A DNA stretch of 64,000 bases from Cylindrospermum stagnale PCC 7417 (lineage in GTDB: Bacteria; Cyanobacteriota; Cyanobacteriia; Cyanobacteriales; Nostocaceae), in assembly GCF_000317535.1 (NCBI RefSeq), contig NC_019757.1, positions 6,588,501 through 6,652,500 of the forward strand, written 5' to 3'. The stretch's first letter is position 1; every line of letters starts with the position of its first letter. This document shows positions 1-64,000 of this stretch, piece after piece. A program made the translations under genes and the position numbers. The notes under the pieces were generated by a model that did not search any database, was not told the DNA's origin, and saw only the letters and a program-made list of their open reading frames with translations.

Positions 1-63
1 TGCATCATCTATTGCGACTAGTTGCGCTGATTTCCCATAAGCTTTGAACTCAAAAACAAGCAT
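1..63 (-). CDS. tnpB: TnpB (IS200/IS605-type, OrfB) N-terminus, partial at window edge
   Basis: The first 21 codons on the minus strand read MLVFEFKAYGKSAQLVAIDD, the usual N-terminus of cyanobacterial IS200/IS605 TnpB (RNA-guided nuclease/accessory transposase). A good ribosome site, AGGAGG, lies at 71-78 just upstream of the ATG at 61-63. The rest of the gene is outside the window, so I cannot say whether it is intact. The family call rests on these few residues and on the hairpin typical of the element end at 161-181. Confidence 0.65.
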   Translation of the reverse strand, partial: MLVFEFKAYGKSAQLVAIDDA

Positions 64-386
64 TAGTTATACCTCCTAATCTTATACTACCATAGTTGGT
101 ATAAAAATTTGGCATTTCAGACAGATTGAATGCGGTTAAAACCGCACGAGTCGCTTATATCTCAGGGCTGAAGCCACTGAGCTTTACGCTTACCGGCTAA
201 TTTGTAAGTTCTCAATCTTTTGATTTGAGTTGGGGGAGAAAAAATTCTCTTTGGCAGTAAATATCTAACTTGGCTATAGGTTTTTGCCAGATAACTCAAC
301 TTTCAATCTCAGTATTAATCAACCTTCTGTGAAATAGTTGAAATTTACCATCGCCCTTCTAACTAATATTCTAGAGGTTGGAGAGT
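64..386. other. Upstream flank of IS200/IS605-type element
   Basis: No gene is seen here. The stretch holds the start region of the partial tnpB, an A/T-rich part, a small palindrome (TGCGGTTAAAACCGCA, 131-146) and the IS-end hairpin. The ribosome site GGAGAG at 379-385 belongs to the following gene. Confidence 0.4.
161..181. repeat. IS200/IS605-type end hairpin
   Basis: CTCAG and CTGAG arms enclose a nested GGC-TGAA-GCC stem, followed by CTTTACGC. This arrangement is typical of the imperfect subterminal hairpins that TnpA(REP/IS200) recognises at cyanobacterial IS200/IS605 ends. It lies about 100 bp upstream of the partial tnpB and is probably its left end. No tnpA is visible in the window. 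Confidence 0.45.
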
Positions 387-1638
387 ATGCAAGGATTGAG
401 GCGATCGCTCTTTTTTATCACCTTACCCATAGTCACACTGGGGTGTCTTGCATCTATAGACACCGCCGAAGGGCAGATAACTCCTGATAATAGTCTCGGT
501 GCTGAAAAGTCAGTAGTCAACTCAAATACCAACATTGACCGAATTAATGGCGGTGCGCGTCGGGGGGCGAACCTATTTCATAGTTTTCAGGAATTCAATG
601 TACGTGAAGGACGAGCAGCATTATTTTCCAATCCGGCGGGAATAGAAAATGCTCAAAATCTAGATATCTTAGGAAAGAGTGCTGTCTGTGCGGGAATTGG
701 AGCAACCAAAACTTGTGGTAAACGAACATCAAATTTCGGATCTGTTGAGAGCAAAGCAGGTGACGTTACGCTCAATGCTCTGGGAATATTAACTATACAG
801 GGTAGCCAAGTTGAAAATAATGTCAATCCTGATGCGATCGGCCAGGGTGGTGATATTAACATTCAAGCTGGCTCTATCTTTTTAACCAATGGCGCTCAAC
901 TATCCACCAATACTTATGGAAAGGGAAATGCTGGCAATATAGTGATTAAAGCTTCTGACAGTGTAACAGCAGCTACTAATAGTTTGATATTGAGCAATAT
1001 AGGAAACTCTCAGAGACGACCAGCAGAAGGCAAGGTTGGTAGTATTGTGATTGAAGCGGGAACAGTTTCTTTAACCGATAATGCCCAATTGCAAGCTGGG
1101 ATATGGTCTGGCGGTCGAGGAAAACCTGGAATTGTCTCTGTGAAGGCGGTAAAATCCATCTCGTTTACTGGCATAGATACTGGCATATTCAGCGATGTAG
1201 AATTTGGGGCAGTAGGTGATGGTAGTCCGATTCATCTTTCCGCAGATTCAGTTTCTTTCACTGATGGTGCTGTTCTCAAGGCTATTAATGCTGGTCAAGG
1301 AAATGCTGGCAGTATAGTAGTCAAAGCAACTGATAGTTTTTCCGCAGCTAAGAGTTTGATCTGGACGCGGTGGCTTACCACCTAGCCCAAATGAAGCTAC
1401 TAGCGGTGATGCTGTGCGAGTTGATTTAGTCGAGCCTGCACCTGGGGAAAGTAGGGGAGCAGGGGAGCAGAGGGGCCGGGGGGCAGAGGAGAAAACTAAA
1501 TCTTCAGTTTCTAAACCAATTGTGCCTGCCCAAGGATGGATATTTGACAAAAATGGTGAAGTGATGCTCACAGCTTACAACCCCACAGGCACAGGTTCGC
1601 AACGTCCCCTCAATTCAGAGGCCTGTCCAGTACCTTGA
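387..1638 (+). pseudogene. Filamentous haemagglutinin N-terminal domain protein (TpsA-like), degraded
   Basis: The product begins with a signal-like segment (IVTLGCLASIDTAEGQ). It continues with the haemagglutination/TPS motifs (NIDRINGG, LFHSFQEFNV, ALFSNPAGIEN) that guide secretion through a TpsB pore. After FSNPAGIEN the expected conserved NLFLINP/GI.FG section is missing, and the frame jumps to C-terminal repeats, so there is an internal deletion. The frame stops at 1385. The usual C-terminal segment (GRGGLPPSP...VDLVEP...QGWIFDKNGEVMLTAY) continues in another frame to 1638, so there is also a frameshift near 1365. A G-rich low-complexity insert (GAGEQRGRGAEE) sits at 1449-1492. The ATG at 387 has a GGAGAG site and is preferred over an upstream TTG. 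It cannot be functional as read. Confidence 0.75.
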
Positions 1639-1763
1639 AGGGGAGCAGGGGAGAGTGACAGAAAAATCAGCTTTTTAAGCATCTCTGTTGGAGGAAGAGG
1701 TTTGAAGAGGTATCAAGATAATATAAGTATTCTTATAGAAAATATTGACAAGGAAGACAGAGT

Positions 1764-3606
1764 ATGTATGTCAAACTGTCTAACTTAGTTCAGAGATTGC
1801 AGAATTTAGTTAAAAAACTATACACCAAGCGATCGCCTAAATTAGGCAAATGGCGATCGCTCTTTCTATTAATACTTTTATTTGTCCTCTCCTTAAGCAT
1901 TCCCCTGGTTGCTCAACAAGTCTGGGCATCAACCCCCATCATTCAAACTCAACAAAATCCCTTACAGCTGGTAGAACAAGGTAAAAAACTTTACGCCGCT
2001 GGACAGTTTCAAGAAGCCGCTTTAGTTTGGCAACAAACGGCTGAAGCTTTTGCTGCTCAAGGGAATAAGCTCAATCAGGCAATGGCTTTGAGTCATCTTT
2101 CCCTCACCCAGCAGCGACTAGGCAAGTGGGATGAAGCAAAATTGGCGATCGCTACTAGCCTCAAACTCCTAGAAACCCAGGAAAAAACACCAGCACAACG
2201 CCGCATCCAGGCGCAAACATTCGACATTCAAGGACAGCTACAACTAGCGATGGGGCGATCGCAAACAGCCCTAAAAACTTGGCAACAGGCATCTGATATA
2301 TATAAAAATATCGGCAATAAACAGGGAATCATCCAGAGTCAGATTAACCAAGCCCAGGCAATGGAAGAATTAGGGCTTTACCCAAGAGCTTGTGAGACAT
2401 TACTAGAAGCTTTAGAACTTAAGCTGCTATCACCAAGCTGAATTATCCACCGAAGCCAACACCAGCACCAAGGCACAACTGAATTTACTCAGTCTCTTCA
2501 TCCAGACTCAACAATGGTCTAATATCCCCACCCTACTGCCTAAAATTCAGTCCCAGCTTAATAAACTGCCAATGAGTCATGGAGCCATCTATGCTCAACT
2601 CAACTTGGCGCAAAATATGATGTGTCTCCAATCAGCACTGAATCCACAACCATCAAAACTGCCATCTCCCCTACTTCAACAGTGTCGTGCAACCCAAAGA
2701 ACAGTAACTAGCGCTGGGGGTAATAGTTTGCGATCGGCACTGATTCCTACTTGGGAAGATCTTGCCAAAATTGTCACCACCGCACGTAACCAAGCTCAAG
2801 TTTTGCAAGACAACCAAGCGCAAGCCTACGCTTTGGGTTGTTTAGGAGCAGTTTATCAACAAATTGGAGACATCCCAAATGCTCAAAGGTTGACCGAACA
2901 GGCTTTGCAGCTAGCTTCATCCTTCGATGCACCACACATTGCCTATCGTTGGCAATGGCAATTAGGACGACTGCGACGAATTCAGGAAAACCAACAAGGA
3001 GCCATCAGCGCTTACACAACCGCCTTTGAAACTGAAATTGCCGAAACAAGAAAACTTAGAACACTACACTACAAAAGTTACCCAAGAGCAATTAGAAAGC
3101 AACGTAAAACAACTAATAGCTCTTCTCAACGATAAAACACGCTTTCCCAATGAAATTCAAGAGTCATCCCAACAAATATACGAATGGTTAATGCGACCAG
3201 TACAAACAAAGCTAGTTGATAGTCAAATCAAAACCTTAGTATTTGTATTGGATGGAGTATTACGAAATATTCCTATGGCAGTCCTCTATGATCGCCCCAG
3301 TCGGGAATATTTAGTACAAAAATATGCCCTAGTTATCACCCCTGGTCTTCAACTGATCAGTCCTCGCCCTTTAGCAGATGTCCGCCTAAATGCTATGATT
3401 GCTGGCATAAGTGAACAGCGGACTTTTCCGGAAGAAAATCAGTTATTTTCTAGACTTAACTTTGTAGCTGATGAATTAGGAAAAATTGAGAAGCAATTAC
3501 CGAACAGTGAAAAATTACTGGATCAGGCTTTTCTCAAAGCTACGCTGCAAGAGCATCTAGCAAATGCCAAATACACTATTGTTCACTTAGCAACTCATGG
3601 AGAGTT
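1764..3606 (+). pseudogene. TPR-CHAT domain protein, degraded and cut by a MITE
   Basis: A membrane or signal segment (about residues 30-52, LFLLILLFVLSLSIPLV) precedes TPR repeats. The reading frame breaks at 2441 and continues in a second frame (about 2442-3029, TPR) and a third (about 3026-3606, CHAT caspase-like domain). The third frame ends at VHLATHGEF, which contains the catalytic-type His. A MITE then interrupts the CHAT domain, and the catalytic Cys part is not recognisable downstream; joining the flanks across the element gives about 20 further residues to a stop at 3819. TPR-CHAT genes commonly neighbour haemagglutinin genes in Nostocales, so this and the previous gene are probably relics of one secretion/surveillance locus. 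Confidence 0.75.
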
Positions 3607-3762
3607 TAAGAGGATGTCTGAGAAGTTGTTAGTGATAAATCAAACACTGGTAGATCCCCCTAAATCCCCCTTAAAAAGGGGGACTTTGACTCTTGTTCCC
3701 CCCTTTTTAAGGGGGGATAGGGGGGATCTCGATCAATTTTGATACTTTTCAGACATCCTCTT
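3607..3762. mobile_element. MITE, copy 1 (TIR AGAGGATGTCTGA)
   Basis: The left end TAAGAGGATGTCTGAGAAG matches the reverse complement of the right end CTTTTCAGACATCCTCTTA with one mismatch. TA lies outside both ends, as expected of IS630/Tc1-type TA target duplication. The interior folds through complementary C-rich and G-rich tracts (3655-3726) and ends with GATCTCGATCAATTTTGAT. A second copy with the same ends and the same inner motif is at 59165-59315. No transposase is encoded. It splits the CHAT reading frame. Confidence 0.75.
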
Positions 3763-4327
3763 AGAAATGCTCGCTTTTCTTCAAGAAAAGCTGAATACTC
3801 CCGAAAAGGAGCGAATTGACAAACCTATAAAGTGTAATAATTGCTTAAATTCAGGGCAAGATTTTTGATTAATCTCAGCACAATGCTTGATACCTACCAA
3901 AAGGTTATCGTTTGTAGAAAAATTAAAAGTTAAAAATTTAATATATTATATTGATTACTATTACAGGAAAAGCCTGCCGACTGGAATATTTTTAGAAAAT
4001 AAATGATCTGACTTAGGATTTACCCGCTAAGATTACTGTTTGAGACATTCGTTTTGGAAATGGGTAGTGCTCCCCCCAGAAATCCCCATTATTCTGTAAA
4101 ACGGATAAATTTGGAAGCAAGCTAATCCTTGTAGATAGAATGTTTCCCAGTTATCAGACTCATTCTAATACAAATTTTATCTGAGGCTGCACAGAATGAT
4201 GAAATCAATTTGATTATCCATCTTTATCTGCGTTTATCTGCGTTTATCTGCGGTTAATTCTTTTTCATATCTTATTCTATGCAACTTCATATCAATTTAG
4301 TATAACTGTACTAATCATCGTCATCAG
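3763..4327. other. Gene-free stretch
   Basis: No convincing gene is seen. It contains the leftover CHAT-gene flank (to about 3819), A/T-rich sequence, and a short tandem repeat built on TTTATCTGCG at about 4220-4252. No terminator or tRNA was recognised. Confidence 0.4.
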
Positions 4328-4560
4328 ATGCCGTTAAAAAACCGCGTCTATATCTGTCCCAAATCTGGTCATATAGAAGACAGAGACTTAAACGCGGCGA
4401 AAAATATACAACGATGGTTTGATGGAACTTTATTCCTATTCGTTCAGAAACGGTGAGTTCCACCGTGTCAACCTGTGAAGTAGACAAACCTCTCAAGAGT
4501 CATCTTGAGACTACAATGAAACAGGAAGTAAACACCGAAGAAAATGTTTTACAGAACGGT
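4328..4560 (+). pseudogene. TnpB C-terminal remnant (IS200/IS605 type)
   Basis: The frame from 4328 gives VYICPKSGHIEDRDLNAAKN, the C-terminal zinc-ribbon/RuvC-III end of TnpB (GHIEDRDLNAAKN), and then stops at 4453. The usual tail (VSSTVSTCEVDKP, then MKQEVNTEE) continues in the next frame up to about 4560. The second CxxC half is degenerate (CPKSG). The RuvC-I and RuvC-II parts are absent, so only the last fifth of the gene survives, with a frameshift. Confidence 0.65.
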
Positions 4561-4666
4561 AGAAGAAAATTTAGTTTGTATTACATACAATTGCAAACTG
4601 CTGTATTATTCAGCCGTTCACCAACAGAGATACAACATTACCAATTTTCCCTATCTCCGTCTTTGC

Positions 4667-5068
4667 CTACGCAGGAATCAACACTGTATCAATGACGTGA
4701 ATAACACCGTTATCAGCAGTAATATCAGGCTGGGTAACATTGGCGTCATTTACCTTCACGCCTTGAGAAGCGTCAATGCTCACATCTGAACCTTCAATGG
4801 TGTGAGCAGAATTCAGCTTAACAACGTCAGATGACAGCACCCTACCGGCAACAACATGATAAGTCAGGATTCTCTGAAGTCTGGGAATATCTTGAAGCAA
4901 TGCATCTACTGTACCTTGTGGTAGTTTAGAAAAGGCCTCATCAGTAGGCGCAAAAACGGTGAATGGACCTTCACCTTTAAGAGTATCTTCCAAATTAGCC
5001 GCTTGGATTGCAGCAATTAGAGTGTTGAAAGAGCCAGCATTAGCAGCGGTATCAATTATGTCAGCCAT
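4667..5068 (-). CDS. Fasciclin (FAS1) domain protein
   Basis: A 133-residue single FAS1 domain. The H1 motif [11 protein letters not shown] is at residues 36-46, the central YH pair at 70-71, and the H2-like motif [13 protein letters not shown] ends the protein. FAS1 proteins act in adhesion or at the cell surface, but this one starts directly with [14 protein letters not shown] and has no signal peptide, like many short cyanobacterial homologues. It stands alone and is divergent from the transporter operon with 240 bp between them. No clear Shine-Dalgarno is seen. The family is certain; its role is not. Confidence 0.9.
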
Positions 5069-5308
5069 GTTTTTAACCTAGTGGGTAGATGGGATTTCCC
5101 AATGAGCACCGAAACAAGCTTATCCACTAAGTTGCTGCCAAAAAAGCACCCATAGATAGAGGAATCGGCTGAGAAAAAGCTTCATGATTTCCTCCCCTAG
5201 ACAGCAGCAGAGACAATTCAATTATTTAACTATCTTGAAATCTACTAGGAAGCTTTACCTTTGCATGGTCAAATTAAAATAATTCCCTAGATAGATGATT
5301 ATTGATCC
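5069..5308. promoter_or_regulatory. Divergent intergenic region (fasciclin / amino-acid ABC operon)
   Basis: This 240-bp spacer between two divergently transcribed genes must hold both promoters. I searched by eye for an NtcA site (GTA-N8-TAC) and saw none. No clear hairpin or riboswitch is visible. Confidence 0.35.
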
Positions 5309-6553
5309 ATGAAAAGACCTGCGGCGCTGACAACTACATTCTTAGCTACTTGTACTATGCTGCTTACAGCTTGCGGTGGCGCTAACAACGGCACAAATTC
5401 TGTAAATAATAGCCCAAACATCACTACAACTAAAACCCCAGGAACAACGGGTGTATCTGCTGCTATCCCCATCGGTATCGCTTTCGCCCAGACTAGCAAT
5501 GTAGCATTACTCGGTCAAGAGCAAGTTGCCGGGGCCAAAATAGCCGAGAAGTATTTTAATGATCAAGGTGGAATCAACGGCACTCCCATTAAATTGGTAT
5601 TTCAAGACACCAGCGGTGATGAGGCAGGAGCGATTAATGCTTTTCAAACCTTAATCAATAAAGATAAAGTTATTGGTATTGTCGGCCCAACTTTATCACA
5701 GCAAGCTTTTAGCGCTGACCCCGTTGCTGAACGTGCCAAAGTACCAGTTCTTGGCGCATCTAATACTGCTAATAAAATTCCCGAAATTGGTGATTATGTG
5801 GCTCGTGTATCTGCGCCAGTTTCCATCGTCGCTCCTAATTCAGTCAAAGCCGCACTCAAGCAAAATCCCCAGATTAAAAAAGTTGTAGTTCTCTACGCCC
5901 AAAATGATGCCTTTAGTAAGTCAGAAACAGAGATTTTCCAGAAAACAGTTAAGGATCAAGGGCTGGAATTGCTAACAGTGCAAAAGTTCCAAACCAGCGA
6001 CACAGACTTTCAAAGCCAAGCCACTAATACAATTAACCTCAAACCAGATTTAATCATTATTTCTGGTTTAGCTGCGGATGGCGGTAACTTGGTGCGACAA
6101 CTGCGGGAACTAGGTTATAAAGGCTTAATTGTTGGCGGTAATGGCATGAACACCTCAAATATATTCCCAGTATGTAAAGCGCTTTGCGATGGTGTATTGA
6201 TTGCTCAAGCTTACAGTCCAGAGCATCCTGGTGAGATTAACAAAGTATTTCGCAAAGCTTATGTTGAGCAATACAAAAAAGAACCACCCCAATTTAGTGC
6301 CCAAGCTTTTGCAGCAGTACAGGTGTATGTAGATGCTCTCCAGACTTTAGATAAAAAGAGCAAAGTAAATAAATTACCATTGCCGCAATTACGCACAGAA
6401 TTGAATAAGCAGATCCTCGCCGGAAAATATAATACACCCTTGGGTGAAATTGCCTTTACACCCATAGGTGAAGTAATTCAAAAAGATTTCTATGTTGCCC
6501 AAATTAAGATTGATAAAGACGGAAATAAAGGAAAATTCTCATTCGTAAAATAG
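5309..6553 (+). CDS. ABC transporter substrate-binding lipoprotein, branched-chain/neutral amino acid type
   Basis: A 414-residue periplasmic-binding protein of the Leu/Ile/Val (type I) family. The lipoprotein signal ends in the lipobox LTAC with Cys22, so it should be anchored on the periplasmic face of the membrane. Family features include IGIAFAQTSNVALLGQEQ, FNDQGGINGTPIKLVFQD and VIGIVGPTLSQQA. It is the first gene of an operon with two LivH/LivM permeases and two LivG/LivF ATPases. By analogy with the Anabaena Nat systems it should bind neutral or hydrophobic amino acids, but the ligand cannot be read from sequence. Confidence 0.92.
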   Translation: MKRPAALTTTFLATCTMLLTACGGANNGTNSVNNSPNITTTKTPGTTGVSAAIPIGIAFAQTSNVALLGQEQVAGAKIAEKYFNDQGGINGTPIKLVFQDTSGDEAGAINAFQTLINKDKVIGIVGPTLSQQAFSADPVAERAKVPVLGASNTANKIPEIGDYVARVSAPVSIVAPNSVKAALKQNPQIKKVVVLYAQNDAFSKSETEIFQKTVKDQGLELLTVQKFQTSDTDFQSQATNTINLKPDLIIISGLAADGGNLVRQLRELGYKGLIVGGNGMNTSNIFPVCKALCDGVLIAQAYSPEHPGEINKVFRKAYVEQYKKEPPQFSAQAFAAVQVYVDALQTLDKKSKVNKLPLPQLRTELNKQILAGKYNTPLGEIAFTPIGEVIQKDFYVAQIKIDKDGNKGKFSFVK

Positions 6554-6560
6554 GTTGTAC

Positions 6561-7511
6561 ATGGATATAAATTTGTTTGTGCAACAATTGTTAAATGGGT
6601 TATCTATTGGTAGCGTCTATGCAATTTTTGCCTTGGGATATACCCTGGTTTATTCCATTTTGGGTATCATTAATTTAGCTCATGGGGCAATTTTTACTCT
6701 GGGTGCATATTTTACATATACACTCATGGGTGGTACTTTTGGATTTAACGGCTTGTTGGCTAATGCAGCTTTGCCAATACAATTACCATTTGCCGTAGCC
6801 TTGATTTTAGGAAGTAGCTTGGCGGGATTAGTAGGGGTGGGGATGGAACGCATCGCCTTTCAACCTCTGCGTCGTCAAGGATCTGACCCCTTGCTGACAG
6901 TTGTTTCTAGCTTGGGTGTGGCGGTGGTAATTGTCAACTTAATCCAGTATTTAGTAGGCGCAGAAAGTTACACTTTTCCCGCCAATACTTACGGAAATTT
7001 ACCCCCAGCGATTAACTTTGGCAGCATCGATCATCCAATTCCTATTCGTAGCGTCCAGGTAGTAATTTTTGCTGTTTCGGTGGTGATTGTCTCTATCCTC
7101 ACCTATTTTATTAATCGTACTAAATATGGTAAGGCGATGCAAGCGATCGCAGAAGATCCAGTGACTGCGAGTTTGTTAGGAATTAATACAGATCGTTTTA
7201 TTATCTTGACATTCTTTATCAGCAGTTTCTTAGCAGGAATGGCAGGAACTTTGGTTGCTTCTAGTGTCAGCATTGCTGGGCCATATTTCGGTATTGCTTT
7301 CGGATTACGGGGTTTAGCAGTAATTGTTTTAGGTGGTTTAGGTAGTATTCCCGGTGCAGTATTGGGAGGTTTACTTATTGGATTGGTAGAGGCGTTTGTT
7401 CCTGCTGATTACTCTGGCTATAAAGATGCTGTAGCCTTTGGCATACTGTTTATTATGCTGTTAGTTAGACCCCAAGGTTTGCTAGGACGTCGGTTTATAC
7501 AGAAGGTGTAG
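6561..7511 (+). CDS. livH: Branched-chain amino acid ABC transporter permease (LivH family)
   Basis: An integral membrane protein of about 316 residues with eight or so hydrophobic segments. It shows LivH-type signatures: GLSIGSVYAIFALGYTLVY near the N-terminus, INLAHGAIFTLGAY, and the EAA-like cytoplasmic loop AMQAIAEDPVTASLLGIN that contacts the ATPase. I take ATG at 6561, 8 bp after the upstream stop, rather than the TTG at 6555. It should form the membrane pore with the LivM protein encoded next. Confidence 0.92.
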   Translation: MDINLFVQQLLNGLSIGSVYAIFALGYTLVYSILGIINLAHGAIFTLGAYFTYTLMGGTFGFNGLLANAALPIQLPFAVALILGSSLAGLVGVGMERIAFQPLRRQGSDPLLTVVSSLGVAVVIVNLIQYLVGAESYTFPANTYGNLPPAINFGSIDHPIPIRSVQVVIFAVSVVIVSILTYFINRTKYGKAMQAIAEDPVTASLLGINTDRFIILTFFISSFLAGMAGTLVASSVSIAGPYFGIAFGLRGLAVIVLGGLGSIPGAVLGGLLIGLVEAFVPADYSGYKDAVAFGILFIMLLVRPQGLLGRRFIQKV

Positions 7512-7568
7512 TTAATTTAGGGTTTTGGATTAATCCAGAATCCTAAATCTTAAGTTGTAAATATCTCC

Positions 7569-8504
7569 ATGACTGAATTTTTCTCTACTTACGGTTCTCT
7601 AATTGTCTCTATGGTGTTGGGGGCATTGCTGGGATTATCATTGTACTTACCTTTGATGACAGGGCAATTGTCTTTAGCCAGCCCTGGATTTTATGCTTTA
7701 GGTGGGTATATTGCGGCAATTCTCTCCACAAAAGTTTTTACATCTAGCAGTAGTTCATTCCCGATTTACCTACTGTTATTAGAGATGGTAATTGCTGGGT
7801 TAGTCACTGGTTTATTGGGCGTTGTCGTGGGAATTCCGGCATTAAGATTGCGGGGAATTTATTTGGCAATTGCTACTATCGCTTTTGTCGAAGTTTTGCG
7901 CGTCCTTTCCCTTAACCTGGATATTACTGGCGGTGCTGTCGGGATTTTTGGCATTCCCCAACCATTTCAAACACCAATTGAATATTTGTGGATTGCCTTG
8001 CCATTATTAATAATTAGTATGGTGCTACTTTACCGCTTAGAACGGATTCGTGTAGGCAGGGCATTTACAGCCATTCGTGAAGATGAACTAGCAGCGGGGG
8101 CGATGGGAATTGACCCTACCTACTACAAAGTTTTAGCTTTCAGTTTAGGGGCAATTTTAGCCGGGATTGTCGGTGCTATTAGCGCCCATTTTCTTAATAC
8201 CTGGAATGCGCGTCAAGGTACTTTTGACGCTAGTATTATTTACCTAACTTTTGTGTTAATTGGTGGTTCAAGAACTTTTTTGGGTTCGGTATTAGGGGGG
8301 ATGGTATTTACAGCTTTGCCAGAAGTTTTAAGAAATTTAGCTGACACAGGGGGGTTACCCAATTGGTTAGCACAATTCTTGCGAGATGGGAGATTAATTA
8401 TTTTTGGTTCACTAATCGTCATCGGCACAATCTTTTTTCCCCAAGGACTGGTAACTCCCGATATCTTTAAAAGACGACACAAAATAAAAGATAGGCAAAG
8501 ATGA
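7569..8504 (+). CDS. livM: Branched-chain amino acid ABC transporter permease (LivM family)
   Basis: A 311-residue multi-pass membrane protein, partner of the LivH permease. Family features are GQLSLASPGFYALGGYIAA, the central LRLRGIYLAIATIAFVE, and the ATPase-contacting loop GRAFTAIREDELAAGAMGID. The ATG lies 57 bp after livH. Its stop overlaps the next start as ATGA, so translation of the next gene is probably coupled. Confidence 0.92.
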   Translation: MTEFFSTYGSLIVSMVLGALLGLSLYLPLMTGQLSLASPGFYALGGYIAAILSTKVFTSSSSSFPIYLLLLEMVIAGLVTGLLGVVVGIPALRLRGIYLAIATIAFVEVLRVLSLNLDITGGAVGIFGIPQPFQTPIEYLWIALPLLIISMVLLYRLERIRVGRAFTAIREDELAAGAMGIDPTYYKVLAFSLGAILAGIVGAISAHFLNTWNARQGTFDASIIYLTFVLIGGSRTFLGSVLGGMVFTALPEVLRNLADTGGLPNWLAQFLRDGRLIIFGSLIVIGTIFFPQGLVTPDIFKRRHKIKDRQR

Positions 8505-9004
8505 AGAAACGCAAAAGAATTCGCTCTTTATTTATAGCTTTGATTGCTGTGCTTTTTTTATGCACTACAACCCAAGCCCAACCAGTTACACCGTTATCAA
8601 GTACTTCAATTAATGCTGATTACGTCAGGGCATTATTTACGGCTGATAAATTCTTATCCGCATGGAAAAATAGAAATGTAGAAGCAGGACTTGCGCTTTT
8701 GTCGCCAGAAATTAAAAATAAAGTACCTAACGACCAATTGGCTAGTTATATTTCAGGAACATCTAGCCCCAGTCATGCAGCTTTTGAGATTAAGTCTGGG
8801 AGAAAGATAGCAAATAATAGATATACTTTTGAAGTGAAACTTTATGAATATCTTTACTCAGCAATACCTGAATCTCAAACTTGGAATTGTCCCCAGTTAG
8901 CAAAAATTATTCTCGTTAAAATGGGGGTTGATAACCCAAAGTTCCGGGTTGGAAATTGGTTGGTTAATGAACTACCTGCACCTTGTGAATTAATAGTGCG
9001 CTAA
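8501..9004 (+). CDS. Secreted protein of unknown function inside the amino-acid ABC operon
   Basis: A 167-residue protein with a clear signal peptide (KKRKRIRSLFIALIAVLFL, cleavage near TTQAQ). The mature part resembles a small NTF2-like fold (YVRALFTADKFLSAWKNRNVEAGLALLS), though I cannot prove this by eye. It has two cysteines (WNCPQL and APCEL) that could pair in the periplasm. Its ATG overlaps the livM stop by 4 bp and livG starts 3 bp after its stop, so it is a true operon member. It may accompany the transporter in the periplasm, but no function is known to me. Confidence 0.75.
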   Translation: MKKRKRIRSLFIALIAVLFLCTTTQAQPVTPLSSTSINADYVRALFTADKFLSAWKNRNVEAGLALLSPEIKNKVPNDQLASYISGTSSPSHAAFEIKSGRKIANNRYTFEVKLYEYLYSAIPESQTWNCPQLAKIILVKMGVDNPKFRVGNWLVNELPAPCELIVR

Positions 9005-9007
9005 ACA

Positions 9008-9799
9008 ATGTCTTACAGTATTCCAGTAGCTAATAACAGTATTGTCTTAGAAGCAAGAGATTTAACTCGCCGCTTTGGGGGTTTAGTGGCGGTGAATAAT
9101 GTCTCTTTTGCAGTCAATAAAGATGAGATTTTTGGTTTGATTGGCCCGAATGGTGCTGGCAAAACCACACTGTTTAATTTGATTACAGCTTTAATTGCCC
9201 CTTCTAGGGGAAAATTGCTGTATCAAGGTGCAGAAATTTCGCAATTACGCCCCCATCAAATTGCCGGGTTAGGTATCGCCCGCACCTTTCAAAATATTCG
9301 TCTGTTTGGGGAATTATCGGCGTTAGAAAATGTAATTATTGCCCAACATTTGCATATAAAAAGTGGTATAATAGCTGGAGTTTTGGGATTGCCGCAAGCT
9401 TCCAGAGAAGAACAAAAAAGTAGGTGGAAGGCTTTAGAGTTATTGGAGTTGATTGGCTTAAGCGATCGCACTGACGAAAAAGCGAGAAACCTGGCCTATG
9501 GTGATCAACGTCGCTTGGAAATCGCTCGTGCACTGGCTTTACAGCCGCAAGTCTTACTTCTCGATGAACCCGCAGCGGGGATGAACCCCAGCGAAAAGCA
9601 GCAACTGAGTGAGTTTATCCGCGAATTGCGCGATCGCTTCAATCTGACGATTATCCTGATTGAGCATCATGTACCCTTGGTAATGGGATTGTGCGATCGC
9701 ATCGCTGTTCTAGATTTTGGACAATTGATTGCTTTGGGTGAACCCTCTGTTGTCAGAAATAATCCGGCTGTAATTGAAGCTTATTTGGGAAATGAATGA
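9008..9799 (+). CDS. livG: Branched-chain amino acid ABC transporter ATPase (LivG family)
   Basis: A 263-residue ABC ATPase. Walker A GPNGAGKTT is at residues 46-54, the LivG hallmark GIARTFQNIRLF follows the Q-loop, the signature is the variant LAYGDQRRLEIARAL, and Walker B is LLLDEPAAGMNP. The switch His is in IIEHH-like LIEHHVPLVMG. It should energise the LivH/LivM pore together with LivF. The stop overlaps the livF start. Confidence 0.93.
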   Translation: MSYSIPVANNSIVLEARDLTRRFGGLVAVNNVSFAVNKDEIFGLIGPNGAGKTTLFNLITALIAPSRGKLLYQGAEISQLRPHQIAGLGIARTFQNIRLFGELSALENVIIAQHLHIKSGIIAGVLGLPQASREEQKSRWKALELLELIGLSDRTDEKARNLAYGDQRRLEIARALALQPQVLLLDEPAAGMNPSEKQQLSEFIRELRDRFNLTIILIEHHVPLVMGLCDRIAVLDFGQLIALGEPSVVRNNPAVIEAYLGNE

Positions 9800-10548
9800 T
9801 GAACACCGATGAAAGCCGATATTTAGATAATGGCAAAGATTTTACTATTTTAGATATTCAAGACTTGGATGTTAATTATGGTGGCATTCGAGCGCTGAAA
9901 AAGATTAATTTAAAGATTCAAAAAGGCGAAGTTGTCACGCTCCTCGGTGCCAACGGTGCAGGCAAAAGTACCACACTCCGCGCTATCTCAAAATTAGTTA
10001 ATCCTCAAAGTGGGGCAATTATTTATAATGGACGGAATATCACCCGTCGTCAACCTCATGAAGTGGTAGAGATTGGTATCGCTCATTCTCCTGAAGGACG
10101 TAGAGTTTTAGCACGGCAAACAATTTTAGATAATTTACTATTGGGTGCTTACATTCGCTCGAATCAAGCAGAGATTAAAGCAGATATTCAACATCAATTT
10201 GAACTATTTCCCCGTTTAGCACAAAGACGCCATCAACTAGTAGGAACCCTCAGCGGTGGTGAACAACAAATGTTAGCGATCGCTCGTGCTTTAATGAGTA
10301 GACCAAAATTGTTACTTTTAGATGAGCCTAGCTTAGGTTTAGCGCCGGCGATTGTCCTAGAAATTTTCTCAATTATTGAAAATCTGCGGGCTACTGGCGT
10401 GACAATTTTGTTAGTTGAACAAAACGCCAATCTGGCTTTACAAATTGCTGATCGCGGTTATGTTTTAGAAGCTGGATCTATGACTTTAACTGGTGCAGCA
10501 TCAGAATTAATTAATGATGAACGCATTAAAAAGGCTTATTTGGGTTAG
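9796..10548 (+). CDS. livF: Branched-chain amino acid ABC transporter ATPase (LivF family)
   Basis: A 250-residue ABC ATPase. Walker A GANGAGKST is at residues 51-59, the LivF-type motif IAHSPEGRRVLARQTILDNL follows, the signature is LSGGEQQMLAIARAL, and Walker B is LLLDEPSLGLAP. Its start overlaps the livG stop; two adjacent ATGs (9796 and 9799) could serve. It is the last gene of the transporter operon. An N-terminal extension of about 15 residues (MNTDESRYLDNGKDF) precedes the conserved domain. Confidence 0.93.
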   Translation: MMNTDESRYLDNGKDFTILDIQDLDVNYGGIRALKKINLKIQKGEVVTLLGANGAGKSTTLRAISKLVNPQSGAIIYNGRNITRRQPHEVVEIGIAHSPEGRRVLARQTILDNLLLGAYIRSNQAEIKADIQHQFELFPRLAQRRHQLVGTLSGGEQQMLAIARALMSRPKLLLLDEPSLGLAPAIVLEIFSIIENLRATGVTILLVEQNANLALQIADRGYVLEAGSMTLTGAASELINDERIKKAYLG

Positions 10549-10559
10549 GTAACAGAACA

Positions 10560-10985
10560 AGCTTTAGTAGATGTATAGAAGCTTTACCTAATAAATTAAA
10601 AAATTATCAATTTTGGCGAGATTTAACTGAGATATTAGAAAATTTAGATACTAATATTCTTGTTAAACAACACCTTGAAGAGTGTGATTATAAAGTGTCT
10701 GGCTATTGGGATGAACAGGATAAATATTATGAAACAATTACTTTACCTCGCAGCCTAAAATCAGAATTAGTCAGTAGTTCTATTGGTGTTACTCATAAAG
10801 AACGCTTTCTAGAATTATTTTTTTTTCTCATAGCTGCCGACAATGCAACTTTTCAGCTAAATAATAATTTTCAAAAAATGGGTGAATTAATTCTTATTTA
10901 TGATAAAAATCTGCAATTTATTGATGAAAATTGGCTTTTAGATATCGATTCTCCTATGCTGGATATCCAGCAGCCTCATACCTAA
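10560..10985 (+). pseudogene. 5'-truncated hypothetical gene
   Basis: An open frame runs from inside the end of livF to 10985. It encodes a plausible acidic soluble protein (YQFWRDLTEILENLD...GYWDEQDKYYETITLP...FLELFFFLIAADNATFQ), but there is no ATG. The first usable start is GTG 10695, which would cut into what looks like continuous protein. I read it as the surviving C-terminal part of a gene whose start has been lost. I do not recognise the family. Confidence 0.4.
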
Positions 10986-10992
10986 GGAAATA

Positions 10993-11100
10993 GTTGGGTT
11001 TCGTCCCTCAACCCAACCTACAACCACTAAAAAGTTCAGGATATCTCACTCTTCTTTCTTACTCTGCGCCCTCTGCGCCTCTGCGGTTCGTTAAAAACAA
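10993..11100. repeat. Dispersed cyanobacterial repeats
   Basis: Two repeat types sit side by side. One is GTTGGGTTTCGTCCCTCAACC with CAACCTACAAC (10993-11024), which recurs at 28182-28275, 40106-40183 and 53162-53194. The other is the CTCTGCGCCTCTGCGG type (about 11066-11085), common between Nostoc genes. They carry no gene. Confidence 0.6.
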
Positions 11101-11218
11101 AATTCGGTAAATTATTACGAAATATTACAAATATATCTTATATTTAGATTTACACCCGTTTTTTGGGTGTTTATCTTCATCTAGCGGCGAAATCCAATTC
11201 GCCTAAATATTTAAACCC

Positions 11219-11866
11219 ATGAGTCAAACAGTCTGGATTGCAAGACACGCCAACCGCCTCGATTTCGTCAACCCTGACTGGTTCCTCACCGCCGAAAGAC
11301 GCTATGATCCGCCTTTATCTGATGATGGCATGGTGCAGGCGCAGCAGTTAGCTAAACGGTTGCAAGGAGAAAAAATCGCCCATATTTTTGCTTCTCCCTT
11401 TCTGCGAACAGTACAAACTGCAAACGCAGTCGCAGAAATGCTAAATTTGCCTATTCAACTAGAGACTGGCTTGAGTGAATGGCTAAATCCAGCTTGGATG
11501 ACAGAAGAACCAGAAAGACTTTCAACTCCAGCTTTAGCCGAATTATTTCCGAGAATTGATACTAGCTACACTCCGCGTATTGCGGCTAAATATCCAGAAA
11601 CTCAGGACAAAGTACGGGAACGTTCTGGACAAACGGCTAGATGCTTGGCTGCGGAATTCTTCTCCGAGGATATTCTATTGGTAGGACATGGCGCATCTGT
11701 CCTGGGGGCGGCGATGGGGCTAGTTGGGGAAATTGCGAAAACGGAAGTTAAAGCTTCTCTATGTTCTTTAGTAAAAGTCGTGCGTCTAGAATCAGAATGG
11801 TTGTTAGAACTAAAGGGCGATACTTCCCATTTGATGCAGATAGAGGAAGTAATTCGATTTGTTTAA
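11219..11866 (+). CDS. Histidine phosphatase family protein (phosphoglycerate mutase-like)
   Basis: A 215-residue member of histidine phosphatase clade 1. The phosphoacceptor is in the RH motif (Arg9-His10; RHAN rather than the common RHG), the second conserved arginine is in FASPFLRTVQTA (residues 57-68), and the second catalytic His is in LLVGHGAS (His157). Such proteins dephosphorylate small molecules or proteins; the substrate is not predictable here. It is monocistronic, with glk 99 bp downstream on the same strand. Confidence 0.87.
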   Translation: MSQTVWIARHANRLDFVNPDWFLTAERRYDPPLSDDGMVQAQQLAKRLQGEKIAHIFASPFLRTVQTANAVAEMLNLPIQLETGLSEWLNPAWMTEEPERLSTPALAELFPRIDTSYTPRIAAKYPETQDKVRERSGQTARCLAAEFFSEDILLVGHGASVLGAAMGLVGEIAKTEVKASLCSLVKVVRLESEWLLELKGDTSHLMQIEEVIRFV

Positions 11867-11965
11867 ATTTTGGTAGCAATTGTTGCTCAGGATTTTGAAT
11901 AATCGCATCCTTGATTCTAGATACACTTTACTAGAGAAAAAGTAACTAATTAGCTGATAAGTTTT

Positions 11966-12991
11966 ATGACATTGTTACTAGCTGGAGACATCGGCGGCAC
12001 GAAAACTATTTTGCGATTGGTTGAGACATCAGAGACACTGGGGTTACAGACTCTTTGTGAGAAAAATTTCCACAGTGGGGATTATCCTGATTTGGTGCCA
12101 ATGGTACGGAAGTTTTTGGTGAAAGCTAACGCAGCGACACCAGAAAAAGCTTGTTTTGCGATCGCAGGGCCAGTGGTTAACAATACTGCCAAACTGACTA
12201 ATTTGGCGTGGTTTTTGGATACAGCACGTCTATCACAAGAACTCAGTATTCCCTCGATCTCTCTAATTAATGACTTTGCTGCTGTTGGCTATGGCATTTT
12301 CGGTTTAAGCAAACAAGATTTGCTGACTTTGCAAGATGGTAAACACCAACCAGAAGCCCCAATAGCAATTATTGGTGCCGGAACTGGCTTAGGACAAGGA
12401 TTTTTAATTAAACAGGGCAACCATTATCAAGTTTTTCCCTCAGAAGGTGGACACGCTGATTTTGCCCCCCGGAACGAGTTAGAGTTTCAACTGATGAGAT
12501 ATCTGCTAGATAAACATGATATCCAGCGTGTCTCTGTGGAACGGGTGGTTTCTGGGTTGGGGATTGTGGCAATTTACCAATTTTTGCGCGATAGACAATT
12601 AGCCGCCGAATCACCAGATATTGCCCAAATCGTCAGAAGTTGGGAACAAGAAGCCGGAAAGGCAGAGAAAAGCGTTGATCCGGGTGCGATTATTGGTAGC
12701 GCTGCACTCCAAGGACGCGATCGCCTTTGTGAACAAACCTTACAAATCTTTATCGAGGCTTACGGCGCAGAAGCCGGAAACCTCGCCCTCAAACTTCTAC
12801 CTCATGGCGGCTTATACATTGCTGGTGGTATTGGCCCCAAAATCCTCCCCTTAATGCAAAAAAGCAGTTTTCTGCTAAATTTCACCCAAAAAGGCAGAAT
12901 GCGTTCCATCCTCGAAGAGATACCAGTGCATATTATCCTCAATCAACAAGTAGGGCTAATTGGTGCTGCTTTGTGTGCAGCTAGGTTATAA
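11966..12991 (+). CDS. glk: Glucokinase
   Basis: A 341-residue glucokinase of the bacterial Glk family (not ROK). The phosphate-binding loop AGDIGGTKT is at residues 6-14, the catalytic aspartate lies in INDFAAVGYG (Asp103), the adenosine motif GAGTGLGQGF is at 137-146, and the substrate loop is FPSEGGHADFAP. It phosphorylates glucose to glucose 6-phosphate. The gene is intact, and its stop at 12989-12991 lies only 9 bp from the tnpB stop of the IS607 element, which has therefore landed right at its 3' end. Confidence 0.93.
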   Translation: MTLLLAGDIGGTKTILRLVETSETLGLQTLCEKNFHSGDYPDLVPMVRKFLVKANAATPEKACFAIAGPVVNNTAKLTNLAWFLDTARLSQELSIPSISLINDFAAVGYGIFGLSKQDLLTLQDGKHQPEAPIAIIGAGTGLGQGFLIKQGNHYQVFPSEGGHADFAPRNELEFQLMRYLLDKHDIQRVSVERVVSGLGIVAIYQFLRDRQLAAESPDIAQIVRSWEQEAGKAEKSVDPGAIIGSAALQGRDRLCEQTLQIFIEAYGAEAGNLALKLLPHGGLYIAGGIGPKILPLMQKSSFLLNFTQKGRMRSILEEIPVHIILNQQVGLIGAALCAARL

Positions 12992-13000
12992 CTGATACTT

Positions 13001-14290
13001 TTAACCGAGACATTCTACGACATTTGAGATATCGTGAACATCCAGTACAACATCACCAACTGAGTCAGTGAAGGTGGTATCCCACATTGCCTTGAGGAAA
13101 ATCCCCACGGCTCCATTAAAATCTCGTGGTATTTTATAACCACAGCTAGGGCAAATAAAGTTCTTAGAACTACCAAGTTTTCTATGAACGTGACCGCATT
13201 TAGTACAGGTCTTTGATGTATATTCTTCAGTTATTCTTACCAATTTGGAACCGTAGCGGTTGCACAAATGTTCAAGAGTTTGAGAAAACTGATAGAATGC
13301 CCAGGTCATCATTGCTCTGGCTGTCTTATTCTTTAACTTCCGTTTCTTTTTGACAATCATCTGGGAAGTTTCAAAGGTGGGAAGTACAATCACGTCGTAC
13401 TTTTTAGCCAGATATGACCCCACTTGTTTATGGCACTCATAACGCAGGTTCTTAATTCTGATTCTGAGTCTTTCCATGCTTTGTCTAATCTTATATCTAA
13501 GGCGCTTGAACTTATGTCCAACACTCAGATCATGTCTTGATTTTAGTTTGTCCAGATGTGAGCAAAGTTTAGCTATTTTATTGAAATCTCCATTCCCAAA
13601 TTCCAAGAAATCGCTACCATTAAAACCAGTCATAAAAGTTCTAACGCCAGGGTCAAGTGCGATTACTTTATTTGTCACACTTACTGTTTGTTCCAATTCT
13701 ACAGGGAAATGAGCAAACCAGCGACCTTTGTTATAGGTTAGTTCTGAAGCTCCATCAGTTAGAATGCAAAAGTTTTGCCCTCTAAATTCAGGATGTGGTA
13801 GATGTTTGGTAGTTGATACCATCCATCTACCATTTTTATAGGCTGATGGGTCAAACTGAATGGTTAGTTTTTGGTCACGGATACTACGAAATTTAGCAAT
13901 TTTTAACCCTGCGTGAGGATGTGGCTTTTTGTCTTTACCCGTACCTTTGATTTTGGGATTCTTAGCTGTTTCTGCCCATGCTTTATACGCCTCCATTGAA
14001 GCATTATCTAGTATTTTAGAAACGTTTAAATCCCAACACCATTGAGGTATTAATCCAGAACCTTTAAGCATGGTTCTGAATCCCATCTTCCCACCTTTTT
14101 TGCTTACCTTACTAAAACCTTGATTTTCGTTTAGATAGGCAATGGAAATGTTATAAACCTTGCGAACAGCAGCAACCCATTTCTTCCAAATAAATTCAAG
14201 TTCCTTTGTTGGATATACTCGGTAACTCACTGTCTTCAGCAACTTGTTTTTTGTACTTTCTGAGTCCGTACAATCGGCAACTGAAGACAT
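13001..14290 (-). CDS. tnpB: TnpB RNA-guided nuclease-type protein of IS607
   Basis: About 429 residues from the ATG at 14290, which overlaps the end of tnpA by 95 bp. An open frame continues upstream through tnpA but that part is not TnpB-like. The RuvC-like active site is complete: Asp in ALDPGVRTF (about residue 213), Glu in LPTFETSQM (about 307), and Asp in IPRDFNGAVG (about 390). The zinc ribbon is CTKCGH...CPSCG. TnpB proteins are ancestors of Cas12 and cut DNA guided by an RNA made from the element end. Because the gene ends next to glk, that guide RNA should derive from this junction. It looks active. Confidence 0.88.
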   Translation of the reverse strand: MSSVADCTDSESTKNKLLKTVSYRVYPTKELEFIWKKWVAAVRKVYNISIAYLNENQGFSKVSKKGGKMGFRTMLKGSGLIPQWCWDLNVSKILDNASMEAYKAWAETAKNPKIKGTGKDKKPHPHAGLKIAKFRSIRDQKLTIQFDPSAYKNGRWMVSTTKHLPHPEFRGQNFCILTDGASELTYNKGRWFAHFPVELEQTVSVTNKVIALDPGVRTFMTGFNGSDFLEFGNGDFNKIAKLCSHLDKLKSRHDLSVGHKFKRLRYKIRQSMERLRIRIKNLRYECHKQVGSYLAKKYDVIVLPTFETSQMIVKKKRKLKNKTARAMMTWAFYQFSQTLEHLCNRYGSKLVRITEEYTSKTCTKCGHVHRKLGSSKNFICPSCGYKIPRDFNGAVGIFLKAMWDTTFTDSVGDVVLDVHDISNVVECLG

Positions 14291-14807
14291 GGATAATGGC
14301 AAGGATATCTTCGACCATTTCCCGTTCTGGGCTGAGGTTCTTCTGGTCGAGAACCAATATCTCAGTTTGCTGCCTAGCACAGAGCCATGAGATAAGATCG
14401 AACCCAAAGCGACAAAGCCGATCTTTGTGGGCAATGACAACAAGTTTACAAGTGTTTGTGAGAACTCTGTCCAGTAAGGTTTGAAGACCTTTTCTTCTGA
14501 AGTTGAGTCCACTTCCGATGTCAGCAATGATTTCTGCGTCGGGGTAACGAGACTGAAGAAACTCAATCTGTTGAGAGAGGTCGTTTTTCTGACTGCGGCT
14601 TGAAACTCTGGCATATATAAGTACGGCTCGTTCATCTGCGGGATTACCGCGTCGAACAGGGATAACTGAATCGAGGTTATATCTTCGTTGTCCCCCTTGG
14701 GTGAAGATGCCTTCGATTTTCCCGTCTTGAAGCCACCTTTCGAGTGTTTTGGTGCTGACTCCCAATCTGGTAGCAGCGACTCTTGGAGGTACATAGTTTA
14801 CTGGCAT
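14196..14807 (-). CDS. tnpA: IS607 TnpA serine recombinase
   Basis: A 203-residue serine transposase of the IS607 type. An N-terminal MerR-like helix-turn-helix (PPRVAATRLGVSTKTLERWL, residues 7-26) precedes the resolvase domain. The catalytic serine is in IYARVSSRSQK (about Ser69), and the conserved arginines are in HKDRLCRFGFDL. It catalyses insertion and excision with little target specificity. It starts at 14807, about 40 bp from the iteron array that probably binds it. Confidence 0.9.
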   Translation of the reverse strand: MPVNYVPPRVAATRLGVSTKTLERWLQDGKIEGIFTQGGQRRYNLDSVIPVRRGNPADERAVLIYARVSSRSQKNDLSQQIEFLQSRYPDAEIIADIGSGLNFRRKGLQTLLDRVLTNTCKLVVIAHKDRLCRFGFDLISWLCARQQTEILVLDQKNLSPEREMVEDILAIIHVFSCRLYGLRKYKKQVAEDSELPSISNKGT

Positions 14808-14844
14808 GGACTAAGCTTGTTACTTGTCCTACTTATACCACAAA

Positions 14845-14889
14845 ATGTCCGGCTATGTCTGGGTATGTCTGGGTATGTCTGGCTATGTT
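14845..14889. repeat. 10-bp iterons at the tnpA-side end of IS607
   Basis: Four ATGTC and one ATGTT occur exactly every 10 bp (14845, 14855, 14865, 14875, 14885), mostly as GGGTATGTCT. One turn of helix per repeat suggests cooperative binding by TnpA dimers and possibly repression of the tnpA promoter, which must lie here. Confidence 0.65.
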
Positions 14890-15046
14890 AGAGTAAATTA
14901 CGTCCTATTTTTAACTCCATACCGCTACCTTAGCCACCAGAAAAACTAATTTTAGGGGATTTTTGCTAACTGAAGATCACTAACTGAACTGTATTGGGTT
15001 ATAACTAGCAGCATCAGTGAGATCAGCATCTTCAAATGCAAAAACT

Positions 15047-15676
15047 ATGACCATCAGAGTTTTGTTACCTTTTATCGCTGCCACTTTTGTATGCAGTGGA
15101 TCTGTGATAGCCGAGGCACTTCAACCCAAAACTACGGTTTCTGTGACTCAAAAGAAACCAGGCGTTGCTGCCAAAAAACCAACTGTTGTTAAAGTAGTGC
15201 AGCCAAAATGGAAAACATTCACAGCCCCAGATGGGCGCTTTAGTGTTTTGATGCCAGGAAGGCCCAAAAGGGAAACTCAAACCCAAAAAACCTATATGGG
15301 GGAAATCAATTTACAAGTATTTGCGGCTCAACCTCCTAAACAGGATGTAGCCTATATAGTTACTTACAATGACTTTCCTTATAACTATGCTCAAATGGCA
15401 ACTCCTCAAGAAATCTTGAATAAAGCACAGTATACGGCAGTAACAACTACGAAAAGTAATTTAGTAAGTGAGCGCAATATTCGGAGTTCAAATGGTCATC
15501 CTGGCAAAGAAATTGAGTATGTCAACGCTGGAGGTAAAATTACTAGAAGCCGGATGTATTTTGCCGATGGCTACTTATATCAGGTAACAGCCATAACTTC
15601 CAAAAAGCAGGACAAGACTCTAGCTAAAACCATTACCGGGTATTTAAATTCATTCCAGATAGTTTTGAAAAGGTGA
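15047..15676 (+). CDS. Secreted hypothetical protein
   Basis: A 209-residue protein from ATG 15047; a GTG at 15017 would add 10 residues ahead of the signal. The signal peptide is TIRVLLPFIAATFVCSGSVIAEA. A lysine-rich linker (QKKPGVAAKKPTVVKVV) leads to a domain beginning WKTFTAPDGRFSVLMPGRPK and ending YLNSFQIVLKR. This type occurs widely in cyanobacteria as an uncharacterised exported domain. It lies 157 bp from the IS607 end and has no obvious partner. Confidence 0.72.
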   Translation: MTIRVLLPFIAATFVCSGSVIAEALQPKTTVSVTQKKPGVAAKKPTVVKVVQPKWKTFTAPDGRFSVLMPGRPKRETQTQKTYMGEINLQVFAAQPPKQDVAYIVTYNDFPYNYAQMATPQEILNKAQYTAVTTTKSNLVSERNIRSSNGHPGKEIEYVNAGGKITRSRMYFADGYLYQVTAITSKKQDKTLAKTITGYLNSFQIVLKR

Positions 15677-15769
15677 GATTATCTAACAGCATTAGATCAG
15701 ATCATCCGTAGAGGCACAGCATTGCTGTGCCCCCATAGCGCGTGTTGCATCCAAAAAGTCCCGCAGGAT

Positions 15770-15960
15770 TTACCATGACAATTCCAAAACCGCCACTGGC
15801 AAGCCATCGACTGGCAAACAATTAATCGCGGGCAAATTATCGGTATTGAACCAGAGATATTTTTATCTATATAGGTGCAATGGACACCGAAGCACCCAGC
15901 CGCGACTATACCCAAGCCAGTCGGCAATATTTGACCTGTTTCATCCCTACTGAATCTTAA
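15770..15960 (+). pseudogene. Degraded gene fragment, possibly ferritin-like protein
   Basis: Two short pieces of coherent protein lie in different frames. One is HWQAIDWQTINRGQIIGIEP (about 15790-15870) and the other is GAMDTEAPSRDYTQASRQYL (to the stop near 15960). Together they recall the start of a cyanobacterial ferritin-like/acyl-desaturase-like protein family, but this is from memory of motifs and uncertain. There is no intact start, and at least one frameshift. Confidence 0.3.
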
Positions 15961-16167
15961 GAAATTGAGAAAATTTTGGAATTAACCACTATCAAAATGA
16001 ATACTAAGGGTGACAAGCAGGTTGTAGTTTTGGTTACTGCTCATAACCCTAAATTCTGCCTACGCGGGCTTAATGAAAATTTTATAATCAATATTTCCAT
16101 TCCCTAGGGCATCTGTGATCGTTTGTTTCCCTGAAAAGCGCATATTCATTTTGATGTGAGGTTTACC

Positions 16168-16494
16168 GTGAAGCGTTTGGTTGAATTTTCCTTAGATGGT
16201 GATGAATCAATCTTGGTTGAAGTGGAAGAACCAGAAGTAAATGACGATACAGATTTAGTTGCTCGTCCTGGGGAATTGGTAGACAGAACTAGATAATCTT
16301 TTGCAGACGCAGTTGACAAAATCAAACCAGTCGCGACGACAATTATTACCAAACTACGTAGCATCAACGATCCCCCCGATGAAGTAGAAGTCAAATTTGG
16401 CTTGAAGATGAGCGTCACAGCGGGGGCAATTATCGCTGCTACTGGCGTAGAAGCTAACTATGAAATCACCTTGAAGTGGAAAAAATCGCCCTAG
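16168..16494 (+). pseudogene. Trypco1 (trypsin-co-occurring) domain protein with in-frame stop
   Basis: From GTG 16168 the frame gives KRLVEFSLDGDESILVEVEE, then TAA at 16294-16296. It continues in the same frame with FADAVDKIKPVATTIITKLR and GLKMSVTAGAIIAATGVEAN to TAG at 16492. This is the small domain found next to trypsin-like proteases in bacterial conflict systems. The stop falls where related proteins usually have Gln, so a CAA to TAA change is likely. Its end abuts the ATG of the protease gene (TAGATG), showing operon organisation. Confidence 0.62.
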
Positions 16495-17070
16495 ATGAAT
16501 GCCCAACTAGATTCTGCTATTGTGCGAATTTCTAAAGCCAATGGTCAAGTCGTTGGTGCAGGCTTTCTAGTTAGCGAAAAATACCTAATCACCTGCGCCC
16601 ATGTCGTTAACGCCGCACTCTCCCAACCCCTAGAAGCAACTGAACAGCCTACTGGCGAAATCAGTCTAGATTTCCCCTTAATTCAGCCTCCTGAGAAACT
16701 GAAAGCGCGGGTAATTCACTGGTATCCAGTCAAAGACAGCACATCCACCTCAGAGATATCAGATATTGCCGTCTTGGAGTTGTCAACTAAGCCAAGCGTT
16801 CAAGCTAAAAAGGTGCGATTAGTTACAGCAGACAATCTATGGGGGCATCCCTTCCAAGTTTTTGGTTTCCCTGTGAGGCGCGATGCTGGTGTGTGGACAT
16901 CTGGTGAACTGCGTCGCCCTATCAGTGGTGGTCGGGTACAGATGCAGGTAGTGCAACAAACAGCCTATCGCATTGAGTCTGGTTTCAGTGGTTCACCTGT
17001 CTGGGATGAAAACCTGGATGGCATTGTGGGTATGACTGTGACAGCTGAGAAGTCACGAGAAAGGCTTTAG
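16495..17070 (+). CDS. Trypsin-like serine protease domain, truncated from a larger effector
   Basis: 191 residues with a complete catalytic triad: His36 in TCAHVV, Asp90 in SDIAVLEL, and Ser165 in SGFSGSPVWD. The N-terminus MNAQLDSAIVRISKANGQVV is typical of cyanobacterial proteases fused to STAND ATPases. The frame ends at TAG 17070, exactly where sequence from the second half of an nSTAND ATPase begins in another frame (ALVLTLRADFLEYALANRDF). The original protein was therefore probably protease-nSTAND-FGE, and a deletion has removed the ATPase core and uncoupled the protease. The remaining protease could still fold. Confidence 0.75.
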   Translation: MNAQLDSAIVRISKANGQVVGAGFLVSEKYLITCAHVVNAALSQPLEATEQPTGEISLDFPLIQPPEKLKARVIHWYPVKDSTSTSEISDIAVLELSTKPSVQAKKVRLVTADNLWGHPFQVFGFPVRRDAGVWTSGELRRPISGGRVQMQVVQQTAYRIESGFSGSPVWDENLDGIVGMTVTAEKSRERL

Positions 17071-17078
17071 TCCTGACT

Positions 17079-18758
17079 TTGCGGGCTGACTTTTTAGAAT
17101 ATGCCCTGGCTAATAGGGATTTTTTTGGTGCGTTGGCGGGAGAATTTCCAGATCCCAAGGGAGAAAAGGGAGCAATTTGTCTACTCGGACCAATGAACCG
17201 TCAAGAACTGCAAGATGTGATTGAGAAACCAGCTGCTAATTTAGTTCAATTACAGGAGGGATTGTGCGATCGCATTTTGCAAGCTGTAGAGAAGCAACCA
17301 GGAAATCTGCCCTTACTAGAATTTGCTCTCACTCAGTTGTGGAAACAGCAAAGTCAGGGACAACTCACTCATCAGGCTTATGATCACATTGGCGGTGTCG
17401 AAAAAGCTCTAGCTAGGTATGCCCAAGAACAGTATCAACAGCTTTCTCCAACCGACCAAGAAAGAACAAAGCGGGTTTTTATCCAGTTAGTGCGTCCAGG
17501 GGAAGGAACCGAGGACACGCGACGCTTGGCTACCCGTGCAGAGGTGGGAGAAAACAACTGGGATTTGGTGACAAAGTTAGCGAATTTCCGGTTGGTAGTT
17601 ACAGGACGCGATGAAACAGCTAAAGAAGAAACAGTGGAAGTGATCCACGAAGCACTAATTCGCGAGTGGCAACAACTACGTGATTGGATGGAAGATCAGC
17701 GCCGTTTCCGCACCTGGCAAGAACGCTTACGGATGACGATGCGGCAATGGGATGCTGCTGGAAAAGACGAGAAGGCTTTGTTGCAAGGTGTCCTACTGGT
17801 AGAAGCGGAAGATTGGCAGCAGCAACGCTTAGAGGAACTGAGTTTAGACGAGCGAGCTTTTATACAGTTGAGTTTGGCACTGCGCGATCGCCAGAAGCAG
17901 GAACAAGAACAGATTCAACAGCGTGAACTAGCACTAATGCGACAGTCACGAACACGGTTGCGATCGCCAGTTGTTGTACTTGGTGCGATCGCATTCGGCA
18001 CTTCAACTGTACTTGTCTATCCTCGCATCCTGGGGTGGTGGACAGCTTCCCAAAGTCCTATGGTACGTATGCCAGCAGGTGATGCCGTTATTGGCACAAA
18101 TCCGATCAAAGCGAATCCTCAAGAAATGCCTGAACGTACAGTTTATGTTCGAGAGTTTCAACTTGAACAATACGAAGTTTCTAATCAGCAATATCAATTA
18201 TGTGTAAAGGCTGGGGTTTGCACTGAACCAATAACGCAATTGCCTCTCTATTCTAATAATCAAAATTTACAACATCCAGTTATAGGAATTACAGCAATTC
18301 AAGCAGCAAAATACTGTCACTGGTTAGGAAGACGTCTACCTACTGAGGTAGAATGGGAACGTTCTGCAAGAGGACTCAAACTACCAGAAAAACCAAAAGG
18401 AAGGCTTTGGCCTTGGGGCGATTTAGATCCATTTCCCCAACTCGCAAATCTTCTTTTCAGTCAAGCTGAAAACGATCTTCAACCTGTAAAAAATTATGAT
18501 GACGGAGCCAGCCCTGAAAAGGTTTACAACTTAGTAGGAAATGCCTGGGAGTAGACCGCATCTTATTTTGATGAATATCCAAATGTTGAAAAGCAGCAAG
18601 TTTGGGATGGTGATTCTAAAAATTTACTTGCTGATAAAACACTGGCTTTAAGAGGAGGTGGTTATAACGCTCAAATTTCACGCATTACAAAACGAATAGA
18701 ATATTCAGGTTCCGAATCTTCTCCTAACTATCCATTTGGTATGCGTTGTGCTAAATAA
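17079..18758 (+). pseudogene. nSTAND1 (C-terminal half) - TM - FGE-sulfatase domain, degraded
   Basis: The reading frame carries the C-terminal helical part of nSTAND1 (LRADFLEYALANRDFFGALAGE, LPLLEFALTQLWKQQ, VEVIHEALIREWQQLRDW). The Walker A and B regions are missing. Next come a TM helix near residues 293-315 and a formylglycine-generating-enzyme-like (FGE-sulfatase) domain (VRMPAGDAVIGTN, GRRLPTEVEWERSARG). TAG at 18552 replaces the Trp expected in NAWEW. The same frame then continues through LALRGGGYNAQ to CAK and TAA at 18756. It carries an N-terminal deletion and a nonsense change, so it is very likely inactive. Confidence 0.78.
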
Positions 18759-19013
18759 AAATGGTTCTTCCGTAGGTGTTATGCTGAACTTTTAATTAAA
18801 GTCCATAACTGGGCTTTAAAATCAAGGCTTACAGGCATTTGTAGCCTAAATTTCAGAACCAAGCCTAAAACGTTAAGAATAACGACTGTTAATATTTTGC
18901 AGTAAGGGTTTCAACCTTATTTGCAGACGTATTTAGCATAACAAGTACCGAAGAGCCATAAAAATAAAATTTACGCTTGATCAAACTAGTAATTCACCAG
19001 GGAAAAAGACAAA
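18759..19013. other. Intergenic stretch
   Basis: No gene is seen. A weak inverted repeat (AAAGTCC...GGGCTTT) lies at about 18800-18820. The promoter of the next gene must be in the last 100 bp. Confidence 0.3.
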
Positions 19014-19691
19014 ATGACGAAATTAACAAAACTAGAATTTTGTACTCCTAAACCTCATTACAAAAGCACCGCCAGCTTTAAGAATGACAAAGGACAAGAG
19101 TTTATTATTAGTGTCAGTGGTGATGAACTAGCAGCAGTTGAGGAACATATTCAAAATTTAAACGCTCACTTTGAGATACTTCCAGATGAATCAGAAAACA
19201 CATTACAAGAAACAAATCTTAAACCTGATGAAGAGACATCACAAACAGATTCTTCAGAAGAAAACCCTGTCATAGAAGAGACTATTGAGTCACAGTCTAC
19301 TAGCATCGTTGAAGTTGCCTTTAAAGTCGCTAACATAGAGAATATCACTAAGCCATCTATGCTCAAGTTTCGGTTAAATAGTGTTGAAAGAGTTCCTATT
19401 AATGAAGGTGAATCACAACGCACGATCAAGACAAATTATAAACTAGAGATTGGTGATAAAATATCGGTTGCAGTTAGCAGGGGCAAAGTAAAATTTGTTC
19501 TTTTTCAAAAAACAGATTCTGGGACTTCAGCGTTAGACACTCAAGAAGTAAAAGCGAAGAAAAAAGCTAATTTTGATACTATTAAAGTCATACCTGGTAG
19601 TAATTTCTATATTGAAGCTACAGGAATAGATACCATCAATGAATATGAAGTTCTTGGGGAAATATCAATTCTAAATAAGAAGATATCTTGA
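19014..19691 (+). CDS. Hypothetical protein
   Basis: A 225-residue soluble protein with no signal peptide. The N-terminal part (FKNDKGQEFIISVSGDELAAVEEHI) is followed by a long acidic, Ser/Thr/Glu-rich linker (about residues 58-100). A predicted all-beta C-terminal domain follows (FRLNSVERVPINEGESQRTI, VAVSRGKVKFVLFQK). Coding potential looks good. I do not recognise a family. It lies downstream of the decayed STAND locus but there is no evidence that it belongs to it. Confidence 0.6.
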   Translation: MTKLTKLEFCTPKPHYKSTASFKNDKGQEFIISVSGDELAAVEEHIQNLNAHFEILPDESENTLQETNLKPDEETSQTDSSEENPVIEETIESQSTSIVEVAFKVANIENITKPSMLKFRLNSVERVPINEGESQRTIKTNYKLEIGDKISVAVSRGKVKFVLFQKTDSGTSALDTQEVKAKKKANFDTIKVIPGSNFYIEATGIDTINEYEVLGEISILNKKIS

Positions 19692-19763
19692 TAACTTCAC
19701 AAGTATCTAAATCTCCTATTTTCTCTGCAATGAATCAATAATTAACAGTAGCAATACAAGCGA

Positions 19764-19782
19764 GGGCGGGGAAACCCCGCCC
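19764..19782. repeat. GGGCGGGG-AAA-CCCCGCCC hairpin
   Basis: Perfect 8-bp arms with an AAA loop, followed by CTACAGAC rather than a T-run. It is therefore more likely part of a dispersed repeat (the ggggaaaccccgcccctac type common in Nostoc) than a terminator. Confidence 0.5.
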
Positions 19783-19833
19783 CTACAGACTTTTTGATGA
19801 AAAATGTACTTCATAACAGCAGGAAGTGCTGTA

Positions 19834-19939
19834 ATATAGCGGTTCTCACTCAAATGCGGTACGAAATTATATCGCAAGTAGGGGCAATTCATGAATTGCC
19901 CCTACGGATGTACCTCACGTGAATGATAACCGCTATATC
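19834..19939. repeat. MITE-like palindromic element
   Basis: The ends ATATAGCGGTTCTCACTCA and its partner TGAATGATAACCGCTATAT are inverted repeats with few mismatches, 106 bp overall. The centre is a second palindrome, GTAGGGGCAATTCATGAATTGCCCCTAC (19879-19906). No coding capacity. I saw only one copy in this window. Confidence 0.55.
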
Positions 19940-20020
19940 AATAGTAAAACTCTTGTGGGGTGGGCATCTTGCCCGCCATTATATACTTCTCTATGATCAA
20001 ATGTGCTGTAAAAGAGTTAA

Positions 20021-21439
20021 TTACTTGAAAATCAAATCCAAGCGCTGCTGAGATGCTTTGAGGGCTTGTGCCGGTGAACTTTTGCCCAACAATACTGTTT
20101 CAACTGTCCTGCCTAAAGTGTCGGAAATGCGATTATAACCAGGAAAAATTGGACGCGAACGCCCATACTTGGCTTGATCTAAAAAAACCTTTAACTGTGG
20201 TTGTTTTTGCAGAAATTCCTGATATTTTGCACTTTGGCGAGACTTGACATTGATGGGTAAATAGCCAGTTCCTAGGGCTAATTCTGTCTGGAATTCTGCA
20301 CTCAAAGTATATTCAGCAAATTTAAATGCGGCTGTTTCTCGTTCTGGTGTGGTTTTGAATAAAAAGAGATTTTCGCCACCAATCACCGTTGCAGGTATTT
20401 GATCAACAGGAATCGGAAAAACATTAAAATCTACGCCACTCTGTTTAAATTCCCCTAGACTCCAGGGGCCAGTTACCTGCATGGCAATCTTACCGGCTAA
20501 CAAGTCTGCAATCTCATAACCCCGTTCTGGTTCCGATAGTACTGCCGTACCATCCAAAATCAAATTTCGCCAAAATTGCAAAGCGGCGATCGCACCACTA
20601 TTATCTTGCAAAACTACTCCCGCCGCTTGTTGTGAATCACCAATCACCAATTCGCCGCCAGCACTCCACATAAACGGTAACCAGGTAAACACCGTAAATT
20701 CACCCTTTCCCAAAGGCAGAATTATTCCATGTTGATCTATTTTGCGATCGCCATTGGTATCACGAGTTAATTTCTTGGCAACTTGCCGCAACTCTTCCCA
20801 AGTGCGCGGTACATCACTAATTCCCGCCGCTGCAAACAAACTCGGACGGTAAAAAACACCCACATTATTTGTCGCAAACGGCACCGACCAAATTTGCCCC
20901 TTGTATTCCATCGAGGTATACAAAGCGGGGTCAATTTCCTCTTTGACTGGTGAAAATTCTAACTTCTCGTCCAAAGGCAAAATAGCATCTAATTCCACCA
21001 ACTGTCCGCTAATTGTCGGGTTAAACCACAACAAATCAGGAGGTGCATTTCCTACCACCGCTGCCAAAATCTTAGGCATTTGCTGATCTTGTTGCCCGAC
21101 ATAAAGAGACTCTACCTGAATATCTGGGTGGGTTTGATTAAACTTATCTACCAGCTTTTGCAATACATCCCGATTTGGTGGCGGATTTACACCATGCCAC
21201 AGAGTTAGATGAATCACTTTACTTGCTTTACCAGGCATGATAGTCTGACACCCACCCAAAGCTAATATGCCTACAAGCAGTATCCCCAGTAAACTGCTAA
21301 GGTAGTTTCGAGCTGTCTTGCTTTTTCGCCAAGAATTGTCAGGGGCGAAAAAACCTAGCCCATAATGTTGATGTAGATGATTGTTCAATTTACCCATTTG
21401 GTGCTGAGGTTGAGAAACAGTATCTAACCTTTGCATCAA
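20021..21439 (-). CDS. ABC transporter sugar-binding lipoprotein (family 1 extracellular solute-binding protein)
   Basis: A 472-residue family-1 solute-binding protein (MalE/UgpB type). A long hydrophilic N-terminus precedes a lipoprotein signal with lipobox LALGGC (Cys near residue 64). Typical motifs are IHLTLWHGVNPPPN, LVDKFNQTHPDIQVE, ATNNVGVFYRP, and the C-terminal FPGYNRISDTLGRTVE. A true start further in (for example the Met of MGKLNNHL, about 21397) would leave a more normal signal length. It binds a sugar or oligosaccharide in the periplasm; the permeases are not in this window. It is divergent from yebC with 55 bp between. Confidence 0.88.
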   Translation of the reverse strand: MMQRLDTVSQPQHQMGKLNNHLHQHYGLGFFAPDNSWRKSKTARNYLSSLLGILLVGILALGGCQTIMPGKASKVIHLTLWHGVNPPPNRDVLQKLVDKFNQTHPDIQVESLYVGQQDQQMPKILAAVVGNAPPDLLWFNPTISGQLVELDAILPLDEKLEFSPVKEEIDPALYTSMEYKGQIWSVPFATNNVGVFYRPSLFAAAGISDVPRTWEELRQVAKKLTRDTNGDRKIDQHGIILPLGKGEFTVFTWLPFMWSAGGELVIGDSQQAAGVVLQDNSGAIAALQFWRNLILDGTAVLSEPERGYEIADLLAGKIAMQVTGPWSLGEFKQSGVDFNVFPIPVDQIPATVIGGENLFLFKTTPERETAAFKFAEYTLSAEFQTELALGTGYLPINVKSRQSAKYQEFLQKQPQLKVFLDQAKYGRSRPIFPGYNRISDTLGRTVETVLLGKSSPAQALKASQQRLDLIFK

Positions 21440-21494
21440 GGCAAAAGCTAGATATATCCTAAGTTTTAAATAGAGTTTTGATATTTTTCAGATT

Positions 21495-22253
21495 ATGGCA
21501 GGACATAGTAAATGGGCCAATATTAAGCGCCAGAAGGCAGTGGTGGATGCCAAAAGGGGTAAAACCTTCACTCAACTGTCACGGGCGATTATTGTAGCTG
21601 CCAGAAGCGGCGTTCCTGATCCAGCGCTTAATTTTCAACTCCGCACAGCTATTGACAAGGCAAAAGCGGCGAGTATTCCTAACGATAATATCGAAAGAGC
21701 GATCGCTAAAGGTGCTGGTACTTTTGGTAGCGATCACATCGGTTTAGAAGCGATTCGCTATGAAGGCTATGGCCCTGGTGGTGTAGCAATTTTGATTGAA
21801 GCCCTCACAGATAACCGTAATCGCACGGCTGCGGACTTGCGAATGGCTTTTAGTCGAAATGGCGGCAATCTCGGCGAAACAGGTTGTGTTAGCTGGATGT
21901 TCGCCCAAAAAGGTGTTTGTGTGGTGTCGGGTGTAGTTGATGAAGAACAGCTTTTAGAAGCTTCTCTAGAAGGCGATGCTGAGTCTTATGAGATGACGGA
22001 ACATGAGACGGCTGAGGTATTTACCGACATCGGCAAATTAGAAATTCTGAGTCAGACACTAAAACACAAAGGCTTTAAGGTGACAGATGCCGAATTGCGC
22101 TGGATTCCTGGTAATCAGGTGGAAGTTACCGAAGTTGATCAGGCGCGATCGCTTTTTAAATTAATCGATAGTCTCGAAGGATTAGATGATGTGCAAAATG
22201 TGACAGCTAATTTTGAAATGGCAGAGGATCTAATGACTTTAACTTTTGCTTAG
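21495..22253 (+). CDS. yebC: YebC/PmpR family protein
   Basis: 252 residues, standard length for the family, beginning MAGHSKWANIKRQKAVVDAK and containing GYGPGGVAILIEALTDNRNR and TNLGETGCVSWMF-like NLGETGCVSWMFAQKG. Members were described as DNA-binding transcriptional regulators, and more recent work links them to relief of ribosome stalling at proline runs. It is cytoplasmic and monocistronic. Confidence 0.95.
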   Translation: MAGHSKWANIKRQKAVVDAKRGKTFTQLSRAIIVAARSGVPDPALNFQLRTAIDKAKAASIPNDNIERAIAKGAGTFGSDHIGLEAIRYEGYGPGGVAILIEALTDNRNRTAADLRMAFSRNGGNLGETGCVSWMFAQKGVCVVSGVVDEEQLLEASLEGDAESYEMTEHETAEVFTDIGKLEILSQTLKHKGFKVTDAELRWIPGNQVEVTEVDQARSLFKLIDSLEGLDDVQNVTANFEMAEDLMTLTFA

Positions 22254-22324
22254 AGAAATTACCTTGCCCTAAAAGGCGCGATCGCGTCACAATAGTAGTT
22301 AAAGCGCTGTAATTTATCTTAACA

Positions 22325-23584
22325 ATGTCCCTGACGCAGCTTACTCAAACTTTTTCCCCTCCCCACACACCCACAGACAAGCGGGGATATGATTACGATT
22401 TGGTAATTGTCGGCGGTGGGATTGTTGGCTTAACCCTAGCCGCTGCTTTAAAAGACTCTGGCTTAACTGTGTTGCTGATTGAGGCAAAAGTGGCCTCAGC
22501 CGCAGTAGCTAAAGGACAAGCTTACGCTGTACATATGCTGTCGGCGCAAATTTTCCAGGGAATTGGCATTTGGGAGAAAATACTGCCCGAAATCGCCAAA
22601 TATTGTCAGGTTAAACTTTCTGACGCCGATTATCCTGATGTGGTGGCCTTTCAAACCTCTGATTTAGGAACATCAGAGTTAGGATATGTGGCAGAACACC
22701 AAGCGCTGTTGCAGCCTTTACAAGAATTTGTCCAAAATTGTCCGAATGTGACTTATCTTTGTCCGGCGTTGGTGGTAAATACCCAGAACGAACAAGATCT
22801 AGTTAACATCAATATCACAGTTGAGGGTGAGCCGCGGACAATTCGCAGTAAATTACTAGTAGGTGCTGATGGATCGCGATCGCCGATTCGGCAAGCTGCG
22901 GGGATTAAAACCAAAGGCTGGAAGTATTGGCAGTCTTGCATTGTGGCCTTTGTCAAACCAGAAAAATCACACAATAATACCGCCTACGAGAAATTTTGGT
23001 CTAGTGGTCCCTTTGCGATTTTACCTTTGCCTGGAAACCGCTGCCGGATTGTTTGGACAGCACCCCATGAAGAAGCAAAGGCTTTGTGCGCTTTAGATGA
23101 TCAGCAATTTTTGGCTGAACTCAGCCGCCGCTATGGTGATCAGATGGGTAAATTGGAATTATTAGGCGATCGCTTTATTTTCCAGGTACAACTAATGCAG
23201 AGCGATCGCTATGTCCTCCCCCGTTTAGCTTTAGTTGGCGATGCAGCACACAACTGTCATCCCGTCGGTGGACAAGGTTTAAACTTGGGTATTCGTGATG
23301 CAGCAGCCTTGGCGCAAATCATCCAAACAGCACATCAAGCCGGTGAAGATATTGGTAAAATCCAAATCCTCAAAAAATATGAACGCTGGCGAAAACAGGA
23401 AAATCTAGCAATTTTAGGTTTCACCGATTTGTTAGATCGGGTTTTTTCTAATAACTTTTTACCATTAGTCGTAATTCGTCGCCTGGGTTTAGGCATTATG
23501 CAGCGAGTCCCGATGGTAAAAATCTTTGCCCTGAAGTTGATGATTGGTTTGAAAGGGCGAACTCCCGAATTAGCAAAACGGTGA
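22325..23584 (+). CDS. FAD-dependent hydroxylase (UbiH/COQ6 family)
   Basis: A 419-residue flavin monooxygenase. The dinucleotide-binding GGGIVGLTLAAALKDSG is at residues 30-46, the DG motif is GADGSRSPIRQAAG, and the second FAD motif is LVGDAAHNCHPVGGQGLNLG. Members hydroxylate quinone precursors; in cyanobacteria a role in plastoquinone or another quinone/aromatic pathway is likely but unproven. It follows yebC by 71 bp and may be co-transcribed. Confidence 0.9.
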   Translation: MSLTQLTQTFSPPHTPTDKRGYDYDLVIVGGGIVGLTLAAALKDSGLTVLLIEAKVASAAVAKGQAYAVHMLSAQIFQGIGIWEKILPEIAKYCQVKLSDADYPDVVAFQTSDLGTSELGYVAEHQALLQPLQEFVQNCPNVTYLCPALVVNTQNEQDLVNINITVEGEPRTIRSKLLVGADGSRSPIRQAAGIKTKGWKYWQSCIVAFVKPEKSHNNTAYEKFWSSGPFAILPLPGNRCRIVWTAPHEEAKALCALDDQQFLAELSRRYGDQMGKLELLGDRFIFQVQLMQSDRYVLPRLALVGDAAHNCHPVGGQGLNLGIRDAAALAQIIQTAHQAGEDIGKIQILKKYERWRKQENLAILGFTDLLDRVFSNNFLPLVVIRRLGLGIMQRVPMVKIFALKLMIGLKGRTPELAKR

Positions 23585-23992
23585 AATAAGTAGTCGATGC
23601 TACGGCTTCCGTAACGCCCTGAAAAGCGAAAAAGATGCCGTAATTTCGGCAATAACAAGAAGTACAGCGGTTTTATCTTTAATTCAACCTACCTAAATTG
23701 GATTCAGGTTACTTAAAAAATCAAGGGCAGATTTTACATTAAATTAAGTATTTTCTTGTAAGCCGCTAACCTAAAATTTTCGTACCATACACTGACGATA
23801 GATGTAATAGAATAGAATGAGCGCTAGACGCTCAGTCTAAGGTACTGGTAACCGAGCATCAATCTTTAAAAAGATTGATATTTTGCGTTTTTACCCAAAA
23901 AAATTCCAAATATCTGCCTAAAAAGTGATAACACTGACCGCAAGTAGTGCTAGAGTTTCAAGAAATTTATCGGAAATTTTCAGCGGGTATCG
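23585..23992. other. Gene-free stretch upstream of slt with hairpin
   Basis: No gene is seen. A near-perfect inverted repeat with arms ATCAATCTTT/AAAGATTGAT and an AA centre lies at 23858-23879, 114 bp before the slt ATG. It could be a short terminator or an operator. Sequence between 23700 and 23780 is A/T-rich. Confidence 0.45.
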
Positions 23993-26185
23993 ATGCTGAA
24001 GAAACTACAGAAAAAACAAATTTCGCTGATTGCCGGTGTAGGACTGTGTGCCTTTCTCGCCGGGGCAATGGTGTCAGCGCCTCAGTTAGGAAAAAACCTA
24101 GGGCAATGGCTCAAACTCAGTAAGAGTGAGCCTGAGCAAGTCTCTGAAGCCAACAAAGCCACATCAGCCGTGTTTCCACTGGTCTCACAGTCTCTGCCAG
24201 AAAGAGCGGCAAAACTAGCCACAATTGCCCAAGGTTCGCGATCGCTAGATCGGGAACGTGCCCGTTATCTTTTGGCTAGTGATTACGTTGAAAGAACCCA
24301 AGCGAAAAAAGCGCTGAGTTTACTCGAAGGACTAGATAAAGACTATCCGGCGCTAGCGCCCTACGTGTTGCTGAAACAGGCCCAGGCTCAGGATATGCTG
24401 TCTGAAGGCGGCAAAGCCTCGGATCTGCGGCGAGAAGTGCTGAGAAAGTATCCCAAAGAAGCGGCCGCAGTTAAAGCTATATATCTGATCGCCCAACCAA
24501 AACTACAAGATCAAGCGATCGCTCAATTTCCTTCTCATCCCCTGACTTGGGAAATTATCCGCAAACGGTTAAAAGAAAATCCCAATCAGCCAAAATTACA
24601 ATTAATTCTGGCAAAATATGCCTTTAACCAACCAGGAATAGTAGGTGTATTGGATCAGCTGGTGAAACAGCCCAATCTCAAACCCGAAGACTGGGACATC
24701 ATTGGTACAGCTTATTGGGAAAATAGTCAATTTACGAAAGCGGCAGCGGCTTGTGCCAAAGCACCCAAGACAGCGCGCAATCTTTACCGCACTGGCAGGG
24801 GTTTACAAGTAGGGGGCAAAGAACGGGAAAATGCGATCGCCACCTATAAACAACTAGTACAGCAATTCCCCACAGCACCAGAAACTGGAACTGCCGGACT
24901 GCGGTTAGCAGAAATGGCTTCAACCAAAGACGCCATACCCTACCTTAACCAAGTCATCAGTAAATCTCCAGACCAAGCCAGTACAGCACTGGTACAAAAA
25001 GCCAAAGCCTTAGAAGCCCTGAAGGATAGCAAATCAGCCGGCGCAGCTAGAGAATTACTCCTAGGCAAGTACGCCAATTCTGATGAAGCAGCAGAATATC
25101 GCTGGAAAATAGCCAAAGAGAAAGCCAAAGCCAAAGATTACATCGGGGCATGGCAATGGGCAGAACCAATTGTTACCAACAACCCCAACAGTATTTTGGC
25201 TCCTAGAGCCGGCTTTTGGGTGGGTAAATGGGCAACTATCTTAGGCAAACAGCAAGAGGCTAAAACGGCTTATGAATACGTACTGAGCCAATTTCCCCAA
25301 TCTTATTACGCATGGCGAGCCGCAAACATTTTGGGGCTGAATGTTGGTAGCTTTAATAATGTTCGCCTCATGAGTCCGGAAGTTGTTTCACCCCAGCGTC
25401 CAGTACCTCCGGCAGGTTCTGAGACTTTTAAAGAATTATATCTGCTAGGTCAAGACCGTGATGCTTGGTTGCAATGGGAAACAGAATTTCTCAATAAAGC
25501 CCAGCCCACTGTACCAGAGCAATTTACCGAAGGGTTGATGCAGTTGACAAGGGGAGAAAATTTATTAGGAATTAACACAATTTCTAAATTAGAAGACCGG
25601 GAAACACCCGAAGACAAAGCACAGTATGAAGCTCTTAGCAAACAAATCACCTACTGGCAAGCCCGTTATCCGTTTCCCTATCTCAAGGAGATTTCAAAAT
25701 GGTCTGCGGAACGGAAAGTTAATCCCCTGTTAGTTACTGCCCTGATGCGGCAAGAATCTCGGTTTGAGGCTAAAGTTAAATCCCCTGTTGGTGCTACCGG
25801 CTTAATGCAGATCATGCCAGACACAGCTAAATGGATAGCTCCACAAATCAAGTTAGACATTAAAACAATTAACTTAGAAAAGCCCGACGATAACATCATG
25901 CTGGGGACGTGGTATATGGAGCATACCCATAAGATATATAACAATAACTCCTTATTAGCGATCGCTAGTTATAATGCTGGCCCCGGCAACGTTGACAAGT
26001 GGTTGAGAACTTTGCCGAGAGAAGATCCAGATGAATTTGTTGAAGATATTCCCTTTGACGAAACCAAAAATTACGTCCGGCAAGTATTTGGTAATTACTG
26101 GAATTATCAGCGACTATACAACCCAGAAGTATCCGCCCTAGTGAGTAAATACTCGGCTGAACATCCAAAATTACCAACGCCGTAA
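23993..26185 (+). CDS. Soluble lytic murein transglycosylase (Slt70-like)
   Basis: A 730-residue exported enzyme. It has an N-terminal membrane/signal segment (LIAGVGLCAFLAGAMVSAP), a long TPR-like superhelical region (about residues 70-540), and a C-terminal SLT/goose-lysozyme domain. The catalytic glutamate is Glu588 in ALMRQESRFEA, followed by SPVGATGLMQIMPDTA and ASYNAGPGNVDKW. It cleaves peptidoglycan glycan strands to 1,6-anhydro products in the periplasm. Single gene; complete. Confidence 0.93.
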   Translation: MLKKLQKKQISLIAGVGLCAFLAGAMVSAPQLGKNLGQWLKLSKSEPEQVSEANKATSAVFPLVSQSLPERAAKLATIAQGSRSLDRERARYLLASDYVERTQAKKALSLLEGLDKDYPALAPYVLLKQAQAQDMLSEGGKASDLRREVLRKYPKEAAAVKAIYLIAQPKLQDQAIAQFPSHPLTWEIIRKRLKENPNQPKLQLILAKYAFNQPGIVGVLDQLVKQPNLKPEDWDIIGTAYWENSQFTKAAAACAKAPKTARNLYRTGRGLQVGGKERENAIATYKQLVQQFPTAPETGTAGLRLAEMASTKDAIPYLNQVISKSPDQASTALVQKAKALEALKDSKSAGAARELLLGKYANSDEAAEYRWKIAKEKAKAKDYIGAWQWAEPIVTNNPNSILAPRAGFWVGKWATILGKQQEAKTAYEYVLSQFPQSYYAWRAANILGLNVGSFNNVRLMSPEVVSPQRPVPPAGSETFKELYLLGQDRDAWLQWETEFLNKAQPTVPEQFTEGLMQLTRGENLLGINTISKLEDRETPEDKAQYEALSKQITYWQARYPFPYLKEISKWSAERKVNPLLVTALMRQESRFEAKVKSPVGATGLMQIMPDTAKWIAPQIKLDIKTINLEKPDDNIMLGTWYMEHTHKIYNNNSLLAIASYNAGPGNVDKWLRTLPREDPDEFVEDIPFDETKNYVRQVFGNYWNYQRLYNPEVSALVSKYSAEHPKLPTP

Positions 26186-26454
26186 GCAATTCAAAATGTC
26201 AACTCAGCAAGTCTATTTACCTGAAAATCGCTGTCAGAGTTTCTAGTAAGCTAAATTACATCTAGTTTGGATAATGTTAAATTATGCATTTCTGCTAGGG
26301 TAGGCGGATCGAGATCTCAAAATATACAAGTTATCTCATCTCCAGTTAATTAGAAGTGAATTGTCTGAATAAACTTAATGTTGGTGATAGAGATATACCA
26401 GTTTGTCAAGGATGTAGGAATTTTTCCTAAATTAATTGAATTGAGAAAACTGTT

Positions 26455-26631
26455 ATGTTTCATCCTCCCATTGAAAAACTAGTTGAGAACAAACGATTTG
26501 TTGAAGCTCTGTATTTCGGTGTAATTGATTTAGCATCAAACCCGACAAGTGAACTACATTTATATCTAGGAATAGCTTGTTGTGCTACAATCAAGCCAAT
26601 TGCAGAAATAGAACGTTATTTAGCTATTTAA
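26455..26631 (+). CDS. Small hypothetical protein
   Basis: 58 codons from ATG 26455: MFHPPIEKLVENKRFVEALY, then FGVIDLASNP and LHLYLGIACC. The helical pattern recalls a single TPR-like hairpin. It ends 50 bp before the next gene. It may instead be the 5' part of a longer gene broken by a frameshift. No family recognised. Confidence 0.35.
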   Translation: MFHPPIEKLVENKRFVEALYFGVIDLASNPTSELHLYLGIACCATIKPIAEIERYLAI

Positions 26632-26681
26632 CAGGTCAAGATGATCAATCATCTATACTTCAAAGAAATAAACATTTTAAA

Positions 26682-27185
26682 ATGGATATTCATTCTTTGA
26701 TGCAAAAATTTACCGAACTTGGTTATGTGACAGTCGGAAGAGGCCCAAAACATCCTGAATCACCTAGCCTAGAATTACAAAAAGAAATTGATAGTTTCCT
26801 CGAACAATATTCTTTTCTACGAAAAGATCCGGGATATATTGATTTTCTGGAATATTATTCTGGAGCAATGGTTGATTGGCCTAAAGGAGAATTAGTCATA
26901 GCAATATTTGGCTTTTTAGAAGAAATAAGCTTTCATCTGATTAAAGATGGGGGTGAAGTGATTGATGATGATGGATTTTATGCGTTTTGTACTTCGGTGG
27001 TTCGAGTTGGAGAAGGTCAAGATATGGAAAACGAATCTATAGGTTTAGGCTACACGTTCGATGCTACCGGAACTCGGCGTTGGGGTGTTTACCGTTCCAT
27101 TGAAGGTGGAGAATGCGAATGGTATTGCGATAGCTTCCTGGAATGGCTGGAAAAACTTATCGATAAAAATGGGTTACTGGTGTAG
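26682..27185 (+). CDS. SMI1/KNR4 (SUKH)-like protein, putative immunity type
   Basis: About 167 residues from ATG 26682 (MDIHSLMQKFTELGYV); a longer frame from 26577 adds sequence without protein character. The segment IDSFLEQYSFLRKDPGYIDFLEYYSG and the C-terminal WYCDSFLEWLEKLI follow the SUKH pattern. That superfamily often serves as immunity proteins against polymorphic toxins. The match is by eye and moderate. No toxin gene is adjacent, so it may be an orphan immunity gene. Confidence 0.5.
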   Translation: MDIHSLMQKFTELGYVTVGRGPKHPESPSLELQKEIDSFLEQYSFLRKDPGYIDFLEYYSGAMVDWPKGELVIAIFGFLEEISFHLIKDGGEVIDDDGFYAFCTSVVRVGEGQDMENESIGLGYTFDATGTRRWGVYRSIEGGECEWYCDSFLEWLEKLIDKNGLLV

Positions 27186-27243
27186 AGAGGAGCAAGTTGC
27201 AATTGTTGTGACTTGGAGAATGCACTAATACTTTTTACTTTGA

Positions 27244-28122
27244 TTGGTAACTATAATAATTTCCTTTGAAATTACAGATTTAGAGGCTAGAGAATATCTC
27301 CAATCTGATATGAACCAAGCTTTGGAAACAGCTAAAAATGCCTTTAGTGATTTTATGTTGTTTGCAACCCAGACTTTAGAGTCTACTTCAGAGTCAAACC
27401 TAATTTCTTCAGTCTTAGGGGTTAATTCTCAAGAATTGCAAAATAAACCTGAAATTGCTCAAGCTGCTGTTGATAATTTATACACAAACTTAAAAGACTT
27501 ATTAAGTGAAGGCACATTACAAAACCCTGAGCAAATAGTTATTGCAAATTCTCGTATCAATTCCTTACAAGAGACGCTGCAATCTCAAGGAATCAATATC
27601 AGTGAAGAAATGGAGGAATTAACTAATAAATTAGAATAAATTTCGGGTTCACCTAGTATTCAGCAGAATTTACCATTAATTTTTGCTAATTTACAAAATT
27701 TTATTAACGACATTGACAAGTCTCCTGAAAAATTGGGAGAGACATTTGATGCAATAATTCAGTCTGTAAGTGACGAATTATTAACTGCTCAAAAACAGCA
27801 ACTAGAACAAAAGCAACAATAGCAGTATAAACAATCAGCGCAAGAAGCGATCGCCGAATCTTTCAGATCGTTGGGTATCCCCTCATTTGCTGGTGATGAA
27901 GCAAATTCACCAGTAAAAATAGCCCTACTAGATTTAGATAAATTATTTTGGCGTATTGATCAGCGGTTACAGGAACTACCAGCAGGTAAATTTGAGGGGA
28001 GAAAAGAGGTTGAATTGTTAATTGAAATTGAAGAATTCAGAGAGCAGTTAGGTGTTTATGAGAGACTTATCATAAAAATAGATGAAAATCCAGATATAGG
28101 GTTGGCTTCTACTTCTTTATGA
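27244..28122 (+). pseudogene. Hypothetical protein with two in-frame stops
   Basis: One reading frame of 293 codons runs from TTG 27244 to the stop at 28120. It is broken by TAA (27637-27639) and TAG (27820-27822) with no shift of frame. The three parts read as one acidic helical protein (LEAREYLQSDMNQALETAK; FANLQNFINDIDKSPEKL; DLDKLFWRIDQRLQELP). The TAG lies in a glutamine-rich run (KQQLEQKQQ*QYKQ), so CAG to TAG is likely. No family recognised. A TGA directly before 27244 leaves no ATG start, so the 5' end may also be lost. Confidence 0.55.
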
Positions 28123-28181
28123 ACTTGTATATTAAGATCTCCCAACCCACGTCAGTCCGCACAACTTTAGTCATATGAGCA

Positions 28182-28275
28182 AGGTTGGGTTGTAGCTTGC
28201 TTCTGCGGAGCAGTAAGAAGTGAAACCCAACACAACCTCGGAAATGTTGGGTTTCGTTCCTCAAGCCAACCTATG
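28182..28275. repeat. GTTGGGTT / AACCCAAC dispersed repeat
   Basis: Several interleaved GTTGGGTT and AACCCAAC motifs form an imperfect palindrome between 28182 and 28275. It is the same repeat family as at 10993, 40106 and 53162. It lies between two convergent genes. Confidence 0.6.
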
Positions 28276-28337
28276 CAGTTTAGGGTTTTTGGCTCTAACT
28301 GAACCGTATTAACCTAACCTATTAACTAGTAACGAAT

Positions 28338-28859
28338 CTAGCCGATTGACTTCAAGTAGTTCCTGAGAGTGGCGATGTTTTCATCATAGGCAGATTCCTG
28401 ACCTATGGAAACTTTGCTTCTCACAAAAGGCTTAAATGTTAATTCCCTAGCAGCAAAGAAATTATTAAATCCATCCGGTTGAAGAGTATCTCCGTTGAGA
28501 CCAATTGCCCAGAAATTAGATTTGTAATACTCTAGCTCTTTGATTGTAGATTCGACCGATGCTTGTTCCTCGGCACGGATGTTTGCTATGTATCTCTCTA
28601 GTGTTGTAATATTCTCACCGTAAGCAGAGGGTGAACCTACTGAAACACCTTGATTGTTAATGTAGTACTTGAATGATAATCCTCGTTGACTAAAGAACCC
28701 CAGGAATCCATCTGGTTGAAAAGTATCTCCGTTGAGACCGATTGCCCAGTTATTATTCTGGTAATTCTGAAGTTCTTTGAGCTTATCTTGAGTAGCTCTA
28801 ATCTCTTGTGCAGGAATTAATGAAACCTGTCTGGCAGCAACCAAGGTAACTGTAGCCAT
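28338..28859 (-). CDS. Hypothetical protein with a tandemly duplicated ~70-residue domain
   Basis: 173 residues made of two homologous halves. Each has an aromatic helix (LQNYQNNNWAIGLNGDTFQP and LEYYKSNFWAIGLNGDTLQP), then DGF..FF, an FK/F.. strand, and a helix ending ENITTLERYI or ENIATLRNYL. No signal peptide is obvious, although the N-terminus MATVTLVAARQVSLIPAQE is mildly hydrophobic. I do not recognise the domain. Good coding character and strong internal conservation (WAIGLNGDT identical in both) support a real gene. Confidence 0.68.
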   Translation of the reverse strand: MATVTLVAARQVSLIPAQEIRATQDKLKELQNYQNNNWAIGLNGDTFQPDGFLGFFSQRGLSFKYYINNQGVSVGSPSAYGENITTLERYIANIRAEEQASVESTIKELEYYKSNFWAIGLNGDTLQPDGFNNFFAARELTFKPFVRSKVSIGQESAYDENIATLRNYLKSIG

Positions 28860-29197
28860 AGTTGAAATCTTTTTCCATGATTTACTGTACTCAGAATATT
28901 AGAGATGCCAACAAAAATAAATCATCCCCTAGAGTAGTAGAGGAGTTGCTGAATAGCAGTATATTTGTGTATTTTAGTCAGTTTTGGGGTGATGTTTCAT
29001 AGGAGGGAAAAACAACAGTTGCTACAATTCTTCTTAACTGAACCGTATTGGTTAATAGGTAGTCGAGAGGGCGCAAAGAGCGGGCACTTTGCACCATCAC
29101 ACATAGCAGAACAGAGACGCTTGCTGTAAAAAATTTGTAACTTTAATACAGCAATGGTTGATTAATTTATTGCGTAATTAGCAGTAATTTTTCTAGA
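28860..29197. other. Gene-free stretch
   Basis: No gene is seen. It holds the promoter region of the duplicated-domain gene at its left side and the 3' flank of the large STAND gene at its right. The motif AACTGAACCGTATT at about 29037 recurs near 28300 and, with one change, near 14983. Confidence 0.35.
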
Positions 29198-32100
29198 TCA
29201 CTTATTAGGACACAAAGTGCGATCGCTTTTCGTCACCTTCGGATTATGCAACAGATAGTCATTTATTAAACCACAACCATTATCCAGTAAGCTTTCCAGC
29301 TTAATATCTGCCAGATTTCGCCAAATCACCGTACCATTACCACTACCCGCAGCCAGAGTTTTACCATCAGGGCTAAAACTGACACTGGTTAACTCATCCT
29401 TATCACCCTTCAAAGCAATCAGCAGCGTCCCTTCCCGGTTCCACAGCCTCACCTTATCATCACTGCTGACAGCCAGAGTTTTACCATCGGGACTAAAACT
29501 AACACTGATGAAACCATCACCATCCCCTGAGAGAGTTTTGAGAAAAGTCCCTTCCCGGCTCCAAAGTTTCACTGTACTATCAATACTGGCTGAGGCTATA
29601 GTTTTTCCATCAGGTGACCAGGCTACACCATTTACCCGCCGGCTATGACCAGTTAAGTTGTGCAGCAGTTTACCATCACGTCCCCAAACCTTCACCGTAG
29701 CGTCATCACTGGCTGATGCTAACAACTGACTATCAGGGCTAAAGCTGACCCAATTCACGGCGTTGGTATGTCCCTGCAAAGTATTCAGCAGTTGACCATC
29801 GCGACTCCAGAGTTTCACTGTTTTATCTTTGCTAGCTGAAGCGATAGTTTCTCCATCAGCTGACCAAGCTACACCTAAAACCGCATCTTTGTGACCCTTC
29901 AAAGTATTCAGCAGTTGACCATCGCGACTCCAGAGTTTCACTGTTTTATCTTTGCTAGCTGAAGCGATAGTTTCTCCATCAGCTGACCAAGCTACACCCC
30001 AGACTTGATCCTCATCACCTGGTAAAGTATTCAGCAGTTGACCATCGCGACTCCAGAGTTTCACTGTTTTATCTCGACTCGCCGCCGCCAACGTTTTACC
30101 ATCAGGACTAAAACTGATGCTAGTAATCCAATCATTATTAGCTTTGGGGTTTCGCAGCAACACATCATCCCATCGCCAAAGTCTAATAGTTTTATCCCGA
30201 CCGGCAGAAATCAAAGTCTTGCTATCTGGACTAAAGCTGACACTATTTACCCAATTATTATGTCCCTTCAAGGTTCCTAACAGTGCACCAGACCGACTCC
30301 AGAGTTTAATTGTCTCGTCGGTACTAGCTGAAGAGATTGTTTGACCATTAGGACTAAAACTCACACTAGTCACACCAGCACTATGTCCCGACAGAGTTCT
30401 CAAAAACTTACCGTCTCGACTCCAGAGTTTCACCGTCTTATCTAAACTGGCGGTAGCAATTGTTTGACCATCCGGTGACCAAGCTACACTTTTAACGGCA
30501 TCTTCATGTCCCTGTAAAACCTTCAGCAATTTACCTTCTCGACTCCATAGCTTGGTTATATTGTCAGCACTCACCGCCGCAATTATTTGACCATCAGGCG
30601 ACCAAGCTACACCCAAAACCGCATTACCAAACCCTGTTAAAGTGTTGAGCAGTTGACCGTCACGACTCCACAATTTCACCGTTTTATCTAAAGAAGCAGA
30701 AGCAATAATTTGACTATCGGGACTAAAACTGACACCATTTACCACAGCCTGATGCCCTGATAAAGTAGCCAGCAGCTTACCCTCCCGACTCCACAGTTTT
30801 ATCGTCTTATCCTGACTAGCGGAAGCAATAATTTGACTATCAGGGCTGAATGTAGCGCTATTCACCACATCATCATGCCCCGCCAAGGTGTGTAACAAGC
30901 TACCATCAGGACGCCAAAGGTCGATAGTTGCGTCTGCACTGGCTGAGGCAATCAAAGAACCATCAGGGCTGAATGTAGCGCTATTGACCCCAGACAAATG
31001 TCCCTCCAAGCGATTGCGCTCTTTTACCCCGTAAACTGCCTGGTATAGGGACGTTAGCACCAGTTGCCGCGTATAGGAATCTACCCAGATATTCTGTTGT
31101 AATTTTCTGCCAGCCTTCAAACCTTCTTTGACAGCATCGATGCCTTTTTGTGAGGCAAAAAGTGCTTCACTGGATGCACTGAGGGTTTTAATTTCGCTAT
31201 CTACTGCGGTGATTATAGAAATAGTTAACCCGAATATGGCAAAAATAGAAGCACCAAGGGCAATTTTCAGGGAACGATTTAAGCGAACTTCACTCAGCCG
31301 TTGTTTTTCTTGACTTTCGACTAATTGAGTAGTTAACTCTTTTTCTTTAAGTTCGGCTCGCAGGTGTTCAATTTCTAACTGAGTCAGTTCTTCTCGCTTG
31401 CGTAGCTCCCGCAGTTCTGTAACTAAATCTAATCCCTGTTGGGGTTGAGTATCTACCAATTTAGCTTGCTGCTTTTTTTGCCGCAGTTCGCTTTTAAGTC
31501 GCTCAATTTCCGTTTGACTTTGGTCTACTTTGTCACGTAATTGATTCAGTTGTGCCTGTAAGCTAGATTCTTGTTGTTGGAGGTAGCGAATCAAGTCTAC
31601 TAAATAATCATGAATTAGTTGATAGCGTTCGGGAACATCGGGGAATAACACTACTAACCCAGAGCGCACTAAAATATCTAAAACTAACTCTAATTTGGCA
31701 GCATCTTCTAATTCTGCTAGTTCTGCTGCTAACTCAGCACGGGTTTTAAATGGACGTTTGTTACTTTCATCTGTTAATAAATACAAGACGAGTAAAGCTG
31801 CGCGTTCATTTTCGGTTCCGCAGTCTTTAATCAGTTCTTTGATGTAGCGCTCGATCAGTTTATTTGGTCGATAGGGCTGATATTGCTCTAATTTGGTAAT
31901 GCGCTCATCTTGCAGTTGTGCTCCCACTACCTGCAACTCAATCGGGCGGACTTCTCCTAGTTCTGCTGATAAATCTTCGACTAAGGCATCAATCAAAGTA
32001 GGTTCTAAATTAAATTGCGATCGCTCGGTTAACTTTTGGATAATAGCTCTGGCATATTCTGGGGAAAAATTATTTAACTGATAGCGGATATTTTTGTCAA

Positions 32101-34282
32101 GAATATTATTATTAATTGCTTCCAGTGCCGAGAGATGTTTAAATTCTAATAATCGATGTAAATAATCTTCTCGCAAAGATAAGATAACTTTGACAAAGGA
32201 TATATTCAGACAGTCGCTAATAAATCTATCAAATTCTTGCTTTTGATTGCGGTCAGTATAACCAAAGAAATATTCTTCAAATTGGTCAAAAATTAAAACC
32301 GTAATTAAATGGTTATCAGCATTTTCGCGTAATTGCTGCCAAATCTCGTCAATGGTGGTGGGTGTAGCCAGTTCAATGGCTGGACTTCCCTTAATCAGAG
32401 AGACTGCCGCTGTTAAAGATTTCCCTAATTCCCGCACCCAATCGGTATAAACTTGTAGTACCACAGGTACGGCAATTTGATCACCAATAGCGCGATTTTG
32501 CAATGCTGGGACTAAGCCTGCGCTGACGGTTGAACTCTTACCCACTCCTGATTGACCGTGAATCACCGTTAACTTTTGATCAGCGCGGCTAATTCTGCCA
32601 ATTAAGTTATTAATATCACCTTCCCGACCAGAGGCAGCAATTTCTAAAGCGACGCTGCGATTGCCGGTAGATGACATCAAAGCTGGGTTGGTGGCTTGTC
32701 TTTGGGGTTGGAGACGACCGGCACCGATGAAAGCGCGAAAGCCGTACTGCTGCTCAACAGAACGGCGTTTTTGGCGAATAATGTATGCTTCCAGATAGCG
32801 ACCTGCTTCAAAATAAAGCGATCGCATATTCCGCAATAAGCGAATATAACGATGGGCATCATATTGATGCTCGCTATTTTCTAAAGCTGCTGACAGTTCT
32901 AAAGTTGCTTTTTCTAGATATTCATCAGCTATGTCTTGCTCACCTATATGACGCTGTGCCTTCGCTAAAATCAAATAATAAATTTGTCCCAGCAGCAAGG
33001 GAAACAAGCTGTGATGTGGTTCATGATGTTTTTGTGCTTCCCCTAATTTCAGTAGCGCTACATGAGCTAAAATACTCGCTTGCACCCACCTGAATTGCTG
33101 CACAGCTACTTGAGCCAGAAAACCGTAGTCGCAGGCCAGTTGAATTTGGCTACCATAATTTTGATGCAACTCCAGAGACTCTTGAGCAATAAGTTGCAAT
33201 TCTGACCATTCTTGGAGATGTTGCAAAACTTCAGCGAGTTTAGCAATAAACTCAGCAACTAAATCTACACGTTTAGCTACATGAAAAACATTCAAACATT
33301 GCTGAAAATAATATTTAGCGTCATACCAATGACGGCGATTTTCTGTTTGATTTTGTTCTGCCAAACGGGAATAACATAAACCAATGTAAAAAAATAAAAC
33401 TCCCTGGCGTAGCAGATGAAGCGACGGAGAGACAGGAATAGGAGATTTCGATGAATTTTCCCATTCTACAATACCTCTTCTTCTCTCTCTTCGCTGCCTC
33501 TGTCCTTCTTTTATCGTTTCTTCTTGCCAAAATTGCCAGCTTTGGAGAAAGTGGGTTAAAGCTAACTTTATCCGGTCACTGACATAATCATCTAGACCAA
33601 AAACAAATTGCAGACTAGCATTTAATTCTGGCTCTAAGCTAATACCGCGATGTTCTAACTCTTTAATCGCAAACTGGAGTTCATAACTGCGCTGCCAGAC
33701 TTGCTCTAAAGTGAAATTATCAACATTTATTTGATTATTTTGATCAGTGTTAGCGTGTAACACTGTGGCGAACAAAGAGTCAGTTTCTTGTTGCAGAAAT
33801 AGCAACAAATCTGGAGAGGTCATTTCAAACCGAATCGGTGTTGCTGCCCAACTAGCGAAATCTGGTGCCAAGCGCACTAGCTTTTGCAATACTTCTTCAT
33901 TTACCCACAAAACCATTGGGAAGGTGTGGCGTTTGCGAAATTCGTCGCGAATGTGATTGATCGAAGTTAGTAAGTCATCAAGTCCATCTACTGACTCTAA
34001 ACCCAAGATCATTAATGCTAAGGGTTGATCAACCGTTAGCTGGAAATGGATAGTTGTATAAAGACTTCTGGCATTGCGGGGCAAAACTACCTTTTGAATT
34101 TGGTAAGCTCCCATCGTCAGTTCTGTAAGTCTTTGCAGGAGTAGCTCCTGCAAGACTTGATAGTTACAGCACACCAAAACCACCGAGAATTGACCACTAG
34201 AGAGGGAAATTGCCCTCCCCAAACTCCGCAGAGCACGCTCGTTAGCCGCTGTTATATCTACTGGTGGGTGTCGTTCAACCAT
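29198..34282 (-). CDS. nSTAND ATPase with coiled coil, TM helix and 14 WD40 repeats
   Basis: 1694 residues. Residues 1-200 form an ATPase-like domain without a Walker A (VLVCCNYQVLQELLLQRL, PMVLWVNEEVLQKLVRLAPD), then a helical/TPR-like region. The nSTAND1 NTPase has Walker A GQSGVGKSS (about 576-584) and Walker B VLIFDQFEEYFF (about 664), followed by a winged-helix/helical part. A coiled coil lies at about 915-1000, a TM helix (IALGASIFAIFGLTISIIT) near 1006, and 14 WD40 blades of 41 residues from about 1090 to 1665, enough for two seven-bladed propellers. The layout is that of NLR-like sensors: propeller senses, NTPase switches. No nuclease or protease effector is visible. It overlaps the upstream ATPase gene by 25 bp. 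Confidence 0.9.
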   Translation of the reverse strand: MVERHPPVDITAANERALRSLGRAISLSSGQFSVVLVCCNYQVLQELLLQRLTELTMGAYQIQKVVLPRNARSLYTTIHFQLTVDQPLALMILGLESVDGLDDLLTSINHIRDEFRKRHTFPMVLWVNEEVLQKLVRLAPDFASWAATPIRFEMTSPDLLLFLQQETDSLFATVLHANTDQNNQINVDNFTLEQVWQRSYELQFAIKELEHRGISLEPELNASLQFVFGLDDYVSDRIKLALTHFLQSWQFWQEETIKEGQRQRRERRRGIVEWENSSKSPIPVSPSLHLLRQGVLFFYIGLCYSRLAEQNQTENRRHWYDAKYYFQQCLNVFHVAKRVDLVAEFIAKLAEVLQHLQEWSELQLIAQESLELHQNYGSQIQLACDYGFLAQVAVQQFRWVQASILAHVALLKLGEAQKHHEPHHSLFPLLLGQIYYLILAKAQRHIGEQDIADEYLEKATLELSAALENSEHQYDAHRYIRLLRNMRSLYFEAGRYLEAYIIRQKRRSVEQQYGFRAFIGAGRLQPQRQATNPALMSSTGNRSVALEIAASGREGDINNLIGRISRADQKLTVIHGQSGVGKSSTVSAGLVPALQNRAIGDQIAVPVVLQVYTDWVRELGKSLTAAVSLIKGSPAIELATPTTIDEIWQQLRENADNHLITVLIFDQFEEYFFGYTDRNQKQEFDRFISDCLNISFVKVILSLREDYLHRLLEFKHLSALEAINNNILDKNIRYQLNNFSPEYARAIIQKLTERSQFNLEPTLIDALVEDLSAELGEVRPIELQVVGAQLQDERITKLEQYQPYRPNKLIERYIKELIKDCGTENERAALLVLYLLTDESNKRPFKTRAELAAELAELEDAAKLELVLDILVRSGLVVLFPDVPERYQLIHDYLVDLIRYLQQQESSLQAQLNQLRDKVDQSQTEIERLKSELRQKKQQAKLVDTQPQQGLDLVTELRELRKREELTQLEIEHLRAELKEKELTTQLVESQEKQRLSEVRLNRSLKIALGASIFAIFGLTISIITAVDSEIKTLSASSEALFASQKGIDAVKEGLKAGRKLQQNIWVDSYTRQLVLTSLYQAVYGVKERNRLEGHLSGVNSATFSPDGSLIASASADATIDLWRPDGSLLHTLAGHDDVVNSATFSPDSQIIASASQDKTIKLWSREGKLLATLSGHQAVVNGVSFSPDSQIIASASLDKTVKLWSRDGQLLNTLTGFGNAVLGVAWSPDGQIIAAVSADNITKLWSREGKLLKVLQGHEDAVKSVAWSPDGQTIATASLDKTVKLWSRDGKFLRTLSGHSAGVTSVSFSPNGQTISSASTDETIKLWSRSGALLGTLKGHNNWVNSVSFSPDSKTLISAGRDKTIRLWRWDDVLLRNPKANNDWITSISFSPDGKTLAAASRDKTVKLWSRDGQLLNTLPGDEDQVWGVAWSADGETIASASKDKTVKLWSRDGQLLNTLKGHKDAVLGVAWSADGETIASASKDKTVKLWSRDGQLLNTLQGHTNAVNWVSFSPDSQLLASASDDATVKVWGRDGKLLHNLTGHSRRVNGVAWSPDGKTIASASIDSTVKLWSREGTFLKTLSGDGDGFISVSFSPDGKTLAVSSDDKVRLWNREGTLLIALKGDKDELTSVSFSPDGKTLAAGSGNGTVIWRNLADIKLESLLDNGCGLINDYLLHNPKVTKSDRTLCPNK
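29778..29998. repeat. Identical 98-bp units in adjacent WD40 blades
   Basis: Bases 29778-29875 and 29901-29998 are identical, 123 bp (41 codons) apart; the first 51 bases recur again from 30024. This is a recent in-frame duplication of blades within the STAND gene. Confidence 0.85.
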
Positions 34283-35589
34283 GATTTAAATTTTTGCGTT
34301 TCGGCTAACACTGGGTTGACGGCAAACCAAGCACCCTGGCGATCGCGATATTCAAAGACAAATAAACTCCGCAACAGAGTGTGGTACTCAATTTCACCGC
34401 CAACTCGTTGCTTTTGCACCACCTGAAAAATTAAATCCCACTCATGGGGGTCGATGGCTTTGGCTCGGTAATCTCGCTGTCTTTGAATCACCAATTCGAC
34501 ACAGTCACGGTCAAAGGGTGGATCTTGGTCACGGAGACAGTCAAACAGCAACCCTAGCAAGTCGCGCACATGACCACCACTGATCAGACACAACCGATCT
34601 AAAGTTTCCAGACTATCAAATACCTCCGTAATCAAGCCTAACCGATCGCCTACCAAAATGTCGGGGAAGGCTCTAGCCAAAACCATTTGCCGCATCAGTT
34701 CTAGCCCTTCGGGAAAAATTTCCCCAGAACGTAGACGCACGGGTATCATTGGCAATACTTTTGGTGCTACCCCACCCCCCAAGCGGTGTTGGAGTTCGGC
34801 GCTATCGTTAGAGAAAGTGATAGCTAGGGGAATTGTGTAAACTACGTGGCAATGCAGTTTGCGTAATTGTTCACCCCGCTCGATGAATAAATATTCAGGA
34901 AGCGATCGCCCCGATGGTAAAGGACGAATTGCTACTCTGTCTAGGTTATCGACAATTACCACCAGTCCTTTTTTGCCTTTAGCTTTGAGTACAGCGTTAG
35001 CAGGTTCTAGCAGTTCTTTGTTAATTGAGAACAGAATATTTTCTGTCCGTGGTTCCAGATAGTCTCTTAAGCGTCGCCGTAATTGGGGGCTTTCTTTCGT
35101 TTTAGCGGTAATTTTGGCAATTCCAACAGACAATTCAGCTTCAACCCCAAGTTCAATCGGGGTTTGCAGAAAATCCACCACCTCAGCAAACAACTTGGTA
35201 AAGTAGCTAGGTTTGAGGCGAATTTGCATCGCTTCTAGGCTTTCACTCACCTGACCTGCGATCGCCAACAGAATATCAGTCACATCCACATCCGCCATTT
35301 CCAGCACACGGGTGGACTCAAAATAAACTACCTGAAATTTCTGTTCCTCCAACTCAGCTTTCAGGCGCAACAACTCCGTGGATTTACCACAACCAAGGTG
35401 TCCTGTAAATAGCTGACAGGTTGGTGCATCCGGCGAGATGCGGGTGATAGTGCGCTGCAAAGCCTCAATAATTTTGCCCCCCCGCACCGAGGCAAAATCG
35501 ATATAGTACCGGCGATCGGCAGCATTTCCTATCATTAGTGGTCTGCTGGGATTGCAAGCCTGATAAAATCTTTCTAAATCTAGGAGCAT
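34258..35589 (-). CDS. P-loop ATPase (AAA/STAND-like), partner of the WD40-STAND protein
   Basis: 443 residues. After an N-terminal segment (MLLDLERFYQACNPSRPLMI) comes Walker A GHLGCGKST at residues 63-71. Walker B is GLVVIVDNLDRV (Asp214 and following), and a helical part with GGHVRDLLGLLFDCLRDQD follows, as in KAP/AAA-type ATPases. The C-terminal third ends LFVFEYRDRQGAWFAVNPVL, winged-helix-like. No TM segment is seen. Its last 25 bp overlap the start of the nSTAND-WD40 gene, so the two are made from one mRNA with coupled translation. The function is unknown; a regulatory or loader role for the partner is an inference. Confidence 0.82.
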   Translation of the reverse strand: MLLDLERFYQACNPSRPLMIGNAADRRYYIDFASVRGGKIIEALQRTITRISPDAPTCQLFTGHLGCGKSTELLRLKAELEEQKFQVVYFESTRVLEMADVDVTDILLAIAGQVSESLEAMQIRLKPSYFTKLFAEVVDFLQTPIELGVEAELSVGIAKITAKTKESPQLRRRLRDYLEPRTENILFSINKELLEPANAVLKAKGKKGLVVIVDNLDRVAIRPLPSGRSLPEYLFIERGEQLRKLHCHVVYTIPLAITFSNDSAELQHRLGGGVAPKVLPMIPVRLRSGEIFPEGLELMRQMVLARAFPDILVGDRLGLITEVFDSLETLDRLCLISGGHVRDLLGLLFDCLRDQDPPFDRDCVELVIQRQRDYRAKAIDPHEWDLIFQVVQKQRVGGEIEYHTLLRSLFVFEYRDRQGAWFAVNPVLAETQKFKSWLNDTHQ

Positions 35590-36093
35590 AACTAATCGAA
35601 TTCACTCAGGAATAGGGACGACAAAAACACAATAAATATATTTACTTTTGGGAATTAATACTTGACTGTAGTACATCTTACTCAAATTACATTCCAAAAT
35701 AGCAGCACTCCGGATAGTTTTACATATATATGTACTACAGGGGAATGCCTCATTTAAAAATAAAGGCAGCAGAAATACCCTTACAAGTAAAACACTCATA
35801 AACTACTTGCACAACACAAAAGCAAATATTTTTCTGCCCCGTGCCTTCTGCTTTATTTTCTAGTCAAAGCTGCCAAAACTGCCGACTATTAAAAATCTAT
35901 TGCTATAAATTGTAAAAATATCTGAAACAGAAAAAGGTACTATTAAGTACAATTAAAAATTTAGCTCCTGCTAATTTAACCCCACAAAATTTTCATAGCT
36001 GGGTTAATTTATGTAGATAAAATTAGTGTTATTTAAATATAAATTCGCCGTCAAAGCAAGTGCTGTTAACATCCAACTGCAAGTAATTCCCGA
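35590..36093. other. Gene-free, A/T-rich upstream region of the STAND operon
   Basis: No convincing gene; a 65-codon frame on the minus strand (35602-35799) has poor protein character. It contains a palindrome TACATATATATGTA (35721-35734) about 130 bp upstream of the ATPase start, a possible operator or promoter element. Confidence 0.4.
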
Positions 36094-36321
36094 TCAATCC
36101 TTACAAATTCCTAAACGCAGGCAATCTTCTGGTTGGTCATCTCTAGCAGCTATTGCCCACGGTACTAGGTGTAACTGAGTATTTGTGCTGAAGACCCTCT
36201 GAACAACTGTGATGGGAAACATCTGCTGAAAGAATGGCACGCCACTACTAGCAAAGCCGGCACTGGAATTGTACAGATAAACTGGCAAGGCCATTAATCC
36301 CGCGCAAATTGTCCTATTCAT
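36094..36321 (-). CDS. Small possibly exported hypothetical protein
   Basis: 75 residues starting MNRTICAGLMALPVYLYNSS, a weak signal-peptide pattern with possible cleavage near AGFAS. It ends EDCLRLGICKD with two Cys. A GAGG motif lies about 8 bp upstream of the ATG. No family recognised and no neighbours in an operon, so it could be spurious. Confidence 0.4.
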   Translation of the reverse strand: MNRTICAGLMALPVYLYNSSAGFASSGVPFFQQMFPITVVQRVFSTNTQLHLVPWAIAARDDQPEDCLRLGICKD

Positions 36322-36735
36322 ACAAAACCTCAGTTCAAGAGTTCCGATTGCGTTATAGGAGACACCATCTTGATGAACCGGAGTTTAAAAACTGAGCATT
36401 GTATGCTGATATTGTGGCAATTTACTAAATATTGCTGACCATAGAGACTTGATTTATCAATTAAATTTCCGATTCTAACCTTTTTTTAAGGTAGGCATTG
36501 CCTACAAGATGGCTTCCTACTCACTTATGCAGACGCAACCCCAAAGAACCGGACAAAAATCTCACAGCAGCCAAAAACCTCTTTTGGTAGCGGCTTCGCC
36601 AGATAAAATAGTTAACGGAGACTGGGTAATTGGTAATTGGTAATTGGTAATTGGTAAGAGTTTTTCCCAATCCCCAATCCTCAGTCCCCAATCCCCAATT
36701 CCCAATCATCAGTACCGCGTGCAGCGCTTTGACTT
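36322..36735. repeat. Intergenic region with heptamer repeats (STRR)
   Basis: No gene is seen. TAATTGG is tandemly repeated four times at 36627-36654, followed by the complementary-type CCCCAATCC/CCCCAATTCCC motifs at 36665-36707, which could pair with it. These are short tandemly repeated repetitive sequences typical of heterocystous cyanobacteria. The tatC promoter must be in or near this block. Confidence 0.6.
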
Positions 36736-37530
36736 ATGACGCCTTCACCAGACATAGATACTATTAATTCTCCCGATATTGACCTAGAAGGATACGGCAA
36801 CTCAGAAGTTGATCCGCTTGATGACTTACCCGATGAGGTGGAAATGTCGCTTTTCGACCACCTTGAAGAATTGCGCTACCGGATTTTTTATTCTCTAATT
36901 GCCGTAGCAGTCAGCATTATCGGCTGTTTTCTCGCCGTCAAGCCCCTAGTGCAATTACTGCAAGTCCCGGCTCAAGGCGTTAAATTTCTCCAACTAGCTC
37001 CCGGAGAATATTTCTTTGTCTCCTTCAAAGTCGCAGGTTATAGCGGCTTGGTGCTTGCTAGTCCGTTTATTCTTTACCAAATTATCCAGTTTGTGCTGCC
37101 AGGACTGACTATCCGCGAACGCCGTTTGTTAGCGCCTGTAGTTTTGGGGTCGAGTGTGCTATTTCTGGGGGGGTTAGTATTTGCTTACTTGCTACTTATC
37201 CCCGCCGCTTTAAAATTCTTTATCAGCTACGGCGCGGATGTAGTGGAGCAATTGTGGTCGATTGATAAATATTTTGAATTTGTGCTGTTGCTGTTGTTCA
37301 GCACTGGGTTAGCTTTTCAAATTCCGATTATCCAATTGTTGCTCGGTAATTTAGGAATTGTCTCTTCACAAAAAATGGTGGCTGGTTGGCGTTTCGTAAT
37401 TATGGGCGCAGTGATTTTGGGTGCTGTGCTGACACCGTCTACTGATCCTCTAACCCAAAGTCTCTTAGCAGGAGCAGTTTTAGGTCTTTACTTTGGTGGT
37501 GTTGGTTTAGTTAAGCTCATAGGTAAATGA
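36736..37530 (+). CDS. tatC: Sec-independent protein translocase TatC
   Basis: 264 residues, six TM helices. A hydrophilic N-terminal extension (about 36 residues) precedes the family start [38 protein letters not shown]-type and [18 protein letters not shown] are TatC hallmarks. It is the receptor for twin-arginine signals and moves folded proteins across the thylakoid or plasma membrane. Its position beside petC makes sense because the Rieske protein carries a twin-arginine signal. Confidence 0.96.
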
Positions 37531-37666
37531 CGATCAGGTGGCTCTAATTGAAAATTCACGCATTCAAAATGTCAATTTACAAGTAAATGAAACAAATAAC
37601 TGATTATTGCCTTGTTTTGGACTATTTTTACGCTCTGTAAATTTATCAGATAGGGGCGATAACAGG

Positions 37667-38077
37667 TCATAACATCCATTCTGAAGCGCGTTCACCCAAC
37701 TCTAGAGGAATGCTAACAGCTTTACCGAGTCGAGGGCGATCGCGTGTTTGGGTAATGAATTTTTGCACTTGTGTTGTCCCACCCAAGGCAGAAAGATAAT
37801 TAGCAATCCCATCGAGATGTTCTTGGTACTCTGCCTCGCTTAAGGGAAAAGACGCTTGCTCAAGGTATTTCCACATCACTTGCAGAAATATCTTCCCCTG
37901 TGTCCGCCGAAACTGGACATCGTAAGAGTAGCCCCACTTGTCAATCAACATTTGGCGTAATTCCTGTCCTGTCATACCAATTTTGGATTTTGGCTCATAG
38001 ATTTTCGATTGGGAAGACTCATGATTGGGCTGTTCCATCGATTTGAAACAATATGGACTATCCCAATTTGGGGTCAT
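37667..38077 (-). CDS. DUF3067 family protein
   Basis: About 136 residues from ATG 38077 (the frame also opens from a TTG at 38089). A non-conserved N-terminus leads into the conserved DUF3067 domain, MTGQELRQMLIDKWGYSYDV...GKIFLQVMWKYLEQASFPLSEAEY. The family is restricted mainly to cyanobacteria and plastids; its function is unknown to me. It lies divergently from petC and next to tatC, which suggests a link to photosynthetic membranes, though this is only context. Confidence 0.85.
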   Translation of the reverse strand: MTPNWDSPYCFKSMEQPNHESSQSKIYEPKSKIGMTGQELRQMLIDKWGYSYDVQFRRTQGKIFLQVMWKYLEQASFPLSEAEYQEHLDGIANYLSALGGTTQVQKFITQTRDRPRLGKAVSIPLELGERASEWML

Positions 38078-38089
38078 GGCTTTTCTCAA

Positions 38090-38307
38090 TTAGATTTTAC
38101 ATTTAGTTATGATATTAAGTTCCGTAACTCCAGTATGATAGGGATATAAAGAAATGTAATGCTAACAGAAAAGATGCTAAATATATCTTGCAACAAAGAA
38201 GTATGGCATCGTTGTGAGCGTTAGCATTTCGACTCAGACGAGAGTTGCTCAAGTACTGGTACTCTGGTCACTAATGCTTATCAAAATACACAAAGAGCGC
38301 GTAGATT
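38090..38307. promoter_or_regulatory. Divergent promoter region DUF3067 / petC
   Basis: 218 bp separate two divergent genes, so both promoters must be here. The stretch is A/T-rich near 38095-38180. No specific operator was recognised. Confidence 0.4.
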
Positions 38308-38847
38308 ATGGCTCAATTTTCTGAATCCGTGGACGTGCCCGATATGGGGCGTCGTCAATTCATGAATCTGCTCACTTTTGGGACTGTCACAGGGGTGGCA
38401 CTAGGTGCATTGTATCCCGTTGTTAATTACTTTATTCCACCTGCTAGCGGTGGTGCTGGTGGCGGGGTGACGGCAAAAGACGAATTGGGCAACGAAGTTA
38501 GCGTCAGTAAATTTCTAGAAAGCCGTAACGTAGGCGATCGCACTTTAGTTCAAGGACTCAAAGGCGACCCCACCTATATTGTGGTCGAAAGCAAAGAAGC
38601 GATCGCTGATTACGGCATTAACGCCATCTGCACCCACCTAGGTTGTGTTGTTCCCTGGAATGTAGCCGAAAACAAGTTTAAATGCCCTTGTCACGGTTCC
38701 CAATACGATGCAACTGGTAAGGTTGTGCGCGGACCAGCACCGCTGTCTTTGGCTTTATCCCATGCCAACGTAAACGAAGACAAAATCGTCTTGACCCCTT
38801 GGACAGAAACCGACTTCCGCACCGACGAAGCACCTTGGTGGTCTTAA
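38308..38847 (+). CDS. petC: Cytochrome b6f Rieske iron-sulfur protein
   Basis: 179 residues. Twin-arginine motif GRRQFMNLL (Arg15, Arg16) with TM anchor residues about 22-45, a glycine-rich hinge (SGGAGGG), then the 2Fe-2S domain with CTHLGC (108-113) and CPCHGS (126-131). It passes electrons from plastoquinol to cytochrome f. It is followed by petA, the usual cyanobacterial petCA operon. Confidence 0.98.
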
Positions 38848-38896
38848 GCAGTGCTTCCTTGTTGAGTTATTAGTCCCAAGTCTCAGATAAAATCCT

Positions 38897-38951
38897 GACC
38901 AATGACTAATGACCAATGACTAATGACTAATAACCAATGACTAATGACTAA
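38897..38951. repeat. Heptamer repeats between petC and petA
   Basis: Units AATGACT and AATGACC alternate about seven times (STRR) and end 7 bp before the petA ATG. They sit inside the petCA transcript and very near the petA ribosome site, so they could affect petA translation. Confidence 0.7.
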
Positions 38952-38957
38952 ATTGAG

Positions 38958-39959
38958 ATGAGAAATGCTTTCTTAACGGCGAGGATTACTCGCAGTGCTA
39001 GAGCAATGGTAAAAACATTGCTAATAGCGATCGCTACCGTGACGTTTTTCTTCACCAGCGATCTCGCCCTTCCCCAATCTGCCGCAGCCTATCCATTTTG
39101 GGCACAAGCAGCCTATCCCGAAACCCCCCGCGAAGCAACTGGGCGAATTGTTTGCGCCAACTGTCACCTAGCAGCCAAACCCACAGAAGTGGAAATTCCC
39201 CAATCGGTGCTACCTGACACCGTATTTAAAGCTGTGGTGAAAATTCCCTACGACACCAGCGCGCAGCAAGTGGGAGCCGATGGTTCTAAAGTTGGCTTAA
39301 ACGTCGGCGCTGTGTTGATGTTACCCGAAGGTTTCAAAATTGCTCCTGAAGAACGCATTCCTGAGGAGATGAAAGAAGAAATCGAGGGTCTATTCTATCA
39401 ACCCTACAGTGAAGAGAAAGAAAACATCGTCATCATTGGCCCCCTACCAGGCGAACAATACCAGGAAATCGTCTTCCCTGTTCTTTCTCCCAACCCCGCA
39501 ACTGACAAAAATATCAATTTTGGTAAATATTCAGTACACGCAGGCGGTAACCGGGGACGTGGACAAGTTTACCCCACCGGTGAAAAGAGCAACAACAACA
39601 TTTACAACGCTTCCGCCACTGGCACAATTAGCAAAATTGCCAAAGAAGAAGATGAAGACGGTAACGTCAAATTTGTAGTTAGCACCAAAACCGCAACTGG
39701 TGATATTGTCACTGATACAGTTCCCGCAGGCCCAGACCTGATTGTTTCTGAAGGCCAAGCAGTTACATCTGGTGATGCTTTGACCAACAACCCCAACGTC
39801 GGTGGTTTCGGTCAAGATGATGCAGAAATCGTCCTCCAAGACGCGAACAGAGTCAAATGGTTGGTTGCATTCATCTCACTCGTGATGTTAGCGCAAGTCA
39901 TGTTAGTGCTGAAGAAGAAACAAATCGAAAAAGTCCAAGCAGCCGAAATGAATTTCTAA
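38958..39959 (+). CDS. petA: Apocytochrome f
   Basis: 333 residues. A Sec signal ends before Tyr45 (mature [19 protein letters not shown]), whose alpha-amino group is the axial haem ligand. The haem-binding CANCH is at 66-70, and the C-terminal TM anchor is [18 protein letters not shown]. It accepts electrons from the Rieske centre and gives them to plastocyanin or cytochrome c6. ATG 38958 follows a weak GAG site in ATTGAG. Confidence 0.98.
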
Positions 39960-39985
39960 ATTCTCTGCTAAATAATTAACTCGTA

Positions 39986-40013
39986 GGACAGGCATCTTGC
40001 CTGTCTTTTTTTT
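39986..40013 (+). terminator. petA terminator, copy 1
   Basis: A hairpin GACAGGC-ATCTT-GCCTGTC is followed by eight or more T residues, 27 bp after the petA stop: a classic Rho-independent terminator. Confidence 0.85.
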
Positions 40014-40064
40014 ATTTCATATCTGAGACCAAACGTTGCAAGATTCTAAATAATTAACTTGTAG

Positions 40065-40091
40065 GACAGGCATCTTGCCTGTCTTTTTTTT
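40065..40091 (+). terminator. petA terminator, copy 2 (tandem duplicate)
   Basis: The same hairpin and T-run as copy 1, in a unit (TAAATAATTAACT.GTAGGAC and onward to TTATTTCA) repeated about 79 bp downstream with one mismatch in the upstream part. Confidence 0.8.
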
Positions 40092-40105
40092 ATTTCACTA
40101 TTTTC

Positions 40106-40183
40106 GTAGGTTGGGTAGAGCGAAGCGAAACCCAACAATTTCAACCATGATGTTGGGTTTCGTCCCTCAACCCAACCTACAAC
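40106..40183. repeat. GTAGGTTGGGT ... ACCCAACCTAC palindromic repeat
   Basis: Inverted arms GTAGGTTGGGT (40106-40116) and ACCCAACCTAC (40170-40181) enclose further GTTGGGTTTCG/CGAAACCCAAC copies. It is the fullest copy of this dispersed repeat in the window. Confidence 0.65.
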
Positions 40184-40203
40184 TTGTGTAAGTAAAATTG
40201 ACA

Positions 40204-40229
40204 AAAATAGTAACACGTGTTACTATTTT
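40204..40229. promoter_or_regulatory. 26-bp perfect palindrome upstream of CRISPR leader
   Basis: The palindrome is perfect for 26 bp, centred between 40216 and 40217 on AACACGTGTT with A/T-rich arms (AAAATAGT/ACTATTTT). No T-run or gene start follows directly. It lies about 20 bp before the CRISPR leader-type sequence and could be a dimeric regulator site or a hairpin. Confidence 0.5.
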
Positions 40230-40249
40230 ATACGTTGAGTTGGAATTAA

Positions 40250-40432
40250 TCGACGCATCTCGTCCGAACCTTGAAAACCGCATAATGAAAGTTGAGATGC
40301 GTCGATGCCTTGTACTGTAAGGCTTTCAGGCTGCCAAATTGGGATATTTTTGAAAATCTTTTGCTCTTTTTAAGAGATACGTCGATTTAGGGGTCTGAAA
40401 CCCGCTCCTAGCAAGCGTTCCAAAGGTGAACT
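40250..40432 (+). promoter_or_regulatory. CRISPR leader
   Basis: An A/T-rich, non-coding stretch directly before the first repeat. It contains an inverted repeat TCGACGCATCTC (40250-40261) / GAGATGCGTCGA (40294-40305), the segment CCGAACCTTGAAAACCGCAT, and GGGGTCTGAAACCCGCTCCT. These pieces resemble leaders I know from Nostocales CRISPR arrays. The degenerate last repeat at the far end agrees with this orientation. Confidence 0.6.
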
Positions 40433-40693
40433 CTTTACATAACCACTTCCCCTAACGGGGATGGAAACTTGCAGTGGTATTTCCCAGTGCACCCGAACTC
40501 GCACCAAACTTTACATAACCAGTTCCCCTAACGGGGATGGAAACAAATACGAAAGAGGATCGTTTCTAAATTTCTCTCTTCTTTACATAACCACTTCCCC
40601 TAACGGGGATGGAAACTTCTTCACTAACCCCTGGGAGGCGACTACATTTTGGGTTGCCTTTACATAACCAGTTCCCCTAACGGGGATGGAAAA
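40433..40693 (+). CRISPR. CRISPR array, 4 repeats and 3 spacers, no cas genes nearby
   Basis: 36-bp repeats at 40433-40468, 40509-40544, 40581-40616 and 40658-40693. Each begins CTTTACATAACCA, contains CCCCTAACGGGG (hairpin stem) and ends GATGGAAAC, with an 8-nt tag ATGGAAAC as in type I-D/III-like cyanobacterial repeats. Base 14 alternates C, G, C, G across the four repeats, and the last repeat ends in A instead of C. Spacers are 40, 36 and 41 nt and unrelated to one another. Any Cas proteins must be encoded elsewhere. Confidence 0.93.
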
Positions 40694-40912
40694 ACCTTTC
40701 CCTCTCCTTACGAAGGAGAGGGATGTCCGTTAGGACAGGGTGAGGTTCTTCGGGAAATTTAGGGTTAAGGTGTACACACAAGTTATCCGATTACTGAAAA
40801 GCCCTCTAAAACCTCACCCTGGTTCTGCTACGCAAAACCGTCCCTCTCCTTCGCAAGGAGAGGGATGTCCGGTAGGACAGGGTGAGGTTTTTCGGGAGAT
40901 TTAGAGGTTTTG
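40694..40912. repeat. Direct copies of a CCTCTCC...GGTGAGGTT repeat
   Basis: Two copies of a hairpin-forming repeat (CCCTCTCCTT-AAGGAGAGGG, then ATGTCCG.TAGGACAGGGTG) lie at about 40699-40748 and 40850-40892, with an inverted fragment CCTCACCCTG at 40813. The second copy reaches the 3' end of the acyltransferase gene. Confidence 0.6.
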
Positions 40913-42337
40913 GGTGGAATCTGGACTAATTAACTTTTCTAAGGCGGTTTGCAATTCTTGCGTTAAATTGCTCATACCTTGCCTAGTTGTCTGTCTGTCA
41001 CCTTGAGATTTTTGCCAGCGTTCAGTAACAGAAATTGGCTCACCGATGGTGATTTGTGATGCTTTCCAACCTAAGCGGGGACGTCCTGGAAGAGTTGAAT
41101 CTTTAATGCGAGAAAGCACATCGAAGATAAGTAAAAGTGTTTCCGCAAATCTTTCTGCTGTCGGCTGTTCTTTAATATAAGTAGCCGTAACTGCCACAAA
41201 ACTTTCTGCTAATCTCATGTGCTGCATTCGCAAATCTGCTTCTTCAGCTATCCAATCTGCAAGTCCGCGTTTGAGGGGTGATAAAGTTTGCATATCTGGC
41301 AAATCTTCGCGGTAAATATAACTCCAGCCGGTTTCTTCTAAGCGACGACAACGGTCAATATAATTACCTTGTGACTGAATTCCAAAATATTCTTCGGCGA
41401 CGTGTAAAGCTTTATCCATTAAGCGGTGTAGTCGGGCAATCAATATCTCGTTGGGACTGGCTGATTCTTCAGTGGAAATAGTTTCTGGGATGTCTTGATG
41501 GTAGAAGCGACGATAAAATTCTTCCATCTCAGAAATTAGATGTTCAGCCAAGCGACAGAGGCGTTGATAAAGAATTTCTTCGCGGTTTTGGTCGGCAGAT
41601 TTATTGATTTCTTGGGCTGGTAAACCGCTATCAGCTTCTAATTTACTCAATAACCAATCTAGTTTTTGCCAAGGTGGTTGAGGATAGCGATATTGGATGG
41701 CGACGGGTATAATAAAAACTTCTTCGGAACGGTTAGCTTTTTGTAAGTCTTCTACACACCAAAACCCTAACTGGGCTACACCTGGTTCTAAGGGGCTAAC
41801 TATACCACTATGTCCATTTGTACCGCCTTCGGGTGCAACGGCGATCGCCATTTTGCCATTAGCGAACAATTCCCGCGCTGTTTGGATAGCTTGCCGGTCT
41901 ATGCGTTTCCCACGGCGAATTGGTATACCCCCAGCGCGAGAAAACAACCAACCTAGCCAATTACCAGCCCATAAGGTCATTCCTCGATCATAAAGGAAGT
42001 AGCTGTGCAGCGGATATTCCAGGGGAATATTTTTTTGTCGCGCTACCCGTGGCACAATGCGCGAAAGCAGATACATCATCGATAAAGGGTCTTCTACCTC
42101 TGGGTGACGAAATGCTATCAAAAAGCGAATTTTCCCAGATTGGAATTTTTGGTAGAGTTCGGCTAATACTTCGGCATTCTTAGCTTCTATCTGGATAATA
42201 CCCGCCGGCAGCCAAGGACGAGTGCGAAACCGGAGGAAAAATGGCAGCAACCAATGGAGAGTTTTAAGTATAAGTGGGTTAAAACGCTGAGGAATAAATT
42301 TTAGTGGTGGTTGCGTGGAATGAATCGATTTTGGCAA
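40901..42337 (-). CDS. 1-acylglycerol-3-phosphate acyltransferase-like protein (PlsC family)
   Basis: 478 residues. The acyltransferase motif I HPEVED (His78 to Asp83, HX4D) is followed by motif III-like VAPEGGTNG (168-176), where many PlsC proteins have FPEGT. The long C-terminal part (about 270 residues, helical) is typical of a cyanobacterial subfamily. It should transfer acyl groups to a glycerolipid or similar acceptor at the membrane. The start is TTG at 42337 with GGAG 7 bp upstream (CTGGAGAGTAAC). The acyl acceptor is unknown. Confidence 0.82.
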   Translation of the reverse strand: MPKSIHSTQPPLKFIPQRFNPLILKTLHWLLPFFLRFRTRPWLPAGIIQIEAKNAEVLAELYQKFQSGKIRFLIAFRHPEVEDPLSMMYLLSRIVPRVARQKNIPLEYPLHSYFLYDRGMTLWAGNWLGWLFSRAGGIPIRRGKRIDRQAIQTARELFANGKMAIAVAPEGGTNGHSGIVSPLEPGVAQLGFWCVEDLQKANRSEEVFIIPVAIQYRYPQPPWQKLDWLLSKLEADSGLPAQEINKSADQNREEILYQRLCRLAEHLISEMEEFYRRFYHQDIPETISTEESASPNEILIARLHRLMDKALHVAEEYFGIQSQGNYIDRCRRLEETGWSYIYREDLPDMQTLSPLKRGLADWIAEEADLRMQHMRLAESFVAVTATYIKEQPTAERFAETLLLIFDVLSRIKDSTLPGRPRLGWKASQITIGEPISVTERWQKSQGDRQTTRQGMSNLTQELQTALEKLISPDSTQNL

Positions 42338-42663
42338 GTTACTCTCCAGATGTTGTGGCGAAACAGGGCGAACCCGACTGCAAGGGGATCATCCCATTAA
42401 TTCTGCCATTTTTAAAACTGTGCGATCGCTTTTATCGCAGTTTTCACTTTGGTGGAATACAACCCTACCTAACCCCCCAACCCCTTCCCGACACTCTCAG
42501 GGGGTGTAGAGACGTTGCATGCAACGTCTCTACATTTGCAGGAGACAATTAAATGTAAAATGACATTTTGTTCGTAGTGAGGGATTTATCCCTCTGTGTT
42601 TTAAGGACTGAAGTCCTGACTACGAACGGTTTTCTTTCTATGTATTCAAGCAAAGCCGAGAAG
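42338..42663. other. Intergenic repeats: 30-bp palindrome and hairpin
   Basis: A perfect 30-bp palindrome (42505-42534), centred on GTTGCATGCAAC with flanks TGTAGAGAC/GTCTCTACA, is identical to the one at 52665-52694. At 42571-42627 a second inverted repeat, TTCGTAGTGAGGGA...GACTACGAA, encloses GGACTGAAGTCC. No gene is present. Confidence 0.65.
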
Positions 42664-43305
42664 ATGAACTCACCAGCAGACGCGCGACATAATGCACCAG
42701 CAACACAGCGAAATCGTGAACCTATCCTAGAGGTACTATTACAAGTACTACCCGCAACTGGCACTATTTTGGAAGTTGCAAGTGGAACTGGCGAACACGC
42801 CGTATTTTTTGCCCCGCACTTGGCACCTCGCAAATGGCTGCCTTCTGACCCAAATCCGGAATTAAGGGCTAGTATCACCGCCTGGGCGGAACAGTTTCCC
42901 TCTGATAACCTTTATCCACCCCTTGAGCTTGATGCTAGCACGCCAGTTTGGCCTGTGGAGAAAGAGCCATTACCTGACTCGCCAATTGTCGCCATTGTCA
43001 ATATTAATATGATTCACATTTCGCCTTGGTCAGCTTGTCTGGGACTAATGGCGGGTGCTGGTCGTATTCTGCCGCCAAGTGGTATCCTCTATTTATATGG
43101 CCCGTTTAAAGAATGGGGAGAACATACTGCACCGAGTAATGCAGCTTTTGACGAGTCATTACAGGCACAAAACCCAAATTGGGGTGTGCGGAACTTAGAG
43201 GATGTTGTGGCAGCGGCTAAAGCACAAAACCTCAGATTAAAAGAAACTTACGAAATGCCAGCAAATAATCTTTCAGTTATATTTCAACGTGCTGAAAATT
43301 TGTGA
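42664..43305 (+). CDS. DUF938 family class I SAM-dependent methyltransferase
   Basis: 213 residues from ATG 42664 (an ATG at 42640 is an alternative). The N-terminus MNSPADARHNAPATQRNREP and motif I ILEVASGTGEHAVFFA define DUF938 proteins, a Rossmann methyltransferase family. NINMIHISPWSACLGLMAGA and LYGPFKEWGEHTAPSNAAFD are further hallmarks. The substrate is unknown. Its TGA lies directly against the 3' end of the convergent tRNA-Ala gene. Confidence 0.85.
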   Translation: MNSPADARHNAPATQRNREPILEVLLQVLPATGTILEVASGTGEHAVFFAPHLAPRKWLPSDPNPELRASITAWAEQFPSDNLYPPLELDASTPVWPVEKEPLPDSPIVAIVNINMIHISPWSACLGLMAGAGRILPPSGILYLYGPFKEWGEHTAPSNAAFDESLQAQNPNWGVRNLEDVVAAAKAQNLRLKETYEMPANNLSVIFQRAENL

Positions 43306-43378
43306 TGGAGATTAGCGGACTCGAACCGCTGACATCCTGCTTGCAAAGCAGGCGCTCTACCAACTGAGCTAAACCCCC
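43306..43378 (-). tRNA. tRNA-Ala (UGC)
   Basis: The minus strand folds as a full cloverleaf. The acceptor GGGGGTT pairs with AATCTCC plus discriminator A, the D-arm is GCTC-AGTTGGTA-GAGC, the anticodon stem-loop is CCTGC-TTTGCAA-GCAGG with anticodon TGC, and the T-arm is GCGG-TTCGAGT-CCGC. CCA is not encoded. It abuts the stop codon of the convergent methyltransferase gene. Confidence 0.95.
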
Positions 43379-43467
43379 TTAAACAATTCAAAATTCAAAA
43401 TTCAAAAAGGCAGGTGATAATAGCTGCTGTTGTTATATTAACTTAGGATTGTGATTTTGCGAAAGGG

Positions 43468-44370
43468 ATGAAGTCAGAAAATACTCAAATTGTGGCAACA
43501 CTATATAAATTTGTCAGTCTGCCGGATTTTGCCGAGAAACGCGATCGCCTATTATCTTACTGCATAGACCAAGGTGCTAGGGGGACAATTTTATTAGCAC
43601 CAGAAGGCATTAACGGCACCATTGCGGGTTCTCGTCGGGCAGTTGAAGCTGTTTTGTCATTTTTACGTGCCGACCCCAGGCTAGCAGACATAGAAGCCAA
43701 AGAATCTGTCGCCGAGACACCGCCCTTTGAGCGGATGAAGGTGCGGTTAAAGTCAGAAATTGTCACTTTGGGATTGCCCGAAGTTGACCCAAATCAGCAA
43801 GTTGGCACTTATGTCAACCCCCAGGAATGGAATGACTTGATTGCCGATCCTGAAGTGACTGTGATAGACACCCGCAACGATTATGAGGTGAATATCGGCA
43901 CTTTCCAAAAAGCGCAAAATCCCCAAACAGCTTCATTTCGGGAGTTTCCCGAATATGTACGCCAGGAACTAGACCCGACCAAAAACAAAAAAGTTGCCCT
44001 GTTTTGTACAGGCGGTATTCGCTGTGAGAAAGCCTCATCCTTTATGCTTTCCCAAGGCTTTACCGAAGTTTATCACCTCAAAGGCGGCATTCTCAAGTAC
44101 TTAGAAGAAGTCCCCCCAGAAGAAAGTTTGTGGGAAGGTGAATGCTTTGTTTTTGATGAGCGAGTTGCTGTCCGTCACGGTTTAGAAGCAGGAAATTACG
44201 ACTTGTGCCTGAGTTGCGGACGCCCAATTTCTGAAGACGATAAAACTTTACCACAGTACGAAGAAGGTATTTCTTGCCACTACTGCTTTGATAGCCTCAC
44301 TGAAGAAAAAAGAGCGCGTCAACAAGAAAAATGGCGACAGCAGCAATTAAAAATCCAGCGAGAAAAATGA
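43468..44370 (+). CDS. trhO: tRNA uridine(34) hydroxylase TrhO (rhodanese-like)
   Basis: 300 residues. The N-terminal ferredoxin-like part ([14 protein letters not shown]) is followed by a rhodanese domain with active Cys180 in [13 protein letters not shown], then a C-terminal cysteine-rich tail (CLSCGRPI...CHYCFD). TrhO (YceA) makes 5-hydroxyuridine at tRNA position 34. Complete, with ATG 43468. It sits beside a tRNA gene, but that is probably chance. Confidence 0.92.
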
Positions 44371-44400
44371 TTCCTGGTCTTTTCTCAGCGACCTTCTGCG

Positions 44401-45072
44401 TTAAAACTCCTCAATCTTCCGCAACAAAGTCAGACCATCGGCAATTGGCACCAAACTGAGACTCACCCGCTGGTCTTGATGTAGTTTTTGATTCAAGGCG
44501 CGAATTTTGTTAGTTTGATTATCTTGGACTTGGGGATCTGCTACCTTGCCTGACCAGAGGACATTATCGATCGCAATTAGTCCTCCTGGACGCACTAATT
44601 TTAGCGATCGCTCATAATAGTCGTCATAGCCGCTTTTATCAGCATCAATAAACGCAAAATCAAAGGTTTTAGCCTCACCATTTGCCAGTAACCGATCCAA
44701 AGTCTCTATCGCCGGGGCGATGTGCAGGTCAATTTTATCCGCCACCCCAGCTTGTTGCCAATAGCGTTTAGCGATCGCTGTAAACTCTTCACTAATATCA
44801 CAAGCTACCACCTTACCCTCTGGCGGTAAAGCTAATGCCACCACCAGAGAACTGTAACCCGTAAATACCCCAACTTCTAAAGTCTTCTTTGCTCCCAACA
44901 ATTGCACCAGCAACGCCATAAACTGCCCTTGTTCAGGAGAAATTTGCATCATACTCCTCGGATGTTGGGCGGTTTCCTGCCGCAGTTGGGTGAGGATTTC
45001 CGGTTCTCGCAAAGACACTGAGAGCAAATAATCATAAACATTTTGTTCTAGTCCGAGTGTTTTTTTTGACAT
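44401..45072 (-). CDS. O-methyltransferase (class I, caffeoyl-CoA type)
   Basis: 223 residues. SAM motifs are LEVGVFTGYSSLVVALALP and GKVVACDISEE; the metal/substrate-site motif is FDFAFIDADKSGYDDYYE, and LIAIDNVLWSGKVAD follows, as in cation-dependent catechol/caffeoyl-CoA O-methyltransferases. The acceptor is unknown. It is convergent with trhO, with 30 bp between. Confidence 0.9.
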   Translation of the reverse strand: MSKKTLGLEQNVYDYLLSVSLREPEILTQLRQETAQHPRSMMQISPEQGQFMALLVQLLGAKKTLEVGVFTGYSSLVVALALPPEGKVVACDISEEFTAIAKRYWQQAGVADKIDLHIAPAIETLDRLLANGEAKTFDFAFIDADKSGYDDYYERSLKLVRPGGLIAIDNVLWSGKVADPQVQDNQTNKIRALNQKLHQDQRVSLSLVPIADGLTLLRKIEEF

Positions 45073-45711
45073 AAATTGTTTCTCTTGACGATCTTAATCT
45101 CTCTCAGGTTGTAGGAAAAATTGGCTCTTTTCCACAAGAATCGGATTACCAATATCAATTTTTCAGCCAATGCTTCAGTTCTAGCTGTATTGGGTGCAGT
45201 CATAAAACTAGCCTAGTAGAGCTAATTTTACAAATAGGTGAGGTATTCATGACTGATCCAACTTCAATTGCTGAGTCTCTGGCAATAGCCGGGACTTTGG
45301 TTTACCTAGGGGTAGGGATTGCACCCTAGCGTTTTCTCGAATGTTGGATGATCACGAGATTTTGATTGCCTACAATCCCTCTACCCCTCTACCACTGAGC
45401 GACGGAGTGATTTTGTAATTGTAGACAGTTCCATTCACAATAGTGGCGACACAATGAAATTTTTTTCCGGTAAAGAGGGAAGCGTTACCATCCAAAGACA
45501 CCCAGATGCTGGAAATACAGCATTATTTATACAGTTGGATCTAGAACCAATGCAGTTTGTAATTTTGGAATAAACGAGCGTAGAGACGTTGTATGTGTAG
45601 AGATGTTGCATCCAACGTCTTTCTTTGAATTACTTACCTACTTCCCGAATAAAATTAAAGCTATTGTGTGAAAACTACAGCAATAAACTTGCTCTTGTCA
45701 GAGGGGGTATG
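45073..45711. other. Intergenic region with eroded coding fragments
   Basis: No intact gene. A short frame from 45249 (MTDPTSIAESLAIAGTLVYL) stops after 26 codons. A second coherent fragment, DFVIVDSSIHNSGDTMKFFS...LFIQLDLEPMQFVILE, ends at TAA 45571-45573 without a good start. A degraded copy of the GTAGAGACGTTG palindrome lies at 45581-45622. GAGGGGG at 45702-45707 is the ribosome site for the next gene. Confidence 0.45.
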
Positions 45712-46650
45712 ATGAGCCGTCCAATAATTCTAGGTATCGTCGGTGACAGCGCCGCTGGAAAAACAACGCTGACTAGGGGGATTGCTCAGGTACTTGGGCC
45801 GGAAAACGTCACCCTCATCTGTACAGACGACTACCACCGTTACGATCGCCAACAACGTGCAGAAATTGGCATCACCGCCCTTCATCCCGATTGTAACCAT
45901 CTAGATATCATGCAGCAACATCTCTCGCTGCTACGCACGGGACAGCCAATACTCAAACCAGTTTACAGCCACAAAACCGGGACATTCGAGCCACCGCAAT
46001 ACATTAAGCCGAGTAAATTCGTGATTATTGAGGGGTTACTCGGTTATTCTACCCGTGCCGCCCGCGATTCTTACGATGTCAAAGTTTACCTAGCACCACC
46101 TGAACCACTCCGGGCCAAGTGGAAAGTTAAGCGGGATACACAAAAGCGCGGCTACACCCCAGAACAGGTGATGGCAGAATTAGAAAAACGCGAACCAGAT
46201 TCAGATATGTATATCCGTCCCCAGCGACAATGGTCGGATATAGTCGTGAGTTTCTATCCCCCCAACGAAGCAGAAGACGAAAGCAATGGACATCTAAATG
46301 TGCGGTTGGTACTTCGTCCCTCAATTCCCCACCCAGATTTTACCGAGATTATCAACTCTACCAGCGATAATGATCAGTCAGCAATTCGCCTCGGACTAGA
46401 CAGGGATATGAGTAAACCGGTAGATGTTTTAGAAGTAGATGGTCATGCCACCTTGGAACAGGTGAATAAGTTAGAGCATATTATGTGTTCCGATATGCCT
46501 TATTTGCGGAATATCTGCGATCGCGAAAGTAACCCCGAACTCGGCAAAATTGCTGGTACAACCGGAGAAACATTGCAAAGTTACCCCCTCGCTCTAACTC
46601 AGTTAATTATTACCTACCATATGCTCAAAGCTACGCAAATTTACCAGTAA
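45712..46650 (+). CDS. Phosphoribulokinase-family kinase (probable second isoform)
   Basis: 312 residues from ATG 45712, which has GAGGGGG 4-5 bp upstream; the frame is open from a TTG at 45625 but without protein character. The P-loop GDSAAGKTT is at residues 11-19, followed by CTDDYHRYDRQQRAEIGITA and VIIEGLLGYSTRAARDSYDV. These match the phosphoribulokinase/uridine kinase fold that makes ribulose 1,5-bisphosphate. The sequence differs from the main cyanobacterial PRK (for example GDSGCGKST and a redox Cys pair in that enzyme). No Cys follows the P-loop here, so thioredoxin control of the usual kind is unlikely. The exact substrate is open. Confidence 0.8.
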   Translation: MSRPIILGIVGDSAAGKTTLTRGIAQVLGPENVTLICTDDYHRYDRQQRAEIGITALHPDCNHLDIMQQHLSLLRTGQPILKPVYSHKTGTFEPPQYIKPSKFVIIEGLLGYSTRAARDSYDVKVYLAPPEPLRAKWKVKRDTQKRGYTPEQVMAELEKREPDSDMYIRPQRQWSDIVVSFYPPNEAEDESNGHLNVRLVLRPSIPHPDFTEIINSTSDNDQSAIRLGLDRDMSKPVDVLEVDGHATLEQVNKLEHIMCSDMPYLRNICDRESNPELGKIAGTTGETLQSYPLALTQLIITYHMLKATQIYQ

Positions 46651-46685
46651 GCAATTTAGTGGCTGGTTTCTACTCTTAATCCTTC

Positions 46686-46934
46686 TTATGTTGCTGCGAG
46701 TTGCTGTCGTAAAAACTGCCACTCGTGCCAACAATTTTCTGGGTCAACATCTTGGTAGCCACGGTTCTGCTCCATAGCTAATACACTATCACTTGGAAGC
46801 ATAACCACAACGGAGCGATCGCGAATAGAATTAACCTCATCTTCAGTCAAGGGTGAGCCTTTTTCCAACTCATGACGGTGCAAAATCGAGGACAGGCTGG
46901 GAACAAAACAAGGGATGAGAGGGCTGTTACTCAT
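46686..46934 (-). CDS. Small conserved-looking hypothetical protein
   Basis: 82 residues (MSNSPLIPCFVPSLSSILHR, then KGSPLTEDEVNSIRDRSVVV and WHEWQFLRQQL). It is soluble and follows the HicB-like gene by 19 bp on the same strand, so the two probably form an operon. It is not HicA-like. No function known to me. Confidence 0.6.
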   Translation of the reverse strand: MSNSPLIPCFVPSLSSILHRHELEKGSPLTEDEVNSIRDRSVVVMLPSDSVLAMEQNRGYQDVDPENCWHEWQFLRQQLAAT

Positions 46935-46953
46935 GTGGCGTAGCCTAACTTAG

Positions 46954-47145
46954 TTATTTATTAGATAGCATAATGGCGGGATAATACTGAATGTTGGACA
47001 CGTTAAGCCAGCCCTCAATTGCATCCTTCAGATTAGCCAGCACTTCCTCCATCGTGTCCCCTTCAGTAATACAACCGGGGAGTGCAGGAACTTCTGCCCA
47101 GTAGCCTCCCTCTTCTGCTGGATGAATAATGGCTTTAATTTTCAT
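46954..47145 (-). CDS. HicB-like antitoxin family protein
   Basis: 63 residues: MKIKAIIHPAEEGGYWAEVP, ALPGCITEGDTMEEVLANLK, DAIEGWL. This is the degraded-RNase-H fold of HicB/UPF0150 antitoxins. No DNA-binding C-terminal extension and no HicA toxin gene are visible beside it. It may be a solitary member that serves another role or that has lost its toxin. Confidence 0.82.
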   Translation of the reverse strand: MKIKAIIHPAEEGGYWAEVPALPGCITEGDTMEEVLANLKDAIEGWLNVSNIQYYPAIMLSNK

Positions 47146-47322
47146 GGGTTTTGTTAAGCTTAACGTTCATCATTTTATCCAAAACCTCACCATTGCAAAT
47201 GCGATAACTTTCATCAAAGGCAAAAAACATGAAATATTTTGCCAAATAGGCATAATTTGTAGAGTAAACAAGGGATAAATAAAGATAGCCCCCACTATGG
47301 CGTCTAATCTCTGCGTTTTGCT

Positions 47323-48054
47323 ATGACTTATTGCCTCAGAATTGCCGACATACCAGAAAATGAACGTCCGCGTGAGCGATTAATCACCCACGGCCCAAAG
47401 ATTTTAGCCACAGCAGAATTAATCGCCATTCTTCTAGGCACCGGTCAAGGACCCGGAAAACTCTCCGCCGTAGGTTTGGGACAATATATATTGCAAGAAT
47501 TAGGCAAACACCAACGCGACCCCTTAGCAGTAATGCGGGAAGTTACCCCAGCCGAGTTAATGCTAATTCCCGGTATTGGCCCAGCAAAAGCGACAACCAT
47601 CTTAGCCGCGATTGAATTGGGTAAACGCGCCTTTCTCTCCCGTCCCTCAGATGGTACAGCAATTGATAGCCCAGTTGTTGCCGCTGCTGCACTCAGCCAA
47701 GATTTAATGTGGCAAAACCAAGAACGGTTTGCAGTACTGCTGTTAGATGTGAAAAATCGCCTGCTGGGCACAAAAGTGATCACCATTGGCACCGCCACCG
47801 AAACCCTAGCCTCTCCCCGTGACATTTTCCGCGAAATCATTCGCCAGGGCGCAACAAGGGTAATAGTCGCACACAACCACCCCTCAGGCAACTTGGAACC
47901 TAGCGATGCAGATATAGAATTAACCCGTCAATTGTTATCAGGGGCGCAGCTTTTAGGTATTCCACTGTTAGATCATTTAATCTTAGGTAATGGCACTCAC
48001 CAGAGTTTGCGCGAAATTACAACCTTGTGGAATGATTGCCCTCAAGGAGATTGA
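47323..48054 (+). CDS. radC: DNA repair protein RadC (JAB/MPN+ domain)
   Basis: 243 residues. A helix-hairpin-helix segment ([20 protein letters not shown]) precedes an MPN+ metalloprotease-like domain with HNHPSG (His184, His186) and the following Asp in PSDADIEL, the JAMM zinc motif. The biochemical role is still debated despite the name. Complete. Confidence 0.92.
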
Positions 48055-48112
48055 GGAAGATGGCGATTCTTGTTTGTAATTCATATCTGTCTATGCTAAT
48101 ATGATTGTTTGC

Positions 48113-48184
48113 GGGCGATTAGCACAGGGGTAGCGCGTTCCCTTCACACGGGAGAGGCCACTGGTTCAAATCCAGTATCGCCCA
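48113..48184 (+). tRNA. tRNA-Val (CAC)
   Basis: A 72-nt cloverleaf. The acceptor GGGCGAT pairs with ATCGCCC plus discriminator A, the anticodon stem-loop is TTCCC-TTCACAC-GGGAG with anticodon CAC, and the T-arm is ACTGG-TTCAAAT-CCAGT. The D-arm (GCAC...GCGC) has one A-C mismatch. CCA is not encoded. Confidence 0.9.
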
Positions 48185-48247
48185 TAGGTAATAAACAGCT
48201 AAAATGAAGGAAAGATAGGATGTAGTTAAAATCTATCCGCGGTTTTG

Positions 48248-49585
48248 ATGCCCATGACTGAGCAACGTAACGCTGATTTACCTTCAGCCGATTCTCCCCA
48301 ATTGAGTACACCGACTGACGTTGTTACAACTGAGTCGGTTGATGAGTCTTGGAAAAATCGGATTGCTGGTATTTGGAATAAAGCTACAGCCAGTTTAACG
48401 CAACTTTTACCTGTAGACCAAGTAGCCCAAACGGTGGTGCAGTGGTTTAGTGTCAGTGAAGCACAAGTTGCCGAAATTTTAGAGACTGTTCGCGCCCAAT
48501 TACCAACTACAGAAGCCTTGCTGATTGGTAAACCCCAAGCTGGTAAAAGTTCCATTGTCCGGGGGCTGACGGGGGTTTCTGCGGAGATTGTCGGACAAGG
48601 TTTTCGCCCTCATACCCAAAATACAGAACGTTACGCTTATCCTTCTAATGATTTGCCGTTACTGATTTTTACTGATACGGTGGGATTGGGTGATGTTAAC
48701 CAAAATACTGAAGCAATTATTCAGGAGTTGGTTGGCGATTTGCAAAAGGAAACTCGCCGCGCTAGAGTCTTGATTCTGACTGTCAAAATTAACGATTTCG
48801 CAACTGAGACGCTGCGACAAATTGCTCAACAGTTGCGCCAAAAATTTCCAGAGATTCCCTGTTTACTGGTGGTAACTTGCTTGCATGAGGCTTATCCGCC
48901 GAGAACTGCCGATCATCCTGATTATCCCCCAAATTATGAGGAAGTGAATCGGGCTTTTGAAGCGATGCAGCTAGCTTTTGCTGGAATATGCGATCGCACT
49001 GTTATGATCGACTTTACCCTAGAAGAAGATGGCTACAACCCAGTATTTTACGGCTTGGAAGCGTTGCGAGATAACTTAGCAGAACTCCTCCCAGAGGCGG
49101 AAGCTAAGACAATTTATCAGTTGTTAGATCAGCAAGCGGGTGAGCAACTGGGCAATCTCTACCGGGATGCTGGAAGGCGTTACATTTTGCCTTTTGCGAT
49201 TATGGCAGCAACTCTGGCGGCAGTGCCTCTACCTTTCGCTACAATGCCTGTGCTGACTGCTTTGCAAGTTTCGATGGTGGGTTTGTTGGGGCAATTATAT
49301 GGGCAAACGTTGACACCATCTCAAGCTGGGGGTATTGTGAGTGCGATCGCAGGTGGTTTTCTCGCCCAAGCTGTTGCAAGGGAGTTAATCAAATTCATCC
49401 CTGGTTTCGGTAGTGTAATTGCCGCATCCTGGGCAGCTGCTTACACTTGGTCTTTAGGTGAAGGTGCCTGTGTCTACTTTGGTGATTTAATGGGTGGGAA
49501 AAAACCAGATCCGCAGAAGATTCAGGCGGTGATGCAAGAAGCATTTGCAGAAGCGAAAGAACGTTTTAAGGGGATGAAGCGTTAG
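48248..49585 (+). CDS. Membrane-associated GTPase with C-terminal DUF697-like region
   Basis: About 445 residues; ATG 48248 and ATG 48254 are both possible. A G1/P-loop IGKPQAGKSSIVRGLTG (near residue 95) is followed by G3 FTDTVGLGD. G4 is unusual (LVVTCLHE rather than NKxD). A C-terminal hydrophobic part (AIMAATLAAVPLPFATMPVL, IPGFGSVIAASWAAAYTWSL) resembles DUF697. The protein probably acts at a membrane. The lack of a standard G4 motif makes guanine specificity uncertain. Confidence 0.78.
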   Translation: MPMTEQRNADLPSADSPQLSTPTDVVTTESVDESWKNRIAGIWNKATASLTQLLPVDQVAQTVVQWFSVSEAQVAEILETVRAQLPTTEALLIGKPQAGKSSIVRGLTGVSAEIVGQGFRPHTQNTERYAYPSNDLPLLIFTDTVGLGDVNQNTEAIIQELVGDLQKETRRARVLILTVKINDFATETLRQIAQQLRQKFPEIPCLLVVTCLHEAYPPRTADHPDYPPNYEEVNRAFEAMQLAFAGICDRTVMIDFTLEEDGYNPVFYGLEALRDNLAELLPEAEAKTIYQLLDQQAGEQLGNLYRDAGRRYILPFAIMAATLAAVPLPFATMPVLTALQVSMVGLLGQLYGQTLTPSQAGGIVSAIAGGFLAQAVARELIKFIPGFGSVIAASWAAAYTWSLGEGACVYFGDLMGGKKPDPQKIQAVMQEAFAEAKERFKGMKR

Positions 49586-49628
49586 GGGTAGTTATTGGGT
49601 TTTTCAACTGAAGAAACAGCAAAACGTA

Positions 49629-49826
49629 TCATGCTAAACGACGGTACAATTCAGCATTTTTATTGAGTACATAACTAGCTGCTTGTACAAAATCGCTGTT
49701 GGAATGATTGAGCCAATTTTCTATGGTAGCGCGTAGTAAATCTTCAGGAGAAACTCCGCTCTCTTGTGCCATTGCTTGAAGTTTTTGCAATTGATCATCT
49801 GGAATATTGATAGTGATAGCAGCCAC
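49629..49826 (-). CDS. Ribbon-helix-helix (CopG-like) antitoxin-type protein
   Basis: 65 residues from GTG 49826, which has AAGGAA 5 bp upstream. The frame is open to a TTG at 49874 overlapping the brnA stop, but that extension lacks the fold. The beta strand and helices AAITINIPDDQLQKLQAMAQ and SPEDLLRATIENWLNH are typical of RHH DNA-binding antitoxins. It follows brnT-brnA on the same strand. Confidence 0.68.
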   Translation of the reverse strand: MAAITINIPDDQLQKLQAMAQESGVSPEDLLRATIENWLNHSNSDFVQAASYVLNKNAELYRRLA

Positions 49827-49870
49827 AGAAATTCCTTGTTGTATAGATAATACGAATAAATGTGGAAAAC

Positions 49871-50155
49871 TCAACCATTAACAACTTCATTTAACGCTTC
49901 ATGAATTACATCATCACTCACACCATGCCGTTTTAAACTAGCAATTAAAGCATTAATTGTATTATTTTCTACCTTTTCTAAATCTACCCGGAGTCCCTGT
50001 CCAATATATGCACGAATTAATGGCTGATAACCAGAGAACCCAAGTATTGGTGCAATTCGCTTCAAGTCTTCTATCACGTCTTCTGGCATCCGCAGAGTAA
50101 CGGTAGTCATGGGACGATTTTTGTCTAAGCGTTGTTTCAATGTTTCAACTTTCAT
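49871..50155 (-). CDS. brnA: BrnA-like antitoxin
   Basis: 94 residues with an RHH-like strand (MTTVTLRMPEDVIEDLKRIA) and PLIRAYIGQGLRVDLEKVE. It overlaps brnT by 11 bp, as usual for BrnT-BrnA type II toxin-antitoxin modules, in which BrnA binds BrnT and the operator. A strict BrnA identity is inferred mainly from its partner. Confidence 0.72.
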   Translation of the reverse strand: MKVETLKQRLDKNRPMTTVTLRMPEDVIEDLKRIAPILGFSGYQPLIRAYIGQGLRVDLEKVENNTINALIASLKRHGVSDDVIHEALNEVVNG

Positions 50156-50441
50156 AGTATTCTCGCTCCTTGCGTGTAGCTTTTCGGGCGGAAATGATTC
50201 GGATTAGATCATCTTGAAATTCGATGTGAACAACAAATAAAAGATTCCAACGTGTATCTAAACCAATGATGGCATCTCTTGCTTCATCATTGCGACTAGC
50301 ATCTACTACTTTGAGAAATGGATCAAAAAAGGCTTCTGCTGCTTGTTGAAATGTTATTCCATTGTGGTTGCTAGGATTATTTCGAGCTTTTTCATCGTTC
50401 CAGACGAAGGTGATACCATTCAAAACAAAGTAGACATCCAT
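50145..50441 (-). CDS. brnT: BrnT family toxin (ribonuclease fold)
   Basis: 98 residues: ITFVWNDEKARNNPSNHNGI, TFQQAAEAFFDP, IRIISARKATRKEREYYES. These are the BrnT signature (W.xEKA..N..KHGV, F.EA, R.ISARKATxxER.YYE). BrnT is an RNase that inhibits translation. In HNG the loop has Asn where Lys-His-Gly is usual. It is the first gene of the module and divergent from the AbiGi-like gene. Confidence 0.85.
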   Translation of the reverse strand: MDVYFVLNGITFVWNDEKARNNPSNHNGITFQQAAEAFFDPFLKVVDASRNDEARDAIIGLDTRWNLLFVVHIEFQDDLIRIISARKATRKEREYYES

Positions 50442-50537
50442 AACTTAAAGGATAGACTACTGTATTTACAGTGTCAATACGTTATGTTATTTTTATGTTA
50501 TCACATTTCTTAAAATTTTAATCTCGTCTGTCTTGTC

Positions 50538-51296
50538 ATGGAAAATACAGCTAAATCACTTGCAACAGACGGACGCGAAGATATATCGCAATTTATTGTT
50601 CACCTCACTAGAAATGACCAAAAAACATTTCCAGATGGTGGTAATACAGCGAAGAAAAATTTTCAAGCAATTTTGGAATCTAGAACAATCCTTGCTACTC
50701 GACCACATTGTTTATTCAATCAGCAGCTAGATGATTTATCAGATCAAGAAAAAGAAAAATTCAATGTGGCTTGCTTTACTGAAGTACCATTGAACCAATT
50801 ACACCTTCTAATAAAAGAAATTCCAGGTAGACAAATTAAACTTGAATCTTACGGCTTTGTTTTCACTAAAGACTTTATTATCAAATCAGGTGGGCAGCCA
50901 GCAATTTATATTAATAGTTATAATAATAATTTATGGTTACGTGACGCAGTAAAAGAATTATTTAAAGTTGCCCAGAAAAATGGAGAGTTTGTTGGTAATT
51001 TATGGCGGTTGTTACCGTTTATAAATTCTATGGATGAAAAACATGATTTTTCATGGGAGCGAGAATGGCGTATAAATAAGGATCTAGAATTTGAGTTGAA
51101 CGATCTTGTCTGTCTTATCTTGCCTGTTCAGGGAGAATACTTGTTAAAACGGAATTTGACTAAAGAAGGAATAACATTTATTTCTCCAGGATGGACTTAT
51201 GAACAAATAGTGACACAATTAGCACGTCAACAAAAAGCTACAAAGAAATTTTTGTTGAATAAAATAAAACAGTTGCAAACAAAATCTGAGAAATGA
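50538..51296 (+). CDS. AbiGi-like abortive infection protein (putative)
   Basis: 252 residues, soluble, with no signal peptide. The segment FNVACFTEVPLNQLHLLIKE, then LESYGFVFTKDFIIKSGGQPAIYIN and the late WEREWRI, recalls the AbiGi family, known as half of the AbiG abortive-infection system. No AbiGii nucleotidyltransferase-like partner is adjacent. The base composition is more A/T-rich than the neighbours, compatible with transfer. The call is by motif memory and should be treated as tentative. Confidence 0.55.
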   Translation: MENTAKSLATDGREDISQFIVHLTRNDQKTFPDGGNTAKKNFQAILESRTILATRPHCLFNQQLDDLSDQEKEKFNVACFTEVPLNQLHLLIKEIPGRQIKLESYGFVFTKDFIIKSGGQPAIYINSYNNNLWLRDAVKELFKVAQKNGEFVGNLWRLLPFINSMDEKHDFSWEREWRINKDLEFELNDLVCLILPVQGEYLLKRNLTKEGITFISPGWTYEQIVTQLARQQKATKKFLLNKIKQLQTKSEK

Positions 51297-51328
51297 GCGA
51301 AATTTTAACAAACTTATAGCGATTATTC

Positions 51329-52561
51329 CTAAACCTTCTCTCTCGCTGGCGGGACAATACCAAACTTATTTAAACCGGCATCAATATCTCTCAATGTTTT
51401 AAAATCATCCTCCGGTAAAGGATAACTATTACTACTAAATAAACCCGCAGTAAAAGCCGGCTGCTTTTCTAAGAAAGAAAATGCTTGGCGAAACTGCCGA
51501 GGTTCTGCTTTAATTGGGGCATCAAAATGACAGGGAATAATCCATTTAAAATCCCAACTCGCAACTTTATCAGCCCAATTTATAGTTTCCCTTGGTGCGC
51601 GATTGAGGATTAAAGTTTGTAAAATTGGGGCAACAAATAAACGCCCATCTCCTCGCAAAGCAGCAAACGATCGCATCCAGTCCCCTTCCCATTTAAAAGG
51701 AAATAACCCGAAATAAGCCTGCCGTGAGCGTTCTGGCGCTTTCCAAGCATCGCCAAACACCTCACCAAACCCCGGTATTTTCAACACACTGGGCTGGAAA
51801 TACAAAGCAAATAGAGTTATCCGCTGCCATCCCTTACGGCGGTTTGCCTGATTGTCTGCAACGCTGTCAGAGGCTTGATCCTTGGCATGGAACAGCAAGG
51901 GGTAGGGGTCGAATTGGGCGATCGCCGGGGGATCTTCTGGAACCGCAATTATGGTATCTGTTAGAAGTAGAGTATGCGATCGCCTATGGAAAAAAGCCAC
52001 CTCTGCAAATCGACCAGGGCCAAGTTCAATCGGCCCCAACAGCGCATAATCAAAATCCTCAGCAAAAGGCGCTTGATGACTATCTTCTGGCAATATCTGA
52101 GTTCGTTTACCAGGTAAACCCAACCAACTCAAAGGCAGATTTAACGGGAAACTCCACTGATGAGGTGCAACAAACACCTGTGCAGTGGGAAAGCATCTAG
52201 CAAAAGGGCCAACAAAAACTTTGTGCTCTATACCAGAAATAGTTGGCAGAATGATATATTTAACATCCCCATGTTCTGCCACCAACTCATTTACCAGTCG
52301 GATACATTCGGCTGTTGGTGCTACCGGTGCATAAACCAGCAAACCACCTTTTTCCAGCTTAACTACAGTCATGCGAATCGGCACGACAACGTAAAAAATG
52401 CCCTGCAACTGGTCAAAAGTCCAGATACTATCCTTAATTACTTCTTTACGGATTGTCCGGCGTCTGCCATAGGGGTAAATTGGCACAACAGGCCAGAACG
52501 GCCATAAAAAGTCTTTGGGATGAATTTCTTCAATGTTGACTGCACCTTCACCATCAGCCAC
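51329..52561 (-). CDS. DUF4336 domain protein (metallo-beta-lactamase-like fold)
   Basis: 410 residues from GTG 52561 with GAGGGGA 7 bp upstream. The conserved opening FLWPFWPVVPIYPYGRRRTI and later LLVYAPVAPTAECIRLVNEL, KYIILPTISGIEHKVFVGPF and LLLTDTIIAV define DUF4336. The family resembles MBL-fold proteins but has an incomplete HxHxDH motif, so a metal-dependent hydrolase role is uncertain. Common in cyanobacteria and plastid-bearing algae; function unknown. Confidence 0.83.
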   Translation of the reverse strand: MADGEGAVNIEEIHPKDFLWPFWPVVPIYPYGRRRTIRKEVIKDSIWTFDQLQGIFYVVVPIRMTVVKLEKGGLLVYAPVAPTAECIRLVNELVAEHGDVKYIILPTISGIEHKVFVGPFARCFPTAQVFVAPHQWSFPLNLPLSWLGLPGKRTQILPEDSHQAPFAEDFDYALLGPIELGPGRFAEVAFFHRRSHTLLLTDTIIAVPEDPPAIAQFDPYPLLFHAKDQASDSVADNQANRRKGWQRITLFALYFQPSVLKIPGFGEVFGDAWKAPERSRQAYFGLFPFKWEGDWMRSFAALRGDGRLFVAPILQTLILNRAPRETINWADKVASWDFKWIIPCHFDAPIKAEPRQFRQAFSFLEKQPAFTAGLFSSNSYPLPEDDFKTLRDIDAGLNKFGIVPPAREKV

Positions 52562-52828
52562 GCTATAGTCCCCTCTGCATTCCCGATGCTCAAAATGTGG
52601 TTAATTGCTCTCCAGAAGTTGGAGTTTAGCAAATTACAGCAGAAATCATTTATTTAGACCACAGTGTAGAGACGTTGCATGCAACGTCTCTACAGGGTTT
52701 TAATTTTCGCTGTGTGGTTCATTTACCTGAAAAAAGCTGTAATCACTTCGTCTCTTAATTATTACCAAATAATAATGACATCTAAGAAAATTTTTAGCAA
52801 AGCAGCCGCAGACAGCGGTAATCCCTTG
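52562..52828. repeat. Intergenic region with 30-bp palindrome, copy 2
   Basis: 52665-52694 is identical to the palindrome at 42505-42534 (TGTAGAGACGTTGCA and its complement). No gene is seen. Confidence 0.65.
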
Positions 52829-53077
52829 TCAGGCAACAGTTTCATAACTTGGGGATAGTTCTATAATGCGATCGTCTAAATAAGTAGAAGCATAAATTAG
52901 GGCTTGCTGGATATCTTCGTCTTCCAGTTCAGGAAATTCTTGACGCAATTCTTCACGTTCAGGATAGATTGCTAGTAACTCTATTACCCGACGAACTGTA
53001 AGCCGCAGATTCCCTATACACGGCTGTCCATTCATCCGAGCAGGATTGCTGGTAATCCGGTCTAGTTTCATGCTCAT
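52829..53077 (-). CDS. DUF433 domain protein (VapB-type antitoxin-like)
   Basis: 82 residues: LDRITSNPARMNGQPCIGNL, LTVRRVIELLAIYPEREELR, DEDIQQALIYASTYLDD. DUF433 proteins are small winged-helix-like proteins often paired with DUF5615 PIN-like toxins. No such partner is adjacent. ATG 53077 or 53071 may be the start. Confidence 0.85.
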   Translation of the reverse strand: MSMKLDRITSNPARMNGQPCIGNLRLTVRRVIELLAIYPEREELRQEFPELEDEDIQQALIYASTYLDDRIIELSPSYETVA

Positions 53078-53485
53078 TATATAGAAGGGATATTACTATT
53101 CTCTCAAATTTTAATTTTCATGAACAGTTTATAATATTGTGGCTTTGATTCTGCTGATAGATGTAGGTTGGGTTGAGGAACGAAACCCAACATTTTCATT
53201 AACTTAGTGGGTAACGCTTACGCTCTACCCATTTTACAAATAATTTCGACGCCCTATTTATTGGAGATGTTGAGGAACCAGTTATAAATCATCTCATCAC
53301 TCAAAGCCATTTTACAAAGCTCATCCCAAGATTTTTTTATTTCAAGACAATTGGTTCATAAATAAAATTGTCTATCCAGCTTCAGACTGATTAATAAATT
53401 ACTTTATCTTTCCAAAATTATACATTCTTTTCTAGGGAATTCACTATGCCCTATAATAAAAAGTAATTGTATTTACACAATGAAT
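53078..53485. other. Intergenic stretch with repeat and possible coding relic
   Basis: GTAGGTTGGGTTGAGGAACG with GAAACCCAAC (53162-53194) is another copy of the dispersed repeat. A 40-codon open piece at about 53239-53361 on the plus strand (NNFDALFIGDVEEPVINHLI) reads like a gene relic but has no start. The remainder is A/T-rich. Confidence 0.4.
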
Positions 53486-54460
53486 TTACTTGGTCTGAAA
53501 AATATTTTGCACCATCTTCTTATCCACACTTGCAGCAGCTTGATCTAAATCTGCAACCTCACCATCACTCAACAACCAACCCAAAGCACCAATATTATCT
53601 TCTGCTTGCTTTAAACTCTTTGCTCCAGGAATAGGAATTGTACCTTTACAAATACACCAATTAATTGCCACCTGAGACATAGTTTTATTTCGGAAATTTG
53701 CCACCTCACGCAAACAGCCTAAAAGCGGTTTCATTCCTGGTAATAACTGCCGACACAATAAGCCCCGAATACCTTTAGGAAAAGTGCCTTTTTCCGAAAA
53801 CTTGCCTGTCAACAAACCCAAAGCAAGCGGACTGTAAGCTATCAGTTTAATTCCCAAATCATCGCAAACATCTTTTAACCCTAATTCGGTGACAGGATAG
53901 GTAGACAGCAAAGAGTATTGAACTTGCAAAGAAGTAATTGGTACACCTCTCTCAGCAAACTTTTTCTGCACATATTGCAGCCGTTTTGGCCCGTAATTAG
54001 ATAATCCCACCCCCTTAACTAACCCTTGTTCATAAAGATCCGCTAAACCATCTAACAGTCCTGACTCTTGCCAAGGTGCGTAATTGGCTGTAGACCAGTG
54101 CATCTGCACTAAATCGACATTTTTGCCCAAACGTTGAGCAGAAGCCTTGCAAGCGGACACCATCGCTTGTCTCGTCCATCTCCAAGGGTAAGCAGCTAGC
54201 TTGGTAGCAATGCAAATATTATCTTTACCTAAACCCTGATATTCCCCAAAAAATCGTCCCAAAAGTTGCTCACTCCGTCCGTTTAATCTTCCAGTCCCGT
54301 AGGAGTCACCAGTATCAAATAAGGTGACACCGTTGCTTACACACAAGTTAAAGACGGCTTGCAACTGGTCATCCATGCCTTCATTGTATCCCCAGAGCAG
54401 TTGGTTACCCCATGCCCAAGTTCCACAACCCATGCTGGGGAGGGTGAGTTTTTGGTTCAT
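53486..54460 (-). CDS. Aldo/keto reductase
   Basis: About 324 residues from ATG 54460 (AGGTGA about 8 bp upstream; GTG 54472 and ATG 54466 are alternatives). It is a TIM-barrel AKR with LFDTGDSYGTGRLNGRSEQL (catalytic Asp and Tyr), IATKLAAYPWRW (Lys), LVQMHWS (His) and the NADPH-site end IPIPGAKSLKQAEDNIGALG. The cyanobacterial/plant subgroup starts with MGCGTWAWGN, as here. Substrate unknown. Confidence 0.9.
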   Translation of the reverse strand: MNQKLTLPSMGCGTWAWGNQLLWGYNEGMDDQLQAVFNLCVSNGVTLFDTGDSYGTGRLNGRSEQLLGRFFGEYQGLGKDNICIATKLAAYPWRWTRQAMVSACKASAQRLGKNVDLVQMHWSTANYAPWQESGLLDGLADLYEQGLVKGVGLSNYGPKRLQYVQKKFAERGVPITSLQVQYSLLSTYPVTELGLKDVCDDLGIKLIAYSPLALGLLTGKFSEKGTFPKGIRGLLCRQLLPGMKPLLGCLREVANFRNKTMSQVAINWCICKGTIPIPGAKSLKQAEDNIGALGWLLSDGEVADLDQAAASVDKKMVQNIFQTK

Positions 54461-54541
54461 CTGCATATTCACCTGCTATGGATTTCTATATAGAAAGTTT
54501 GTATATTAGCAGTTTAGCTAAAATCACATTATACAATTTTT

Positions 54542-55174
54542 CTAAATATTCTCTAAATTTAACAAACTACTAATTAGGTTAGGCAAGCCGCTACAGCAGG
54601 GGTTAGAATGTGCATCTAATTCATTACGTTCTATCTGCTTGGCAATTTTATCAGCATATTGAATTGCGCGTTTTGTCAACGATTTCAAAGGTTTTGGATA
54701 AAGACACATTGATTTATCGTAGTCGGGTATATGCTTTTCTAGTAATTTAGCTAACTTGTCACGGTTAATTTGTCCTAAATGCTCTTGAAAGTGAATTAAA
54801 TACCAAAGTTCAAAACAGGGGTTTGTAATTGCTAGCTGGATATTTTGGCTTTTAGCTCTATTAATTGCATTATCCCAAATTGCTCGACTTTTTTCTATAT
54901 GTTCATCTCCGTCAAACACAGCCCAAGCAACATCTTTATTACTCCATCTCTTCTCATCTTTCATCTGCTGTCGTTCTTCGATGAGTCTTTCAATAATGTT
55001 ACCTGGGTCAGTTTTGCCTTGATGACGTAATACGATAATTTCTAAAGTCGGTGAACGTAATTCATTGCGAATGCTGTTGAAATAAATTGGTTCTGTTTTA
55101 CTTCCTTCACAAGCAATTATTATTTTCTGACCAATCTTTTTGCTAGGTTGACGACGATTTAACGGTCTTGACAC
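54542..55174 (-). CDS. RloB-like protein (AbiLii-type)
   Basis: 210 residues from GTG 55174, with its ribosome site AGGGTGA inside the end of the upstream gene. RloB family features are IIIACEGSKTEPIYFNSIRN, VAWAVFDGDEH and ITNPCFELWYLIHFQEHLG, a TOPRIM-like arrangement (Glu, then DxD). RloB occurs with the AAA ATPase RloA, as in the AbiL abortive-infection system and in type I restriction loci. It probably acts as the nuclease half. Confidence 0.8.
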   Translation of the reverse strand: MSRPLNRRQPSKKIGQKIIIACEGSKTEPIYFNSIRNELRSPTLEIIVLRHQGKTDPGNIIERLIEERQQMKDEKRWSNKDVAWAVFDGDEHIEKSRAIWDNAINRAKSQNIQLAITNPCFELWYLIHFQEHLGQINRDKLAKLLEKHIPDYDKSMCLYPKPLKSLTKRAIQYADKIAKQIERNELDAHSNPCCSGLPNLISSLLNLENI

Positions 55175-55176
55175 TG

Positions 55177-56475
55177 CTAATCACCCTGTAAAATCATTTC
55201 CTCATCAGATGGTAAAAACGGAACTGCTCCAAAGCGTCCATCTAAATAAGCTTTATCAATTGCTAAATCGTTTCGCACATGAAAATCAGTTAAAGGATAT
55301 AATTCTGTGCTGTGATCAGGGCGTTTTTGAGTAAACCATATTTGGTCACGTCGTAATAAGTTATTTCTTTGTAGTGTATTGTCATGACTGGTTAAAATTA
55401 GTTGAGCATTTTCTGGATTTGTTTTAGGATTCTGAAACATTTTAATAATGGCTCTTACGATATTTGGATGAATATTTGTGCCTAATTCATCTACAATCGT
55501 TAATTCCCCTGAGTCCAGAACTCGTACTATCCGAACTGCTAGATTAAATATGCGTTGAGTTCCAAGGGATTCTTCATCTAAAAGCCATTGTATTTCATTA
55601 CCTTCATGGGTATTATGTACAGCATATATATTATACTCAAATTCTTCTTCTGATTTCTTTTTTACGTCAATTCTAGAAATCCCTGTATCAAATTTTCTGA
55701 CAATTTTAAATACCTCATTAATAAACTCATTGAATAGGTCATTGTCAATATTTTGAATCGGAATTATTTCAAACAAATCAAATTCTTCATTTCCTAAGTG
55801 TAGTCCCTTACAGCGTTCCTGTATCCATTCTATAAAAGATGTAATTTTATCAACTTCCAGTTTTACCAATGTACTAATAAATAACTCATTTTTTTTGATG
55901 CTCTGCTGGAGTTGATTATGCGGTCCAGCAAAATCAACTCCAGTTTTCCATATAAATTTTTCGCTACTTTCGTCCCATTGACGACGAAATAAACAACGGG
56001 TTCGCTTAGTTGTGTTTAAAGCATAATCCAAGTTTTCTGAAATTACATAATTTTGATAAATTTCTAGAGAATAGGTGTAAATAGCATTATCAAATATAGT
56101 TCTTAATTCAAATCTTGTAGGTTGTTGAACAGAGATACTATCTAACTTAAAAGGATCTAGTTTTGCAGATTTAAAGATTCTCTGGATGTTTACAGCTTCC
56201 TGTATACCACGCTCCATCATCAGCAATAAATAATCGAGAGCTTGGATAACATTGCTTTTACCTGATGCGTTAGCTCCAAAAATTGCTAGAACAGGCAAAA
56301 TATCAATATCCCAACCTTCAATATGGTATCCAGATGCAATTTCATGATCTGATTTTACCCCTTTGCGTTTGCTGCTTTCGCTTGTCTTGCGAGTACTTTG
56401 TTTTTGAGCAACTGCACTGAGGGTTACAGGTTCTTTAATTGAGCGGTAGTTTTCAACAGTGAAGTCTACAAGCAT
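55177..56475 (-). CDS. RloA-like AAA ATPase (AbiLi-type, AAA15/SMC-like)
   Basis: 432 residues. The N-terminal MLVDFTVENYRSIKEPVTLS leads to Walker A FGANASGKSNVIQAL (about residues 67-81). Walker B lies in LTIVDELGTNIHPNIVRAII with switch LILTSHD. This is the OLD/AAA15 architecture of RloA and AbiLi. Its stop is 2 bp before the RloB start. The pair should sense infection through the ATPase and act through the TOPRIM-like partner; this is known for related systems, not shown here. No restriction genes flank it. Confidence 0.82.
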   Translation of the reverse strand: MLVDFTVENYRSIKEPVTLSAVAQKQSTRKTSESSKRKGVKSDHEIASGYHIEGWDIDILPVLAIFGANASGKSNVIQALDYLLLMMERGIQEAVNIQRIFKSAKLDPFKLDSISVQQPTRFELRTIFDNAIYTYSLEIYQNYVISENLDYALNTTKRTRCLFRRQWDESSEKFIWKTGVDFAGPHNQLQQSIKKNELFISTLVKLEVDKITSFIEWIQERCKGLHLGNEEFDLFEIIPIQNIDNDLFNEFINEVFKIVRKFDTGISRIDVKKKSEEEFEYNIYAVHNTHEGNEIQWLLDEESLGTQRIFNLAVRIVRVLDSGELTIVDELGTNIHPNIVRAIIKMFQNPKTNPENAQLILTSHDNTLQRNNLLRRDQIWFTQKRPDHSTELYPLTDFHVRNDLAIDKAYLDGRFGAVPFLPSDEEMILQGD

Positions 56476-56648
56476 ATTTCAGCACACATGAGGCAGGTTT
56501 TTGTGATTTCTTCACGTAAATGCTATCGTAAAGCTGAAAAATTTTCTACTTTCACCATAACTTGTCATATTATCCCGCAGTTCGCAGTCTAGTACTCATT
56601 AATCGACAATAGCAATATGAGAACTTTAACTAAAACAGGTATGGGGTA

Positions 56649-58568
56649 ATGGTACGTTTAAAAATATGGCAATGGGTTGTATTAGCAACACCGATCGCTA
56701 CAATCGTCATTTTCTTACTTATATCCGCAGGTTTGCAAATCCACACTTGGGGGATTAGTTGGATTTGGGCTGTATTCACTCTCATTTTTGTGGGTTGGCG
56801 ATCGCTACTGGTAAAATGGACTAAACCGGCGGTAAACCAGATAGAGACTGTATTAGCAGAAGTTCGCCAAGAACTGGAATCAGCCGCAGAAGATACTACA
56901 GCGCCATCAGCAGGAAAAGACGCCACAAGCCAAGCTGAGACTGCACTACAAGAGATTTTGAAAGCCTCCCTAAGCGATCGCCCCATTTGGGAAGACTGGC
57001 AAACCTTTTGGACAAGGTGCCAAGATGTAGTGATCGCGATCGCCAAAATTTACTATCCTGAAGTTAAATATCCCCTACTCAACATTTACGTTCCCCAAGC
57101 TTACGGTTTGATTCGGGGAACAGTAGATGACCTAGATCAGTGGATCCAAAAATTATCACCTGTCCTCAATCAAGTCACAGTTGGGCAAGCATACCAAGGT
57201 TATGAAGTCTACCGCCGGTTAGAGCCATCCGCTCGCAAATTCTGGCAAGCTTGGAATTGGGCGCAGTGGCTTTTAAATCCAGTAGCAGCAGTGGCAAAGC
57301 AAGCCAGCAAGGGTTACAGCAACCAAGCAACTCAAGAATTACTGATGAATTTAAGCCAGTTGCTGCGAGAAGCTGCCCTGCGGAATTTATGTCGGCAGGC
57401 GATCGCACTTTACAGCGGTAGAACCCCAAAAGCGATGATCGCATCCCCCACAGCCACACCAACCCTACCCAAAGCAAAAACCCAAACCCTGCGAGAAATC
57501 CTCGCCCAAGCAGAACCCACCGCAGTCGTTGAGCAAAAACCCGTAAATATACTATTGGCAGGGCGCACAGGTTCCGGAAAAAGTAGCCTGATTAACACGT
57601 TATTTCAGGCAGACTTAGCAACCGTCGATGTATTGCCCAGTACCGACCAGATTCAAAGTTACCACTGGCAGACCCAAAGCAGAGAAACCCTGACTCTATG
57701 GGATACACCAGGCTACGAACAAGTAAACCGTGGGAATCTGCGAGACTTAGTACTGGACTATGCCAGCAACGCCGATTTACTACTGTTAGTTACTCCAGCC
57801 CTCGATCCTGCCTTGCAAATGGATGTGGACTTTCTGCAAGATATCAAAGCAGAAGTTGCAGACTTACCCGTAATTACCGTTGTCACTCAAGTCGATCGCC
57901 TGCGTCCTCTGCGTGAGTGGGAAGCAAACTATGATTGGCAAAAAGGCGATCGCCCAAAAGAAATTGCCATCCGGGAAGCTACAGAGTATCGCACCCAGCG
58001 GCTGAGTGAATATTCTCATCTGGTTTTACCCATCGTCACCGCTGATATCAACACAGATCGTAGCGCTTGGGGAGTAGAAGCATTATCTTGGGGACTAGTC
58101 GATGCGATCGCCCCAGCCAAGCAACTGCGTCTCACCCGCTTTTTGCGTAACCTAGAAACCCGAACCATCACCGCCGCCAAAATCATTGACCATTACACCT
58201 TCCAAATGGCAACCACCCAAGGACTAGCTGCACTACTCAAAAGTCCCGTCCTCCATTTCATTTCCACCCTATCAACCGGATCACCCACCCTTGCCTATCT
58301 GCTAGCAGAAAAAATTCCTGTCGAACAGTTGCCTATCGTCATTGGCAAGCTCCAGATGGCTTATGAACTGTTTCCACTTTTGAATACAGGCACTTTTAAC
58401 CCGCTCAACTTTGACCTACTATCCCTCTGGCCGTTGTTACTAGAAAACTCCGCCTCACCTGACCGCAACGCTTGGGCATTTGGTCACGCCTTGGTGGAAT
58501 ACTGGACTCAGAATCTGACAGTTGAGCAACTCCGGGAGCGATTTGATTACTATCTCCAGCAGGCTTGA
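56649..58568 (+). CDS. Large membrane GTPase (Era/TrmE-like G domain)
   Basis: 639 residues. Two N-terminal TM helices (WVVLATPIATIVIFLLISAG, WIWAVFTLIFVGW) precede a helical region (about 60-290) and a G domain. G1 is LLAGRTGSGKSSLINTLF (near 305), G3 LWDTPGYEQ (near 352) and G4 VVTQVDRL (TQVD for NKxD). A helical C-terminal third follows, with GLAALLKSPVLHFIS. It resembles cyanobacterial dynamin-like or DUF697-type GTPases in design. The cellular task is unknown. It is divergent from the RloA-RloB pair. Confidence 0.8.
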   Translation: MVRLKIWQWVVLATPIATIVIFLLISAGLQIHTWGISWIWAVFTLIFVGWRSLLVKWTKPAVNQIETVLAEVRQELESAAEDTTAPSAGKDATSQAETALQEILKASLSDRPIWEDWQTFWTRCQDVVIAIAKIYYPEVKYPLLNIYVPQAYGLIRGTVDDLDQWIQKLSPVLNQVTVGQAYQGYEVYRRLEPSARKFWQAWNWAQWLLNPVAAVAKQASKGYSNQATQELLMNLSQLLREAALRNLCRQAIALYSGRTPKAMIASPTATPTLPKAKTQTLREILAQAEPTAVVEQKPVNILLAGRTGSGKSSLINTLFQADLATVDVLPSTDQIQSYHWQTQSRETLTLWDTPGYEQVNRGNLRDLVLDYASNADLLLLVTPALDPALQMDVDFLQDIKAEVADLPVITVVTQVDRLRPLREWEANYDWQKGDRPKEIAIREATEYRTQRLSEYSHLVLPIVTADINTDRSAWGVEALSWGLVDAIAPAKQLRLTRFLRNLETRTITAAKIIDHYTFQMATTQGLAALLKSPVLHFISTLSTGSPTLAYLLAEKIPVEQLPIVIGKLQMAYELFPLLNTGTFNPLNFDLLSLWPLLLENSASPDRNAWAFGHALVEYWTQNLTVEQLRERFDYYLQQA

Positions 58569-58877
58569 GTCAAACCTACACATCTAGAGAAGTATTTCTG
58601 GGACTGGGATTTAGGTCTGTTTCGCTGTACTTGATTCCATGAAAAATAGCCATAGTTCTTCTCAAGTGCTATGGTGATTCTGTACCAATAGCTGCCGTAG
58701 TTATTCTCACCGCGCTGTGTTCAACAGTGTTAGTTTGACCCACCATGCAGCTTTCCACCTACTGTGCTTTCTAATGTGTTTTGCTAGTTGACGTTGTCAA
58801 ATCGATTCTTTATCGTAGATGTTGATAATTTTCTGCCGCAAATCCCATGAATATGCCTTTATTTTCACCAGTTTGCT
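58569..58877. other. Intergenic stretch
   Basis: No gene is seen. Probably the degraded start of the transposase relic that follows, together with the 3' flank of the GTPase gene. Confidence 0.3.
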
Positions 58878-59177
58878 ATGAGAGCTATCTCTTCTGTTAC
58901 TGTTCTTTTACTCAACGAAAGCAAAGCTATAGTTCCTGATGACTTCCCGGCTGGTACACAACGGTATTTTTGTTTGGACAAGAGATATGACTATGCTAAA
59001 GTACAGCAGATTGTAAATTGGGGATACATGAGAATATTCCCGACTATCGTAGACGACACTGCATTGCCGAACGCACTCATGGATAAATCCCTTTCGGTAA
59101 AACAAGGTAGAAAATTATTTAGCACAACTATTCAGTTTGCTTGTGCTTTAATTATATTTCGCTCAGAGGATGTCTGA
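58878..59177 (+). pseudogene. Transposase remnant (IS5/IS4-like), truncated by MITE
   Basis: The frame contains FPAGTQRYFCLDKRYDYAKV and QIVNWGYMRIF, close to the CLDKxYDY...WGY block of cyanobacterial IS5-type DDE transposases. Upstream and downstream catalytic parts are missing, and the frame ends inside the MITE that begins at 59165. It is a fragment, not a gene. Confidence 0.45.
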
Positions 59178-59315
59178 AAAGTTGTTTGTGATAAATAAAA
59201 CACTCGTAGATTCCCCCAACCCCCCGAACGGGGGGCAAAAACTTCTCAAAGTCCCCCAAGGATTGGGGGATTTAGGGGGATCTCGATCAATTTTGATCCA
59301 AATCAGACATCCTCT
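59165..59315. mobile_element. MITE, copy 2 (TIR AGAGGATGTCTGA)
   Basis: The ends AGAGGATGTCTGA and TCAGACATCCTCT are perfect 13-bp inverted repeats. The interior shares GTGATAAAT.AAACACT.GTAGAT, a C-rich/G-rich foldback and GATCTCGATCAATTTTGAT with copy 1. Unlike copy 1, no flanking TA duplication is visible (TC and CA outside). Confidence 0.75.
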
Positions 59316-59696
59316 CAACCCGATTTTTTCCATCGGCTCTAAGTGGATATAAATACAAATTTACTATCAGACTATAATTGTAGCCAATGGCTAAAGTAGT
59401 CTCAGCGAAGCTAAGAATCATCACAGCCATAATAAAATTATGTTACAGTTATTTAAGATTAATTTATACATAAAAAATACCAGGAACTTTTCACTCCTCC
59501 AGCCCAGACATAATGCAAAAATAAGTTGGATAAATTTGGAGCAGAATAATTTTCAATGAATAGTTTTATATGAAAAAAATAATTTATTTTTTCAATCATC
59601 CTCACAATCCACTCGACTTCAGTTAAAGCCTCAATCAGATTTTTCAATCAGTATTTCAAGTCCTGTCTAGCTTATTAGCAAATAAAATATTAATAA
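59316..59696. other. Gene-free upstream region of the tyrosine kinase gene
   Basis: An A/T-rich stretch without a convincing gene (one 62-codon minus-strand frame is not protein-like). The promoter of the next gene is expected here. Confidence 0.35.
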
Positions 59697-61865
59697 ATGA
59701 TGGAGAATAATTCTTCTCAATCTTCAAGTTATCCCCAGAATAAGAACTCTGTAAATCCATACCTTCAGCCTCAACCTTTACCTTGGTCTGAAGAGCAAGG
59801 CGATGATTCGAGTTTATCAGAATTTCTAGGAGTCCTCAGGCGACGATGGTTGGTCATTACAGGGGTAGCTATGACTGCGATGACAACCGTAATTATCGGC
59901 TGGAGTTTGAGCCAAAAGCAACCAGAATATGAAGGCAATTTTCAGCTGTTAGTGGAATCTGTGAATAATGACACCAAAGCAGTGGAGCTTGTCAAAGATC
60001 CTAATTTAGATAAGTCTAATCTAGACTACGAAAGTCAAATTCAGGTTCTCAAAAGTTCACAACTGATGGCAGGAACTATAAAGCATTTGCAAGCCTTCTA
60101 TCCAGACATCAACTATAATTCTCTACTCAAGTTTCTGACTATTACTCGGTTAGGTCAAACTAAGATTATAGAAGTTCGATATCGTAGTAACGACCCCGAT
60201 AAAATTAAAGTAGTTCTAGACCGGATTGCTCAGGATTACTTAAACTACAGTTTGGAAAAACGCCAAACCAGGTTACGTCAAGGAATGAGATTTGTTGAAA
60301 GACAACTTATGCCCTTACAGAATCGGGTTGACCAGATCCAAAAAGAACTGCAAATTTTTCGACAAAAGTATAACTTCAACGATCCAGAAACTCAGGTAGG
60401 GCAAATCGCTAAACTATCTGGTAGCTTGTCTGATCAACGACAAATAGTGGATTTACAATTGGTCGAAGCTAGGGCTAATATAGCTTTCCTACAGGGAAAA
60501 AATGGCTCACTGGCAGCGCTAAACAACGCGGCTGTCTATCAGCAGTTAATTGCCTATCAACGGCAATTAGATATTCAGATTGCTATGGAGTCAACTCGCT
60601 TGCAGGAGGACAACCCAACCATGCAAGTATTGAAGGAAAAACGGGAAAGTATGTTGTCCTTGCTACGCCAAGAGTCACAGCGCTTCTTGGGTATAAAGCT
60701 CGCAGAAATAAGTACTAAAATTCAAAGTCTAGAGGTGCAAAGGCAAGAGCTTGATAAAATTGAAACGCAACTTGAACAACAACGCAAGCAATTACCAATT
60801 TTAGTCCGACAATACAGCGAAATACAGCGGAAATTGCAGATAGCTAATGAAAGCCTAAATCGCTTTTTATCTACCCGAGAAACCCTCCAAATTCAAATAT
60901 CCCAAACAGAACTTGATTGGCAATTACTTCAGCCACCTAATAAACCAGAAAAGCCCATAATGTCTGCGGATATTACACGTACCCTGATCCCAGGATTGAG
61001 CGCGAGTATCATCTTAGGAATTGGTGTTGCTTTACTCAAAGAAAAAATCGACAACACTTACCACAGCGTCGATATCCTGAAGGAGAAGACCAAACTGCCG
61101 TTGTTAGGAAATATTCCATTTGAAAAGCAGCTCCAAAATCATCAAAACAAGACTTCTACAAAGGAAAATACGATAGTAAGAATAGCCAATTCCCTTGCTG
61201 AAGATCTTCCCAAATTGGCTGTATTACCTGAGCAAGACTCCACTAAATATTCAGCACAATTTTTAGAAGCTTTACGGGTACTTTATACCAATATTCAACT
61301 GCTCTCTACTGATCGCCAAATTCGCTCGATCATCATCAGTTCAGCTATGCCTGGTGACGGTAAGTCTACGGTTGCTTTCCATCTAGCTCAAATAGCTACA
61401 GGAATGGGGCAAAGAGTACTACTTGTGGATGCGGATTTACGCCAACCCAAGATTCACACCCTATCAGATTTAAATAACCTCTGGGGATTGAGTAATTTAA
61501 TTACTACAAACTTGCCAGTAGGGGAAGTGATTCGGCAGTTACCTTCTATGAACCAATTATCTGTGATCACTGCTGGGCCCATACCCCCAGATCCCACAAA
61601 ATTGCTATCGTCGGAAAAGATGAAGCGACTGATAGCAGACTTCCAAAACACCTTTGACTTAGTAATTTATGACGCTCCCCCCTTGGTGGGACTAGCTGAC
61701 GCTAGCCTTCTGGCACCCCTAACTGACGGCATGTTGATGTTAGTAAGAATTGACAAAACAGACTCTTCGGTACTTAAGCGAGCTTTAGAGCACCTGAAAA
61801 TCTCCCGAATGAATGTTTTAGGTATGGTTAGCAATGGTCAGAAGAAGAACTTCAGCGATTATTAG
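59697..61865 (+). CDS. Polysaccharide co-polymerase / tyrosine autokinase (Wzc-like)
   Basis: 722 residues. An N-terminal Wzz domain with TM helix (RRWLVITGVAMTAMTTVIIGW), a long coiled coil (about 200-400), the GNVR-type segment QPPNKPEKPIMSADITRTLI, and a second TM are followed by a BY-kinase domain. That domain has Walker A SSAMPGDGKST (about 549-558), Walker A' VLLVDADLRQPK and Walker B LVIYDAPPLVG. It controls export and chain length of exopolysaccharide. The usual C-terminal tyrosine cluster is reduced to a single Tyr in the last residues (NFSDY). No glycosyltransferases lie next to it in the window. Confidence 0.9.
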   Translation: MMENNSSQSSSYPQNKNSVNPYLQPQPLPWSEEQGDDSSLSEFLGVLRRRWLVITGVAMTAMTTVIIGWSLSQKQPEYEGNFQLLVESVNNDTKAVELVKDPNLDKSNLDYESQIQVLKSSQLMAGTIKHLQAFYPDINYNSLLKFLTITRLGQTKIIEVRYRSNDPDKIKVVLDRIAQDYLNYSLEKRQTRLRQGMRFVERQLMPLQNRVDQIQKELQIFRQKYNFNDPETQVGQIAKLSGSLSDQRQIVDLQLVEARANIAFLQGKNGSLAALNNAAVYQQLIAYQRQLDIQIAMESTRLQEDNPTMQVLKEKRESMLSLLRQESQRFLGIKLAEISTKIQSLEVQRQELDKIETQLEQQRKQLPILVRQYSEIQRKLQIANESLNRFLSTRETLQIQISQTELDWQLLQPPNKPEKPIMSADITRTLIPGLSASIILGIGVALLKEKIDNTYHSVDILKEKTKLPLLGNIPFEKQLQNHQNKTSTKENTIVRIANSLAEDLPKLAVLPEQDSTKYSAQFLEALRVLYTNIQLLSTDRQIRSIIISSAMPGDGKSTVAFHLAQIATGMGQRVLLVDADLRQPKIHTLSDLNNLWGLSNLITTNLPVGEVIRQLPSMNQLSVITAGPIPPDPTKLLSSEKMKRLIADFQNTFDLVIYDAPPLVGLADASLLAPLTDGMLMLVRIDKTDSSVLKRALEHLKISRMNVLGMVSNGQKKNFSDY

Positions 61866-62200
61866 GACTATGAGATTGTGTACCAAGCAAATATAGGTTA
61901 GTAGACTTCAGTTATTGTCAACTTAAGTCCATGCACTAAACTAAGCCACGGACGAAACCATAGTATAAGGCGATACCGTTTTTAGTGCGGCGCGCCATCT
62001 CGAACGCGCAAAGCGTGTGCTTTGCACTCAGCGCTGCTGCTTTGGTGCCGATCGCGTTTGGCCATTGCACATCAGCCTACAGTCACCACACCACAAGTTC
62101 ATGACCCACGCTTATTCCAGTGTCTAGCCTTATGGTAGTTTAAAGCTACACTCATGTATTGCAATAGATAACTTTTACCTCATGACTGGAGAGCAAAAAC
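61866..62200. other. Intergenic stretch
   Basis: No gene is seen. 61985-62060 is G/C-rich and repeat-like (GCAAAGCGTGTGCTTTGC is an inverted repeat). GGAGAG at about 62187-62192 is the ribosome site of the following TTG-start gene. Confidence 0.4.
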
Positions 62201-62842
62201 TTGGGAATAGAACTACGCAGTTTCGTATTTCTCGACAACCTGCAACCTCAACATGCAGCATATATGGGAACAGTAGCCCAAGGGTTCTTGCCATTACCGG
62301 GAGATACATCGCTGTGGATTGAAATCTCTCCTGGTATCGAAATTAATAAAATTACAGATGTAGCCCTGAAAGCTGCCTCTGTCCGTCCGGGAGTACAGGT
62401 AGTTGAACGACTATACGGTCTATTAGAAGTTCATTCTAGCTCCCAAGGCGAAACGCGAGCCGCTGGTCAAGCCATTTTGGCGTTGCTAGGAGTCGAAAAA
62501 GAGGAATGTCTCAAACCCCGTGTCGTTTCTAGTCAGATCATCCGCAACATTGATGCTTACCAAACACAACTTATCAATCGCACGCGACGCGGACAGCTAC
62601 TACTAGCAGGGCAAACACTGTATGTGTTAGAAGTTGAGCCTGCTGCTTACGCCGCACTGGCTGCAAATGAAGCCGAGAAATCAGCCGCAATTAACATCCT
62701 TGAGGTTCAAGCTGTAGGCAGCTTTGGACGGCTTTACTTAGGTGGACAAGAACAGGATATTCTTGCAGGTGCGGCAGGAGCTTTAACAGCGATTGATAGA
62801 GTTGCAGGGCGGGTAAATCCTCAGAGTAGGCGTCAGGAGTAA
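62201..62842 (+). CDS. Tandem BMC-type (bacterial microcompartment shell-like) protein
   Basis: 213 residues from TTG 62201, with GGAGAG about 9 bp upstream and no ATG in frame. It appears to hold two BMC-like domains: one around [20 protein letters not shown], the second ending [20 protein letters not shown] with the BMC-type [10 protein letters not shown] turn and [11 protein letters not shown] helix. It differs clearly from CcmK (about 100 residues) and from CcmO. A minor shell or scaffold role in carboxysomes is possible but unproven. Confidence 0.65.
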
Positions 62843-62852
62843 AGGAGAAAAA

Positions 62853-63659
62853 ATGGCAAATCGAGAGCATCTAGCTTTACTCAAAGCAGGTGCAGTCACA
62901 TGGATTGAGTGGAGAAAGAAAAATCCCCAGATTGCACCAGACCTCAGAGGCGCGAATCTACAAGGGGATAACCTCAGAGGCGCTAACCTCCAAGGGGTTA
63001 ACTTGAGCAAGGTAGATCTAAGTAATGCTTTACTCGTACGAGCAAACCTCGGTGGTGCTGACCTCACTGGCGCTAATCTCTACAATGCCAAGCTTATAGA
63101 AGCTAACCTGAGTGCAGCTAATCTCAGTGCCGCTAACTTGAGGGGCGCCACACTTACACAAGCAGATATGAATTGTGCCAATCTGATTGGATCTGACTTG
63201 AGTGAGGCGAATCTCAAAGGCGCTGTGATCACTGACGCTAATCTGATTGGGGCTGACTTAAGGGGCGCTAACTTGAGAGATGCCGATTTGGGTACATCGA
63301 AGCTTCACCGAACTAACCTCTGTTTTGCAAACCTAATCGCGGTAAACTTGATTGCGGCTGACCTAAGTGAGGCAACCCTGCACGAGGCGGAAGTGATGGG
63401 GGCTTACCTTTATAAAACAGACCTTTACAAGGCTAATTTAACTGAGGCTCACCTGAGTGGTGCATACCTGTTACGGGCTAACCTAACAGAAGCTGACTTG
63501 AGCAACGCTGACTTGAGTTGGACTAACCTCAGAGGAGCTAACTTGACAGGTGCTAATCTCAGAGGAGCTAACCTTAGAGGAGCTAACTTGACAGGGGCTA
63601 ACCTTAGCAGTGTGAACCTCCATGAGACAATTATGCCTGACTCGTCAATGCACAATTAG
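62853..63659 (+). CDS. Pentapeptide-repeat protein
   Basis: 268 residues. After about 30 residues (MANREHLALLKAGAVTWIEW) the protein consists almost wholly of A(D/N)LXX pentapeptides (for example LRGANLRGANLTGANL), forming a right-handed quadrilateral beta-helix. It starts 10 bp after the BMC-like gene, so the two are probably one operon. The N-terminal LLK.GV..WN.WR-type motif is common to cyanobacterial members. Function unknown. Confidence 0.92.
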   Translation: MANREHLALLKAGAVTWIEWRKKNPQIAPDLRGANLQGDNLRGANLQGVNLSKVDLSNALLVRANLGGADLTGANLYNAKLIEANLSAANLSAANLRGATLTQADMNCANLIGSDLSEANLKGAVITDANLIGADLRGANLRDADLGTSKLHRTNLCFANLIAVNLIAADLSEATLHEAEVMGAYLYKTDLYKANLTEAHLSGAYLLRANLTEADLSNADLSWTNLRGANLTGANLRGANLRGANLTGANLSSVNLHETIMPDSSMHN

Positions 63660-63928
63660 TTCACAAGATATATTGGCCCTCTCCCCAGTGCGAAAACGTG
63701 GGGATTCTTTGACTTTAGTCTAGATATCTAGACAGCTAGCTGCTTACTTCATCTCTAAAGATCAGGGTTTGCACAGCATTAATTATCAGCTACACCATAA
63801 AATGTGACTTAAATATTGCTCTTTACATAATCAACATAAAATAGATATATTCAACCTTCTGGTGTTATTTTCCTACCAAATAAGCCTGAACTGCTTGACT
63901 GGAGAGAATTTAGGTAATTACATCAAGA
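63660..63928. other. Intergenic stretch
   Basis: No gene or terminator with a T-run is seen. TCTAGATATCTAGA-like sequence near 63719-63733 is a short palindrome. Confidence 0.3.
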
Positions 63929-64000
63929 ATGAGGTTCATTTTTCCAGAAAATCCAAAACCCAAATTAGAAAAGGCTTTGAAACAGTTATTAATTTTTTTG
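63929..64000 (+). CDS. Possible start of a gene, partial at window edge
   Basis: ATG 63929 opens a frame of 24 codons to the window end: MRFIFPENPKPKLEKALKQL. There is no strong ribosome site. It may be a gene start or chance. Confidence 0.25.
   Translation, partial: MRFIFPENPKPKLEKALKQLLIFL

Follow-up and report, generated by a model that had tools for sequence, protein, structure and literature searches.

Bacterial STAND proteins are discussed mostly as variable defence genes. The locus analysed here, a small ATPase gene overlapping a large STAND-WD40 gene, raises the question whether such a pair serves defence or a resident function of its cyanobacterial host. We analysed a window of 64,000 nt from Cylindrospermum stagnale PCC 7417 (GCF_000317535.1, NC_019757.1 positions 6,588,501 to 6,652,500, forward strand). 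In our judgement, the two genes probably encode a single ATP-driven membrane switch for which a conserved host role is likelier than phage defence. The family appears to be undescribed within the open-access literature searched.

Architecture of the two proteins

The features of the locus are the following.

34258..35589 (-) small gene, 443-aa ATPase with predicted ORC/Cdc6-TnsC-STAND fold (ORF, motifs, Pfam, model)
35377..35403 (-) Walker A GHLGCGKST, residues 63-71 (sequence)
34936..34968 (-) Walker B region GLVVIVDNLDR, residues 208-218 (sequence)
34258..34282 (-) 25-bp overlap of small and large gene (ORF coordinates)
29198..34282 (-) large gene, 1694 aa: pseudo-AAA, TPR-like, nSTAND1, coil, TM and WD40 parts
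33737..34255 (-) N-terminal Walker-A-less AAA+/STAND-like domain, residues 10-182
34157..34180 (-) VLVCCNYQ, strand 1 plus conserved CNY at the P-loop position (model and alignment)
32648..33709 (-) helical TPR-like stretch, residues about 192-545 (sub-threshold TPR matches)
31529..32629 (-) nSTAND1 NTPase, residues 552-918 (Pfam PF20703)
32531-32557 (-) nSTAND1 Walker A GQSGVGKSS
32273-32302 (-) nSTAND1 Walker B
31274..31600 (-) probable coiled coil, approximate (read by eye from the sequence)
31202..31264 (-) predicted TM helix, residues 1007-1027 (hydropathy)
29303..31012 (-) WD40, 14 blades (14 Pfam WD40 stretches; 14 blade anchors counted)
36736..37530 (+) tatC, head-to-head neighbour, syntenic (Pfam TatC 6.4e-64)
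38308..39959 (+) petC and petA, next syntenic neighbours (Pfam scan, synteny)

A first-pass annotation had described two minus-strand reading frames of 443 and 1694 residues overlapping by 25 bp, with the motifs GHLGCGKST and VVIVDN in the small protein and an ATPase-like N-terminus lacking Walker A, nSTAND1, a TM helix and 14 WD40 blades in the large one. The coordinates agree, both motifs are present, and Pfam, hydropathy, the blade-anchor count and an AlphaFold2 model bear out the domains of the large protein. The TPR-like stretch before nSTAND1 was absent from that annotation.

The Walker A pattern of the small protein occurs in 131/131 distinct small proteins (140 before nine repeats were removed, as loci L077-L156 and L157-L213 partly duplicate each other), and D214, L216, D217 and R218 are kept in all 115 distinct paired homologues. 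Its predicted structure combines Walker A and Walker B with the ORC/Cdc6-TnsC-STAND fold; Foldseek matches include CED-4, NRC4 and Apaf-1 chains beside ORC/Cdc6 and TnsC. Pfam KAP_NTPase scored 25.3 bits, above its cut-off of 20; in KAP NTPases, TM helices interrupt the P-loop domain.

The N-terminal domain of the large protein is modelled as an alpha/beta fold (AlphaFold2, pLDDT 88.9) that comes structurally closest to AAA+ ATPases, ORC/Cdc6 and TnsC leading here as for the small protein. At the P-loop position lies CNY instead, with C39 and N40 in 115/115 and Y41 in 114/115 distinct domains; a Walker A pattern was found in 0/118. Neither Pfam, NCBIfam nor PADLOC recognizes the domain, which we regard as an uncatalogued pseudo-ATPase domain with the signatures CNY, N..R and R.APDF..W. 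It occurs in the C. stagnale genome as three full and three remote copies. Neither the small protein nor the N-terminal domain matched a solved structure by sequence below E 0.05, and hhalign found no direct sequence kinship between the two. The first-pass annotation had proposed one or the other as the effector. Domain scans revealed no known effector domain in the small or large protein, and the predicted structure of the small protein, like that of residues 1-260 of its partner, resembles switch ATPases. An effector fold within residues 1-200 was rejected on the AAA+-like model.

In the helical stretch that follows, TPR matches stay below threshold in the window copy; in a paralogue (L015), TPR_12 scores above cut-off. 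nSTAND1 is matched with E 1.1e-30 in the whole large protein and 5.8e-32 in a fragment. Residues 1007-1027 are the most hydrophobic stretch of the large protein (Kyte-Doolittle 2.2); a second, weaker one (1.5-1.7) at 861-884 lies within nSTAND1. Within the region searched, 59/67 homologues have a stretch over 1.6, and K/R are richer on its N-terminal side in 51/67. By the positive-inside rule the WD40 part probably lies outside the membrane. The large protein is predicted to be a membrane-tethered sensor. Fourteen blades would give room for two seven-bladed propellers.

Pairing of the two genes

Among the best 150 small-gene matches (C. stagnale and relatives), the N-terminal domain lies downstream on the same strand at 141: 105 with a listed N-terminal-domain match within 6 kb and 36 of the 45 others on re-reading, the count being based on the best 150 small-gene rows and the best 150 N-terminal-domain rows. 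All 105 listed pairs share strand and gene order, and adjacency was found in 74/80 named loci (L077-L156). The first-pass annotation had staked the pair on such adjacency not being rare, and on this count it stands. It had also called for a co-occurrence check of the two families, which gave 105/106 versus 5/43 genomes in a hand-filled two-by-two table, uncorrected for kinship, with thresholds (small gene 1e-100, N-terminal domain 1e-25) set after viewing the tables.

The trees of the partners match as well. Their distances correlate with r 0.85 over 115 distinct pairs, excluding the two C. stagnale pairs with a short partner and without kinship correction, and 1000 shuffles reach at most 0.15. 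Swapping partners among copies within one genome lowered r in 10/10 swaps (repeats still included). The small-protein tree was built by a quick method from 74 of the 140 sequences (under 90% identity). Adjacency, matching trees and co-occurrence support a functional pair.

Two minimal forms were found: the ATPase with a stand-alone N-terminal domain of 160-163 aa (L207, L208), and the ATPase with an N-terminal domain joined to TPR (L014, L016). A 215-aa stand-alone domain at L191, with the remainder in the next ORF, was left out of these forms because it may be a broken gene. The C. stagnale genome contains two further full pairs and two pairs with a short partner; solo copies of the small and of the large gene also exist.

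Neighbourhood, selection and distribution

In the clade of the window pair, tatC lies beside the pair in 23 of 36 testable named loci and petC is present in 18 of the 36, a locus being testable if more than 4 kb upstream was available or tatC was seen. A sister copy (paralogue) adjoins ftsQ-ftsZ(-psbO). The gene ftsQ stands beside 39 distinct small genes, the C. stagnale copy not counted, which are spread over several orders, and psbO lies on the opposite side of the ftsQ-linked pair in 18 loci (repeats not removed). The Anabaena tags of this pair are guessed to be all3855 and all3856; for neither was a paper found in the open-access literature searched. The gene all3854 is given as psbO in passages of two papers, which agrees with psbO adjoining the ftsQ-linked pair. 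The small and large genes overlap in 42/42 paired loci of the window pair's clade (each ORF read from its furthest upstream start) and in 0/34 distinct ftsQ-linked pairs, where gaps of 24-950 bp separate them; in one relative (G004), about 0.46 kb lies between the two matches. Translation of the two genes in the window may be coupled.

Pairwise comparison of one window sequence with four relatives gave Ka/Ks values of 0.03-0.06 for the small gene, comparable to tatC (not found in the fourth relative), and 0.10-0.19 for WD40, with purifying selection across all parts. Diversifying selection in WD40 was considered and not seen in these values. In a first-look search the family was absent from 291/386 cyanobacteria; 11 of the 95 positives were marginal (E above 1e-6).

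The first-pass annotation had asked whether the pair sits in defence islands. Eight nearby window proteins scanned were tatC, petC, petA, SLT, acyltransferase or without a family, and PADLOC gave nothing at E <= 0.001 for nine of ten chosen window proteins within about 13 kb; the tenth, trypsin-like and about 12 kb away, gave remote PADLOC matches only.

Elsewhere, relatives of the pair occur on plasmids, one of them beside NACHT, HicAB and integrase genes, and at least two fusions (L123/L158; L204) join a relative of the small ATPase to the third protein of a MoxR-vWA operon. No iSTAND row appeared for L204 in Pfam at E <= 0.1; absence from the VIA-align lists does not rule a family out. A phage collection of 50,697 records contained no match, and of 17 pattern matches in viral contigs none was confirmed. 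Given the plasmid and MoxR-vWA relatives, the family as a whole may still include members with a conflict role.

Known systems and possible roles

Among the closest described arrangements are conflict systems. Passages of Kaur et al. 2021 (PMC8195603) describe a mobile two-gene nSTAND2 counter-invader system, in which an active and an eroded STAND module are encoded by adjacent genes, the eroded module carries a variable module, most often GT4 or HEPN, and the authors propose a mixed ring. By predicted folds the window pair likewise consists of neighbouring STAND genes, and the NTP motifs of one of them are eroded, but the inactive partner carries TPR-nSTAND1-TM-WD40, and the window copy is syntenic rather than mobile, though plasmid relatives exist. 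GT4 or HEPN was found neither in the parts of the inactive partner scanned nor among the best 25 of 63 families for the whole protein. Membership in Pfam nSTAND2 (PF20702) was rejected for the small protein, as the model was absent among 7 families at E <= 1; it was also absent from 3 families at E <= 1 for the large N-terminus and from the nSTAND1 part, and the profile library does hold it, since it matched L160. In MoxR-vWA ternary conflict systems, concentrated in cyanobacteria among others, an inactive STAND module acts with an active ATPase according to passages of a 2020 study (PMC7159879). The window pair shares this combination, and the fused relatives mentioned above belong to such operons, but it has no adjoining MoxR or vWA gene, and the place of the active ATPase is taken by a protein other than MoxR. 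Avs antiviral proteins, which recognise phage proteins, combine a STAND NTPase with a repeat sensor. The large protein has such a core in nSTAND1; however, its N-terminus is modelled as a pseudo-AAA+ domain, with no effector such as a nuclease found there, and unlike Avs the pair has a TM helix, a probably external sensor, two ATPases and conserved synteny.

Outside conflict systems, ORC also combines active and inactive ATPase subunits (passages of PMC8195603), but the likeness of the window proteins to ORC/Cdc6 and TnsC is structural (predicted), without a sequence match to a solved structure below E 0.05. APAF-1 joins a STAND switch to a tandem WD40 sensor (passages of PMC7159879), as does the large protein, which differs in being anchored in the membrane, in having an additional pseudo-ATPase and a second ATPase as a separate protein, and in lacking CARD.

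An anti-phage or abortive-infection system of Avs or ternary-conflict type, in which WD40 would sense an invader and the ATPases kill the cell or block the phage, is possible but unlikely for the window copy. According to passages of PMC8195603 and PMC10907252, putative systems of this type typically combine nSTAND1 or another STAND NTPase with sensor domains, the plasmid and MoxR-vWA relatives point the same way, and there is a weak PADLOC match to PDC-S20 (1.4e-6). Against it stand the synteny with tatC-petC-petA and ftsQ-ftsZ(-psbO), the low Ka/Ks of both genes, WD40 predicted as extracytoplasmic, the scans that revealed no effector domain, the lack of a confirmed phage match, and PADLOC matches, remote ones, in one of the ten nearby proteins. 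The interpretation of the first-pass annotation thus divides: a pair, a predicted membrane-tethered sensor and, by inference from the active/pseudo pairing, control of one NTPase by the other are supported, whereas the implied antiviral or self/non-self role is not supported for the window copy. That the pair instead monitors the adjoining cytochrome b6f/Tat or division machinery is unlikely. The recurrent tatC, ftsQ and psbO neighbours would fit, but the genes are oriented away from tatC and ftsQ, 13/36 clade loci have no tatC in reach, and copies elsewhere lack these neighbours. Moreover, the many cyanobacteria missing the family must divide and photosynthesise without it, and the neighbourhood may reflect mere chromosomal stability.

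A role of the small ATPase on DNA, in the manner of the ORC/Cdc6 or TnsC loaders, is in our view improbable; the large protein would then regulate it and anchor it to the membrane. The same structural match lists hold the non-DNA switches CED-4, NRC4 and Apaf-1, and function cannot be read from fold alone. An addiction-like or hitchhiking unit of two genes without a joint machine is very improbable: plasmid and solo copies would suit it, but matching trees, the swap test, strict gene order, stand-alone N-terminal domains that still adjoin the ATPase and strong purifying selection speak against it.

For the membrane switch that we favour, the small protein would be the active AAA+/STAND ATPase, docked by the catalytically dead AAA+ domain at the N-terminus of the large protein, probably as a mixed ring or dimer. 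The pseudo-ATPase may offer an arginine-bearing face through R137, which we take to be at the AAA+ arginine-finger position. TPR-like helices would join it to a second, active-looking switch, nSTAND1, and the coiled coil and single TM helix would place the double WD40 propeller across the membrane. A signal bound by WD40 might then cause nSTAND1 to oligomerise, gathering the pseudo-ATPases so that the small ATPase is loaded or fired. For the two syntenic chromosomal copies, a conserved host role rather than strain-specific phage defence is most likely, presumably one in which filamentous cyanobacteria signal envelope/growth state or cell fate; the plasmid and MoxR-vWA-linked relatives may keep a conflict-system use. 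A bolder and doubtful version is an undescribed, vertically inherited apoptosome-like checkpoint of filamentous cyanobacteria, in which a membrane STAND sensor with an external double propeller would assemble a separate ATPase by means of a dead AAA+ domain. Such a checkpoint would descend from a conflict system, have become fixed at two housekeeping loci, ftsQ-ftsZ-psbO and tatC-petC-petA, and link envelope or photosynthetic state to division or cell fate.

A STAND pair of conflict-type build is thus kept beside core photosynthesis and division genes, under selection on its ATPase as strong as on tatC, and so allows a test of whether a switch of conflict type serves a resident cellular role. 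Another WD-repeat protein, Hat of Synechocystis, is reported to regulate the high-affinity transport of inorganic carbon (passages of PMC4057619).

The window locus and the layout of the large protein

The window (contig C2:6588501-6652500) belongs to a genome of 7.6 Mb, and its closest named homologues are found in Nostocales cyanobacteria. On re-reading, the first-pass annotation of two ORFs with a 25-bp overlap, and of their domains, was borne out. The small gene (34258-35589, minus strand) encodes an ATPase of 443 aa. The large gene (29198-34282, minus strand) encodes a protein of 1694 aa with these segments from N- to C-terminus, the folds and the TM helix being predictions:

First segment: unannotated N-terminal domain, predicted as AAA+-like, with a conserved CNY where the P-loop would be
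Residues about 192-545: TPR-like helical stretch
Residues 552-918: nSTAND1 with its own Walker A
Between nSTAND1 and the TM helix: probable coiled coil, read by eye
Residues 1007-1027: predicted TM helix
C-terminal to the TM helix: WD40 with 14 blades

The WD40 part is predicted to lie on the membrane side opposite to the ATPases: of 67 homologues, 51 show K/R enrichment on the N-side of the TM stretch, 15 show no difference and one shows depletion. In the large gene of the window, an insert-like stretch occupies about 33410-33520, which corresponds to residues about 255-290. In six relatives (G037, G078, G021, G069, G025 and G045), large-gene matches break up around residues 255-285, or the contig stops at that point, as if a dispersed repeat were present.

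Pairing and co-inheritance of the two genes

The two genes lie side by side at most of the best-matching loci. Among 149 genomes, matches with an E-value of at most 0.001 were found in 124 for the small gene and in 122 for the N-terminal region. For all of the 42 best small matches, and for 105 of the 150 best, the matches listed include a partner no more than 6 kb away, always on the same strand and in the same order. Re-reading the other 45 revealed a diverged partner in 36 and none in nine. Four of these nine are solo small genes adjoining ftsQ (L159, L164, L165 and L172), whose genomes keep a large gene elsewhere (L215, L216, L224 and L217); three are fusions (L158, L160, L169), one is cut off by a contig edge (L185), and at L187 no partner was found despite 1.5 kb of room. 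Among the named loci, a partner is present at 74 of 80, at L126 at a distance of 3.7 kb; the remaining six comprise two at a contig edge, two fusions (L123, L130) and two with room (L120, L154). Seen from the large gene, 22 of the 43 large matches without a pair in the best-150 adjacency comparison fall into 20 regions, of which 12 contain the small gene and eight do not.

Of the 106 genomes in which the small gene gives a strong match, 105 also have a strong N-terminal match, versus 5 of the 43 others (Fisher 8.7e-29 for the hand-filled table of 149 genomes, a statistic that ignores kinship). The trees of the partners match, with a correlation of 0.85 over 115 distinct pairs (0.84 over 121 with repeats kept) and at most 0.15 in 1000 shuffles. 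Swapping partners between copies within one genome lowered the fit in ten of ten cases.

A probable smaller core unit and a proposed mechanism

The genome carrying the window has five genes of the small-ATPase family. Three (window, L015, L017) are followed by a full partner with N-terminal domain, TPR, nSTAND1 and WD40, and two (L014, L016) by a short one in which the N-terminal region is joined to TPR repeats and nothing else; in these two pairs the genes overlap by 4 and 23 bp. The short partners lack the CNY motif, and their N-termini are linked to that of the window protein by weak BLAST matches (18-23% identity, E 9e-6 to 3e-4). At L207 and L208, in two genomes of another order that share only the class, the partner consists of nothing but the N-terminal domain (160-163 aa). 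Because of these short and stand-alone partners, the ATPase plus the N-terminal domain looks like the core unit, smaller than the full pair, and nSTAND1-TM-WD40 like an add-on.

Several of these loci showed further peculiarities. In the third paralogue, L017 (7801-12990, minus strand, at 0.68 Mb), the tandem WD40 blades are near-identical, and its nSTAND1 contains repeated peptide units inserted in frame. The window copy has no such insertion, and its blades resemble each other less (mean identity 54%). At L014, a second protein with N-terminal region and highly repetitive TPRs (4681-7113, plus strand; 810 aa) is encoded upstream of the short pair. Downstream of the stand-alone domain at L208 lies a 2087-aa ORF (787-7050, minus strand), the start of which resembles a Ser/Thr kinase by eye.

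Directly observed are the pairing, the agreeing trees, the kept and lost motifs, the synteny and the purifying selection. In the mechanism we consider most likely, the dead AAA+ domain would dock the live small ATPase; WD40 would set off nSTAND1 through the membrane, and nSTAND1 would then cluster the dead-AAA+/ATPase assemblies, by which the ATPase would be fired. Among published ideas, the nSTAND2 two-gene system, consisting of an active and an eroded STAND, comes closest (PMC8195603, section 15). The window pair is alike in principle but differs in sequence family, effector and mobility. Inactive-STAND logic is also common to the iSTAND ternary systems (PMC7159879). Among the open-access papers searched, we found none recognisably on the window pair.

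Vertically inherited and moving copies

A defence role of the window copy has its strongest counter-evidence in synteny and selection. Of the 36 named loci of the window's clade that extend far enough to reveal tatC, 23 have it alongside and 18 have petC. Other copies adjoin ftsQ: 39 distinct small genes do so besides the own copy, 34 of them paired. They span several orders, the one of L207 and L208 among them, and at 18 loci psbO flanks the opposite side (repeats kept in the count). Complete partners have a steady length of 1660-1738 aa in the window's clade (36 loci), compared with 160 to 1835 when linked to ftsQ (34 loci) and 215 to 2044 elsewhere (37 loci). Purifying selection acts on the small gene (Ka/Ks 0.03-0.06, four comparisons) as on tatC (0.05-0.07, three comparisons), with 0.05-0.08 for nSTAND1 and 0.10-0.19 for WD40. 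The family was not found in 291 of 386 genomes sampled evenly across the phylum; cyanobacteria at large can therefore do without it.

An ancestry in conflict systems is supported most strongly by MoxR-vWA fusions and plasmid copies. In two dissimilar places, L123 (= L158) and L204, the third gene of a MoxR-vWA operon carries the small ATPase as a fusion; MoxR-like AAA and vWA_CoxE were read by eye in L158 and scored by Pfam in L204. In a quick tree, a long-branched L123 clusters with the window's clade (SH-aLRT 100), and the L204 ATPase is 94% identical to that of L200, a regular paired copy from a different clade. Other fusions join the small ATPase to TPRs, at L130 (= L169) and its near-copy L160, the latter also including another STAND ATPase. 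Eight plasmid records carry the small ATPase, seven covering at least 80% of the protein; one copy, on a conjugative plasmid, lies near genes for NACHT, HicAB and integrase, and the two plasmid partners checked both possess the N-terminal domain and nSTAND1.

Outside cyanobacteria, a remote relative of the small ATPase (26.7% identity) is encoded on an Acidisarcina plasmid (L241, 7202-9912); the N-terminal-domain profile found nothing in the TPR gene that follows. Elsewhere in the window (16495-18554, plus strand), a trypsin-like protease ORF is directly followed by an ORF with only the second half of nSTAND1 and an FGE-sulfatase-like domain. This looks like a truncated or broken trypsin-nSTAND1-FGE conflict gene, and PADLOC gave remote matches to its protease part (LmuA, Avs1b and others).
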